64,000 nucleotides of DNA from Porphyra umbilicalis (taxonomy: Eukaryota; Rhodophyta; Bangiophyceae; Bangiales; Bangiaceae): the NCBI GenBank assembly GCA_002049455.2, contig KV918839.1, positions 186,001 through 250,000 of the forward strand. The letters run 5' to 3'. Shown piece by piece: positions 1 through 64,000 of this stretch. A program made the position numbers and the translations under genes. Positions within the stretch are counted from its first letter, which is position 1; every line of letters starts with the position of its first letter. A model generated the notes under the pieces. That model searched no databases. It was not told where the DNA came from and saw only the letters and a program-made list of their open reading frames with translations.

Positions 1-1790
1 CGCACATCACTTGCGACAGCGCATCGAGCAGCACCTCTGACACCGCCACGTCTCTCCGGGACCGGAGGCCGCCTGCGCGGCAGCTCCTGATGCAGCCGCC
101 GCCGCCGCCACCTGCCTCAGTAGGCGCCTCCTCAGCCAGCAACATCCCCACCGCGACCGGTGGCGGCGGGAGCCCGACTGGCACGTACTGCCGCTGGGGG
201 CAGCAGCTAGCTGCTGCCGCCACCAACTTGGCAGCTTCTGCCGCCGGCGGCGGCCGGTATGTCCAGCCGCCGCTGCAGTTGCAGCCGCTGTGGCAGTTGC
301 AGCCGCACCGCCGTCGTCGGCAGGCACCACCCCCGCCAAGCCCCGCGGCAGCAGGAGCCCAAATTGGCACCTGCTGCCGCCGGCGACAGCCGGTACCTCG
401 TGCTGCCGCTGCAGCCGCCGTCGTTATGGCTGCCGCCGCCGTCGGCAGTGGGCACTACCCCCGCCACGCCCCGTGGCGGTGGGAGACCGACTTGGTAGCT
501 GCTGCCGCCGCCGCCGGCCGGTGCCTCCAGCCGCTGCTGCGGCTGCAGCTGTAGTGGCTGCCGCCGCCGCTGTCTTCAGTGAGCAGCACCCCAGCCACGC
601 CCCGCGGCGGCGGTAGCCCGACATGGCGCCTACTGCTGCCGCAAGCGGCCACTGCCTGCTGCCGCCGCCGCCACCGTCTTCGGCAGGCCGTACCCCCGCC
701 GCACCCGGGAGCCCGACGTGACGCCAACTCACGCCAGAGGCGGTCGCTAGCAGCTGCTGCTGCTGCTGCTGCTGTGGTCGCGGCCGCGGCCGTCGTGGGC
801 AGGCAAATTCTCCGCCACGCCCCGCTGTGGCAAAAGCTTGACGTGGAAGCTGCTGCCGCCGATGGCGGCCGCTTCCTCCAGCGGCCGCTTCGGCTGCCGC
901 CGTTGCGGCTGCCACGGTTGTGGCTTCCGTCGCCACTGCCGCCGCTGTCGTCGGTCTACACTACCCGCGCCACGCATCGCGGCGGCGGGAGCCCGACTTA
1001 GCGCCTACTGCCGCCGACGGCGGCCGCTGGCCGCTGCCGGCGGCAGCCGCTAGCTGCTGCCGCCACTTCTGGTGCAGCGGCCGGTGGCTGCTGCCGGCGG
1101 CAGTCGCCAGCGGCTGCCGCCACTTCTGCTTTTGCGGCCGCTGGCTGCTGCCACCGCTTCTGCTGGTGCGGCCGCTGCCGCCGCCGTTTTCGGCAGGCAC
1201 AACCCTGACCACTCCCCGTGGCGGCGGGATCCTGACTTGAAGGCTGCTGCTGCTCGCGCCGGCCGGTCCTATCTGCCGCTGCAGGACCTGCAACCATTGC
1301 AGCTTTTGCCGCCGTCATGGTCAGCGGCCACTACCCCGCGACGCCCAACGGCGGCGGGATCCCGACTCGACAGCTGCTGCCGCTTGCGACAGCCGGCGCG
1401 TCCTGCCGCTGCTGGACCTGCAGCTTTTGTGGCTTCTGCCGGCACCGTCGCCAGTGCGCACCACCCCCGCCACTCCCCGCGGCGGCGGGAGCTCGACGTG
1501 ACGCCAACTGCCACCTCCGGCGGCCGCCAGCTGCTGCTGCCGCTGCTCCTTTTCCAGCCATTGCCGCCGCCGTCGACGGCGAGCCCCACCCCCGCCGCAA
1601 CCGGTGGTCATGGGAGCCTGACGTGACGCCAACTGACGGCGGGGGCGGCCGATAGCTGCCGCCGCCGCTGCTGCTGCTGCGGCCGCTGCCGCAGCTGCCG
1701 CCGTTGTCGGCGGGCACCACCCCCGCAACGCCCCGCGTCGGCGGCAGCCCGAATTGACAGCTGTTGCCGTCAACGGCGACAGGTACTGTC
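1..1790. repeat. Degenerate ~130-bp satellite array
   Basis: A recurring block begins with GTCGKCRGYRGGC-like sequence, continues with a CCACSCCCCGCGGCGGCGGGAGCCCGACT-like core and ends in (GCTGCCGCC)n. Block starts are visible near 313, 441, 572, 676, 792, 947, 1186, 1314, 1447, 1572 and 1703, so spacing is mostly 104-155 bp and clusters near 130. Every reading frame stays open for long stretches because of the CCG/CTG content, which explains the overlapping Ala/Arg/Pro-rich ORFs on both strands. I treat these as non-coding. The array continues past the left edge of the window. Confidence 0.75.
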
Positions 1791-2450
1791 GCTGTACGTC
1801 CCGCTCGCCGCCGTCGCCGCCGCGCTGGCCGTGGAGGGCTGCCGCATGCAATTTTGTATGGCGTGGAGGTGCGGTCGGCGCGGGCGCGGACGAGGGTGGA
1901 GCTGCGCCTCCAACTCGCCTACCCGGTGGTGTCACTCGACGGTGTCAGCGCCGCCGCGGGGGTGGGCGGCGGCCGTGGCGGCGGCGGCGGCGGCACCACC
2001 GCCGCCGCCCCGGCCCCGGCGTTTGTTCCGCGCACGTTTGCGGCTGCCGCGTCGTTGGTGGCGCGCACCGTCGCGCCCAAGCAGCCCGCCACCTTCCTCG
2101 GCGGCGCCTTTGTGGTGCTCCTCGTCGGCGGCGCCGCGCGGGACGACCGGTAGGTGGCGTTCTGTTGCGGCCAAGCCGACGACGGGCGCCCCGGTTCTCG
2201 TCGTCGATCTCGACGGCGTCACCGCGCGGTCGCTGTCGCCGCCGCTGCTCGCCGCCGTGGGCGTGACGGCGTCGTCAGCCGCCGCCGCAGCCGCCGCCGC
2301 CGCCGGCAACGGGGGCTGCGACGCCCTGCCGTATGTTTGTTGTGAGGTCGTCGCCGTGCGGGATGTCAAGGCGACGGTTCTGCTCGACGGTGCCGCGAGG
2401 ATGGTGTTGAGCGTGTCGACGCGGCGCACGCAGTGGGGGGGGGGGGGGTG
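1764..2450 (+). CDS. Possible unassigned coding fragment
   Basis: From about 1840 the frame ending at 2153 has a mixed, protein-like composition (for example YGVEVRSARARTRVELRLQL, then an Ala-rich hydrophobic stretch ending GGAFVVLLVGGAARDDR). The reading continues sensibly in the +1 frame from about 2150 (APVLVVDLDGVTARSLSPPL, then CDALPYVCCEVVAVRDVKAT) to about 2440, where a run of ten G begins. A frame change at ~2150 next to GGTAGGT could be a frameshift or an unresolved splice. I do not recognise the family and no start codon is convincing. It may be a gene remnant caught between GC-rich arrays. Confidence 0.25.
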
Positions 2451-5290
2451 GCTTGGTGGGCGCACCGCCGCGGAAGCGCGGGCGACAGTGCCGCGGGCGG
2501 GAGGGCGCCCGACGCCGGCCAAGGGAGGGTGGGGAGGGGGAGCTGGTGGCGGCGGCGGCGGCGGTGGCTGCGGCGGCGGCAGTGGTGTCAAGGAAGGTGC
2601 GGGGGGGGTGGCGTCTTCGCCGGCACGGCGTCCTGGTGCCGACGCGCCCACGGCGAGTCAGAGGCGAGCACGATTGGTGGAGCGGTCGCCACGTCGGCGG
2701 TGCCTTTTGAGGGCGTGGCGGTGGTCGGTGCAACAATAGGTGGCGGCGACGGTGGCGGCGACGGTGGCGGCGGCCGCGGCGGCAGCGGCGACGGCAGCCG
2801 GACTGCGCATGGGGCGGCCGCGCCGCCAGCCGCCGTTTGGCGGCCTCCGCAACTGCTGGTACCGTCGGTGGCACCAGTTCCACGCGGCGGCTACGGCCGA
2901 TGTTGCGGCTGTTTCCGCCGCCGCTGCTGCCGCCAACGCGCGCCGTCACGCACACTCTGTAAGGCCGTGGCGGCACGGCTACCGCTGCGCCCGCCTCGGC
3001 CCACAGGCCGCGCTGCAGACGCTGTTGCCGCCACGGCTGTCGACGTGCGACGGGGCGGTGTCGGCGGCACGCGCAGTGGCAACAAAGAACAAGCGGAAGC
3101 GGACAGCAGGTCTGCTCGGCCGCGCCGTCGCATGCTGCTTCGTCCGCCCCCGGCCTCCCCCCCACCGCCCCTCTCCCTCACCACCCCCCGTGTCCCCCCA
3201 ACACCGCCGCCCCTCTGTTTGCTCTGACTGCTGACTGCTAGGAGCGGCGGCAGCGGTGGTGGCGGCGGATGCTGGGGACACAGCGCCGGCGGAGGCGCCG
3301 CCACGGGAAGGCGCCGCGGCGGCGGGAGCCGCTCCGGAGGCTGCGGCCTGGACTGCGGTGGCACGCCGCGTTGCTTCCCCCAAGGTGGCGGCGGCGGCAC
3401 CCACGGCGGCGACGTCCTTTGTTGCGGCGTCCGCGACAGCGTCACAGGCGGCGAGGCCGGCTACTGTAGCGGTCGGAACGCCGACCGCCGGGCCTGTGGC
3501 CCCGCGTCACAACGTACGCACCTCGACAGCTGTGGCGACGCACGCCGCCGCGTCGGCGGCGACATTGGCGGACCCGGTGGCACTGCAGACGATAGCGGCG
3601 GCGAGCGCGGACGCGGCTGCGACGGCGGCCGCCTGGCCGTCCGCGGCGCTCCCCGTCGCGCGCGCGGCGGCGGCGCACGCGGCGGCGGCGCACGCGGCGG
3701 CGGCGCACAGGGAGGCGGCGCACGCGGCGGTGGCGGCGGTGGTGCCGGTTCCCGTGGCGATTTGTATGCAGGGGCGGCGGCGACGGCCGTGGCCGTTGCC
3801 GCGTCGGCCGCCTGGTCGGCAGCGGAGCGCCACGGTACGGGCCTCCCAGTGACGGCGGTGGCGCTTGCGGCGGCGCCGTGGGCGGGGGCGACGTGCGCCG
3901 CGGCAACGGCGGCGGCGACGACCGCCGTGCCGGTTGGGACAACGGCGACCGGCATGCCGCTGGCGCGCTACGCTCTGGGCCTCCCTCCGGGGACGGCACC
4001 TGCACCGCGAGTGCCGGGGGCGTCGGCTGCAGTCGCGGTAGCGCAGACGGCGGCGGCGGTTGCGACGGCCGGCGCCGGGCCGCGAACCAGGCCCCACGAT
4101 GCGCGCCCCTGCTGGTCGCGACCGCGCACGCGGCGGCCGTCGTGGGTATCCCGTCGCCCCAATTCGCGCGCCGGCGTGGAACGCCCCGACGAGCGCGTTG
4201 GCAGCCCCGCGCCCCGCGCTCTCGCCCTGCCCCCCACACCCCGGCACCGGTCCCGCTCGGCCGTGCCCATTCCGCGGCAACGAGGATGGCGCCGCTCTCG
4301 CTCGAGCAGCCTCGGGCGGCCATGGCCTCCGCGGCGCCGGTGGCGGCTGCGGCGGCAGCGGCGGCGGCGGCGGCGCCGGTGACTCCCGCGACGGCGCATC
4401 TGCCGCGGCCGACGGCGGCGGGCCCCTCAACAGCCGCCGCCGCCGCCGTGCGAGGCATCACTGCGACTCGTGCCGCCGCCGCCACCGACGGTCTCGTCCA
4501 CGCCCGCGTCTGCCGATGTGTTTGTCCACGTTGCGGCTCTTGTTGACGTCCGGGCGTACGCTTTCCCCCCCCCCCCCCCCCCCCGCGCAACCCCCCGCGC
4601 ACCCCCCCCCGTTCGTTGTCCCACCTGCGGTGGCCAGCACATGCTCCGAGCGGCCGCGGCCGTCTGCTGTTGTGGCGACGGTGGCGTCGGCCGAGGCGGC
4701 GGCGGCCGTGGCTGCGGCGGCGCAGACGGCGGCGGCGCAAACGGCGGCGACATCGTGGTCTGTCCGACAGCCACGGCGGAGCCCGGGTTTCCGGCGTCGC
4801 GTCGCGTTCCGCTCCCGCCGGGGGCGGTGCTGGCGCAAGCGGCGGCCACAAAGGCGGCGAGGGCCACCGCGGCGGCGGCGCTGGCGGCGGCCGGATGCAG
4901 CGGTGGTGGCAGCGACGGTCACGGTGGCGGCGGCGGTGGCTGTGGCGGCCACCGGTGACGGGGAGCACGCGGCCATGGCCGCCGCTGCCGCCGCCGGCGA
5001 CGGGGCGCACGCGGTCATGGCCGCCGCCACGCCCCTCCAGCGGATGTGCAGCAGGCGCGACATTCCCGGACACGGCTGACGCGGCGACATGCCCACCGCC
5101 GCAGCCCGTGCCGCTCACGTCGAACGCAGCGGTGGCAGGAAATACAGGTTCAGCGCGATGCGCCGCCGCCGATGCGCCGCCGCCGATGCGCCGCCGCCGA
5201 TGCGCCGCCGCCGAGACCGCCGCCGCCGAGGCCGCCTCCGCCGGCCACGGTCGCAGCATCCGCCGGTGCTCCGGACGGCACTGTGATGCT
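2451..5290. other. GC-rich low-complexity stretch, no supportable gene
   Basis: The stretch is dominated by GGC/GCG triplets, with a C run at about 4566-4583 and short perfect tandem repeats. The latter include a 15-bp GCGCACGCGGCGGCG repeat around 3660-3725 and four copies of the 14-bp unit GATGCGCCGCCGCC at 5157-5212. Overlapping long ORFs occur in several frames on both strands, which is expected of such composition. A short CxxC segment (CPTCGGQHM) near 4620 is the only motif-like feature, and it is not enough to call a protein. Confidence 0.5.
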
Positions 5291-5356
5291 CCGCCGTGAC
5301 GTGCTTGTCAAGCGTGTGGGGTCAGAGACAGCAAGGTGAGAAAAAAAGGCAAGTGT

Positions 5357-6391
5357 TTAGTGGGCACGAACTGCGGCCAAAACCCGATCTACGCGGTCAA
5401 ATTGCCCGACAATGTGGCGCTGGCTCAAGAAACTGGCCGCCATCGCCTGCAGCAGGTGGGGGTCATCCACCAGTGCTTGATTGTGGTAGACCAAATTTCG
5501 GATGATCACCTTGAAATCGTTGAAAACGCCTTCAATCGGCTGCATGTCGGGGCTGTATGGAGCAAGGCGGAGGAACGCGACACCGTTGGCCGTCATGAAA
5601 GCGTCTCCTTCGGCGTCATGGATAGGGGCGTTGTCAAACATCACGACGCAGTTGTCTGGCTGTAAATCCCATGGCGCCCCCGGCGTGTACACGCCGAGCT
5701 TGGGGAAGAGATGTTGAAGAAAAAGTCGCCAGTCCGCCCCCGTCAACGCCTTCTCCCGCACGACCAGAGACATAAAGCCGAGGATGCGGCCTTGGCTGGA
5801 TACCGCCATCGTTGTGCTTGTGCGAGGGACGGACCGCGGGTCACGATCACGGAGGTGCGAGCGCTCGTGCGTCAGCGACCGGCCGTAGAGACGAAACACG
5901 TCGGACCCATCCGTGTGCGTCTCATCGACGGAGACGATGCAGCGACGGGGGATGCGCTGCCGTACGATGGCGTGCTGACGCCGGCGCTCCTCCGTCGACT
6001 CACGAAACAGCCGCAAAATCTTTTTACGACTGAATCCAAGTCGGCGAAGGTGGCGGTCGACCGTGCTCTTAGAAAAACGCACCCGTGTCATGTCCCCCGC
6101 CGGGTCCTGACTCATTATCTTGAGCATCTCGGCGTGCTCGCGGAGCAACGCATGAGGATGGTTCCGCACGAGGTAGATAAGCCCGTCCATCAGCTGCCGG
6201 TCGTACTCGCAAGCGTCGTGGTGCTTGTTCCGCCGGTCCGCGTTGCGCCACACCGACCCGCTGTCCGCGTAGTACTGCTCCCAGCGCCTCAGCTGTGTGC
6301 GCGACACGCCAATGCTGCTGCGCACCTTGCTGCGCTCCACACCGTTGGAGAGCATGGAGAGAGCAGAAGCGCGCAAATGCTCAGAGTACAT
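5357..6391 (-). CDS. IS630/Tc1-mariner-type DDE transposase, intact
   Basis: A 344-aa protein starting MYSEHLRAS; the in-frame extension upstream is only Arg/Pro/Ala array translation. An N-terminal helix-turn-helix (residues ~8-45, SKVRSSIGVSRTQLRRWEQY) precedes the linker. The RNase-H-fold catalytic triad is visible as D156 in IVSVDETHTDG, D253 in VVMFDNAPIHD and E287 in SPDMQPIEGVF, with 33 residues between the last two. Length and motif order match IS630/Tc1-mariner transposases, which cut and paste DNA into TA sites. The frame is open throughout. Unlike the other elements here, no terminal inverted repeats or flanking TA could be found: its 5' side runs straight into a CGG-rich block and its 3' side into ordinary GC-rich DNA. 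It is either a decayed element with an intact gene or a captured transposase gene. Confidence 0.85.
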   Translation of the reverse strand: MYSEHLRASALSMLSNGVERSKVRSSIGVSRTQLRRWEQYYADSGSVWRNADRRNKHHDACEYDRQLMDGLIYLVRNHPHALLREHAEMLKIMSQDPAGDMTRVRFSKSTVDRHLRRLGFSRKKILRLFRESTEERRRQHAIVRQRIPRRCIVSVDETHTDGSDVFRLYGRSLTHERSHLRDRDPRSVPRTSTTMAVSSQGRILGFMSLVVREKALTGADWRLFLQHLFPKLGVYTPGAPWDLQPDNCVVMFDNAPIHDAEGDAFMTANGVAFLRLAPYSPDMQPIEGVFNDFKVIIRNLVYHNQALVDDPHLLQAMAASFLSQRHIVGQFDRVDRVLAAVRAH

Positions 6392-7300
6392 CTTCCTCGA
6401 GGCAGAGCGAGCAGCGCAGCCAGCAACGCAAAGGCGGCGACGGTGGCGAACCCGGCCGGGGTGGTCGGCGGCCGCGCCGGCGGCGCCGGCGGCAGTCCGC
6501 AACGTCGGCGTCGCAGCCGGCGGCGGCGGGCGCCGGCGGCGGCGGGCAAAGCAGGCGACGGCGGCGCAATCGGCCTCGGTGGCCGGCGGCGGCGACGGCC
6601 GCGACGGCGGCAGCCGGCAAAGAAGACGCGACGACGGCGGCACAGCCGGCGGCGCCAGAGGCCGGCGGCGGCGGGCAGTTGGCGGTGCAACCCGCGGTGC
6701 CGGTCGGCGGCGGCGGCCGCCAAAGGCGGCGACGGCGGCGACGGCGGCGTAACCGGCCGGGGTGGCCGGCGGCGGCGACGACCGCGACGACGGCCGCCGG
6801 CAAAAACGACGGCGCAGCCGGCGGCGCCGGGCGCCGGCGACGGTCAGCAAAGGCGGCGACGGCGGCGATGGCGGCGCAACCGGCTGGCGTGGCCGGAGGG
6901 GGCGACGGCTGCGACGGTGGCGCCGGTCAGCGAAGGCGGCGGGCAGCGTCGGCGGCGCAGCCGGCGTCGCCGGACGCCGGCGGCGGCGGGCAACGTCGGC
7001 GGCGCAGCCGGCGGCGCCGGTCGGCGGCGGCGGCCGGCAAAGGCGGCGACGGCGGCGACGGCGGTGCAGCCGGCCGGGGCAGCCGGCGGTGACGGCGGCC
7101 GAAGGCGACCACGTCGGCGGCGCAGCCGTCGGCTCTTGGCGCCGCCGGCAGCGGCGACGGCAGCGACGGCGGCAGACAGGAAAGTCAGCCGCGTAGGCGG
7201 CGGCACTGGGCGCCGCGGGCGGCGGGCAACGTCGGCGGCGCAGCCGGCGTCGCCGGACGCCGGCGGCGGCGGGCAGCGTCGGCGGCGCAGCCGGGCAGCG
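6392..7300. repeat. Degenerate CGG/GGC-rich array
   Basis: Imperfect reiterations of GGCGGCGACGGCGGC, GGCGCAGCCGGCGGCGCCGG and CCGGCCGGGGTGGCC-type segments. G-rich on the plus strand. Open frames on both strands follow from composition and are not called as genes. Confidence 0.6.
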
Positions 7301-8159
7301 TCAAGTGCCAACGGTGCAAGAGCGGCCGACCGACTGCGAAATGCGGGCAGTCGGCACACTGCGTGCGGTACAAAACAGCCGGCAGTCCGAGAGATAACCG
7401 TGGTCGGCACGAACGAGGGGTACAGTAGGCAGACAACAAGCAGCCAGTGGCCGGAACGCAGCCACCGTTGGGCACCGAGTGGGCGGAAGCAGACGGCAGG
7501 TCTGTTAGGCGAGCTGGCGCTGGCGGCGGTGGAGCACAAAACGTGTCCTCAACGAGCAGCCCGTCGGCCAGGAACCTCCGCTGGCAGAGCAACCTCCAAT
7601 CCACGAGCACCCGCTAGTATCAAAGCACCCTCCGGTCGGTCGCCGAGCACTTGCCAGTCGCAATGCACCAGCCGGTGAAGAGCACGAGTCAAATCGGAGG
7701 ACACCGCAGGTCGCGTCCGATGAGCCAAAAGATGACGGCCGACCCGCAGAGACGCACCTGAGAGACGACTGGCGAGGGACAAGCGTGGCGGTCACCCCAC
7801 CGAAGATCTAAGATCACTCGCAAGTCCCTCACAGTGTCCTCGGGAACGTACGTTGACTGCATTTGTCCACAGCACGACAGGACGTTGTCCACTCGTTTGT
7901 CGAGAAACTCGCCAGGCATTACGTTTGGCGAGACTTTGAAGAGGAGTTACATAGGATTTTCCCTCCACTGGGGGTCTTTTGCTTTGGCCACCGCGCGCAC
8001 AGCTTTGGATTGAGCGAGCCCTGACAACGACCGCTCGTTTCGGTGGTCTGCGCCAATGAGACGCGCGGCGGCGGCGGCGGCGGCTCGCTGGCGGAGGCCG
8101 GGATCGCGGCCGCGGAGGCCGTCGGGGCGGCGGCCGAGGAACTGTCCAGCAGGGCGGGT
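7301..8159. other. Intergenic; no gene seen
   Basis: Composition becomes normal again from about 7300. No ORF with protein-like sequence was found. The right end, just before the SUZ12-like gene, contains a GGC run at 8058-8140. Confidence 0.5.
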
Positions 8160-8202
8160 CCGCCTTGATTGTATGTGGGTGCGCCTTGATTGTATGTCGG
8201 GC
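8160..8202 (+). repeat. Two tandem copies of a ~21-bp motif upstream of the SUZ12-like gene
   Basis: The sequence CGCCTTGATTGTATGTSGG is present twice in tandem about 100 bp upstream of the proposed ATG at 8303. The position suggests the 5' UTR or core promoter; any regulatory role is inference. Confidence 0.45.
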
Positions 8203-8302
8203 ACTGGAGAAGCATTTCCGTCCCTTCCTCTTTGCTCCGGGTCGGACTTGTCCTCTGTGTCTCTGCGAGTCTGTAAGTGCGTTAGTACCGCGCTGTGAGA
8301 GA

Positions 8303-10474
8303 ATGTCTCGTCGACGCGCCTCTTTCCCCATGTCAGCCTCCACTCCCGGGCCCGCCTCCCTGCCGCCTCTACCATTTGAAACTTGCTCATCCCCCGCCTT
8401 TGTCCGTCGCCACCCGTCTCCCACTCCCCCCGGTGTTCAACCGCTTGTTTTGGCTCTGGACGTCACTGTACTCGCCGGACGTGATCGTGATGAAGATGGG
8501 CGCACGTCACGTACGGGGCGTAGCAGCCGCTCGAGGACACGGGACATGTTTTCTGCCGTGGGCGGAGGATCTGCCGCCGGTCAGCGCTGCGAGTTCTACG
8601 TGGCGCTAGTGTGCGAGACTCCCGCTCTGGTGGGGCCCCTGCAGACGCTGATTTCCGTCGTGCCGACGCTTGTCAGTCAAGCAGTGTCGATTGACCTACG
8701 GCCTGGCGTTGCCGCGGTATTGCACCATGAGGAGCGCCAGTCGGCCGCTACCGCGGCGGTCGGCCTCGCTGGTAGAATGGGGCGCTCTGCGGCGCCGGTC
8801 CCTTTGGCGGCCCACCCTCGTCTTCTTCTGCGGATCGCGCACCGCACCGGCGATGGCCGTCGTGCGAAACCCGCCCCCGGTGTCGAGCACGTGCTGCACA
8901 AGGACCGCAAGTGGGTCGGCTTATGCGCTCGCGGTGGAGGCACCGTTGCGCTCGGCGACGCACTGGATGGGTGGCAGCTACACTTGTCCTGGGTGGGTGG
9001 CTTGTCCCCGCTCGACGTCTTGTCTACGTACTCCGTTTTCCTCGGCCGTCCGGGGCATTTGGCTGCAGTCCCGGCGGTGGCGTCGGCAGCGGCCGAGATG
9101 GCGGTGGCCGCAGAAGCGCTCGTCGCGGCGGATCATCCCGCCTCGCAAGGTCCAATGACGGCCCCGCGCGAGCCATGTGCGGCGTCTCCTGCAGCCAAGC
9201 TCTTCTCTCTTCCTTCTTCCGGCGGTGGCGGCGTGCCCGCTGTGCCACGTGTGGATGCTGATGGGGAGGAGTTGGTTGGCGGACGGCGGACCCCTGCAGT
9301 CTTGGACCGGTCGGCACCAACTCCCTTTGACGTTGAGTACCTGGAGTACCGCCCAGGTCGAAAGGCGCAGCCCTTCCGCCGACACACACGGCAGGACGCC
9401 CGGTGTCCGCTGTGTCAACTCGACGCGCGGACTGTCAGTGGCCTGCTGGATCACCTCCGCGCCCTCCACACCGAAGTCAGCGTCGAGCTCTTCCGTGCCG
9501 TATCGGCCGCGGAGCTGGAAGGGGCCGCAGCCGCAGCCAGCAGTGGTGGGGGCCGCGGGTGGGATCGCTACCTGGCACATATTCGCTGGGTGTCGACCCC
9601 AATGCTATTGCCAGGCCTTTTTGAGTCGGCCGGTTGGGTCCAATCGACGGCTGGGGCTGTGCGTCCCTCCTCCCGCCTTCCACCCGCAGCGGCCGCTATT
9701 GCCCCCGGCACCGTTCACGCCGACGGCCACGCCCCCTTTCAGCCGCTGCGCGACGATCACGGCGTAGTGCGCTCCGCCGGGGTCCTCCGAGAGGGCGGTG
9801 GGGCCGGCCCGGCGACGGCTGCAGCCGCCTTCCTCCGTCAGGACTTGTCCTTTCCCCGTCACCCGCTCGTAGCGGGCGCGTCGCGCCGACGGCCGCAGCT
9901 GTTGCCGCGGTCGGGCAAAGCAAGGATTGCGCGTCGCACTCTGGCGACTGCAAGCGCTGGCCGCGAGTACTTTCACACAGGTAGCCTCGCCCCTCTGTCC
10001 GTCAAGCAGTCGCCGAACGCCGAGCTGTCTTCTGACTCCGAGGACGGCGTCGACGAGGATTGGCTGCACTCGATGGACGCGGCGTGCCTGGAGGCCCTCG
10101 AGTTGCCGTCGCATGATGTGTTGTTTATGGCTCTTTGGTCAGGGTACGTGGACGCGGCCCCCCCGTGGGGAGACAGAGGGGCGGCTTTCCTGCTCGGCGG
10201 CTTTTTCGTGGCTCGACGCAGGACCATCCTGGAAACAGGGTTGCTGGCTCAAGCCGTAGCGCATGTTGAGGTCCTGTACACTCACGGGCTGTTGGATGTT
10301 GATTCAGCAGCACAAGCCATCGGCGTGCTGACGGACCGGTCGTGCTCGGGTGTGCCTAGTGGCAGTTCGGTGGGAACCGACAACGGACTAGACCCAGCGG
10401 AGGCTGTTGTTGCTGCCGCTGCCGGCGTGGCGGCGTCGGACGCGCGCGCGGCAGCTGCCGAACGAGTCGGCTGA
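8303..10474 (+). CDS. SUZ12-like Polycomb repressive complex 2 subunit
   Basis: A 723-aa protein if it starts at the ATG in AGAGAATGTCTCG; in-frame ATGs further upstream (from 8165) precede a less protein-like segment. A single C2H2 zinc finger lies at about residues 368-389 ([23 protein letters not shown]368, C371, H384, H389). This spacing and context are those of the lone zinc finger of SUZ12/EMF2/VRN2/FIS2. Near the C-terminus, about residues 575-680, is an acidic [12 protein letters not shown] start followed by [12 protein letters not shown] and a helical [20 protein letters not shown] segment, the layout of the VEFS box that binds E(z). The N-terminal half has Ser/Pro-rich and Ala-rich linkers. 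The family acts in the nucleus as the scaffold of PRC2, which trimethylates H3K27. It reads as one exon. Assignment rests on motif order, not on an alignment. Confidence 0.8.
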
Positions 10475-10749
10475 TCACCGCGCGCGGCAAAGGCCACGGC
10501 ATCCAAACGTACGTCGTGGGTGTCAACGATGGCGCGTACACCCCCGCGACCCACGACCTCGTGTCGAACGCCTCGTGCCCGACCATGTGCATGGCGTCGC
10601 TGTTCAAGGTGCTGCACGACGATTTTGGCATCTCCCGGGGACCTATGACGATGACGCACTCCCTCACTGGCGACCAGCGCCTGAATGACGCTGGCCACTA
10701 TGACTCCCTGCGCGTCCCGGACCTCGCCGAGTTCACCGCCGTGAAGTGA
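10468..10749 (+). pseudogene. GAPDH fragment (catalytic-cysteine region)
   Basis: In frame 1 the sequence reads [18 protein letters not shown], then [27 protein letters not shown] and [14 protein letters not shown]. This is the central part of glyceraldehyde-3-phosphate dehydrogenase around the active-site Cys (normally ASCTTNC, here ASCPTMC, with the nucleophilic Cys kept and the following Thr-Asn changed). The GKG/YVVGVN form recalls plastid-type GapA, which is inference. Only about 90 of ~335 residues are present. Homology stops after LNDAGH and the frame ends at 10749. A GTGAGT sits right at the end, so an exon boundary is conceivable. The fragment begins where the SUZ12-like gene ends, with a few bases overlapping its stop in another frame. 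A partial copy or retro-pseudogene is most likely. Confidence 0.75.
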
Positions 10750-11753
10750 GTAAAAGCGTTGCGCGTTGCCTATCTCTCTGTGATGCTGCATGCTTTTCTT
10801 ATTACCTGCTTTCCCGCTGTTCCGCGTTGCCATCTTTGACCTCAGCCGCCTCGTTGCTGCGTGCCGGGCGCCGCCTCCGGGCGTCGCCGCCCGGCCACCC
10901 GTGGTCGGCACGGTCGCCGCTATCGCGCGTCCTCCACCCGCAGGCACCTCCAGTCACAGTGCGTGTGGGCTCACCGCCGCCCCGCTGCATACCGCCACGG
11001 CCGACGGTGCGCGGCTGCCCGACAGCGCGTCTTCGGCGCGGGCTACGGCGGCACTTGGTACCGCCGCGGCCACCATCGCCTCAACGCAGACGTGCGACGC
11101 CTGTGGACGCGCCGGCCGACCGCGACGTGAAGCAGCCGCTGGCAGCACTGCGGAGGGAAGAGGGTTGGGAAGGATGCAACTGCAACGCGCACAACCGCAC
11201 GCCGCTGCCGTCGACGGGCGGCGCCATGCACGACACCTGCCCGCAGAGGCCGGCGGGCTGCCGTTGGCTTGGGAATCGCCCCCTTCCCCACGACGCCGCT
11301 CCACGCCACCCCCCTCACCCTATGCGTGACGGCTAATCGGTGGCGGCACCCCTTTGCAGCCGTCGACGTCCCGGTCACGGGCGACCACCTGCGCGACCGC
11401 GCGGTCGCGAGCGTGGCGCGCAACGGTGGTCACACACTGTCGGCCACTGTGGTGGAAATTGGGGCCACGGGCGGACGCACGTCCGCGGCAGCCGTGAAGA
11501 AGACGACGCCGTCACTCCGCGGCGGCGGTTGGCCTTCCGCCGCTGCTGACAGAGGCGGCGGCAGGCGACGCACGACCGCGTGCAGTCGGCGGCAGGCGGC
11601 GGCGGGTGAAGCAGCGGCGGGTGGCCCGGCGGCGGGCGGTCACGCGTCGCCGCCGCATGTTGCCGTGACGGCTGTCTTGCCACCGCTGCGCACCCGGCGG
11701 CGCAACGGCGGCACGCGGCGACGGCACGACCAGGGGCGCCGGCAGCAGCAGCG
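10750..11753. other. GC-rich intergenic stretch; no gene recognised
   Basis: Several overlapping open frames exist (for example 10790-11329 plus, with a lone TCDACGRAG), but none has a recognisable motif or a clear advantage over its alternatives. I found no further GAPDH sequence here that would extend the fragment at 10468-10749. Confidence 0.4.
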
Positions 11754-12269
11754 GTGGCGCCTCTGTCGGCGGTGGTCGTACCTGGGTCGTGGTCGACGTG
11801 GCAGTGGTTGGTGGTGGCGGTAGCCATGTTGTGGAGGGGGCGAGCAGCGGTGGTTGGGGCCCTTCCCACGGCGGGCGTGAATCCCGAGCTGGCTGCAGCC
11901 GGCGGGCGACGGCCGGTGCCCTGGCGTGGGCGGCGGCAGCAGCCCCCCGCAAGTCCTCTGACGCCGCCGCCGCCTGGGTGGCGTCGTCATGGGCAAAGGC
12001 CGGCCCGTCGACGTGTCGGGCGCTGTGCACGCCTTCCGTCATCCCCTGCGCTCCCGCGAGCCGTCGCCGTCGACTGCACGACCAATACAGATAGCGCGCC
12101 ACCACCTGCTTTTTGCCGCTGTGGTGGTGGCCGTAGCGACGGCGCGGCCGGCCTCCCGCGTCAGTTGGGGGATGGGGCAGAAAACTGCCTGGACCCGTGT
12201 CGCACGAATGCAGGTTGGACATACGGCGTCGGGCGTGGCATGCACTTCAGAACGCAATGTCACACGTGA
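11754..12269 (+). CDS. Unassigned ORF with a Cys-rich tail
   Basis: 171 codons. It opens with a hydrophobic segment (WQWLVVAVAMLWRG) that could be a signal or membrane anchor, then a Pro/Arg-rich middle, and ends in a cysteine-bearing tail (FCRCGGG, then ENCLDPCRTNAGWTYGVG). The tail looks more protein-like than the competing minus-strand frame at 11512-12222. No family recognised; it may be an exon of a longer gene or chance. Confidence 0.2.
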   Translation: MAPLSAVVVPGSWSTWQWLVVAVAMLWRGRAAVVGALPTAGVNPELAAAGGRRPVPWRGRRQQPPASPLTPPPPGWRRHGQRPARRRVGRCARLPSSPALPRAVAVDCTTNTDSAPPPAFCRCGGGRSDGAAGLPRQLGDGAENCLDPCRTNAGWTYGVGRGMHFRTQCHT

Positions 12270-15200
12270 ACTCCCCAAGGCACCATGTCAGCCACGCCTG
12301 TCTCGCATGCGGGCGGAACACCATGATGGCTCCAAAACGTTTCCGACTCTGCTGTCGAATGTACAACCCCTACCAGCATCGTTGAAAGCTGAAATCGTGC
12401 CTGCACAGCAGGCCCCGCTAGAGCCCAGGTCGAGCCCGCGAGACAACCTTGTCACTTTCAGAGCTGGAATCGTCAAAAACGCGGGCCACGTTTGCAATCG
12501 ATTCGCGTCATGGAGACGAAAATGCATCTTGCTCGCCAGGTCTGTGTCGCTTTCCACGATCGATGTACACGGGACGGCTGTGGGACCTGGGAGGGAATGA
12601 TCCTACAGCGGAAAAACAGCACGACACAGGCTGAACGTGCACATGCGAACCGACCTAAGACGGCACGATGTGCGTTTCAGAATGGGCAACACCCGCCAGC
12701 CCTTTTGCGCGTGGCATGTCCAGCGAAAACCCTTCCAGACACGAGATCCACTTTATGCCAACTACAACCAATAGGATGACGCCATTCTGGCGATTTGAGG
12801 CGTCTTTCGGCGTCGGATTGTATTTTCACACATTTCTTCGTGCCTCCGCACGAAAGACGTGGTCATCATGACAGTGTTGTGTATCAAGGTGAGCACCCGC
12901 CGCCGCCGTGGGCTCGACCACGGTGGCGCCGACCCGCAGTGTGAGTGTCGGGTCAAAGCAAGTCTGGTCTCTTCGTCCTACTCCCCCGGCCACCCGGGCT
13001 CACAGCTATGTACCCTCCAGGCGCTGCTCGCCCTATCGCCGGTCTCCCCCGTGCGTGCACCCTCGGTTCATGCCCCCCAGTGCGTGCCCCCCGCACGCCC
13101 TGGCGCGCCACTCAGTGGCCCGCACGCCGGGGCGGTTCCCATCCCGTGGGCCTCCCGCCCGCTCCCTCACTGGGGCGCCTCCGCGGCGCTCCCCCGTCAC
13201 TCGCGCCCGTCTGGGCCGCTTGCGCCCGTCCGGGCCGGCCGCGCCCCCCTCAGCGCCCACGTGGCGCTGCGCCGGGCGCGCCGCCTCATCAACCACCACC
13301 CTGGCACCCGCCGGCGCCACGTCACCTTGGCGCCGGTGCGGCGGCGGCACGTCTGCTTACAGCGGTGCGTCCGCCGACCGCCACGCAACAGATAAAGCTG
13401 TCGCGCTGAGAGGGGTTTTTGTGTCCGTCGCATTTAGGACAACAGGGAGTGACTGCTCGAGGTGAAAGTCGGCGTCCAATGAGAACGAGGCCTAAGCGTA
13501 GAGCGTGTGGGTACCAGGGTATCTATTCGACGTTCGTGACGCATAAAAGAAGACCACGGATGACTGACCACAGTAAAGCTCTCGCCGATACACACTTCGT
13601 CACCACATGCCAGACAGTGCCGGCCGTGGTCTCAAGGCATTGTGGACACACACGTGGCTATTCGCACCTGCCTGGTAAGACTGCGGCGTGTCGCCATCGA
13701 CCGCTGCTCCCACTCTGTCTGGAGGAGGAGGAGCCGATCCGCCGTGCTGGGGTTGACTAAGGCTCCAAAGGTGGCGCTTTCCTTTCAAGCCACAGCCAGT
13801 GACGTGGGCGGCGCTGCCAGGTGCTCCACCATTCGTGGCGCCTCCTCCATTCGCAGGACCAAAGGGCACCAAATTGATGGCGCCAATCAGTCCTGAGGCC
13901 GACCCCCTTCGGCCTCAATGAACTCCACATTCTTCGTGCCAGTGGTCATGACCAGACACGACCACCCGAAATGGTGCGCAATCGTCCATGTCGATCGAAC
14001 AGAGGTGCGACCCGAGGGGTTTAGAAACATTTGTGCACATGTAGCCTGCTTTCTCCAAGAGTGGCCCATGTTGACGACAATAATGTGGCGATCTCGGTCG
14101 ATTCAGATCTGTGTCACGTCGGTACCGTGCTCGTCGTGGTGCGCACCATGCTCGGGTCGGAACACTGACGCGTTGTCCTGCCTCATCGTTTCTTGAGCTG
14201 TGCCGTTCGTCTCCTCCACGGCGAGGGATATCCGGCCCGACCACCCTAGTTTTCCACCAGGTACGTTTCAGCATGTTTCACCATCGTGCATTCCATGGAC
14301 AACAGCGGTTGTGACCAACATGACGCCGAAACAGCGGTTGTGACCAACATGATGCCGAGCTGGTCGCACTGCGTCGACAGCCCGTTCTCCCGCACATGCT
14401 CGAGCTGTCGTTCAAGGCCAAATGGCAGTCTTCTAACCTTTGCTCATGAGGCGGTTGGACCATATCGTTGTGCTGTGGTCATTTGATTCTGAAGTCATGG
14501 CTTGCGGCGCTTGCAACAAATTCGGCCCGCGACAAGCGCATCCTACCGCGTCAGATGAGTCGCGCTGCCCACATTTGGAGTTCCGTTGTTGTCGCCGTTT
14601 GCAAGTCGATCATCCTCGGTTTCGGCCGGTCGTCGCCGATAGGTACGTATGGGGACGGTTCTCGCGGCGGCGTTCGCGTCACTTCCTTTTCCCAGGACGT
14701 GTGCCGTGTGGGCCGTCGACTCGGCCACTGTTTGTTTTTCTCCCGCATAACGGCCACCGACCTCTGAGCTATGTCGAACACGCGGCGGTTGAAAGCAGCA
14801 GGCTGTGCTCTGCGCCCGCTTCCTGCACGCGACTTTGTGTGCCCCGCCCTCGTTGATGTTAAAGTTCTTTGTGGCATGGATGCCTCGGTTTGATGCCGTC
14901 GCATTGCTCTGTCTCTCGATCTTGTGCCCGAAGACGAGGCGCCGTGTATTTCGTGTTCTTTGAGTTCGTGCACGCTGTTCCATGGCGTGAGCTCGTTTTT
15001 CGTCAGCATTCGTCGCCCCGCACCGAAGTGTTTCAGTTTGTGCCAGCCCGTGGCGTACTCAGGCACCATCAGGCAAGCTTCTCGCGGTGTCGAGCGGCAT
15101 TGTTTCTCTTATTTTTCGACAACTGGAGGGATTGCAGGTCACACCCTGGGGGGGTCGTTGTGGTGAGGAGCTCTATCGATGACCTCCATTACTTCACGGG

Positions 15201-16289
15201 GGTGGCCCACAGGAACAGGACGGCGGTCCGTGTACGGAGGGTCCACGGACGGGGTGGGGCAGGGCGGGCAGTGGGCATTGGGAGGATAACAAGGTAAAAA
15301 GTGAGACAGCGGACGCGGGACGGTGGTGGAACCAGTTCGAGACCCGCCCAACAGTCGCTGCCCCCCCACACCTCTGACAGGAACGAGAAGGACCGAAGAA
15401 CATGGCTGCTTTCGCGGCCGCTGCAATGGGCGGGCCGCCGCGGCAACGACGGCGTCCACCGCAGCGCTGAACACGGCCGAGGACGAGGCGGTCAGGTCGG
15501 GCTGCCAGCTCGCCGTGGCACCGCGGTTCGAGCAGCCAAGTCGCCGCGGCAACGCAAGTGAGCGAGCGGTACTGTGACCAACACCGGCACGTGTCCGTCT
15601 TCGCCCAAGAGGGGTGGTCCCTGTGATGGAGGCACAGCCGGGCGAGGGCAGCAGGCGGGAGGCGTGTTAGACCACCGCTTAGCGGCCGGCGGTCGCGGAC
15701 GCGTCCGAAAAGAGCCCAGCAACTCTTTGCGCGAGCAAGCTCACGCTGTCGTCGTGAGAACCAAAGGCTGACTACTATCTGAGCACGCTCATGCGGCGCC
15801 TGAACGGAACTCGGTTCTCACTGGCGTCAGACCGCCACCCAGCAGGCGAAAGGACCATTGTGGCTCGCCTGTGACTACTGAAGTTGCATAAACTGAAAAC
15901 GTTCCATGTGTATGGCGACCGCATACAGGCCGCCCGGACAAGCAGGGCGCTTGAGTTTTAGTGCGGGCGACACCATCATAGCTTTTGAACAGATATCGGC
16001 CGGCCGCGTGCCCCCCGACCACCATGGGCATGATCACCTGCCTGCCCACTGTGGACACCATGGGTATTTCTCCTGTGATGACCGGACAGGGAAGAAAATG
16101 AGGCAGGGAAGCGTGATGAAGCTGCTCGATTGGCAAGAGATGCATGCCTCAGGTTAGACACAATCTGCGAATGACGAGTGCCAGTCCGTGGGTCCCCAGT
16201 CAACACACCACTTCGCAAGAAACAAGCACAGGAGCCCTCGCACTCGCAGCAGATACATTCACCAGACTCACCTGACAGAAACGAGCGCT
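12270..16289. other. 4-kb gene-poor stretch
   Basis: Moderate GC. No ORF with recognisable domains on either strand. The only structure noted is a perfect-but-one tandem duplication of 29 bp (AACAGCGGTTGTGACCAACA...) at 14301-14358. A minus-strand frame at 14543-15069 and a plus-strand frame at 14869-15297 overlap each other, and neither can be supported. Confidence 0.4.
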
Positions 16290-16990
16290 CATGATGATGT
16301 CAGTGGGGGTGGCCGCGGTGTGGAAGACAGCCGTGGGGATGGCCGCGGTGGCGATTTCCGCGGCGCCAATGGCCTTGCCGCGCGGGCGCCGGCCGCTGTG
16401 AACATGAAGGCGACGACGCCGACCTCCGCGGGGTTAGCCGCGGTGTCGAGGACCACGCTGGGGATGGCCGCGGTAGCGAGGACCCCAGTGACGATGGCCG
16501 CGCCGCGCTGACGCTGGCCGCCGTGGGGATGATCGCAGTGTCAACGGCCGCCGTGACGAGGGCCACGGAGACGACGACCGCCGCGGGGATGACCGTGGTG
16601 ACGGTGGCCGCGGGGGCGATTGCCGCGGTGACGGTGGCGGCGGGTGCAACTACCGCGGTGAGGATGACCGCCTTGAGGATGACCGCGCTGCCGACAGCCA
16701 CGGTGCTGACGGCCGCGGTGACGACGACTGTGGTGACGATGGCCATGGAAACGATGGCCGCCGTGACGGGGGCCGCGGTGACGATGGCCACGGTGCCAAT
16801 GGCAGTGGTGCATTGACCGCCGTCATGAGGTCAACTCTGAGGACAGCCGCGGTGACGAGGGAGATGACGACGGCCGTGGTGACGACGGCCGTGGTGACGA
16901 TGATCACAGTGAGAACGAGCGCGGTGCGGATGGCGGTGGTAGCGACGGTGGCGGTTGGAACGTCACCGAGATGAGGATGGCCGTCAGTGG
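16290..16990. repeat. 27-bp-periodic minisatellite (GATGGCCGCGGTGACGACGG-like)
   Basis: Short units of the type GRYGGCCGCGGTGACGATG recur with 9-, 18- and 27-bp spacing through about 700 bp. Since the period is a multiple of three, both strands translate into repeating Ala/Val/Thr peptides (TVAAGA, AAVT, MAIVT), producing spurious ORFs in several frames. Confidence 0.7.
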
Positions 16991-17049
16991 GGTAGTGACG
17001 ACGTCATCAGCGCCGTCCCCACCAGATCGGCGGTGGAAAGTGGATCTCC

Positions 17050-17868
17050 ATGCTGGCCAATCATATCATGGGACAGTCGTTGGAGCGCTACTGGCCTCAC
17101 GGCCGTGACAGGTGCTGGGATCTGATAGAAAAAATTGACGCATTCGAGGCTCTGAATAACGTTCGACGATCGGGACGGTTCTCAGTCGACAAAAAGCACG
17201 TGGACATGAGGGCCGCGACCGATGCTGGGATCCAGAAGTACGCGACCGATGCGGGGATCCAGAAATACACGATGCCAGTCCAAAGCACTGTATTTTCGAA
17301 CAAGTCTTCGGCTTCGTCGTGCGCATCGACTTGGGACAGACTGAGCATGGTGCGCGCTGCCGCGTTGCGCTCTGAACGAATGCACTTGAGGCTCACCGCA
17401 GAAGAGCCAACATTCGTTCTGGCTGCTCGATGGGCAATACGCAAAAGTGGTCGCGCTTGTCGTTGCTGCGACTCGCACTATGTCTTTACGAACAGTTCGC
17501 ATAAGGTCTTGAGGCATCCCTTCCCTTGTGGCATCACGACTCGTCACAGTGCAATCTCCTTGAAAACTCGGTCATCGACACCAACGCTATCCTCGAGCTT
17601 TACTGGCCATGGTTACTCGCCATATTTTGCAGCTGCCGACGCCTTCGAACCCGCGACGTCCACGCATGTCTCATGTCAAATCTGTCGACTGCGTCCTGAG
17701 ACGACGTGCGAACTGGCGCATGCCCGACCGGGGTTCGATACGTGGAGCGGCATACAAGTCAATTGGTTTCACTCTCTGTCCTTTTCCTGCTTCTCTCTCC
17801 TGTGCCGTGTTCTCTGCGCTTGTCGCAGAGAAGCTGTCAGCGTCACGGCCGCCACCAGCATCATGTGA
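17050..17868 (+). CDS. Unassigned 272-codon open frame
   Basis: An ATG-started frame in a region of ordinary composition, where 819 nt without a stop is somewhat unlikely by chance. It contains a 27-bp in-frame duplication (ATDAGIQKY twice) and scattered Cys (CRCCDSHY, CQICRLRP). No family, domain or good start context is visible. It could be a remnant. Confidence 0.2.
   Translation: MLANHIMGQSLERYWPHGRDRCWDLIEKIDAFEALNNVRRSGRFSVDKKHVDMRAATDAGIQKYATDAGIQKYTMPVQSTVFSNKSSASSCASTWDRLSMVRAAALRSERMHLRLTAEEPTFVLAARWAIRKSGRACRCCDSHYVFTNSSHKVLRHPFPCGITTRHSAISLKTRSSTPTLSSSFTGHGYSPYFAAADAFEPATSTHVSCQICRLRPETTCELAHARPGFDTWSGIQVNWFHSLSFSCFSLLCRVLCACRREAVSVTAATSIM
17215..17268. repeat. 27-bp tandem duplication
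   Basis: GCGACCGATGCTGGGATCCA... occurs twice head to tail with two substitutions. Confidence 0.8.
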
Positions 17869-18626
17869 TAGCTCCCTCCCGACCTGCAGTTGGCGTTGCC
17901 GTTGGCATGCCCGTTGACGAGGCCGATGCAGGGCTGCCCGCGGCGGAGGCGCGGAGGGACACAGCGGAGGCGACACAATGGCCATTGCCACGCCGACGGA
18001 CTCGGTTCGGCCTTCAGCAAACAGCGGCGGGAGGGTGCCACAGGTGCAATTGTGCGGGGACAGACCAGGCGTGGCGCTAGCCGGGCGTGCAGATCCTTGG
18101 ACCATCGCCTCCGGCCAACAGCGGCGCGTTGCGTCTGCGCACATGCACGCCACCCGAGTGTTGCGCCTCCACCTGGGCTAGATGGATTAAATAGAATCCC
18201 ACGTCTTCCCTCTGCCCCGGGGCTAGTCCCCGCGGCAACCACCTATGACCTCGCCAACGCGGTGCCCGCAACCCGCAGTCGGACCCCACTCCGTCCCCTC
18301 GCACTGCCTCCGGCACCTTCGCCTCCCCTGCGGTCCCCCGCACCTAATCCTCATCCTGGTGTCTGCTGCAGCACCGTTGACGGATGCGGGAACACCCGCC
18401 GTCGAGGGGAACACAGAAGGAAAGGTAGGACCAGCAAAAAAACGCCGGCCGCCCGGGGTTCCATTATCGCCGCCCCCGCCTCTGTCCCTGCGCCGCCCAC
18501 CACACTCCACCAGACTCATGCTTTTTACGGTCGGCCGTCGCCAGCAGCGCCCACCCACCCGCGGCTCAAGAGACACGCTGCCCAGTGCCACGGATGACCT
18601 AACGATAAACCGGCGCGCATCCCCAA
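17869..18626. other. Intergenic; no gene seen
   Basis: Overlapping GC-rich frames only. Nothing with a motif. Confidence 0.4.
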
Positions 18627-19511
18627 CCCGCCGCGGGCCGTGCCTTTTGACACCGCCACCGCCGCCGCCATCCCCCGCCCGCCCCCGCCCGCGCGCCCGC
18701 GGGTGCCGACGCAGCGACCGACCCCGACGGCCACCGCCGCACGACGGCGCGCACCGGCGGCGCCGTCACGACGCCGCGCCGCCCCGCCCCCACCACGGCG
18801 GCGACGGAGCGCGGGCGCCAGCAACACACTGCCGGCGGGGACGCCGCGCCGCGCCCGACCCGCCGCGGGCCTTGCCCCTTGACACCGCCGCCGCCGCCGC
18901 CATCCTTCGCCCGCCCCCGCCCGCGCGCACGCGGGTGCCGACGCAGAGACCGACCCCGACGGCCACCGCCGCTCGACGGCGCGCACCGGCGGCGCCGTCA
19001 CGACGCCGCGCCGCCCCGCCCCCACCGCGGCGGCGACCGAGCGCGGGCGCCAGCAACACACTGCCGGCGGGGACGCGGCGCCGCGCCCGACCCGCCGCGG
19101 GCCGTGCCCCTTGACACCGCCGCCGCCGCCGCCATCCCCCGCCCGCCCCCGCCCGCGCGCCCGCGGGTGCCGACGCAGCGACCGACCCCGACGGCCACCG
19201 CCGCACGACGGCGCGCACCGGCGGCGCCGTCACGACGCCGCGCCGCCCCACCCCCACCGCGGCGGAGACCGAGCGCGGGCGCCAGCAACACACTGCCGGC
19301 GGGGACGCCGCGCCGCGCCCGACCCGCCGCGGGCCTTGCCCCTTGACACCGCCGCCGCCGCTGCCATCCCCCGCCCGCCCCCGCCCGCGCGCCCGCGGGT
19401 GCCGACGCAGCGACCGACCCCGACGGCCACCGCCGCTCGACGGCGCGCACCGGCGGCGCCGTCACGACGCCGCGCCGCCCCGCCCCAATCGCGGCGGCGA
19501 CCGAGCGCGGA
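18627..19511. repeat. 232-bp tandem satellite, about 3.8 copies
   Basis: The landmark TTGACACCGCCRCCGCCGCC recurs with its G at 18649, 18881, 19113 and 19345, giving an exact 232-bp period. Copies are nearly identical over their whole length and differ by scattered substitutions (for example CACGG/CGCGG, TCCTTC/TCCCCC). The last copy is cut at GAGCGCGGACACC. Because 232 is not a multiple of three, each copy is read in a different frame, so the Arg/Pro/Ala ORFs across the array cannot be a repeated protein. The high similarity implies recent amplification or ongoing homogenisation. Confidence 0.92.
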
Positions 19512-21405
19512 CACCATTCTCACTCAGACAGGCCTCCCTGCCACTGTCGCACGCCGCACACAGTCATCGCCTTTCACAACACAATATCGTCATGCCATAC
19601 GCACCCCACAGAGTGGCAAACGTTCAACAGAACCACATACCATCGTCGCGCCATACACGGCGCATTCACCCCCACCCTTGCCCCTCCACGGGTGACTGCC
19701 CTTGGCCGCCTTAATTGCCGTCGCCCGTCGTCGGGTTAACACAGGCAATGCCCTCTTCGGCCTCATTGACGATACTCGGGGGCCTGCTACCGATTCGGCC
19801 GCATCCACCACTGCAGGGACAGGGCCAACCCATCGGTGCCCCTTTCAGGTCCTTGACGAGGCTCTCCCAGAGGTGCACGTCCTCGGGGAACCTCCGACGC
19901 CGCCGCTGCCAGGAGCACCACATTCATGTCGGCCAAAGTCTGCTACAGACCCGAACAGTAGACCACAAGAGGGGCACTCGAACCACACACGGGCACCAGG
20001 AGGAATTCGGACTCGAACCCCACCTCCTCCGATGGCGCACGGCGACGAGGGACATACGCAACGGGCTCCCTGTTTCCATGCATGATCTCCAACATGCGGG
20101 ACGGCGCCGCTCGAAGAAACCGCACAAGGACCGACACGAACGGAGACATGCACATGTTGTGAAGCGCGATCGTCTGTGCGCGAGCGGTGAGGCACTCCTC
20201 AACCGCACGTTGCACAAAATTGGTCGGCGGGTGGAGCGGCTCCGGAAGGAGCTGCCGGTGGTTCAGGAGCAGGTGGTATCATCGAATGTGTGTCAGGTGA
20301 AGACATCGTGGAGAGGGCCAGCGGTGACGAAGATGAAAGCTCGGTGGTACGGGGCACGCAGTGACGAAGAAGAGGAGCTGCACGAGAAGGGGCCCGCAAG
20401 GCAGCTGATCTGATTCTGAGCTTTACACCTCGTGAAGGAAAGTTGCCCTGCGACGTGCTGAAAATGTGGTAGTCGACAAAAAGTAGGTCGTGACTTTTTT
20501 ATGGGCCCCGGCATGGGCTCTCTGTCACAGGGTCCAGTTGGATGAGGGGAGGGCGGAAGTTCAAGTGATTGATGCAAATGTGCGAGGCAGCAGGAACAGA
20601 CAACTCTCCTTTCGCCGCGTTATCTTTGGCCGCCATCCTCGCCGCGTCTGCTCTGGAGGTCACAACCCCAGACGCACATAACAGCCAGAGGCTGTGAACG
20701 CATGAGGCGGGCGCACCCACAACCACATCACCGCGAGCGTGGACGCGCCACATGAACACGGCTTCTTTCTGCCCAAACTTTCATAGGCGCTTTTCGAAAC
20801 GATCATGCTGTACTGCCCTGTCGAGTTAATGCGAGGGGGTGGCACTGTCCACGCTGTGATCTGAGGAAAACAACAGGTGCCTGATCTGACACGCTCACGT
20901 CAGCCATTGAGCTGTCGCGTTTGAGATAAGGAGCCAACGAGGGGCCGCAGATGGCATGAAATCCCAGGAGAGCAAAAAAACTGCCGGCTGACCGCACGAG
21001 ACGTGTGTCACGACCTCATGGCGCGAACACAGGAAAGCACAGCGCGATGCAATGCCGCTAATTGAATTGCGTGGCGTGCTGTTTCCACACCGTGTCCGAC
21101 TCTGGGCCTCACAGAAGCGCAACAGCATGTTAAGTGCATAGTTGACACGAATATCGCAACGCATGCATCCCGATTGTCCCAGTACGGCCTTCGTCGCACC
21201 CATCCCCGTCGCCAGCTGCCCGCACTCGTACGTTGCGACAAGGATGCCGAATGCGGCGGCTGCCTGTACAACTGTGCGATGCCGCCGCTGCGGGGGCACG
21301 AGCGGCGAGGGCACCTTGCTGTGACGACTGTCTCCGGTGCATGCTTTCCCCGTGGTGGCGCCATCAAGCAGCCTGCAGCCCCCATCGCCCCCGCATCTCT
21401 ACACG
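19512..21405. other. Intergenic stretch with weak open frames
   Basis: A plus-strand frame at 19715-20413 (232 codons, ending in a charged helical tail) and minus-strand frames at 19943-20215 and 19845-20195 (the latter with ECPSCGLLFGSVADFGRHEC) overlap. They may hold exons of one unresolved minus-strand gene, but no combination is convincing. Confidence 0.3.
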
Positions 21406-21891
21406 ATGGAGGCGGCCCCTCCCTCTTCACCCCGTGAGGACGACGCAGTCGTACAGCGTTGTCCTCTGCATCCCGACGTGCGCTTGGAGCAGCGCGATTG
21501 CGATGCTTGTCTCTTCCTCTGCCGTGCTGACCTGTGGGAGGCGGGTGATCTGATGCTGGCCATGTGCCCTGAGAGGGACGTGGCCTCGCTCATCCTCTGG
21601 CGCGGCCGCATGGACGCGAGGCTGAACCCGGTGCCTTTTGGCTGCTTCACCCAGCGCGGTCTGCTGTGCTTTTCCACCTCCACGTTTCGCGAGCCCAACG
21701 AGTACCCCATGCCCTCGGAGGCCATGAGCGTGTTTGTCGACATGCTGGACGCGGTGGTCGACTTCTTTTGGTCGCGCTGGGAGCTGCAGAACGAGAAGAC
21801 CAAGTACCCATATTGCTCGGAGCACACGCCAACTGCGCTTGCTTGCAGCAGCTGCGTGCCGACCCACCCGTACTATGATGGAGCCCAGTAG
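21406..21891 (+). CDS. Unknown small cysteine-containing protein
   Basis: 161 aa from the ATG of MEAAPPSSPREDD; a longer in-frame start lies at 21337. Composition is protein-like and unlike the Ala/Arg array translations. Cysteines are clustered at both ends: CPLHPDV, CDACLFLC near the N-terminus and YCSEHTPTALACSSC at the C-terminus, so a metal-binding fold is possible. The centre is hydrophobic and aromatic (MSVFVDMLDAVVDFFWSRW). Stop is TAG at 21889. No family recognised. Confidence 0.5.
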   Translation: MEAAPPSSPREDDAVVQRCPLHPDVRLEQRDCDACLFLCRADLWEAGDLMLAMCPERDVASLILWRGRMDARLNPVPFGCFTQRGLLCFSTSTFREPNEYPMPSEAMSVFVDMLDAVVDFFWSRWELQNEKTKYPYCSEHTPTALACSSCVPTHPYYDGAQ

Positions 21892-22320
21892 GGGGAGTGT
21901 ACTGGGTCCACGATCATTAAACTGACTGGTGCCTTTTGCCTTTTCGACCACCACCGCTACTAGAACTGGCTCCCGCGCGCCCCGCCGCCGCTGCCGGCTG
22001 CCGCCCGGCCCGCCGCCGCGACCACCGGCACCGCCGGCCATGGAGCCCCTGCCGGCGGCCGCCGCCGCCGCATCCGCCGCGGCGCGTGCACGGCTCAGGT
22101 CTTGACAGGCACGCCCGCGGCAGCGGCGGCGGCGTCTGCCGCACGCGCGCCGCGCCTCTGTCGCCAGCGGCAGTGGTGGCGCGCACGAGGCGACGGCACC
22201 GGCCGAGGCGAGTGCCAGCGCCGCTTCAACCTCCCCCCCCGACGAGGGGCGCTTGGCCCGCGCCGCCACCAACGCGGCGCCGCCAGCAATGCGGCTCCGC
22301 GCCGCCGCCGTGCTGCCGCC

Positions 22321-22850
22321 GCCAATGGACGGCGGAAGCGCTGACGTCTGCGCCTTGGCTACCCCCGCCGCCTCCGCCACTGGGCGCGCCTTGTCTCGGC
22401 CCCTCGCCGTCGGCTAGACGCACATTTGTGGTCGGCGCCTTCGCCACCGCCTCTCTTGCCGACGGCGGACCGGCGGGCAGGCCCGGCTTTGCCGCAGGCC
22501 GACAGCGTAGCAGGACCGGGGTCGCCGCCCCGGCGGTGCCCTCACCCCAACCCCCCGGCGCCGGCCCCGCCGAGGCGGCGCGACGGCACCGGGCCGCCGG
22601 CCGTACTGCGCCCGCAAATGGGCGGTCGGAGCGCCGACATCTGCGCTTTGGCCACCACCGCCGCCGGCGCCACCGGGCGCGCCATGGCTCCGTCCCTCGC
22701 CGGCCCCTGGACGCGCTCCTGTCGTGCGTGCATTCGCCGCCGCCGCCGCTTTGGCCGCCGGCAGACCACCCGGATAGCTCGGCGTCCCCGCCCGGGCGGT
22801 GCCCGCGACCCCCCCCCCCGGCGGCGCCGCCGCCAACGCGTCGTGGGCGG
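22321..22850. repeat. ~290-bp degenerate segmental duplication
   Basis: The stretch around 22321-22413 (GACGTCTGCGCCTTGGCTAC) is repeated at about 22612-22712 (GACATCTGCGCTTTGGCCAC). The following GCC-rich segments ending in CGGGCGGTGCCC / CCGGCGGTGCCC also correspond. It lies within the low-confidence minus-strand frame 22414-23115. Confidence 0.5.
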
Positions 22851-23115
22851 CGGCTGTCGTAGCCGCAACGGCAGCGACGCCGTGCAGCGGTTTAAACTGG
22901 GGCGGGGTCGGCTCGAGCGTCGGTGCTTGGGGCCCCGCCTTGCCCTCTGGCTTGAGCGCGGCAGCCTGTTGTTGTAGACCTTTGCGGCCGGCAGCGGCGA
23001 CGACGGCGGCGGCAGTTGCCGACTGCTGTTGCTGTTGCTGCTGCTGAGAGGCAGCGGCTGGGAAGTGGCCGCCGCTGTTTTTTGGTGCTTCATCTGCTGG
23101 CACTGCAAGGTGCAC
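22414..23115 (-). CDS. Possible Gln/Ala-rich low-complexity protein
   Basis: Begins MHLAVPADEAPKNSGGHF, then an eight-glutamine run and a reasonably mixed stretch (KPEGKAGPQAPTLEPTPPQF) before becoming Arg/Gly-rich. Only the first ~120 codons look like protein. It lies just downstream of, and on the same strand as, the damaged Cu+-ATPase gene. No domain seen; could be non-coding. Confidence 0.25.
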   Translation of the reverse strand: MHLAVPADEAPKNSGGHFPAAASQQQQQQQQSATAAAVVAAAGRKGLQQQAAALKPEGKAGPQAPTLEPTPPQFKPLHGVAAVAATTAAAHDALAAAPPGGGVAGTARAGTPSYPGGLPAAKAAAAANARTTGARPGAGEGRSHGAPGGAGGGGGQSADVGAPTAHLRAQYGRRPGAVAPPRRGRRRGVGVRAPPGRRPRSCYAVGLRQSRACPPVRRRQERRWRRRRPQMCV

Positions 23116-23250
23116 TTAAGGTGCGTTTGTAGGGTGCCTGCGGCGTTTTGCGTTGTGCTGGGTGCTCCACGAAAGCTTCCTGCGGCAGATGCTGCAGGCA
23201 GAGCCCTCGTTGTGGCTCAAGCGCTTGTCCTGAGGGTGGCTGCTTCTTCT

Positions 23251-23334
23251 GTTGATGTTGATGAGGATGTTGCTGCTGACAATGCTGCTGCTGTTGATGT
23301 TGATGAGGATGTTGCTGCTGACAATGATTCTGCT
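23251..23334. repeat. 42-bp tandem duplication with CTG/TTG microsatellite surroundings
   Basis: GTTGATGTTGATGAGGATGT... is present twice (starts at 23251 and 23293). Interrupted CTG/TTG repeats flank it from about 23020 to 23450 and run into the 3' end of the Cu+-ATPase frame. Confidence 0.8.
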
Positions 23335-23426
23335 GTTGCTGCTCTTAATGCTGTTTTGTCGTTTGTGCTGTTGTTACTTTTGCTGCTGCTGCGTTGACGT
23401 TGTCGTCGTCGATGCTCATGCTGTTG

Positions 23427-26400
23427 CTACTGTTCGTGCTGTTGCTGCTGGGACGCGACCGCCGCCAAATCCGCCGCCACCGCCACGTCGGCGAGCGCCG
23501 AGCGCACGAGCACCACGCCCGCACTCTCCGCCGCCGCTGCCGAGCCGGCGCCCATCGCCACGCCAACGTCCGCGGCGGCGAGCGCCAACGCGTCATTGAT
23601 GCCGTCGCCAACAAACGCAACGCGGCGGTAGCGGGACGCGGGCGGCAGCGCGTCGCGCGCGGCGGCGACAGCGTCCGTCTTTGCCCACGGCAACGCGCCC
23701 GCTACGACGGGGGCGGGGGGGATGCCGACGCGGTCCGCCACCGCCGCCGCCGTCGCCGCCGCGTCGCCCGTGACCATCCACACGGCCATGCCCGACCGCG
23801 TGAGGTGCGCGACGACGGCCGACGCGTCGGGACGGAGGGTGTCTTCAATCGCCACCGCCGCCGCCGTCGGCGTGCCGTCAATGGAGACGAGGACCACCGT
23901 TGCGCCGCGGGCCGCCCACGCAGTCAGGTCGGCGGCCGTCGCCGGCGGGGGCGCCCACGTCGGCGAGCTGTCGGCCATCCACGGACCGGAGCCGACAGCA
24001 ACGACACGGCCGTCGGTGAGGGTGGCGACGATCCCCCGGCCGGGGGCGGCCTCAGAATCGACGATGCCCACCCCGTCGGCCGCCACGCCGACGCCCTCAC
24101 GCACGTGCGCGACGAGCGCGCGCGCGAGCGGGTGCTCCGACACGGCTTCGGCGGCGGCGAGGGCGGACCACGTGGCGTCTGACACGGCCACGTCGGCGGG
24201 TCCGCGCGCGCCGTCGGCAGCGACGCCGTCCAAGCGGACGGCCCCTGTGACGCGGGGCTTGCCCTCGGTCAACGTGCCCGTCTTGCCAAAGAGGACGACG
24301 CCGAGCCCCGCAGCCGCCTGCAGCGCCTCCGCCCCCCCCTTGAAGAGGATGCCGTGGCGCGACGCGCCAACGGCGGTCGCGACCATTACCGCCGACGGCG
24401 TTGCGAGGCGGAGCGCACACGGACACGCAATGACGAGCACGGCGAGCGCAAAGAGGAGCGCAAAGAGCACGTCCCCCTCGGCCGCCGCCCGCGTGGGGGG
24501 GAAGGCCCCGCCGGCGGCCAGGCCGTACCACACAGCAAGCGTGGAGCCCGCACACGAGACGACGGCGGGCACAAACACCGCGCTGACGCGGTCGGCAAAC
24601 GCCTCGATCGGCGCGCGCGCCGTCTGCGCCTCGTCGACGAGGGCCATGATGCGGGAAAGGACGCCGCCCTCGCCCGCAGCCGTGACGCAGACGACCGCCA
24701 GGGCGGCCGACGCGTTGAGGGAGCCCACATAAACCTCGTTGCCGGGGGTCTTCGCAGCCGGCCGCGCGTCCCCCGTCAGCATCGACTCATCGACCGACAG
24801 CGGGGTGGCCGCTGGCGTCGGTGCGCGACCGTTGCCGCCACCGCCGCTGCAGTGCGCCGCACCGTCGGCGGCGCCGGCGCCGAGCACCACCCCGTCGACG
24901 GGAAAGCTCGCGCCCGGCCGCACCCACACCATATCCCCCGGCGACAAGAGCCCAACGGGCACCCCGTCGGCAGCGACGGCGCGGCCGCCCGGCGCCGCCA
25001 CCGTCGCCGTCGACGGGGCGAGCGCGGCGAGCGCCGACACCCCCGCGGCGGCGCGCCCCTTGGCGAGGGCCTCGAGCCACTTGCCAAAGTGCACAATCGT
25101 GAGCACAATCGTGAGCAGCAGGGCGGCCGTCTCAAACACCGTCCCTTCCGCCAACCCCGCCCCGCCGGCCGCGTCGCGTTGAGCACGACGACCGTGGCAG
25201 AAAGGACGTACGCCACCGACGTGCCGAGCGCAAAGAGCACGTCCATCGACGCGCGGCGGCCGCGGACGGTGTACCACGAGCCGCGGTAAAAGCCGGCGCC
25301 GGCCACAGCCTGGACGGGAGTGGCGAGCGCCCACGCGGTCACGTCAATGAGTGGTACGCGCCGCGACGCCACGAGCGACGCGTCGAGCACCGCCGCCGCG
25401 GCGGCCACGTGGCGCACGACCATGGTCACCACCAAGAGGGGCACCGTCAAGACCACCGCAAAGAGGCAGAGCGCGAGGTAGTGGCGGCCGGCGGCGTGTA
25501 GGGACGCCTGCACGTCAGCGCCGGCGGCGCCCGCCGCGACCGCCGCCGCGCTCGTCGCAGTAAACGGGAGGCGCCCGCGGGTGGCCGCCTCAAACGCCCT
25601 CACCGCATCGATTTTGGGGCTGAGGCCGGGCACCGCCGCCGCCGACGGCGGGCCACCGCCGACGCCGCCGTAACCGCCGCCGTCGCCGCCGCCGCCGCCG
25701 CGCGGCGCCGCCACCGCGCCCGCCCCGCCGCCGCCCTCCTCGTCTGACGAGTCCGCGTCCGACGCGACGAGCACGGCGAGCCCCCCCCCCCCCCAGGCGG
25801 CGCAGCCCCCCGCACGCGCACGCGCACGACCGTCGGCGCGCCGCGGCGCGCGGCGCAGTGCCACCACCCCCCGACCCACGCCGGGTGGAGGGCCCACCGC
25901 CCCCCCCGGCGGCCCGCTTCCCCCCCATCCCCCCCATTCCCCCCCCCCCCCCGACGGGGCGGCGAGCGGATCCGCCGCCGTCGCCACCGGCGACCGGCCG
26001 CCCGTCGGCCCGCCGCCCGCACCCCCATCTTCGTCGGCGGGCACCCCCCCCACAAGCGCCTGTGCGGCGGCCACCCTGTCCATGCGGCGTAGCAGCCCCA
26101 CCGCCTCGGCGGCGGCGGCGGGAGTGGCAATCCGCAACACCGCCACGTCCGCGGCGCCGCCCCCCGCCGCCGCGTCGCCGCGCGCCGTCACGGTGGCGGT
26201 GTAGCCGACGCGGCCGAGCGCGGCGGCCGGCGCCGTGCCGTCGACGAGGCCCGCGTCGGTGACCGTCTCCGCCGCGCGGCCGGCGAGGAGGTTGACGCGC
26301 GCGGCAGACACGTCCGGGAGGGCGGTCAGCGTCGACTTGGCCTTGCCGACGCAGGTAGCGACGAGGGCGGCGCCTCGACGAGGCGCTGCGTGACGACCAC

Positions 26401-27224
26401 CCCAACGTCCGTCGGCAACACCAGGTCTGACGAGCAGCAGCACGAGGCCGCGCCGCACCCACAGTTGAAGCGGCGCACGCGGCGGCGCTTGACGAGGCCA
26501 CTGCCGCTGCTGCCGGCAGCGGCGGCGGCGCCGGCGCCGGCAGTGGCCGCGCGGCCGCCGCCCTTGACGACGCGCGCCGACGCGTCGGCGGGCGGCGGCG
26601 CCGCAGCCGCCGCCGCCGCCACCGTCGCCGCCGGCGTCGCCGTTTTGCCGACGCCCGCCACCGCGCGCACCCCACAACGACGCGCGGCGGCGGCGACGAC
26701 GACGCCCGCCACCGCGCGCACCCCGCAACGACGCGCGGCGGCGGCGACGACGACCCCCGCCACCGCGCGCACCCCGCAACGACGCGCGGCGGCGGCGACG
26801 ACGACACCGCCGCCGCCGGCGCCCACGTGACGACCATGGTCGCCGACGGGAGGTCCACGGCGATGGCCGCCACGCCGTCCACGGCAGCGACCGCGTCGCG
26901 CACGACCGCCACGCAACGCCCGCACGTCATGCCCGCCACCGTAAACGCCGTGCACGACGCCGCGTCGGTGGTGGGGGCGGCGGCGGCCGCCGCCACCGGC
27001 ATGGCGGCCTTGCAGACGCCCGCCACCGCCGCCGCCACCGCCGCCGCCGCGGTCGGCGCCGACGCGGCGGGCGGGGACGCGTAGGTGACGGCCATGGCGC
27101 CCGACGCGAGGGCCACGTCGACGGCGGCGACGCCGGGCAGGGCGCCGACGGCGGCCGAGACGCGCCCGACGCAGCGGCCGCACGTGAGGCCCGTGACGGT
27201 GTAGCGGCGGACGGGCGCCGCCAT
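23427..27224 (-). pseudogene. P1B-type Cu+-ATPase gene, catalytically altered and truncated
   Basis: Copper exporter family (ATP7/CCC2/RAN1-like). From ATG at 27224: HMA domain 1 (GLTCGRC), HMA domain 2 (AGMTCGRC, near 26940), a repeat linker, a Cys-rich CGCGAASCCC segment, a degenerate third HMA (ATCVGKAKSTLTALPDV), membrane segments ending DVLFALGTSVAY, actuator (VDESMLTGDARPAAK, 24.75 kb), the transport motif ACPCALRLATPSAV (24.4 kb), the phosphorylation loop, SEHPLARAL, MVTGD and FVGDGINDALAL. Three frame changes separate these blocks (between about 26.8 and 26.5 kb, near 26.38 kb and near 25.16 kb). The invariant phospho-acceptor Asp of DKTGT is Gly (LFGKTGTLTEG, ~24.28 kb), and the TGE of the actuator is TGD. 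After SALADVAVAADLAAVAS the frame enters a CAG repeat and stops, so the last two membrane helices are missing. Probably a pseudogene; sequence errors could explain the frame changes but less easily the missing Asp. Confidence 0.85.
26650..26802 (-). repeat. Three tandem 51-bp repeats in the Cu+-ATPase linker
   Basis: GACGCCCGCCACCGCGCGCA... three times, exactly 51 bp each with three substitutions overall. The unit equals 17 codons, so length variation would keep frame. It lies between the second and third metal-binding domains, where linker length is free to vary. Confidence 0.9.
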
Positions 27225-27399
27225 GGGTGGGGGCAAAAAAGGGGCAGCGGGACCACGACCAGGGGGGGGAGGACGGGCGACTGGGAGGAGGCAGTGGGCG
27301 GCGGGGACCACGGTGGCCACAGCGGCGGCTGCCTGCTACGGCCCTGCAGCGGTGAGCATCGCCTTCGCGACCGCCTCTGGCACCGCCGGCGGCGTCGCG

Positions 27400-27669
27400 T
27401 CACGTCCTGGGAGGCGGCTCGGACACGCCGGCGCGGTGGGCGCGCGCCCCCGGCCGGCAGCATCGCGTCGGGCTCAGGGGCGGGGGGCGGGCGCGCCGGG
27501 ACGGATGGCGCCACCCGCCGCTGGCGGTGACGCCGACGCCACAGAGCCTGCCCCGCCTCCAGCGCCGCCGCCGGCGACGCCGCCGGCACAAAAACAGTTG
27601 CTGCCACCGCAACGTCAGCTCGATGGAGGCGGCGAGGGCGGCGAGGGTGGTGGTCGCGGGGGCGGCGAG

Positions 27670-27703
<34 letters not shown>

Positions 27704-28147
27704 TCGAGGACCAACACCGACCGACCCACGCGGCGGGCGGGCGGATGCAACGCTTGCCGCGTGGAGCGTCGAGGCGCCGGCGTCGGGTACCAGCCTCGAA
27801 ACGCGCGGCGGGCGGAACAACGCGGCTACCGCTGCGTCGAGCGCCGAGGCGCCAGTGACCCACACGACCGCCTTCGCCGCGCGCTCGGCGGCGCTGCGCG
27901 CGTCTCCGTCCGGGCGGCGCGCCGCCGGGCTTGTTCCGGCGACGTGCCAAGCGACGGCGGTGGCGGCGCCCCGCCGGCGGCGGAGGCGGCCGCGGTAAGC
28001 GGCGGTGACGGAGGCGGCCCAAGTGAGCGGTAAAGCCCCACGGCCAAGCCGGTGGCCGGAATCCCCCCCCCTCACCGGCAGCACGAGCGTTAAGGGCACG
28101 ATAAGTGGTGCACTCTCACAGCTGGCACCGCCGCCGCCTTCGTCCAC
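27400..28147 (-). CDS. Possible unassigned protein upstream of the Cu+-ATPase
   Basis: A minus-strand frame from 28147 reads MDEGGGGASCESAPLIVPLT and stays protein-like for about 145 residues, until a GGC run near 27.68 kb pushes it into poly-Arg. A second frame beyond the run (SVLVLDAAAA...IELTLRWQQLFLC) also reads plausibly. No family recognised; it is head-to-tail with the ATPase gene. Low confidence. Confidence 0.22.
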
Positions 28148-28700
28148 AAGGTGGAGCGTCAGCGTTCGCCCACAAGGTCGAGCGTCAGCGGCGACGGAGA
28201 CGACGATGGTGGCTCCCCGCGGTGGCGGTCGCGATGGCGGCAGCGGTGTGCGAGACCAACCCCGGCACGCTCGGCGGGAGGGCCGACGCGGCGACCTTCG
28301 CGTGGAGGGGGCCGGTGGCGGCGTCCGACGCGACCAGGGGAGGGCGGCGGTGGCCGTGGGACCGGAGAGGGGCCGCGGGGGGGGGGTGGTGCCAAGGTCC
28401 GACCAGCAGTGTTGCCGGTCGACGGGCGAGTGAGGAGGGGGGTGGGGGGGGCGAGGCCGAACGGCGACGGAGGAGGGGGCGCGAGGGGGAGCTTGTGTCT
28501 AGGTGCCGCCAGCAGTGTTGCCAGCCGTCGGGCGGGGGAGGAGGGGGGTGGGGGGGGCGAGAATGGACGGCGACCCCGCGGGCGGCCGGCCGTCGGGTTG
28601 GTGCTGCAAGCAACGGCGGGGGCGACAGTAAAAGAGCAAGAGACCCGCTACGGACGCAGCCCACGCTCGCCAGTCTCCTCTGTCGATCACACGGCACACT
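28148..28700. other. G-rich spacer, no gene
   Basis: Many G runs on the plus strand (for example at 28376-28386, 28438-28450 and 28539-28558). Nothing coding supported. Confidence 0.45.
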
Positions 28701-30542
28701 TCACCGACTACTCCAACTCCTCCTCAGTGGCGCTCCCACCCGACACGTCAGCGTCATACCCGTCCAAAACTTCCTCCACATCGCTCCCCGCATGCCTCCA
28801 CCTCTTGCGGGACGGCGCCGAACCAGCCCCCGCGCTCCCACGATCCCCCAACGCACCAGCCCCTGCCCCCCGCTCGCCCCCCCCCCGTTCACAACCGGCG
28901 GTGTCACGACCGACGTCGCCACAGCGCACTCGACGACGAGGTTGTGGATCCACTTGGCGATCATAGGCAAGACGTTGACATTGGGGCTCTGCGTCCGCTT
29001 ATAGCAAAGCTGCTCGGCGACGTCCGCGGGGGAGACAGCCCCGCACGTCAGGGCCATCCCCGTCAGCACGTGGTCCTTGGCAGCCTCCACAAAGGCGGCC
29101 TCCACACCAGGGAAGTGCGGCGCGTTGGCGGAGCCGATGGCGCCCTCAAACACGGCTTTCGCCAAGTCCACTGGCGACCACAGATTGACAATAGAGTCGG
29201 AAAAAATGACTGCCTTGTCGTAAAGGGCGCGCTGTCCAGCGCGCCACACGAGATGGTCGGGTGTCGGAGGGGGGCCAGCGAGAGACAAGCCACTGCCGCC
29301 GCCGGCGGGCGCGGCGGCGGCGGGACCGCCGCCGCCGCCACCGCCGGTATGACGCACAGTGGCCGCCGACCGGTCCGCTGTCATTTGGCGGACGGCCGCG
29401 GCGGCGCGCAGCGCCGCGGCGCGCATGTCGCCCTCCGGCTGCGACACCATGCGCGCAGCCACCAGGGTGACACCGCCGTCTCTCCCCGCCCGGGACGAGG
29501 CGGTCACAAGTGAAGTGCCCGATGCTGCCCCGCCCCGCCGACCCCTGCCGGCTACGGCCACCTGCCCCCCCCCGCGCGCCGCCATCGTCTCGGCCCCCGC
29601 CACAACGCCAGAAGCCGGCGGCGCCGTCGCCGAGGCGACCGACCCGGCCCGACCACCACGTGCCGCCTGCGTCGCCGGCGTCCCCGAGGTGGCTGCGACC
29701 ATGGCGGCTCCGACAGCCGACATCCCCGGCTCGGCCAGAGCCGCCGTGACGCTATCGAAATGACGCCGGTTGTCCACTGCGTTCGTGGACGCCGGGATGG
29801 AATTGGCACGCATGACGTCCGCCGCCCCGGTGGCCGACAAACCAGTTTGAAATAAATTATTCCGAAGCAGCTCCGCGTTGCTGGCGGAGCGCTGCCGCTC
29901 GCGCCACGACGCCCAGCACTTGTCGTGGTACACCTTGACCCACTCTTTGACACACTGGTCGTCGACGATCGGGCACACAAAGTCGGAGCCCCCAAGCTCG
30001 GGTGCCGACCGCCGGCGACACGGCAGCTTGCGGTTGCCAGTGCGCACGTAGAGGGCGTCGGCGATCACGAGTGTACGGACATGGTGCCCCACCTGCTTGC
30101 AAGTCGTGCACTTCTCAGCGTGCGCGCAGCCCTGCGTTGTACACGTCTCGTCATCATAAAAAGAAGAGTCGGGGGGTAGTCTGTTGAAGCAGGGGAACAC
30201 CTTCATCTCACAGGAGCGGGCATCGTGCCCGCCCTTGCGCAACTCCCCGTCGTCCCCCCGCCCCAGATCGAAACCGCACATGGCACAGCGACCCACCATG
30301 TCGACAGGCCGTCCGTGGGGTGGTGGTAGGGATTCGTAGTGGTGCGGGTGGGCAGAATTGCGGAAGAAGATGGGGAAGTTGGGAGAAGAGCGGCGCCTGG
30401 AGGAGGAATCGCCCACAGTGCCAAGTGGGTGGCGTTCTGACTTGGGCAGATTCTGGATCCACCGTGGTGTCCTGACGGGTGCTGATTCTGGATGTGCTGA
30501 TTCTGCATCCACCGTCGACGTCTCAGCTGCAATTCCAGTCAT
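28701..30542 (-). CDS. Unknown 613-aa Cys/His-rich protein
   Basis: A long single open frame. The N-terminal third holds zinc-binding-type clusters: C86, C89, H106 and C111 (CAMCGFDLG...GGHDARSC), then C134, C139, C145, C148 and H153/H154 (CTTCKQVGHH, resembling an incomplete zinc knuckle), and further Cys at 175, 190, 197 and 209. A Gly/Ala/Val-rich linker spans about 230-420. The C-terminal part (about 430-560) is a mixed helical domain (DHLVWRAGQRALYDKAVIFS, MALTCGAVSPADVAEQLCYK). The last ~50 residues are low-complexity and may be read-through. No known family recognised. The arrangement would fit a nucleic-acid-binding protein of a mobile element or a host regulator. No terminal repeats were found around it. 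Confidence 0.5.
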   Translation of the reverse strand: MTGIAAETSTVDAESAHPESAPVRTPRWIQNLPKSERHPLGTVGDSSSRRRSSPNFPIFFRNSAHPHHYESLPPPHGRPVDMVGRCAMCGFDLGRGDDGELRKGGHDARSCEMKVFPCFNRLPPDSSFYDDETCTTQGCAHAEKCTTCKQVGHHVRTLVIADALYVRTGNRKLPCRRRSAPELGGSDFVCPIVDDQCVKEWVKVYHDKCWASWRERQRSASNAELLRNNLFQTGLSATGAADVMRANSIPASTNAVDNRRHFDSVTAALAEPGMSAVGAAMVAATSGTPATQAARGGRAGSVASATAPPASGVVAGAETMAARGGGQVAVAGRGRRGGAASGTSLVTASSRAGRDGGVTLVAARMVSQPEGDMRAAALRAAAAVRQMTADRSAATVRHTGGGGGGGPAAAAPAGGGSGLSLAGPPPTPDHLVWRAGQRALYDKAVIFSDSIVNLWSPVDLAKAVFEGAIGSANAPHFPGVEAAFVEAAKDHVLTGMALTCGAVSPADVAEQLCYKRTQSPNVNVLPMIAKWIHNLVVECAVATSVVTPPVVNGGGASGGQGLVRWGIVGARGLVRRRPARGGGMRGAMWRKFWTGMTLTCRVGAPLRRSWSSR

Positions 30543-31861
30543 TTCTCGCTGATAAGATCGCCGGCCAAAGATTGTTTCCGGAACGACCTGCGTTTCCAGG
30601 TCTTGAAGGGGGGTAAATATGAAAAAAATGCAGGGCCTTGCTAAATTACCATCGATCTTTTACCGAGAACTCACCGTTTGACCGGCCTCACGGCAAAAAG
30701 CGATGGCCCACCGCTGATTTGACCGGGAGATCGTCTCTCTCAAGACACACTGGAGACCTCCAGCAGCCAATAGCATCCGACCTACCAGATTCGTCGCCGG
30801 GGGATCCCGCACCGGACGGGCGTCTGCCGGCGACTCGGCACGTTTGCACCCGAGAAACTAAGATTTGCACGTCGGACGCACACGCACGTTGTCGAGCACG
30901 ATGCCGAATTTTTCGGCCCAGCGCCCAGATATGTCCATCGCTAATCGGCCTTAAAACAGCCGACAGGTCCCCAGGCACTCAGATCGCATGGTCCGATTAG
31001 GGGCGTGCTGAGGCGGCGAGCACGATGCGTCGCACGATGCCGAAACAGGGGGTCAGATTCGGCATATTTGAGCTGATCTTAGGACCTGGCCCACTCGGCT
31101 AGGGCAGAGGGGCACCCACATGATCGTGCAACGCGATTCCGCGGCCGCGCCCACGCGATGGGCAAGAAATGACCTTGCATGCGGACTCGGGAGCGCCACT
31201 TCTGTCAGGATTCGTTCACTTCGTCCACATCGTACCCCTCTCTGAGGGGTCTTTGAGGGGGGTCATCGTGCAACGGATGAGCGGTGTGTCCATTTTTGGG
31301 GGAAGTGCCATATGTGTCCTCGGCGTGTTTTAGCCTCGCCATCCCCTGGTTTAAACACTCTTTCTGACATTGAGGACGTGCAGGTCGGCGACGGGGGTTA
31401 AAGTTCAGTTTTGCCCGCGCCATGCTCATGCCAGCGGATGCCGTCGTCGACGTGGTTGGCGTTTTGCCCTTTTATCTTTTACATCGCTGGCTGTATCATT
31501 TTTTCCATACAGCTCTGGCCATGAGATTCTTGGGAGGTGGTAGCAACACTATCCTCTGTGCGATGTTTTGCGTGCACGCCGCCGCGCTGTACCAGTCTGT
31601 CGGAAGACCTCGCTCTTTCAGCAGCGACTGCAGCCGTTCGGCAGGAACGTGAGAGGGCTGTGGTTGGTTGGTAAACAGGTGGAACGGATGTTGTTGGCGT
31701 AGGGGCAAGACACATGAATGGGTTTCGCGAGGCGAAGAGACGAGAGTGGTCTGCCAGACGGGCTGAGGCCCTTTCTTAGCTGCGGCTTGGTTCGTGTGAC
31801 GGTTCATGTGACGATGTCGGGCGGCCAGCTATTGGCTGCAACGCGAAACAATGTGATCACA

Positions 31862-31920
31862 TGTGATCACACGAAGCAACGTCGGAAAAGAACTTTCCGA
31901 CGTTGCTTCATGTGATCACA
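31862..31920. repeat. Near-perfect hairpin, 27-bp arms and 5-nt loop
   Basis: The left arm TGTGATCACACGAAGCAACG... (31862-31888) is complementary to the right arm (31894-31920) with a single mismatch around the loop AGAAC. The left arm is preceded by a second copy of ATGTGATCAC, itself palindromic. No gene is adjacent. It may be a foldback MITE or a very short terminal-repeat element; a terminator role is less likely here. Confidence 0.85.
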
Positions 31921-32580
31921 TCGTCTGCAAAGTGGGGCATATGCTGATTTGCTGTACTGGCGCCGGTACCCACAATTTTCAAATTGCCTCCGAACGCGTC
32001 CAGTACAGGCTGAAATGGCATGTACTAGGCCATATTCGACCCCCCTCCACACTGCAAAACTTCCAATATAGTACAGAAACGATATTCGCGTTTTAGACCG
32101 CGGCGCTCCTCTGCACGCGCCCAGTATAGTAATACACTGCGCCCACAACGCGCCTGGCTGCCACTCCACGGCACCGACACTGCTCAGACATCGCGTGAGC
32201 GGGGGTCTTCCCGACGCTGGGTGGGGACACGTAGAACTCGCAGGACATCCCACGATCAAGAAGCGTAACGCGGCACCTACAAACGGCGATCTATCACGCT
32301 TCCCTTGCGGGCTGTCGTGAGGCTGTTTGTTGGTCTGCAGGGGGGCCGTTCTTGCCTCGTCTCATGCTTTTTTTCTTTGGCTGCGCTTCCTCTGCAAACA
32401 CTGCATAACATGTCAAGCAGAGTTCAGGCCAGAAAGAAGGACCAAGAATAAAAACTAAAGCGGAGGTCACACCGCCCCGGCTTGATCTCATGCTGGACCC
32501 CCGCGTGCCCTGCTGAGTGCGTCAATGAAATAGAAACGAGTAGACCAGCGTCAAACGCAAAAAAGCCAGAAAGAGATAAA

Positions 32581-32794
32581 CACGTAGCCAATCACGAGAA
32601 GCAAAGAGATCGACGAGCAACACGAAAACGCGAGACGCGCGTCAGTACAATGACACAAAAACTCAGTACGCCCGCGAGACCCGCACACACGTAGCCAATC
32701 ACGAGAAGCAAAGAGATCGACGAGGAACACGGAAGCGCGAAACGTGGGTCAGTACAATGATACAACAACCCAGTACGTCCTTGAGACCCTCACC
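32581..32794. repeat. 107-bp tandem duplication
   Basis: CACGTAGCCAATCACGAGAA... starts at 32581 and again at 32688. The copies match over about 107 bp with scattered substitutions. Confidence 0.85.
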
Positions 32795-35226
32795 GGCACC
32801 CACAAAGTGCGCAGGTACAACACGCCACTGAATTGTATCACTCTGAGCAGCTGCACGACGAAGCATCCGCCTCACTGCACGTACCGAGGAGCCTGCGGCA
32901 GATCGGAGACGGATCGAGGGGGTTGCGAACGACGGCGACGCCGGCGTGGCGTCGGACGACGCCAGAAGGGTGGGCGAGGGCGTCGGTCTCGACCCGACTC
33001 GACGACCTGTGGCAAAGCCTCAGAGACGCCGCCCTCGCGGTCACGTTGGATCTTATGAGGCGAGCACACTGTTTTTCGACCCTCTCAGACGCACCGAGAG
33101 GGCGCATTGTGCGCGGTCCGCCCAACCTCTTTCGACTCAGTGTGCAGCTGCGCGCTGTCGTTTACGACTCATACGTGATGCGTTCCATGGAACACAGCGA
33201 TAGCCTCCCTGTCAGCTCTCGACAGCAATGCTGTGTCATCAAACTGTGTGCACGTATCTGATTGGGCAACGATAGCTTTTCGAACGGAAATTTGACCGGT
33301 ATCCACCTTCGTTGCTCGTTTTGATACGTGCTGAACGCTGGTGGCTTCTGGCAGTCCGGGGACGCCCGACATAGATTGATGTGTGACAAACCGTCCTGAC
33401 CGGTTCTGGCACGCTGCGAAACGACGAAGACACACCCGATTTCCTTGTGTGCGCGTCACTTGTAGCCTGCTTCAGCCGGGGCTACAAGCCCACGAATCTG
33501 GCCCGATTTACCTGGTACACCCCACGGGGCCAGCACGTGGGACTTGTAGCCCACGTTCTGGACCCCCCCCCCCCCAGATGACGTGCGTTCGGCCCTCCCC
33601 TCACGGCCGCCGCTCCGAATCGATGCCAGAAGGGAATCGGGCCTGCAGTACATGAAATTTAGCCTAGTACGCGTCTTAGTACACGTCTAGTATGCGCCCC
33701 ACTTTCCGGACGATCGACCTTGCGGCGTGCTGGTCTTGTGGAACGGTTTCAAGTGCGAATTTAGAAACAATCAATTCCAAATCGACTGGTGTGATGGACA
33801 TTCGAGTCCGTCGGCTCCTGCTGGCTGCAGCCGAAAGCGACGCCACAGTCGAGTCGGGCCACGTCTTCCTCCTTCTGCGGCGACGCCCCACGCCCCCCAG
33901 CCTTGTCCGAATGACCGGCTGGCCCCCTACGCTGCCCTGAGGCAGATGGCCGCCTCTCCGTCGCCGTTTCTGTACGACAGCACAAATTCGAGGATTCCTC
34001 AGTACGCCCGCAGCGCGATACGAGCGTACGCTGCGGGTATCATGGTGGGCCCAAGCTGCGCCCCCGAATGGAGTTCTTGCCCGGCTGTGCACAGCCTGCT
34101 GCATGGACCATCCAGGGAGGCTATCCTGGTTCGGCGAACGTGGCGCCAAGGGTTCAATTTCAGGCTGTCTGGCTCGGCAACGAGGCGCCGGCAACGAGGG
34201 GAGGGCGACGAATGCGTCGCCCTCATGGCATATGTTGAACCACGGTGTTTTACACCATTGGTGTGCGCCCGTGCTGAGCCCAGCAACCGAGCGCTCGAAG
34301 TCAGCCCTTTGACCGACAATCATTTACGTTAAATTCATCACAAAAACTCCGCCTCACACTGTCACACGAAGGGACAACCCACTGCGACCTTTTTAAGCTG
34401 AGAGCTCGTCACACGAAGCGTCACATGAACGAAGAAACTGCTATGGCGCGTGTCCCAAAAATGAGACATGCGCGTTTTCTGAAGGACTGACACATCACTG
34501 CACGGGGGCAGGCGGCGTGGGGTACGAGAAATTTCTCGACTGGCCTCCATGGAAAGAGCCTCTCCCGACGCGTGCTTGGCTGACAACTCCTTAATACCCG
34601 CCTGTGGGCCCTGTTCTGTGGACCTCTCAGATAGCCCCGATCTTGGAGCCAGTCTTTTTCAGGTTCTTGGAGTTATAGGTTTGCAACGCCAAAGCTCATG
34701 TGCTAACTGGAGCTTCGAAGAGGGGTGTCCCAAATCGTGTTTTCCTGACAGGGGGCTACATGGGGGTCTTTTTCACGTTTTTATTGGTAAGATGGTGCCC
34801 TTTTCTTCGTGCACAAACTGTCAGCACATGCCTGCTCTAGTATCTGTGCAGTTGATTGGGCCGCGTGATCGTCACCTGTCGAAGTTGCAATGAATGACAC
34901 TTTCCCCCATGATACGTCAGGATGTGCCACCTCTGCTAACACTGCACAGCGTTTTGTCCCCGATTCCTTAAAACTGAGAACTGCCAGATTCGAACTCGCC
35001 CACCGACGGTTCGCAGAACTGTCGCACATTGATCATGCGATCAAATTATGCCCACTTTTTGTAGATCTTGGAGACAAAGCCCGCAGTGGAGTTCAGAAGT
35101 GCTCGAAGACCATCTGCACCGATATTCAGTGGGAATCATCCTCACACCAGCACCTGCAGATTCGGCAATTGTCCGGCGAAGTTGCTGCCCCATGCTCATG
35201 AAAGATCATTCCGATTCGCTGGTTCT

Positions 35227-35340
35227 GATCGTTCTGCGTATCGTGATAAGAACTGTCTTGAAGTGGGAGTAAGATCATCCTGAGGATCGTGCTCAGGACT
35301 GTCCTGGCGTCGGAGTACAATCATCCTGGGGACCGTCGTC
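35227..35340. repeat. 46-bp tandem repeat, about 2.5 copies
   Basis: GATCRTYCTGMGKATCGTG-type units start at 35227, 35273 and 35319; the last is partial. Copies have diverged. Inside the TA-flanked element. Confidence 0.75.
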
Positions 35341-35746
35341 ATAGATGGAGTGAACGAGTGCGCAATATTGATCTAGATTCCTGTCTCAAGGACTCGATCG
35401 TAGATGATAGCCTGGACTACTTCGAGTGACGTCGTGAGGAGGGTCTGCCGAACCCGATCAGAAAGCAAGACCTGCCCATGGGGCGTCGCTCCTGGGCCTC
35501 GAAACGTGTGCAGAGGGAGCCTCAATGTGACTTGGTAGTCGTGCGACCGACACGCTGTTTCCCGGCGCAGAGGGGATGGGAACTGGGTAAACATGCGTCG
35601 GCTCGCACATCGAGAATACCGTGAAGTCCCGGACGCACCCAGTCCCGATTTATGAATGATTGGGTCTCCCACACGCGCAGTAAATTCGTCCTTAGCTCAG
35701 TGGCAATCTCGTCCCCTATCGTCCTAACTCAGCAGGTCCCGAACTC

Positions 35747-35812
35747 GCAATGCCCCGGTTCAATACTCGCAATGCCCCGGTTCAATACTCGCAATCCCCC
35801 GACTCAATACGT
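35747..35812. repeat. 22-bp tandem repeat, three copies
   Basis: CTCGCAATGCCCCGGTTCAATA-like unit three times in a row. The third copy carries three substitutions. Confidence 0.85.
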
Positions 35813-36458
35813 ATCAGATGCACTCGCACCACAGACTCAAGCGCATGAGCGATATGTCAGATTCCACGATGGGCATTGGTCTAAGCGGAGAGAGTGTCAA
35901 AAGGATTTTGTTCACACTGTTGACGGTATAGGAAGACATTTTGTTTGCGGAAGAGGCAGTCAGACTATCAGTTGAACAAGTTCTCACATTTTTTCGAATG
36001 ACAGTCCCCGAGATGATCTGTGGGTCAGGATGGCACTGCTTCTGGAACGATCCCAGAATCAGTCCCGAAGATGATCCGTTGATCGAATCCAGAAACTGTA
36101 GTGATGAACTGCCGAACCACAGAGGTCACTCGAGAATCAGGCAATCTGAAATTTCGGATTTTCGCTGATCCACGGAACTGTTGTGCACATGATCCTCCGA
36201 ATCATGCTGAGGCCATCTCACAAAAACTTTGCATGGCCATCTCAAAACATTCTTTCGGGTCTACTCGTTATAGATTTACAAGCCGGCAAATTTAGAACTA
36301 TCCCGGCGATGAAATTCCGACCCGCAGTGTGTCAGGGGCTGTTCTGGAATCACAGTGGGACCGAGTGGGTCACATTACATTATCGGACCGTTGCAGAAGG
36401 CCAGTGGGCCGAGAGAAAAAGAAAAACCCGCCATGTCTCATTTTTGGGACACGCACGA

Positions 36459-38279
36459 TAAGAAAGGGCCTGATGCTGTCGCCGCCAGTCACAGAGACAG
36501 AATTGGGGCCTGGATAGAGACAAGTTGATCTTCAAATAATAAAATTACTGGTGTCAACTCTTGCGCCTTCGCCGGAACTAAATTTGGGTGCAGCGCGGTG
36601 CATCCTGGGGTTGTCAACATACGCGGCGCGGCCGCGGGAGAGAGTGGACGAGCCGGTTGGGGGGACGCGACCGTCGCTGCAGGGTGCAGGCCAACAGAAT
36701 GCCGATCAGAATGGCCTGTTCGGGAACAGGCAAACAAACGCTGATCTGTTGCGCCTCCTGTTCGGACAACAAAGCCCGAACGGATTGCGATTCTGTTCGG
36801 CGCCGCTGTTGCCCTCTCTCGTGGGAGGTCCAGGCACGTGCCAGGACATGGTTCGAGTAACGGCAGACATCCGTGAAAAAACCAAGAAGAACGAGAATGG
36901 GGAAGCTTAGACGGCTTCCAGCAGAAACTTTAAGGCAGATGCCCAGGACTGTCTGCCTTCTGAGAGCAACTCAAAACAAATGCGTAGTTTCGCCCGTGTT
37001 CTCACAAGGTCGACGGCTGAGCAATCTCCCACCGGGACCTCAGTGCGACAGGCAGCTGCATGGCCGCCTTCCACCTCACGCTCGCAGCCACCCACCTCAC
37101 ATGTGCCCGTCTTCGACTTGAACGTCTGACGGACGTCAGCGCCACCTGTCTGACTGCACGCTACCCCTCCCTCCTCCCCCACTCTCTTTTACTCTTTCTC
37201 TCTCCCTCTCCCTCCCTGGTAGCCTATCACCCCTACCTTGCCTTCCCAACCGCTTGGTAAATGCGTCGTCTCCGAGCGCGCTTCTCCTGCGCCCACCGTA
37301 CGTTCGCTGTCTCCCTCTCCGCGCTCGCATGCATCCCCCCCGCGCCCCCGCATGCCTTCCCCTTCCCCCCCTCCCTCCCCCTCCACTTGTGCCGACTAGT
37401 TCTTGCCACAAGACCGTGGAACGGTGACGCAGCTGTCCCTTTTCCCGCACGTGGCGTCATGGCGGTTTCTCTTGAGGAACAGGTTGACCGGTGTGACCAC
37501 GGACGCGCTGACATGCTCCTTTCTCCAGCGAGTGCTTTGTTACTTCTCTTGGGCACTACGTGTCGCTATATGGTACTTTTGACGTGTATGTGTCTGCTTC
37601 AGTTTGGGTCGGCACATTGAGGCGTGTGTTGGTAGCTCTCAATAAAAAGAATATTGTTTTTTTGTGTGGATGCAACGGGGAGGCGCTTTCTGCTTGTCCG
37701 ACGGTCAGCGAATCAGCACATGAAATTTGAAACCTGGCTGCGAGGACTTTCATGCAGGGACTGCACAGTTTCTGAGTAAGCCGTTTTTGGTTGGGCTGCT
37801 AATCATGGCGGTCGCGGCCGCTTTCCTCTGCTGATCCGCCCGTTTCTTTCGAAATCTCGCGATCCAGGTCCGTGCATCCGAACGGGACTGGAACAGAATC
37901 GCGTTTGTTGAGGGCTTGTTCGGGAACAGGCGCCTGAACAGAATGGCGGTTGGTTGAGGCTGTTTCCTTCAGCGACGCACCCGCGGCGTGGCCCCGCGCT
38001 GTGGGCGCTGGGCGCTGGCCCCTGTTGCTGCAAGGTCGCGTCAGCTCATGTAGGACTCAAGGATCTCAATCACATTGCAAAATTTTGCAGTTGGGTTCCT
38101 CTGAGGAGCTCTGTGAGCGCTCGAAGCCTGTGGCTGACTCTCTGAGCGTCCATCACGTGGCGTCCACAGCGGGCGCCAAGCGCTCCTCTGCCGGGCAGCT
38201 GGGATTTACTCTCTGATAGAACTCCTAGGGTGTAGAGGGAGTGTATCGATGGTGATGCACACGTGCACGGTGTCCCCCG
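36459..38279. other. Intergenic, no gene recognised
   Basis: Contains CTGTTCGGGAACAGG-type palindromic words near 36716 and 37917 in related, oppositely oriented surroundings (about 36690-36810 and 37890-37960). A short plus-strand frame at 37261-37620 is followed by AATAAA at 37641, but its composition gives no support for a gene. Confidence 0.4.
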
Positions 38280-39490
38280 CCCCACCCACCTACTACTGTC
38301 GCCGCCCCTGGCTGCCGCCGCCCCCGCGGCGGCGACCACGATACCTCGCTGCCCCCCCCCCCCGCAGCGGTTGCCGCCTTCCCCCGCTGCCTCCGTCCCC
38401 CGCTGCCGCCGCCCCTGGCTGCCGCAGCCCCCGCGGCGCGGCCGCCCCTGGCTGCCTCCGCTGCCGCCCCAGGCTGCAACCGCTGCCGCCCCAGGCTGCC
38501 ACCGCCGCCGTCCCCAGCCGCGACGCCCCCGGCTGCCGCTGCCACCGGGTGCCGCCGCCGCTCCCTCCCGCTACCCCCGCCGCCGCCCCTGGCCGCCGCC
38601 GCCCCCAGCTGCCGAGACCGCGGGCTGCCGCACCCGGCCGACGCCTGACCTCACAGCCGCCGCCGCTGCCCCGGGCCGCCATCTTAGGCCCCACAGGCTG
38701 ATACCGCCGCCGCCGCCGCTCCCGGCCACCGCCGCCGCCGCCCCCGGCCGCCGCCGCCGCCGCCGCCGCCCCCTGCCGCCGCCGCCCCTGCGTGCCTTCG
38801 CCGCAGCTCCCGGCTGCCGCCGCTGACGGCGCCGCACCCTGCCGCCGCCACTCCTGCCTGCCGCCGTCGCCGCCACCCTGGGCTGCCGCCGCCCCAGCTC
38901 CCGGCTGCCGCCTCCGTGACACCGAGCGGCGGCCGCCGTTGCCGCCGCCCGCTGCAGCCGCCGCCTGTGCGTGCCGCTGCCGCCCTCGGCCGCCGATGCC
39001 GCCGCCGCTGTCGCCCCCTGCCACTCCGGCCCCTGCCTGACACTGCGGCCGCCGCCGCCGCCGCCCCCTGCCGCCTCGGCCGACCGTGCCTGCGGCTGCC
39101 CCCGTCGCCACCGCCGCCGCCGCCGCCCCTGCTGCTGCCGCCCCGCCTGCCGCCGCCGCCGCCGTCCCAGCCTGCCGCCACCGCCGCCCCCGCCGCCGCT
39201 TCCCCTGCCTTCCGCCATCGCCGCCCCCTGCCGCCGCCGCTCCCGCCTGCCGCCGCCGCCACCGCCGCTGCCGCCGCCCCTACCTGGCGCCGCCGCCACT
39301 TCCGGCCGCCGCCGTCGCCGCCGTCCGCTTCCGCCGCCGCCGCCGCCCCTGCCGCGGCCGTCGCTGCCGCCCCCTGCAGCCGCCGCCTCTGCCGCCGCCG
39401 CTGCCGCCGCCGCAGCTGCCACCGCCCCCTGCCGCCGCCGCCCCTGCCTGCTGCCGCCGCCGCCCCCGGTTGCTGCCACCGAGGCCCCCG
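38280..39490. repeat. CCG-rich array, left part (C-rich on plus strand)
   Basis: Interrupted (CCGCCGCCCC) and GCTGCCGCCG repeats for 1.2 kb. All six frames are nearly open, giving Pro/Ala/Arg ORFs plus and Gly/Arg/Ala ORFs minus, none of which I call. It stops abruptly at the CACTA terminus and resumes on the other side at 45637. Confidence 0.85.
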
Positions 39491-39518
39491 CCCTACAAGG
39501 AAGTAACCCGCGATATCG
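39491..39518 (+). repeat. CACTA left terminal inverted repeat
   Basis: Begins CCCTACAAGGAAGTAACCCG; pairs with 45609-45636. Confidence 0.85.
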
Positions 39519-39843
39519 GGGGCAATTTGGGGGCTGGAAATCGCGGGTAGGACACCCCCCTCACATGCCCTGAGCGAGGGTGCGGACCTCCACTCGTTTC
39601 CTCTGTGCCGCACTGGGAGGCGCGCTCAACCCGCGATATCGAGGGTCAGAGCCGATCACAATCGCGGGTTAACCCACGATTCCAACCCGCGATGCATTGC
39701 ACTTCGATTCGCTCACAAGCAACCACGTGTTTCATTGATTGGCTCAGCAAGCGTCTCAAGGTGCATGGTCAGCCTTTGATTTTCAACTGCATCTCACGTC
39801 CCCAGCACAAATGGTCACATGAAATCGCTCGACCGTTTACAGT

Positions 39844-40332
39844 TTATCTGATGAGACCGAACATTTCCTCGGCTGTACGCGCGCCAGGCGTGGCCGCGCT
39901 CGCACCTGTCGCGCCAGCGCCCGCGGCTGCACCCCCACCGCCGCACCGTGGCGCGGCCGCACCACCACCCGCCCCGCTCCCACTGCCCGAGCCAACGCCC
40001 GCAATACCGGGTGCCCTGCGCGCCGTCGAGACGGCGGCGGCATCACCGACCTCGGCGCCAGAGCCAGTATCGGCGTCGTTGATTGGTGGGCCTGCTCGGG
40101 TCGACTCAGCGCCAGTCGCCCCGACGCCTGCGCTGGTCCCATGACCGCCGACGGCGGCTCTTGGAGCCGCCTTACAGCTGCACCGCGCCCAGGCGGCCTT
40201 GTTGTTGATGGCCCTGGATAGCAGGGCGCAGGCTTCCCACGACCGGACACAGGCCGCCAAGCGTGGCTCGTGGTGCTCCACGTAGACCACCGCCAGCGCT
40301 ATATCCTCCTCCTCTTGATGTCCCCATGTGTG
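39844..40332 (-). pseudogene. In-frame continuation beyond the stop of the second CACTA gene
   Basis: Directly after the TGA at 40333 the same frame reads on protein-like: EEEDIALAVVYVEHHEPRLA, then ACVRSWEACALLSRAINN, and becomes Ala/Gly-rich before ending EEMFGLIR at 39844. This suggests that the ancestral protein was longer and that the copy carries a stop, or that the stop is a sequence error. Confidence 0.4.
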
Positions 40333-41547
40333 TCAGACCACAAAGTACTCCTTCACCGCCGCCCGCACGAGACCGCGGACGAACCGCTCCTGATCTAAGG
40401 GGATACCAATCGCATCGTTGCCGTACACGGCCATTTTGTTAAGCGGTGGGGGGGGCGCTTCCAGCGTCCGCGCAGCCGCGCCTGGGTCCGCGGGGAGATC
40501 AAACCCGCACCGGCCGCTCGTGTGGGCTCGCCCTCTTCTCATCGGCTGGCAATAGGCGCGCGCCGCGCCCCCCCCCGTCGGTGAATTTGATGCCGCCGGT
40601 CGCGACGGGCGCGGCGGGTGCACGCGCCTTCGAGATACGGCCGGTGGTGTGGTGGGCGCCACGGTACGATCCAGCGTGCTGGAAGAGGCTTCGCTCAACG
40701 AAGAGTCCGGATTGAGCGCTAGGCGCCGGCTGGCTGGCGACGCGCACGAGGGGGGCGGTCCTGATCCCGTCACCACCCTCGGTCGAGGCACATTTGCCGC
40801 GGTCGTACTTAATCCAGCCGCGGCGTTCGGGCCAGCCCCGGTCACAATGGGAACGCCCGACCGACGGGAAGCCAGCGGCCTTGGCCTGTCCGAAAAAATA
40901 TGGCGTGAAGAAAGATCGCCATTCAGACCACCCGCCCGATCGGAAACCGTAGCCATCTTTGGGATTCCGGTTGGACGAGTACTTCCCGGCGATGGCTCTG
41001 CTCTTGAGGACGAGGCCCTCGCGGGGGGGGGGCGTGTCAACCCGCCGAGAGGCGGGGGCACCGGAATGGGTCCTGGCGGCGGCCGGGGAGGTGCCTCGCC
41101 GGTTGGGCGGGGCACGTCGGGGCCTCAATGGTGAGGAAGACGGTGACGGGGGAGGTCGAGGAGGTGGTGGAGGCGCGGGCGCCGGGGTGGACACGCGCCG
41201 CCGTGACGAGCGTCTTGGTGGAGCACGTCGCAGGGACGGAAGAGCGCTACTTTCGCGCATCTCGTCACCATCGATGTCTTGCAAGACATTTAGCGCCGCG
41301 GCAACTGCCACAGCGGCGGCGACATCACCATCAAAGTCTAGATACAAGAAAACATACAAGAGACATGAATAGTTTGTCAGCGTTATCAGGCTGCCAAACC
41401 AAGATGTGTGCACGTGCCATGCATCGATCACAGCAAGCACGAAGGGCGGACGCCACATAGACACGATCCGCACAGACACACAACATCATGAGCACTCCGC
41501 AACGTACCTGCTCGAGCCTCCGCGCGCGTCCGCTTCCTAGCTACCAT
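40333..41547 (-). CDS. Second gene of the CACTA element, spliced, unknown function
   Basis: Exon 1 (41547-41508) encodes MVARKRTRAEARA and ends in G before GTACGT. Exon 2 starts at 41337 after a pyrimidine-rich acceptor (GTTTTCTTGTATCTAG), restoring the frame as D-FDGDVAAAVAVAAALNVLQD. The intron is 170 nt. The protein is basic and Pro/Ser/Arg-rich. At a C run near 41024 the reading must change frame to continue as ARASSSRAEPSPGSTRPTGI and on to NKMAVYGNDAIGIPLDQERF and VRGLVRAAVKEYFVV. The homopolymer may hold an indel or sequencing error. CACTA elements commonly carry a second, DNA-binding-type protein beside the transposase. That role is inferred from position; no family is recognised. Confidence 0.55.
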
Positions 41548-42381
41548 GATGATCAAAAGCGAAGTAAAGGACGGACGGGGCCGCGACTCACCGCGCCGCG
41601 TGGGGTGGGCTTGGGCGGCAAAGAGGAGGAGAAAGGTGCATAGAGGAACCAACTTAGATGCAAAGTCGACCCGCGAATCCAGAGCACAAACGTGTGTGCG
41701 TGGGACGTGTAAAATGAAGGGGAGTGTAAAAGGAGTCGTGAGCTCGTGCCAGAAGATGACAAAGGGATCCGGGCAGGCGTACCGGCGTGGCAAGGACGAA
41801 AAGAGGGGATGAATGGCGTACGGCGGGATCGTGACAGCGAGAGAAGACGGGTGGCCTGTGTACTCGTGGTACGAGTGCCTCGTTGCCTGCACCGTCGACG
41901 ACGGCTGCCGTTCCGCTGTGCCGCCAGCGTGTAGGCTGGGGCCACCTAGGTACTTTGACCAACAATTTGATACGTGATTGTTCTAATTTCTCCCATTAAG
42001 GAAGAGTCTTAGGTTGCCGTGAGCACTCGTGGAGCGGACTCCGCTGAGATTGTTTATAGATTGATGTTTCCAGGTTTTGCCAGACTTTCCCAAACAGATG
42101 CCGCGCGTCGTCACTTTACCAATCGGTTCAGGTGCTCACTCTCACTTCGGGAAGGCGTCGACTTTCTCGCTTGCCCAAACTGCACCCATGCGCTCCCTCG
42201 CCGCATGCTCCCGCTACGCTAGCAACAGAAATACACGCCCCTCAAAAGCCTGCCTGAGCACCAGGCTGGAAGCCTTGTGCCTGACGTCCATTAGCGCGCG
42301 GAGAGACAGAGAAAAAAAAGGGAATCAGCGCTCCTCCGAGATGGGCTCGCGATCAAACAAAACGAAATGCAACCCTTCCCT

Positions 42382-45118
42382 CTATAGGGTCCCCACCACA
42401 GCTTCCATCGCTCCTGCCGGCGCGTAGTAGCGGACGCCATCAGCGCTTTTGAAGCAGTCAATACCGAACCGCGTGGCCGGGCAACCGCTTCGGCCAGCCC
42501 GGTCCTCCGTAGATTTCACCCGAGCCACGTAGGCGAACGCCCGCGCCCTTCCATCGACAAACACCAACGCGTAGTGCAGCACGGCGCCGTACGTTGTGAC
42601 AGGCACGTCTACGACCCGACCATCTCGCCGCCGCCTCCTTTCGGTGGAATCAATTCGCAGAAGGTAATTTCTTCGGCGGTGCTCGATAGAGTCCGACCCC
42701 ATCGGCTTCGATCCCGCAATTTTAACGCTGGTCAGCTTGAGTAGGAAGCACTTCATGGCCAGGATGGAGGTGGGCACCTCGTCGACCCCTTCCGCCGCAA
42801 GAGCTGCTCGCATGGCGGTGAGCTCCGCGCCGGTGAGCTGCATCTCTTTGCAGCGAGGTGGCAGCAACGAAATTGTCCAGCGCCACTCGTCCCCTGCATC
42901 ACCAGCCGGAAGACGCACGCACCCACGCGGGGCGGTATCGCGCCTCGGTGACTTGCCGGTGGCGGCAGCCCACTCAGCCGGCAGATGGTTCTGCCCAAAC
43001 GAGGACACCAGCTCAGCCTGAACACGCCGCGTCACAGCATTGGTGAGGTTGGCACTCGGGTGTGAGTGGGAGTGGATGAGGGTGCCCAACTCCCCTATCT
43101 TGCGCTCAGCGGGGAATTGCCAGGACGCCCACGCCGGCCCGCACGCACGCATACTGGGAACAATGTCCAGTACTGCCGCGATGACCGACCTGCAGAGCGG
43201 CAAGTGATCGTAGGTGCCGCGGTAAACGTTGGTGTAGTACAAGTGGACAAAGCGCTTCAGTCGCGCTTCCACTGTGAGCAGCTCAGGCGATGATATGCCC
43301 CGGGGACGGAAGAGGACCCGGCAGGCCTTGCACAGCGCCATGAGCATCTCGTAGTACAAGTCCGGAATTCGACCAACAAGTTGGACTTTTGCAACAGCAG
43401 ATGCATGACGTCGTACGGTGCAGCCGCTGGCCCAATGCTCCACAGGTGCGTCAAATGAGGATATGCCGCCCGCATCTCGTCAGACGGGGCAAAGAACAAA
43501 GAGCGTCCTTTGATTCCCGACTTCTTCGAGAGCCCAGTCTGGTACGCCACGGAGCGTCCAGTCGCTCGGGCCTCCTCAATTGCATCCGCATCCCGCTGGA
43601 AACTCTCGGCAGACCGCCGCGGCACAGTGCATTCGCTGATGGAGAATAGCACATCTCCGTTGGTTGGGTCCACCGGCGGGAAGTAGTGGTGGTTGCTGGC
43701 CGCGTGGTACACGCCATGAAATTCAGGCGCCCGACTTGGCGAATATCCGTTATACCCCGTGGCATTCAACAGAATATCGAACGCCGACATGTCGGCCGTA
43801 AATTGAAGGACGTGCGCCCGCAAAGTACAAGGCTCGGAAGACCCAGCAACTCGAACGCCCGGAATTCCTGGCGCCAGTCGACTCAGCTCATCAGCCAATG
43901 GGTGGAAGAACGACTCCAGGTCCACAGGTTGTCGCGGACCAGGAGTAATGGCCACGACAATCTGGCAGATGTTACGCGTCCGTACACCTGGGGACAGGTT
44001 AAGTACGGTCACGATAATCGGCCAGCCCTGAAATCCTCGTTGGCGCCACGCCTCAAAGCCGTCCGTAGACACACTCAGAGCTATGTCGGTATCTTCATCG
44101 AAGAGTCCCGCGCGCAACGCATCGAGAAAAGTCAGGCCGTCGTACCAGTCGTACAGACCCTCCCTCTGCGTGCCGTCTGAGTTTGTGGCAGCCGCACCCC
44201 GTGCTTCCTTCACGCTGGCCCTCATGTCAGGACCCAGAACTGGGTCACTGAGCATGTTGATGAGCCATGCAGTCAGGGGCCAGTACGTCATTTGGCGCGC
44301 AGGGCGCCCGCTTGCCGTGTACCGAGCAGTACCACAGGCGTCACAAGACGTCAGGAGCGACCGCTTGTGTGTGAATGCCACGCACCCATTCAGACAGCAG
44401 TCCACTTGGCGCTTCTCGACGTTCACGCTCGCCTCGATGAACGTTCGCATGAGAAACGGAGTTCGGTACTTTGCTTGGCATCCGCTCAGCTTAAGCAGAT
44501 CCGCAAATGCGTCTTCCGTAAGCCCATGGTTCACAGCGGAAGTGAACAGCGCGAAGTCGTTGACACACTCACCAAATTGAGCCACCGGCAGCTGCACCTC
44601 ATTGGAGCTGACAGCGTCCTGCATGACCGGCTCCGGTGGCCAAATGAGATCCACAGCTTCGGCAACGTGCTCAGCGGGGTCCTCCACGACAAAAGCTGCT
44701 GGCGGCACAGTTGTGGAGTCGTCAGACTTCACATCTGTGCTCGCCATGCTGCTTCTATCGTCATCATCAGCCTGACCCACATCTTGGTCGGCACGAAGGG
44801 GACTATCCTCGCTGCGAGCAGCGGCCCCGTCTTCAGCCGTGCGGTCAGGTCCTGATGGACAATCCTCTCGCGCACCCCCCCCCCCCACCCCTCAAGGCCC
44901 CCAGACGGAGCAGCCCGAGACCCTGCCCCGTCCGTGCCCGTGTTATCTCCAGCGGGGCCACCGGCAAGGCCACCGCTGATGACACTACCTGTTGACAACC
45001 GACGTCTTTTGGACTGCTGATGCAAAAACCAGGTCCGCCTGGATACCATACAGGGAGGCTCTTCGCCGTTCGCGGTACAGTCATTGCAGTGGCAAAGACG
45101 GCCGGTGTCAGAAGGCAT
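42382..45118 (-). CDS. TNP2-like transposase of the CACTA element (two frame changes)
   Basis: Start at MPSDTGRLCHCNDCTANGE (ATG 45118), with the CxCxxC...RRTWFLHQ N-terminus typical of TNP2 proteins. After a 14-nt C run at about 44.88 kb the frame changes. The core then shows a CLNGCVAF...CDACG cluster, IALSVSTDGFEAWRQRGFQG and WPIIVTVLNLSPGVRTRN, with TPGPRQPVDLESFFHPLADE and PYDVMHLLL, the hallmarks of the Transposase_21/tnp2 family. Near 43.39 kb a second frame change joins to VQLVGRIPDLYYEMLMALCK, and the C-terminal domain (FPAERKIGELGTLIHSHSHP) follows to the stop at 42382. The first change may be a homopolymer artefact. With both, this copy would be inactive unless spliced. Function: excision and insertion of the element via the TIRs. 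Confidence 0.85.
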
Positions 45119-45346
45119 GTTGAGTTCGCACACGGACTGGACGGGGAGAATAGGATGGGGGGGGGGAGGAGCAAGGGACTGAGGGGTATGCGTGGTGTGG
45201 GAGTGGGAACTCGGGACGCAGCAGGCGGTAACGTCAAGGGGGGACGATGACGCTGCGTCTTTGAGTGGGAAGCACAAGACGGGGCAGCACGCTGCCGCGG
45301 GATGCGCGAGCCGAGCAACGCCGTCAACGCAGAACAGGGGCACCGA

Positions 45347-45354
45347 CTATATAG
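45347..45354 (-). promoter_or_regulatory. Candidate TATA box of the CACTA transposase gene
   Basis: CTATATAG lies 229 bp upstream of the transposase ATG at 45118, within the element's right subterminal region. Confidence 0.4.
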
Positions 45355-45608
45355 ACAGGTCGTCGGCTTCTCGCCCAATGAAAGACGGGTAAGCCATCGG
45401 CGAGAATCCAATCAACATGCGCAAATTTCTTCGATTGCAGTAGAGGGCTGCGCGGCCCTGGCGTCGTGGAAATGGATGAAGACTGGGGATCTCGCTTCGC
45501 TGACCCGCGATTTTCTGGCACCCTGTCAGTCCACTAGCCGTGAAGCTCCACTGCGAGTGGGGTCGCACTGAAGGGTCGGGTCAACCCGCGATTTTGGGTC
45601 CAAAACCG

Positions 45609-45636
45609 CGATATCGCGGGTTTATTTCTTGTAGGG
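45609..45636 (-). repeat. CACTA right terminal inverted repeat
   Basis: Read on the minus strand it begins CCCTACAAGAAATAAACCCG; pairs with 39491-39518. Confidence 0.85.
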
Positions 45637-46380
45637 CCGGCCGCCGCCGTCGCCGCTGCCGCCCGCTGCCGCCCCCGTCGCTGTCCCCCGCTGCCGCCCC
45701 CGCCCCTTCCGGCCGCCACCGCCGCCCCCTGCCGCCGGCGCTTGTGCCTGCTGCTGCCACCGCCAGCTGCCGCCGCCGCCGCCGCCCCCAGATGCCGCCG
45801 CCACCGCTCCCGGCTACCACCGTCGCCGCCCCCGCCTGCCGCCACCGCCGCCCCCGCCTCCCGCCACAGCAGCCCACGCCTGCCGCCGCCCCCGCCCCCG
45901 CCGCCGCCGCCCTTGCCTCCGGCCGCCGCCGCAGTGGCTGCCGCCGCCGCTCCTGCCTGCCGCCGCCGCCGCCCCCGGCCACCACCGACGTCGCCTCCTG
46001 GTGCCGCCACCGCCGCCCCCGCCTGCCGCCATTGCCGCCCGGAGCCGCCGCTGCCGCCGTCCCTGCCGCCGCCACCGCTGCCTTCCGCCGCCGCCGCCCC
46101 CGGCCGCCGTTGCCGCCGCGCCCTGTCGCCGCCTCCCCTGCCGACGTAGCCCCCGCCTGTCGCCGCAGCCGGCCCCTGCCGCCGCCGCCCCTGCTTTCCG
46201 ACGTCGCAGCACCCTGCCGCCACCGCTTCTGCGTGCTGCTGGCGCCGCCGCGCCTGGCCGCCTCCGCCACCGTCCCCTCCCGCCGCCGCCGCCCCCGGCC
46301 GCTGCCCCCGTCGTTCTCAGCTACCTCCGCTGCCGCCCCCGGCCGCCGTCGCCTTCGGCCGCCTCTGCCGCCATGTCGGC
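45637..46380. repeat. CCG-rich array, right part (C-rich on plus strand)
   Basis: Same kind of interrupted CCG/CCCC/GCTGCCGCC repeat and same strand orientation as 38280-39490. The two parts are best seen as one ~1.95-kb array split by the CACTA insertion. Confidence 0.8.
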
Positions 46381-46414
46381 GGCTTTCGTCGCCAGCTGTT
46401 TTCGTAACTGCCAG

Positions 46415-47280
46415 CCCTGTGTTTCAGTAGTCCCGTCTTTTGGGCTCTACTGAGGGACTGTTACATTCCGGTTGCAGTGCCCTAAGACTTCTGGGCCATG
46501 GATGGGTATGGCAGGCTGGGGAGGTGGTGTCGGGTACCGGCCACTGTCACCTTTAGAGGGCAGAAACGGTATGAACGAAGCGTTTGTGCAGAAAAAGACC
46601 CACAATGCCGTGACCAGCGCCCTCTAAAAACCAAGAAATGGTCCTCTCCAAGAAAGTTGTGTTTTACTCATGTTTGGCTCAGAAGTGCTCGACGCACCTC
46701 ACACTTGGGGCAGGACTGCACAAGTGAAGGAGCGCATGAAGCAAATTCACCCAGCAGCTCTTTTTGTTTTCGCAGCTTGTCAGGAAGCACGCACAACATG
46801 GTGAGTGGTGCACAATGGTGTCTTTTCTTTGAAAAAACAATGGAAACTGCTGTAGGCAGGTAGGGAAGCGCAAAACGACGATTCCACTGGATTGGGCAGT
46901 GTCATCAGCCTGACGTGTGATCCACTGACTGACTGGACAAAGCAGTGTCAGCGGTGCTACCGAATACAGTGGTCAGGATGTGGCGACAGAGAGGGTCTGT
47001 CCCAATATGTCTTTCTTGTGCACACGCCACATTCACCACTCACGCCCGCTCGGCTACGACGCCCCGGTCGCCAGCAATACGCCCAGTCAGTACCCCGACT
47101 CCACCCCCACCCAGTATATCACCTCGTACCCTATCCAAACCGCGCTGCCCCCCCACCCAGTACCATGCTCTACCTTCACCTCAGTACCAATCCTCTCCCC
47201 TCTCCCCGTACCCCACCTCCTTCACCGCCCACGGCGACACCTCTTTGGCCAGCCCAATCCCCATGCCACTTGCAATGAGC
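46415..47280 (+). repeat. Left arm of a large inverted repeat
   Basis: Matches, in inverted orientation, 55866-56272 and then 50240-50877. A 31-nt stretch at 46426-46456 is identical to the complement of 56231-56261. The arm runs through the segment beginning ATGGATGGGTATGGCAGGCT and through GCTGCTGTAGGCAGGTAGGG-like sequence to CAATGAGCCT. It carries the empty sites corresponding to two insertions in the right arm (near 46800 and near 46965). A 121-codon open frame here (46498-46863) has a counterpart in the other arm, but it shows no domain and I do not call it a gene. Confidence 0.8.
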
Positions 47281-48177
47281 CTCCTCAATCATTGTCACCT
47301 AGTTTTAGACCGTGGCCGCCGTTCTCTTTCCCACTCAGCACCGACCCGCACATGGCATGTACGCCTTTGCAGCACCCACGTCCCAACGCTGAGAACCGAC
47401 CCCCCCACAATACCTACCACCCTGCAGTGCCCATCCCCACGCCACGCCCAGCACCTTATCATGTCGTCCACTCCTCTGCAACCACATTCTTCCCCCGCGC
47501 ACCACCTCAGCCGCGCACCCTGATCTACCCGTCTAAAAATAACCTGCCCCACAGGTCGCCCACCGTGTGAGGAACGCAGAGGGGTCGCAGGCGGACAGGA
47601 GGGGGGACGGCGACGGCGGCGGAGGTAGCAAGGATGGCGGGGGCTGGGACGCTAGCGCCGCTGCCGGTGGCGCGTGGAGCGGGAGTGCTGCCGGCCGAAG
47701 AATACTGGGGAAAGCGGAGGGGAGCGCACAAGAGGGGAGGTGACACGAAGACCTTATGAGGCAGCGGCAAGCACCCCAAACTGCGAGGGCAGACGCAGTC
47801 CAGTCACATGGACACGACTGTCACAAGGTCCTAAATACAAAACCAAGTACGTGGCGGCCCCCCCCAACCGGCGAGCCCGCTGACCCCCCCCCCCAGAAGC
47901 ACCGAAATTAGCCTCCCCCCCTTCCACGTGGAGCGCTCACGAGCCACCCCCACCCCCCCCCCCCAACTGCAGATTTTTGCAATGTGATCGGAGGTAGTAT
48001 TTGACATTCTCGATCACGTACCGTTTTTTGGTGCGTGAGGGGGGCGGGGGGGGGCGGCCTGTGCGCGCGCCACGTGGGGGGATTCAGGGAGCGCGTGGGT
48101 GGTGGTTTGGTGGGGGGGCTAGCACTTTTTGAATTCTGTCGATTTTGTGCCACGATGCGACCTCGTGCATTTTTGTA
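47281..48177. other. Spacer of the inverted repeat, left part
   Basis: No gene. Contains C runs near 47884-47970. A ~45-nt segment at 47993-48036 (CTCGATCACGTACCGTTTTT) recurs inverted at 57863-57906. Confidence 0.5.
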
Positions 48178-49226
48178 CAGGGGGGTTCCAAAAGTTTACG
48201 ATCGGATGGGCCATTCCGCCGAGGAACCAGGTCAACCAATCGACATCTGGTCTAGGAAAAGTGGCCTCTAGAAGCAGTTTATTGCGATTGACTTAGTGCT
48301 TGGTCGAGTGGCCACTCGCTACCGCCAGAGCCCCCACCCTCCGCGGCATGCCCTCCGACAAACCCGCAAAGAGAGAGTCAAGCAGACGGTCCCACTCCTC
48401 GCACAAGGCATCAAACAACATGTCCAACGTGGTGGGTGGCGTCGGGCGGGCACGCAGACGCCGCTCGAGGACGCTCCAAACGTTCTCAATCGGGCTCATG
48501 TCTGGACTCTGAGGAGTCCAGTCGACGCGCTCCAGTCCGTGCAAAGCCATGTAGAAGCGCACCGCACGAGCCCTGTGGGGCCCAGAGTTGTCGTCGAGCA
48601 GCTCGAAGTTGCTTGTCCCACCGTGCTTGGTCTCCACAAACGGGAGAAGGTGGTTGTGCAGAATGTCGATATACTTGTGTTGGTTCAAACGCCCCTCCAC
48701 GCGTACCAGGGGCGTCCTGCCGCGCGCAGAGAAGCCCCCCCACACCGACAGGCTCAGCCGACCCGACTTAAAGGATGGGCGGAGGCATGCGGGCAGGTAG
48801 CGCTCCGTCGGACGCCGCCAGACGTGTGCTTCGCCTCGCGCTAGCCGCACCGTAAAAGTGCTCTCGTCGGCAAAAGCAACCTTACCCCAGTCCTCGGGGG
48901 TCCAGCGGCGGCGGCGCCCAGCCGTCCCCTCGCGCCGAACCCGCGCGGCAATGGTCGCTACAGTGCTCAAAGGCAACTTGAGATGGGAGGCAATGAAGGC
49001 ATTGGAAAAAGATGAGTTTACCAAAACAGCTATAGCCGCCCGGGTGGCGGCGGGCACCTCCTTGGAGCCCTTGCGGCGCGGCATGGTTGCGACTGGGGAG
49101 GAAGACGACGAATCCCCCCCCCCCCCCCCCCCCCCTCAGTGGCATCGAATTGGGCGGATTTCCGGGGGTCGGGCGATCGTCTGAGCCTGGAAATCCGAGC
49201 GATCGTAAACTTTTGGAACCCCCCTG
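48178..49226 (-). mobile_element. Tc1-type DNA transposon with perfect 27-bp TIRs
   Basis: Ends are perfect 27-bp inverted repeats starting CAGGGGGGTTCCAAAAGTTT, at 48178-48204 and 49200-49226, and each abuts TA (48176-48177, 49227-49228). The element is 1049 bp and contains one transposase gene. A 20-odd-nt C run sits between the gene start and the right end. Perfect TIRs suggest a young insertion. Confidence 0.93.
48293..49084 (-). CDS. Tc1-family transposase with an internal deletion
   Basis: 263 aa, about 75-80 residues shorter than the usual ~340. The first helix-turn-helix is present (residues ~15-50, NAFIASHLKLPLSTVATIAA). Then RREGTAGRRRR joins directly to WTPEDWGKVAFADEST, so the second helix-turn-helix of the bipartite DNA-binding domain is missing while the frame is kept. 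The catalytic DD34E triad is intact: D73 (AFADEST), D165 (ELLDDNSGPH) and E200 (SPDMSPIENVW), with 34 residues between the last two. The catalytic fold could be made, but TIR recognition is probably impaired. It depends on or competes with a full-length relative. Confidence 0.88.
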   Translation of the reverse strand: MPRRKGSKEVPAATRAAIAVLVNSSFSNAFIASHLKLPLSTVATIAARVRREGTAGRRRRWTPEDWGKVAFADESTFTVRLARGEAHVWRRPTERYLPACLRPSFKSGRLSLSVWGGFSARGRTPLVRVEGRLNQHKYIDILHNHLLPFVETKHGGTSNFELLDDNSGPHRARAVRFYMALHGLERVDWTPQSPDMSPIENVWSVLERRLRARPTPPTTLDMLFDALCEEWDRLLDSLFAGLSEGMPRRVGALAVASGHSTKH

Positions 49227-49349
49227 TACTTGCAATGAAGCTCATGACCAGACATGACCGCCCCGACACCTGTGTCTGGCATCACGGTGATCCAGATGGG
49301 TGTTGGGCTGTCCTTCTCACTCAGCGGGGGGGATCTGCACTGTCACTGG

Positions 49350-50239
49350 GCGTGCACGAACTGCCGCCCCCGCCCTCGCCGCCGCCGCCACCGCCGCCCC
49401 CGCACCCGCTGCCCCCGCCGTCGCCGCCCCCGCCCACGCCTCTACACTCGCCGCCGCCCCCTCCGCCGCCGCCGCCCCCGCGGCTGCCGCCCCCGCCGCC
49501 GCTACCGCCCCCGCCACTGTCCGCGGCTCCCGCCACTGGCGCCTCCTCCGCCCCTGGCCGCCTCCCCCGCCGCCGCTACCGCCCCCGCCACTGTCCGCGG
49601 CTCCCGCCACTGGCGCCTCCTCCGCCCCTGGCCGCCTCCCCCGCCCGTGGCCGCCTCCTCCGCCCCTGGCCGCCTCCCCCGCCCCTGCCCGCCGCCCCCG
49701 CCGCTGGCCCCCGCCCCCCCCTCGGGCCGCCACGCCCGCTGCTGCCGCAGCCCCCGCCGCCGCCGCTGCTGCCGCCCCTGAACTCGGCCCCCGCCACTGG
49801 CACCGCCGCCGCCGCTGCCCGCTGCCTCCCCTGCTGCCGACGCCCCCGCCGCCGCCGTCGCCGCCGCCCATGGCCGCGGCCCCCACCCCCGCCGCCGCTC
49901 CCGCCCCTGTCTGCAGCCCCCGCCGCCGCCACCGCCCCCGCCCCCGCCTCTGCACTCGCCGCCGCCCCCGCCGCCGCCCCCGCCCCCGCGGCCGCAGCCT
50001 TCGCCGCCGCCACCGCCCCCGCCCCTGGACGCGGCCCCCGCCACTGGCGCCGCCGCCGCCGCTGGCCACTACCTCGCCTGTTGCCGCTGCCCCCGCCACC
50101 GCCGCCACCCCCGCTCTTGGCCGCGACGCCCGCCACCGCCGCCACCCCCGTCCCTGGCTGCAGCCCCCGCCGCCGCCGCCGCCCCAGCCCCTGGCCGCGG
50201 CTCCCGCCGCAGGCGCCGCTCCCGCCCCTGGCCGCCTCC
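49350..50239. repeat. CCG-rich array inside the inverted-repeat spacer
   Basis: Interrupted CCGCCGCCCC repeat, C-rich on the plus strand, bounded on the right by the inner end of the right arm. Translations in all frames are low-complexity and not called. Confidence 0.85.
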
Positions 50240-50877
50240 CCTCAGGCTCATTGGAGTGGCGTGGGTTTTGGGCTGGTGAAAAAGGTGTCGCCGTGGGTGG
50301 TGGAGGAGATGGGGTACGGGGTGAGGGGGGAGGATTGGTGCTGAGGCGCAGGTGGAGCATGGTACAGGGTGAGAGGGCAGCGAGGTTTGGGTATGGTCCG
50401 AGGTAGCAAACTGGATGGGGGTGGAATCGGGGTACTGACTGGGCGTGTTTCTGGCGACCGGGGCGTGTAGCCGAGCGGGCGCGGGGAGGTGAATGCGGCG
50501 TGTGCTCAAGAGAAACATCTTGGGACAGACCCTCCCTGTCGCCACATCCTGACCATTGTACTACTGTTTTCTGAGATTTGGCCCACTTGGACAGGAACAG
50601 GACTGGACCGAAACGTGATCTGATTGGTGCACGTCATTTTTCTGTTGCGCCCATTGGCCGAGGCGGCTGTTTCTGCCGATGTTGTTCTTGTTCGCATCGG
50701 CTAAAGTTCAGCGAACAGCAATATTCGGTAAGATCGCTGACACTGCATGGTCCAGTTGATCACACGTCTGTCTGATGACACTGCACAATCCAGTGGAATC
50801 GTTGGTTGCGCTTCCCTACCTGCCTACAGCAGCTCTCGTTGTGCTTTCACAAAAAAATTACCACTGCACATCACTAA
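50240..50877 (-). repeat. Right arm of the large inverted repeat, inner part
   Basis: Complementary to about 46803-47280 (shared CCAGCCCAA...CACGGCGACACC, AGTACCCCGA...CCACCC, GGTCAGGATGTGGCGACAG and GCTGTAGGCAGGTAGGGAAG). Relative to the left arm it has one 161-bp insertion (MITE 50561-50721). It ends at the left edge of the 5-kb Harbinger-like element and resumes at 55866. Confidence 0.8.
50561..50721. mobile_element. 161-bp MITE flanked by TA
   Basis: Ends CTACTGTTTTCTGAGATTTG and (inverted) TTGCTGTTCGCTGAACTTTA match imperfectly, and TA flanks both sides. The other arm of the large inverted repeat has the uninterrupted site CCGAATACAGTGG near 46960, so the insertion and its TA duplication are directly visible. 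A ~50-nt part resembles 52282-52330. Confidence 0.8.
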
Positions 50878-52449
50878 GAGCATTCCCACCAATGTCGGGC
50901 CAACGGTCTGAAACGGTGAAGTGAAACCGCTACGTGTGGCCCTGCGAGTGGTCAGTTGCCAACGGGCCAACGCGTTGCCAACGGGCAATGTAATGGGTGA
51001 AACAGAGTGGGCTACCTTTCAAAGATCTGAGCGCCGTTGGCCTCGACGTTGTTGGCCGCACTGCGTGGTTGCCAACGGAGGACACGTATCAGCGTCGTCG
51101 CCAGTATCGAAATGAAGAGACGTCCGTCGAATACGTGCCGAAGATGTCACGGAAAGCGTGTGAACGGAGCCCAAACCGCCCAAATCAAGGCAATCTTGCA
51201 AGACACGTGGAGGCCATTCGGTACCAATATGGATTGAATCCGCACGAGTGCGCGACGTGTGTTGCGGTCGCACCCCGTCAGGTTGTGCAAGGACTTCGAG
51301 GCTGAGTCATGCCGGTCAAACGGTCACGTGCAGCTATCGTGGCCTGCCCATTTGCGCAAAGGAGTGGCCCAAGAGCTGTCTACGTGCCCCCCTCTACTGT
51401 GTGCATCCCACTCTTTGCTGACTGGGGCGGTTTCAAAGGAGCTGGCACGCCCGCTCTCAGGGCCGTGCTGCCCCAAAAAGGCCAAGGCTCGGCCAGAAAG
51501 GGTCAATAGAGGGCAGCGACCCACAGCCAGGGACTTTTGAGTGCGTTTTTGTGCACTTGTGTGGCTGCCCCCTACTGTTGTGGGCACTGCAGGCAGTTGT
51601 CATCGTGGAAGCGTTGACAGCTCAGGAAGCAGGCTGACTGCACAGCCGTGCACTGGCTCGCCAACGCATGAACGTTGACACCGGCATTCACAGTCCCCCC
51701 TCCAGCCCAACCTCAGCCACACTTCCAACAACGCCACTAGCCCACACCCAGCCCCCCACCCCCGACCCACCCCGAACCCTTTTAACCCTGCCCCCACGTC
51801 CACCCGAGCACCCTCACCAAGCTGCAGCAGCAACACGCGCTAGCCAGCCAGCGATGCGCGCACCCTGCCTGCGCCGCCCGCTGACCCGGCCCGCGCGACA
51901 CTCCCCCCAGGTTTCTCACCCTCGCAGAAGCAACGCAGAAGCGACCTGGAGGCCGGGGTACATACCGCCCACAGCTCCAGACAGGGGGCGGCGGACCCCT
52001 GCGCACGGTGGACAGCACCGGGCGGTGGCCACCTCCAGCGGGCGCGACCACAGAGGCACGCGGGCGTGATTGCTCTTGGCGACATTACCACTTCAGCTCT
52101 CGGCGGCCACCAGCACGCGCCGCTCGGTCGCCGCCGGCCTTGTGTCCTCTGTGGTACAACTCTCGCTGTAGCGCACTTGCTGTGTGGGGAATTGCTGTTG
52201 CATGAAAATTTGCAGACCTTGATAGCAAAACGCCCAGAGCAGAACATTGTTTGAGTGGTTCTCTGCTGGATTCCGGCCATGTCATTGGCCAAGGCAGCTG
52301 TTCTGGCGCAATTATTATTGTTTGTATCGGAAAAATTTCTCAAGCGAGCAACTCCACCGCACAGGCTCGAGCTGTGTGGTGGGATTTTCAAAAATACAAT
52401 AATTGCGGGGAGGCTGCCACCGTACGTTGACTCCGAAGAAGCTACCGCG

Positions 52450-55260
52450 GCAGCCACCTCACAAAGTCGGAGACTGGATGGGGATGCCGTGGGGAGGGCG
52501 GGGCTGGCCGCGGACGGTGGGGCTGGCGGCGGGTTTGGTGGGACAGGTCGGTGGGGATAGTGGGTGCGGCGGGCAACGGCAGCGGGGGGCACAGCGCGGG
52601 CACCCTCTGCGGCAAAGGGGGTTTCGAGGGACGGTAGCGGGGGTGATAGGCCTGCGGAGGACGGCGGCGGGAGCTGTGGGGCCGCGGGAAACAGACGACG
52701 GTGAGGGCGGCGGCGGGCGCCGCGGCCGACGGCGGCTGGGGTGGAGAGGGCCCCTGCGGCGAGGGCGGCGGCCTAACCTGGCGGGCGTGCCGTTGGCGGC
52801 GGGCGGGGTGGCGGAGGACGGCGGCGGGGGCGGCGGCGGGTCGTGGGGCAACAGCGGCGGCGGCGGCTTGGGGGGCGCCGGCCGATGGCGGTGGGCTGGC
52901 GTGGTGAGCTGCGGCGGTTGCTGGTGGCGGCTGGGATGGAGGCGGTGGGAGCAGGGGGGGGGGGTGCGGCACAAGGTGGAGTCGGCGGGGCCGGCAAGGG
53001 CGGTGGCGGGCGACGTCAAGGGCTGTGGCGGCGAGCGTGGTGGCCGGCGACGGCGGCCGAGGCCGCAGGGGCGGGGGCGGCTGCCTGCGGTGGCGGCGGG
53101 GGCGACGGGGGTGGCGGTACGCAGTGGCGGTGGAGGCGGCGACGGCGTCGGCGGCAGTAAGCGTCGGCGGGGGGGGCGGCGACGGGAGGGGCGGCTGACG
53201 GTGGCGACGTGGGGCGCGGACGGCGCCGGCGTGGACAAGGGCGGCGTCGCGGGCTGCTGTCGGCTGGGGCAGCGACGGCGGGGGCGGCTGTCAGCGGTGG
53301 CGGGCGCGGCGGCGACGGCCGGGGCGGCGGTGGGGCGGCGGCAGACGACGGCAGTTCGGGCGGCGGCGGCTGGGGGGAGGGGGGCCGCCGTGGCGGAGGT
53401 GGCGGTGGTGTCCGCCGTCTGCGGCGACGGCGGCGGTGGTGGGACCGGCCGACGTCGGTGGCGGTGGCGGGGGCTCGGGGGAAGCAGCGGCGGCTCTCAG
53501 CGATGGCGGTGACGCTGGTGGGGAGGGCGGGGGCGGCTATCGGCCGTGGCGGCTGCGAGGGCGCGGGCGGGGTCGGCGGTCAAAAGCGCCAATGACGGCG
53601 GGGGCCGCGGTAGTCGGCGGGTGCGGGGCGGGAGCCGGCGGTCGGCAGCGGCTGTGGCGGTGGCGGTCGTTGTCGGTGGCACTTCAGGGGGCGTGGGAGG
53701 GGAGGGCGATCGGCCGGGTCGGCGGCGAGAGCGGCTGCGGAGCGTGCATCGGTCGGCGGCTGCGGCCGGCGGGGGCGGACGGCAACGACGGCGACTGGGT
53801 CGGACGGCGACGACGGGGACGGGAGCGGGGGAGAAGTTGGTGGTCGACTGGGCCGGCGGTCGGCGAGAGTGGTGGCGGCGGAAGTCGGCGGCGGCGGGGT
53901 GGGCGGCGACAGTGGGGGCGGAGGTCGGAGCCGGCGGCGGGGAGGGCGAGCGGCGACGGTCGGGACGGAGGCGTCGGCGGTCGGCGGCGGCGGGGGCGGC
54001 GGCGGGCGCGGCGATGGTGGGGGCGGCCGTCGCCGACCGCGGGCACTGCGGCGGTGGCGCGGAAGGCGGTCGGCCGAAGCGGCGGTCGGCGGGGGCGGCG
54101 GCGGCGGTGGTCGGCGGCGGCAGGGGATGCAGCGACGGCGGGGGCAGCGGTGGGGGCGGCAGTGGGGGCGGCAGTGGGGGGGCCAGCTGAAGACGCCGGC
54201 GCCGGTCGCGGCGGCGCCGGCGGTCGACAGCGGCGGGGGAGGGGACGGCGGCGGCGGGAGGGGCGGCGGCAGCAGGCGGAATGGGCAAGGGAGGCGGCGG
54301 CGGCCGACGATGGCGGCGGCATCGGGTTTAGCGGGGGCGGCGGCCGCAGATACCCGCGGTGGCGGCCGACGGTGGCGGGGGCGGCGAGGGAGGGGCGGGC
54401 GGTGGCTGGCGGCGGCGGCGGTGAGGGCGGCGGCGGTGGCGGCTGCGGACGACGGCGGCGAGGGGGGGCGGCGACAGCGGGGGTGGCGGTCGGACGCGAT
54501 TGCGCTGGGGGCGGGGACGGCGGGGCCGGCTGTCGGAGGTGGCGGCGGGGGGGGCGAGCGGCGACGGTCAGGACGGGGGCGGCGGCGGTCGGCAGCGGTG
54601 GCGGGGGCGGCGACGGCGGGGGCGGCCGTCGTTAACGGCGGGGACCGGGGCGGCGGGCCAGCGGCAGACGGCGCCGGCGGCCGACAGTGGCGGGTGCAGG
54701 GACGACGTCGGCGGGAGGAGCGGCGACAGTACGCGGCATGGGCAGAGGAGGCGGGGGCGGCCGATAACGGCGACGGCAGCAGGGTCACCTGAGGCGGCGG
54801 CGGCGGACACCGGCAGTGGCGGCCGACGGCGGTGGGGACGGCGGGGGAGGGGCGGCCGGCGCCTGGCGGCGGCGGCGGTGAGGGCTGCGGTGGTGGCGGC
54901 CGCGGACGGCGGCGGGGGAGCGAGGGGCGGAGGCCGACGTCGGCGGTGGAGAGGCGGGCGGCGGTCTCGGGGACGGCGGGGCCGTCGGCGACCGGCAGCC
55001 GCGAGGGCGGTGGCAGCCGGGGGGGGCGCGGCCGACGGCGGTGGGGGCGGCCAGGACGGCCGGGGTTGCGGTGGGTGGGGTGGGGGCGGCGACCGTCGGC
55101 GTGCGGGGGTCGCTGGTGCTGTGCCGGCGGTGGTCAGGGCGGCCGTGGGCACTGTCGTGGGCCACCGCCACTGCCGTGCGGTGCGGGAGGGGGGGGGAGG
55201 GCACGCACCGGCGCTGGCCACGGCCGCCACGCGGGCACGCGTGGCGGCATGAGCAGCCGC
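52450..55260. repeat. 2.8-kb GGC-rich array inside the Harbinger-like element
   Basis: Interrupted GGCGGCGGGGGCGG and GACGGCGGC repeats, strongly G-rich on the plus strand with dense G runs. Very long open frames on both strands (up to ~400 codons) are Gly/Arg plus and Pro/Ala minus and follow from the repeat. Confidence 0.85.
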
Positions 55261-55614
55261 GTCGCTGCCTGAAGAGGGCCTGACGCGGGGCCGCTCGGCG
55301 CAGCCCCGCCTCGTGTGCCTCCTCATCAGCGCCGATCCTCTTGTTTTCCCAGTGTCAGTGTCAACGCGCCGCGTGTCTGATGGGCCGTTCGGCCACGCGC
55401 CACCGCATGATTGATACGTGACACGCTCCAACGATCGGGACCATTGGGCCGAGCTGACAGGCAGCCGCCCAGTTCCGAGAGGTACCATATTTCATCCGTG
55501 GGTAGCTGTCGAAACAAAGGTATGATAAATCGGACAATCTGAGGCCAATATGAAGTGCCACTTGTCACTCATTTAACCCCGTGAAACCGCGATGGACCAA
55601 TCAGAGCACAGAAC

Positions 55615-55685
55615 CCGTTGGCCCCAGGGCCAACGAGTTGCCAACGGAGCCTCCGTTGGCAACTCGTTGGGCCTGGGGCCAACGG
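55615..55685. repeat. Palindrome with 35-bp arms
   Basis: The left arm CCGTTGGCCCCAGGGCCAAC... (55615-55649) is complementary to the right arm (55651-55685) with one mismatch and a 1-nt spacer, so it could extrude a cruciform. It lies 180 bp inside the right end of the Harbinger-like element, preceded by CCAATCAGAG. Confidence 0.9.
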
Positions 55686-55865
55686 CTCCGACGCCGAATC
55701 GGACGCAAGTACATTCGCGTTTTAACTCGCTTGACCTCCGTTGGCAACGCCGCGTGCACGTTCGACATTGTTACCCGCCCCGAGAACTGGCCAACGGCGA
55801 ATTTGAGACACGTTTCTGCAACGTGTGCCCAATATGGCGTTGGCCCGACATTGGTGGGAATGCTC

Positions 55866-56272
55866 TAACAAGGTTATGTATGCTTCCTGACCAGCTGCGA
55901 AAAGAAAAGGTGCTGCTGAGTGCACTTGCTTCACGCGTTCCTTCACTTGTGCATGCACAGGACTGCATGCAGTCCAGCTCACATCGGAGGTACGTCGAGC
56001 ACTTCTGGGACAAACACGAGCAAAACACAAATTTCTTGGAGAGGATCCTTGTTGGGTCTTTGAAGGGCGCTGGTTACGGCATTGTGGGTCTTTTTGTGCA
56101 CAAACACTTCTTTCATACCGTTTCTGCCCTCCAAAGGTATCAGTCACCAGTACCCGACACCACCTCCCCAGCCTGCCATTCCCATCCATACCCCAGACGT
56201 TTTAGCGCACTGCCACCGGCATGTACCAGCCCCTCAGTAGAGCCCAAAAGACGGGACTACTACCATCACAGG
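55866..56272 (-). repeat. Right arm of the large inverted repeat, outer part
   Basis: Complementary to about 46415-46800. Continuation of the arm after the Harbinger-like insertion; similarity stops after GACGGGACTACTACCATCACAGG. Confidence 0.8.
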
Positions 56273-56689
56273 AAGCCTAGAGGACGTCCTTTGCCACGTA
56301 CTTTCCCCAGACCTCCCCAGCTATGGGCACGAGCTACCTACAGAGGTCCCAAGCTATCAAAGTACTCTGAGCCACTCCGGAAGTTGTGTACACCCCCTGC
56401 AAGGAATGTATCCATGGTATGCCGCCCCCCCACCGATGTGTATACGGCAACTTAACGATTGCTCCTTCCGGCTACGGAAGGCAACAAAGTCATGTGGCGG
56501 TCAACAACACACTTTTCAAGGTGCGTTTACACATGGAGTAGCTCAGAGACTGTGCGGGCTCCATAGAAGTCGCCAGGGAAAAGTACAACACGACATTATA
56601 CCCCCCCCAACTGACCACACCAAACCAGCCCAGTACCCCGACGGCACCTGCCCCCGTCCGCCCGAGTCAGGGGGAAGTGGTAGGGACAA
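56273..56689. other. Short spacer, no gene
   Basis: No ORF or motif supported. Confidence 0.4.
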
Positions 56690-57560
56690 AAGGCACCCAC
56701 CTGTGGCGCGAGCCGCCGCCAGGGCGGCGCCAACGAACGGCTGCAGCAGCCGCCGCGCGGACGGCAGCAGCCGGTGGCAGCGGCAGCCGGTGGTGGCGGC
56801 GGCGGCAGGCGGCGGCGGCAGGCGGCGGCAGCAGAGGCTGTGGCGGCAGAGGTGGTGGCCGGGGGCCGCGGTGGCGGCACGCAAGGGCGGTGGTGGCAGG
56901 GGGCGGGGGCGGCGGCAGCAGGAAGCGGCGGCAGGGGGCAGCGGCGGCGGCGGTGGCGGCACGAGGCCGCGGCGGTGGCACGCAGGGGAGGCGGCGGCAC
57001 GGGACGGCGGCCGCGGTGGCGGCGGCAGAAGGCGGCAGCGGTGACACGCAGGGGCGGCGGCGGTAGAAGGCAATGGCGACAGCGGCAGCGGCGGCAGAAG
57101 GCCGTGGCGGTGGTAGCAGCGGCGGCGGAGGCCGCAAATGGCGGCGACGGCAGTCAGGGAGGGCGGCGGCAGGAGGAAGCGACGGCTCCGGCAGCGGGAC
57201 GGGGCGGCGGCGGCGGCAGCGGCGGCAGGGGTTGGCCGGAGAGAGGGCGGAAGGGGTGGCGGCGGCGGCGGGGGCGGCGGGGGCGGGGGCGGGGGCGACG
57301 GCAGCGGCGAGGGCGGCGGGGGCAGCGGCGGCGGGGGCGGCGGCTGCGGCGGCGGGCCGCGGGGGCGGGGGCGGAGGCAAGGTCAGGGGCGGCGGGGGCG
57401 GCGCGAGGGCGGCGCGGGCGGGGGCGGCGGCGGCGGGGGCGGGGGCGGCGGGGGCGGGGGCGGGGGCGGGGGCGGGGGTGGGGGCGGCGGGCCGCGGGGG
57501 CGGGGGCGGGGACGGGGGCAGGGGCGGCCGGGTCTGGGCCGGCGCGGGCGCGGTGGCGAT
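56690..57560. repeat. GGC-rich array (G-rich on plus strand)
   Basis: Interrupted GGCGGC/GGGGGC repeats with nearly pure (GGGGGC)n from about 57420 to 57520. It lies outside the right arm as the C-rich array lies outside the left arm, so the pair has mirrored strand asymmetry. Confidence 0.85.
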
Positions 57561-58390
57561 GGCGGTGGCGTGGTCGTCGTGCCCGTCATGACGGTCACGG
57601 TTTACACCCGCAGGCGAGGCCTGTTGGTGGGGTCGTGTGTAGTAGCGTAGGTGGGGGGGCAGTCATGGATTCTGGTCATGCCCGGTCACGCCCACGGTGC
57701 GGTGATTACTCATACACGCGTGCATCCGAGGAGGGTAGGTAAGTATCGAGCTGGGCACGTGGCACTATTGGGTGTCGTGGCAGGCCGGGCCGAGGAGCGG
57801 GCCCGGGCGCGGCCGGGCGCGGCCCGCTGGCCGGGCGCCGAGCGCTGAGAGCGCGTCTCCGCACCAAAAAACGGTACGTGATCGAGACTTCCAGATACTA
57901 TTGTTGTCCCTGACGCGATTCTGGATCAACGACGCCCCAAGTGGATCACCAGAATCGTCGATTCCAGCTTGTTTGCCCATTGCTTTTTCTCCCCACGAAC
58001 GCCGTTGCCTCGATATATAGCCGAACAGGGGATAAACATACCTGCAGGAAGCTCTAGGGAAGACGCTTCTTTTGGTGCCAGTTGCACTCGTAGGCTCGAA
58101 AAAAAAGGGCAGTGATCGATGGGTTGAGCGCACATAGCGCATATCAGCGTCGAAGTGCCCGAAACATTACGGATCAAGTGGATCGATCGGGATCAAGCTC
58201 GCACCAGGTGGTGGCAGTCTGCGAGCGCGCGCGCTTTCTCGCGGCAGCGTCGGCCATTGTCTCTCAGCCGACAGGCAAAGCGACAGTCCCGCCAGCCGCA
58301 CCCTCCCGCTCCAACCTTCGCTCCCGCTCGGTCCTCCCCACTTGCCCAACCTCCTCACTTGCCAAGCAGCGGCTCAACATGAAACGTGTA
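57561..58390. other. Intergenic, no gene
   Basis: Contains a copy (57863-57906, inverted) of the segment at 47993-48036. Nothing coding supported. Confidence 0.4.
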
Positions 58391-60687
58391 TTGCTGATGT
58401 CTCAATTTTGTCCTCTCCGGACAAGAACATCAGTTCCCTGGCCTTTAGGACAGGGTGCTCTCAAAGTGTAGTGATGCACACATATACTTAGATCAAGGGA
58501 CTTGATCTTCGTTTCAGAGGTGGCAGGTTGCATTCGTGTCCTCAGGGATCTGAGGGCGTGTCAGTGTTTGAAGGGTCGCGATGACGCTAAAAGCGAATGG
58601 AGTTACGTGGCTGAGAAGGACTGTCCTGCCACAGGGGTCACATGGCCCGGACGGCGCCTGCCCCCCAGCCCCCCCCACCGCCCCGAGTTGCGTGCGGCGA
58701 CCGCGCGCAGCGACTTCCGAGGTTCAACGCGCCCACGATGACCCGCGGGTGATCGCGCCTGCGCGCGGCTTTTGTTGCGGCGGCTCGTCGGCGAGATCTG
58801 AAGCCATCTAGCTAGCGGCGCGGTTAGAGGCGCCCCGTCGCGCGGCGGTCGGTCCCACCCGCCCGCCCGTGCGCCGTGTCGACCGCCCCGCCCGCCCTGC
58901 GCAGGTGCGCTGCGCGGCAGAGTGACGGTCCCTCCCGTTGGCGTCGCGCGACGCCGGCGCCGCCGCGCTGCGGTGGCAGCGGCGGCCCCAATTTCCCGCC
59001 CCACGCCCCCCCCGCCACGGAAACGTGGCTGTACGCGCCCCCATGCGCGCTCGCGGCTATGGAGCCGGCCTGCGTGCCCGGTGTCAGTGCGTCGCCGAGC
59101 GCGCCTCTGCCCTGAAGGCCAGGGTATTGCACGCACGTGCCTGGAATATGCTCATGTACAACTGTGAGGACTCCGAAGTACGGAATGACTGTCAATAAGG
59201 ACGAATTCAAAGTACATTTGAGGACAGACTGTTCGAAAGCTGTGTCGGCTTTGGATAATTGTATCATGGCCGGTGCCTTCATGCCCCTGTAACGCGCGAT
59301 TTGGTTGGAAATCCGCTCCGAAAGTCTGAAGGAGAACGCTCGGAGCTGGACAGCTGCGCACCTCTCTCGTCCCGACCTTCGCATCTCAGCTGATTCTCCG
59401 CGGATCGGTCGGTCTGGCACTTCCGGTGGGACAATTCGCACCTCTGGGCGCCGGAACCGACTGTGGATCGCCGCGGATTGCCCGCGATCCCCGAGTAACG
59501 GCAGGAAACAGCCGGGACCGACTGGCCTTCTTGGGTGTTGCGCAACAGGCCGGCGAACAGAACAGACGATCTTTATTGTGATTCTCACAAAAACTGGACC
59601 TCGGTGCATCAGCTTCCGTTGCAAAATCACTGTTTCATTGGCTCAGGGGGCGGTTCATGATGCTGAAGCGGATGTTGCGGATCCAGTTTTTGTGAGAAGC
59701 ACAATACAGTTCTCTATCATCTGATTGACTGCAACGCAAGAGCCTTGCACGAAAGATTCGATCGCTGGTTGGCCATGCGGTCCCTTCGACGCGCCTTCGT
59801 CTTCGTCGCCGACTTCAGCCTGATGCACGTTGCTAGGTGCGACACAGGGGTGATCATGTTCGTGGTGCGGTAGCAGAGGGGGGAATGCAGCCTGCTTAAG
59901 GGGAGTCTATCCGAAGTGCGGGGAAGAATACAATACCTCTGCGCGTACTCTTTATTTGTAAAACATCCAAGCACACGCCATATTGGTACTCTGGCCCCTC
60001 GTCCCCGACTGCCGCCCCCCTCCGACGAAGCCTCCTCCGTGCTGTCAGGGAAAAAATACATGCGTGAAGGACGCCGCTGGGCTACGCCCTATGCTCCACT
60101 CTGTATGGATGACGAGTAGGTGGGAGGCAAGCAGGGAGTATCGGGCGGGGACGGAGAGACATGTCGGAGGGCGCGATGCAGGCCCGCCACAGTACCGGAT
60201 CACAAAAGGAAGCACGGAGGATGTCACCAGGAAAATGCTTTAACAAAGGCAGAGTGATGCTGGCATAAAGATACAAAATCACCACGGGAGGCATCCAGCC
60301 CCTGCATTCCTGGTCATCACCCCACGCCCCTCACACCCCTCCAGTGTGACCTTCCCCCGACCCCCCGGCCACCCCTCTCGGAAACGGCTCACACATAGAC
60401 GCTCACGTACCCGAGAGATTGCCAGCACAGCACGGAGCACCGGCGCGAAGCGAGACGACGGTGGCGGGCACCACGACGACGGGCCGACGGTGCTGACGAC
60501 GGTCGTGGCCGACGGTCGGGGTGGCACCAACCGTTTTGATGCGCTCAGACAATTTCAATTAACAGTCGACTTCAGCATGAAAAGTGTGCGGAGAACTCCT
60601 TGTCAAGTACGCAGTTAACAACATTTTCCAAGTTTTAAAGAGCACTGTTGTTCTTGTCCGGAGAGGACAAAATTGGGACATCAGCAA
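58391..60687. mobile_element. Non-autonomous TA-flanked DNA transposon, 2.3 kb
   Basis: Inverted ends of about 42 bp begin TTGCTGATGTCYCAATTTTG and continue TCCTCTCCGGACAAGAACA with two or three differences. TA precedes the left end (58389-58390) and follows the right end (60688-60689). No transposase; internal frames are short or GC-rich. A 129-bp MITE is nested inside (59576-59704). Best explained as a Tc1/mariner-type non-autonomous element; its first bases resemble one end of the 161-bp MITE at 50561. Confidence 0.8.
59576..59704. mobile_element. 129-bp MITE flanked by TA
   Basis: Ends TTGTGATTCTCACAAAAACT (then GGA) and the inverted TTGTGCTTCTCACAAAAACT match at 22 of 23 positions, with TA on both sides (59574-59575, 59705-59706). 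Stowaway-like by size and target site. Confidence 0.85.
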
Positions 60688-60943
60688 TATGCCTTCAGAT
60701 CTCTTTTCTGACAACATCCCACGACGCTATGCTCCATAGCGAGAAAAGTGATCCAAACACGCGTCAGGAACAATACATGTGTGATCGGCATTGTCGAATC
60801 CTACCTCCGTCAGCTCGTGCGCTGGCACAGGCGGCGGCGGACAGCGACGGGGCGGCCTCGTTGCCACTCGTATGGCGCGGATATGGCCGTTTTGAAATCA
60901 CGAGAGGCGTGAGACCGAAATGCTGTATGTGATGGGCCAATCA
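60688..60943. other. Upstream region of the ABC transporter gene
   Basis: No gene. A CCAATCAGAG (CCAAT-type) motif at 60937-60946 borders the hairpin at 60944-60993. Confidence 0.35.
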
Positions 60944-60993
60944 GAGCCGCCACGCGTGGCGGGCGTACAGACGCCCGCCACGAGTGGCGGCTC
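60944..60993. repeat. Hairpin with 23-bp arms and ACAG loop
   Basis: GAGCCGCCACGCGTGGCGGG... (60944-60966) pairs with 60971-60993 with one mismatch around ACAG. It is 280 bp upstream of the ABC transporter ATG. Confidence 0.88.
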
Positions 60994-61273
60994 CGGCCCG
61001 GCTTGGCAGGCGCAGACGCCGGCACGGCGCGCGTCTTGATCGACTGCCGTCGGGGCTTGCGCAACGTTTATCGGCCGCCGCCGCGCAAGCCGTGCCCACG
61101 ACGGGCGCTCCCAGGGGACGCCGCGCCCTCCTTGACCGCGCCCCCCAACCTTGGTGGCAGCCGGCTGCGTTGCCGGTGGCGCCACCCCCGGCGTCCTTGC
61201 CACCCCCTTCTCCCCTGCAGACGCCCGTCGCTCCGTGGTGGCCCGACCGTCGGCGCCCCCCCCCCCCCCCACC

Positions 61274-64000
61274 ATGGGCCTCTTTCTTTCCCAATCCCGC
61301 GGCCTCGCCGCCCGCTCGTGGCACTACCAAAAGCGGCAGACGGGGGTCAATGTGTGCCAGTTTATCATCTCCCCCCTGCTGCTCGTCCTCCTCGCCCTCC
61401 TCGCCAAGGTCTTTCGCGAAAAGCCCGAAACGGTGCCGGCCTACGCCACCGCCGTCGCTGGCGGCTTTGCGCCCGCTTTTGTGCGCCCCGACGTGTGTAC
61501 GGAAAACCTGGCGGCGTTGCGGTCGGGGGTGTGTAATGCGTCGCCCTTCCAGCCGCGCCCGCTGGAGGTGCCGGTCCTCGACGCCACCCGCGGCGGCGGC
61601 GGGGCGGACGTCGGGTCGGTGTTTTACGAGGCGTGCACGGCCGCCGAGGTCGAGGCGCTGCCGGCCGCGTGCCTCGCTGTGGGGAACGGACCCAACGCGC
61701 CGGCGGCCAACAGCAGCGGCTTGCTCAGCGGCTGGTCGATCGGCCCCGCCGTCTACCCCGGGCTGCTCGACGACGGGCCGGACTCGTTTAGCCAAACGCA
61801 AACGCCCTATGACGGGGTGCTGCTCCAGCTGTTCAAAGGGAACCGCACTGACCCCCGCTACGTGGGGCTGCTGGGGGCGTCGCGCGCGGGGATTGTCGAC
61901 ACCCTCTACGGCACCCGCTCGCGGGGCTTCACGGACCGCTCTGCGTTTTACCGTTTGATGTACGACGCGCCCGAGTCGGGCCGCCCCTTTCCGGCATTCC
62001 CCACTGCCCTGGCCATTGATGAATACACTGGTGGCGGCTCTGCCGGCGTGACGCCGCCGTCGACTGAGGCCATTGCGGTCCGCGCGACGGTGCTCTACAA
62101 CATTAGCGAGACGAACAACTGCACGGAGGAGTGCCCGCTCGTCGCGGGCATCTCGTCGCTAACCGACGCGGTCATGAAGGACGCGCTCGGCGCCTCCTCG
62201 TCGGCGGCCGTCTACCTCCGCCGTTTCCCCGACACGGGGTCGGTCTCCCAAGTCGAATTTATCGAGTTGGCGATTGGCATTACGCTCGCGTTGCTCTTTC
62301 ACTTTCTCCTTCCAGGCTTCATGCGTATGCTCGTGTACGAGCGCTCTGCGGGGCTGCGGCAGATGATGCAGATGCACGGCCTGCGGACGAGTCACTACTG
62401 GGTCGTCACCTACCTCGGCTTTTATGCGCAATACGTGCTTGCGGCGGTGCTCTTGGCGATTGTCGGCTTTGCCGCCCGTATTGCCTTCTTCCTAGAGACC
62501 TCTCCACTGGTGCGTTTTCGGGAGGGGGAGGGGAGGGGGGACGGTGGGGGCAAAACGACGACGTTGTGACGGGCGGGGTGCGACGTTGCGCGGGCCTGCG
62601 CGGTGGGCCTGTGGTTGGCAGAGGCGATGCCTCGCCACTTGTTTTTGTGCCGTACGACTGACAGAGTGCTGACCTGTGGCTGGTGAGTGTCTGACATGTA
62701 TCGTGTGGGTGTCGGTGCTTGACGATGACCTCTTTTGTGTGCTGGCGGACGACTCTTCGACTGCTTTGTTGTTGCTGGTGCACGTGGGACAGGCCTACGC
62801 GCCGCTGTTTTTCCTGTGGGGCCACACGATGATTGCGCTGGCCATGGTCCTCGCGCCCTGGTTCTCCTCCCCCGAGACGGCGCTCATCGCTGGCTGGTTT
62901 GCAGTCATCCTCATCTCCCTGATGGGGGGACCCTACCTCGGCACCCTGTTCACGTACGTTGGGTGGTGGTGGGTGCGGCCTCGTTCCGGGTCGACTTGCG
63001 GCCGGCGTCGCTCGTTTTCCTGACCCGTGCGCAGGGATTTGTTAGCCCCGTGTGTCGGTGGTGTCGGGTGACCGGTTCGATGTGCGGAGGGTTCGATGTT
63101 GACCCGTCGCTTCCTCATCCCCGTGTCACACTTCGTTTTGCCTGTCTCGAGCGGCTCCGTTATTGGTTTGGCGGGTTTCCCCCTCTCAGGTCCGACACCG
63201 GGGACTCCCTCTTCAACGCCGTCAGCCTGCTCCCTTCCTTTGCATTCATGCGTGCCGTCTATCACGCGGCCGCCTTTACCGCTGGCGGGCACGGCGTAAC
63301 TCTTTCCGAAGGCGAGTACGCGGGGACGCCCCTCGGCATGTGCCGCGGGGATGGCCCCTTTTGCACCGTCTTTATCTTCCTCATTGGCCAGTGGGCGGTG
63401 CTTCTGGTGGCGGGGTTGTACCTCGACCGGGTCCTACCAGGATCGGGATCCATCCGGGAGCATCCGCTCTTCTTTTTGGGCGTCGAGCGAGGCGCCGGCT
63501 GGCGGGTGTTGCCGTCCCAGCGGCGGGCGGACGCGAGCGCCGCCGCGGCGATGGCGGGCGTCGTCAAGCCGGGCGCGGATGTGGGAACGTCCGAGTCAGA
63601 CGAGGAGGCCGCTCGGGGGATCGCAGCGCACCATGCCGAGGCCGACGACGTGGCGGAGGAGCGGGTACGAGCGGCAGCGCTCGGCGATGGGAGCACCGGC
63701 GTGGTGCTTCACGACCTCGTCAAGGTCTACCCGGGCACCCCGCCCAAGCGAGCGGTCGACGGCTTGTCACTGGCGGTCGCGCAGGATTCCGTCTTTGGGG
63801 TGCTCGGGGCCAACGGCGCCGGAAAATCGTCGACGATTGCGGTGTTGACGGGGCTGGCATCGCCGACGGCCGGGCAGGTGTGGATGAACGGCGTCAACAC
63901 CGTGTCGGACGTGCGAGGCGTCCACCGGGGGCTCGGCGTGTGCCCGCAACACGACGTGCTGTGGGGGACGCTGACGGGGGAGGAGCACCTCACCCTTTAT
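61274..64000 (+). CDS. ABC subfamily A transporter, 5' part (three exons visible)
   Basis: Start MGLFLSQSRG in a CCACCATGGG context. Exon 1 is 61274-62509, intron 1 GTGCGT...GACAG (62510-62792), exon 2 62793-62953, intron 2 GTACGT...CTCAG (62954-63189), and exon 3 from 63190 past the window edge; all junctions keep frame. An N-terminal membrane segment at residues 28-47 is followed by a ~300-residue non-membrane loop with N-glycosylation-type sites and paired Cys. Then come membrane helices with the cytoplasmic LVYERSAGLRQMMQMHGLRT motif typical of ABCA proteins, further helices in exons 2 and 3, an acidic linker (ADVGTSESDEEAARG), and a nucleotide-binding domain with Walker A GANGAGKSST (~63.81 kb) and Q-loop VCPQHDVLWGTLTGEEHLTL. 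The signature and Walker B motifs lie beyond the window. The family moves lipids across membranes; the substrate is unknown here. Confidence 0.93.

Follow-up and report, generated by a model that had tools for sequence, protein, structure and literature searches.

Within the 64,000-nucleotide stretch of DNA analyzed here (the window), a large inverted repeat preserves the order in which its parts were assembled. Its two arms are diverged inverted copies of one sequence, and the right arm is interrupted by a 4,988-bp element flanked by TAA and by a 161-bp MITE flanked by TA. Both insertions postdate the arms, since the arms rejoin gap-free at the two corresponding empty sites in the left arm. 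This confirms the observation made in a preliminary description of the DNA and supports its reading. A third insertion, absent from that description, is a 1,049-bp Tc1/mariner-like element in the spacer. The inverted repeat itself has about an even chance of being the remains of a non-autonomous, foldback-like DNA transposon with long terminal inverted repeats (TIRs), later host to at least three cut-and-paste elements.

The arms rejoin once two insertions are removed

The left arm (46416-47282, plus strand) is uninterrupted, and the right arm (50244-56272, minus strand) is split by the two insertions. Self-BLAST paired the arms in three collinear pieces, all inverted: 46426-46805 with 56261-55865, 46804-46966 with 50875-50722, and 46965-47282 with 50560-50244. 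The breaks between these pieces coincide with the two proposed insertions. We joined the right arm after cutting out each insertion plus a single copy of its duplicated TAA or TA. The joined arms are identical at 733 of 853 aligned positions (K2P 0.157), with 68 transitions and 52 transversions making up the 120 differences, and the alignment contains no gap at either insertion site. It scores 1026, compared with 460 when the insertions are left unmasked and 33 for the best of 50 mononucleotide shuffles (run with joins 1-2 bases off). The arms had been described as diverged copies of one ~870-bp sequence, the right one split by the 4,988-bp element and the MITE, and as older than both; all of this is borne out, as the arms, rather than failing to rejoin, met without a gap when both insertions were removed at their exact borders. 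How far the arms have diverged does not date the first insertion, because a transposon's two ends may already differ before it inserts.

The empty-site logic applied here is standard, since related empty sites have already been used as evidence of mobility in the work described in PMC2213677. The RESite analysis of that source likewise takes a paralogous, insertion-free sequence as proof of insertion, whereas in the present case the two arms of a single inverted repeat supply the filled and the empty copy.

A profile search of the window (E up to 10) returned the arms themselves as its sole matches, and viral contigs contained no exact match to a 30-mer and a 21-mer pattern taken from the end of the arm. 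Internal tandem repeats in the TIRs are a feature of some foldback families; within the left arm (46416-47282), no tandem array reached a score of 50. On our reading of the alignment, no inverted or LTR-like ends are apparent within a single arm.

Two insertions in the right arm and their borders

Both empty sites had been reported to survive in the left arm and to give the exact borders of the insertions, a claim that holds fully for the MITE and in part for the larger element. The pre-insertion TA of the MITE is intact at 46965-46966 (plus strand; GAATACAGTGG), but the pre-insertion site of the 4,988-bp element, at 46802-46804 (plus strand), reads TGA, one base from the TTA that represents the duplicated target on that strand. 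We shifted the two borders of an insertion independently, by no more than 6 bp in either direction, giving 169 combinations per insertion, and the alignment score was never raised in either case. The ties for the MITE correspond precisely to the register shifts allowed by a 2-bp duplication. Seven solutions tied for the 4,988-bp element, and three of these, (-6,+4), (-4,-4) and (-2,0), are not TAA register shifts; its border thus rests on the TIRs and TAA together, not on the empty site alone. The duplications are as first described, with TAA on both sides of the 4,988 bp and TA on both sides of the 161 bp.

The 4,988-bp element (50878-55865) has 28-bp perfect TIRs (GAGCATTCCCACCAATGTCGGGCCAACG) and a GGC-rich filler, and lies between TAA copies at 50875-50877 and 55866-55868. 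It carries subterminal GTTGGC/GCCAAC motifs, which near its right end form a nearly perfect 71-bp palindrome (55615-55685); the stretch around it, 55600-55700, has a folding z of -12.94. Pfam scans at E up to 0.1 gave no match for any of the 16 open reading frames (ORFs) of at least 120 amino acids lying wholly inside the element, or for two ORFs running past its end. An exact pattern from the element's end had no match in viral contigs.

The 4,988-bp element could be a non-autonomous PIF/Harbinger-like element. As described in PMC2213677, PIF/Harbinger elements have TIRs of 14-25 bp and TTA or TAA duplications, with a G(N)5GTT motif in Medicago; the same source reports subterminal repeats, nested insertions and members that lack coding capacity. 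The TAA duplication and TIRs starting with G agree with that account. The TIRs here are longer, at 28 bp, and lack the Medicago motif, reading GAGCATTCCCACC..., and the IS5-like DDE transposase of PIF/Harbinger was not recognized in the element by Pfam.

The 161-bp MITE (50561-50721) is bounded by TA at 50559-50560 and 50722-50723. Its small size and its TA/TA duplication, with an empty site in the other arm, agree with a MITE. Its TIRs, of the TTGCTG type, are weak and imperfect: the two ends align with a score of only 17, which 39 of 2000 random window segments equaled or exceeded. The right end is more like the TIRs of a TA-flanked element of 2.3 kb located at 58391-60687 (score 28, reached by 2 of 2000 random window segments, which perhaps represent the place itself). 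The left end matches those TIRs less well, with scores of 20 and 18 that were reached by 6 and 26 of 2000 random segments, respectively.

The 2.3-kb element is bounded by near-identical inverted ends of 46 bp that are related to the MITE, and it contains a small inverted repeat of its own (59568-59712). Two of its ORFs, 58824-59630 and 58603-59136, had no Pfam match, and an exact pattern from its end had no match in viral contigs. A diverged, decayed MITE-like copy lies inside the 4,988-bp element at 52195-52350 (nhmmer E 5.5e-9), with no clear TA on either side. This copy is linked solely to the MITE, over its length, by nhmmer; its ends match those of the 2.3-kb element at background level (116 and 300 of 2000 random segments as high), and we rejected that connection.

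A Tc1/mariner-like element in the spacer

The third insertion occupies 48178-49226 on the minus strand, with 27-bp perfect TIRs and TA at 48176-48177 and 49227-49228. Since the spacer is present only once, this insertion has no empty site. It contains a 263-amino-acid transposase ORF (48293-49084, minus strand) that matches DDE_3 above the gathering score (E 2.2e-11) and aligns with Sleeping Beauty over residues 65-263 (E 1.2e-27), right up to where the Sleeping Beauty chain ends. The second aspartate, D165, and the glutamate, E200, are 35 residues apart, corresponding to DD34E spacing. The TA duplication, the DD34E signature and the alignment of the catalytic part with Sleeping Beauty all agree with a Tc1/mariner (IS630) affiliation. 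The IS630 profile itself was matched below its curated cut-off (43.2 of 100 bits) and only from profile position 145. The DNA-binding part thus looks truncated: ahead of the catalytic part there are about 67 residues, compared with 144 positions in the profile, or about half as many. With its perfect ends and open ORF, the element may be a copy of recent origin that has been shortened internally. In searches for relatives of this transposase, none of 3 candidate stretches in viral contigs and none of 41 in genome contigs was confirmed, and plasmids gave no match.

Elsewhere in the window, a second Tc1/IS630-like transposase ORF of 497 amino acids lies at 5357-6850 on the minus strand; it matches DDE_3, with IS630 again under the cut-off.

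Among the 11 overlapping spacer ORFs of at least 120 amino acids, we scanned 10 against Pfam (all except 48296-48844, which runs antisense within the Tc1-like element), and besides the transposase there was one sub-cut-off match, at E 0.07. Judged by these scans, the spacer appears to be filler without a recognized gene other than the inserted transposase. A foldback stretch, possibly a further MITE, also occupies 47885-48119 of the spacer (score 67, as high in 0 of 300 shuffles); pieces of it are found again at 57860-57900 and 38069-38095. Compared with each other, the two halves of the spacer score 28 in direct and 46 in inverted orientation. These values are not above those of the left half compared with four other CCG-rich tracts of the window, whose best-strand scores range from 44 to 54.

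Outer limits of the inverted repeat

The preliminary description placed the outer limits of the arms at 46415 and 56272. Homology is secure only from 46426 on the left and to 56261 on the right. The CCTGTG/CACAGG pair outside these points (to 46416 and 56272) was rejected as an extension of the arms, being at chance level, with 454 of 2000 random pairs reaching an equal score. We also rejected an inverted duplication reaching into the flanking CCG and GGC tracts: the flanks, 45400-46415 and 56273-56720, align with scores of 20 in inverted and 27 in direct orientation.

Just inside the secure limits, a TA at 46428-46429 is mirrored by a TA at 56258-56259. This pair is a possible target-site duplication, although a trivial one, as TA is its own complement. 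Under the TA reading, the inverted repeat spans 46430-56257, or 9,828 bp today; subtraction of the three insertions leaves 3,623 bp. Beyond the TA, we found no target-site duplication at the outer ends: the best direct match in the flanks is the 4-mer AGCC, and 97 of 300 random border pairs have a direct match of 5 or longer. One 7-bp flanking pair with one mismatch requires unmatched ends. Neither arm taken singly is flanked by a direct duplication longer than 4 bp.

The outermost 31 bp of the arms are identical. For a predetermined position, the probability of 31 consecutive matches is ~0.002 given the mean identity of the arms (calculated on the alignment with joins 1-2 bases off), but the probability of such a run anywhere in the arms is 0.31 with exact joins and 0.25 with joins 1-2 bases off. 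The latter alignment also contains a second run of 30 (p 0.04). A longest run with p 0.31 is not unusual, and we do not rely on greater conservation of the outer ends as evidence.

Two further candidate signatures of the ends were set aside. The arm end is no more like the TIRs of nearby TA elements than background, its scores being equaled by 55 to 393 of 500 random segments. A terminal hairpin was considered as a common mark of the TIR elements. The ends of the 2.3-kb element gave z values of -4.87 and -1.75, and the 4,988-bp element gave 0.20 on the left; an element at 34.4-36.5 kb, tested at one end, gave -3.01. The idea was dropped, as the end hairpins of the arms are weak, at only -1.27 and -1.23.

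The surrounding window

The element at 34442-36460 is likely another TIR element: its 38-bp inverted ends, which contain GTGTCCCAAAAATGAGACATG, are 89% identical and lie ~2 kb apart. An ORF at 43257-44888 (minus strand) matches an EnSpm/CACTA-type transposase (Transposase_21, tnp2). Long degenerate CCG/GGC tracts run beside and within several elements, at 45640-46189, 49363-50241, 53045-54915 and 56738-57570.

The window also holds sequences of other kinds. The single open frame at 8165-10474, with a VEFS-box and a sub-threshold match to the SUZ12 zinc finger, is predicted to be a Polycomb SUZ12-like gene. Pieces of a heavy-metal P-type ATPase lie on the minus strand at 23427-27320, with E1-E2 ATPase and hydrolase domains in 23427-25334 and HMA domains in 25590-27320. 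An ORF at 61151-62569 falls just below the cut-off for an ABC-2 transporter domain (30.7 of 31.6 bits). Scanning the window for Rfam families and tRNAs gave no matches. The SUZ12-like, EnSpm-type (tnp2) and Tc1-like coding regions indicate that the DNA is eukaryotic. The GC content of the window is 66.8%, which would fit the 64-67.9% given for Bangiales red algae in PMC7423979, although this agreement serves only as a lead.

Discussion

We consider it an even call that the inverted repeat began as a non-autonomous long-TIR transposon. In this model, an element of ~3.6 kb would have arrived first, by transposition. Its right arm would then have become a landing ground for the TAA-flanked 4,988-bp element and the TA-flanked MITE, and the TA-flanked Tc1-like element would have entered the spacer, presumably also after the inverted repeat was in place. 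The ~860-bp paired arms around a middle part point to such an origin, as do the mirrored outer TA with the identical outermost 31 bp, a spacer of filler with no recognized gene of its own, and the further TIR elements in the neighborhood. Against it stand the lack of a non-trivial target duplication, a 31-bp run that is not unusual in length, and the weak end hairpins; moreover, the window holds no second copy, the left arm has no tandem array, and the arm end is unlike the nearby TIRs.

The closest likeness is to Tetris, a foldback element of Drosophila virilis, which as described in PMC4079207 has long TIRs with a flanking domain of up to 866 bp and a non-coding middle part without a transposase of its own. 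According to the same source, Tetris TIRs hold ~220-bp tandem repeats and its target duplications are 8-10 bp, whereas the intact arm here has no tandem array and no such duplication was found at the outer ends.

A local inverted duplication of ~860 bp, arising through repair or template switching and followed by the same later insertions, is possible but somewhat unlikely. It would account for outer ends without a convincing target-site duplication, for the single occurrence in the window, and for the absence of any coding or end signature proving a transposon. It leaves the mirrored outer TA unexplained, though that is weak evidence, and the several TIR elements nearby provide a setting in which long-TIR elements would be expected.

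The long-TIR transposon reading can be narrowed to an undescribed TA-targeting family of a GC-rich eukaryote, with a body of C-rich and CCG-rich filler, mobilized by TA-targeting transposases of the same genome; in this specific form it is improbable. Least probable is that the arms are two independent, oppositely oriented insertions of one ~860-bp repeat family: the 120 differences between the arms, the unmatched sequence adjoining them, and spacer halves no more alike than the left half is to other CCG-rich tracts would all suit this origin, but neither arm has a direct duplication longer than 4 bp beside it or, on our reading of the alignment, inverted or LTR-like ends of its own.

Overall, the locus shows the ordinary nested-transposon anatomy of a repeat-rich genome and involves no new mechanism. 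By establishing, within one genome, where a TAA-flanked element and a TA-flanked MITE begin and end and which target bases each duplicated, it aids repeat annotation, and it yields a relative order of events for the inverted repeat and its two right-arm insertions.
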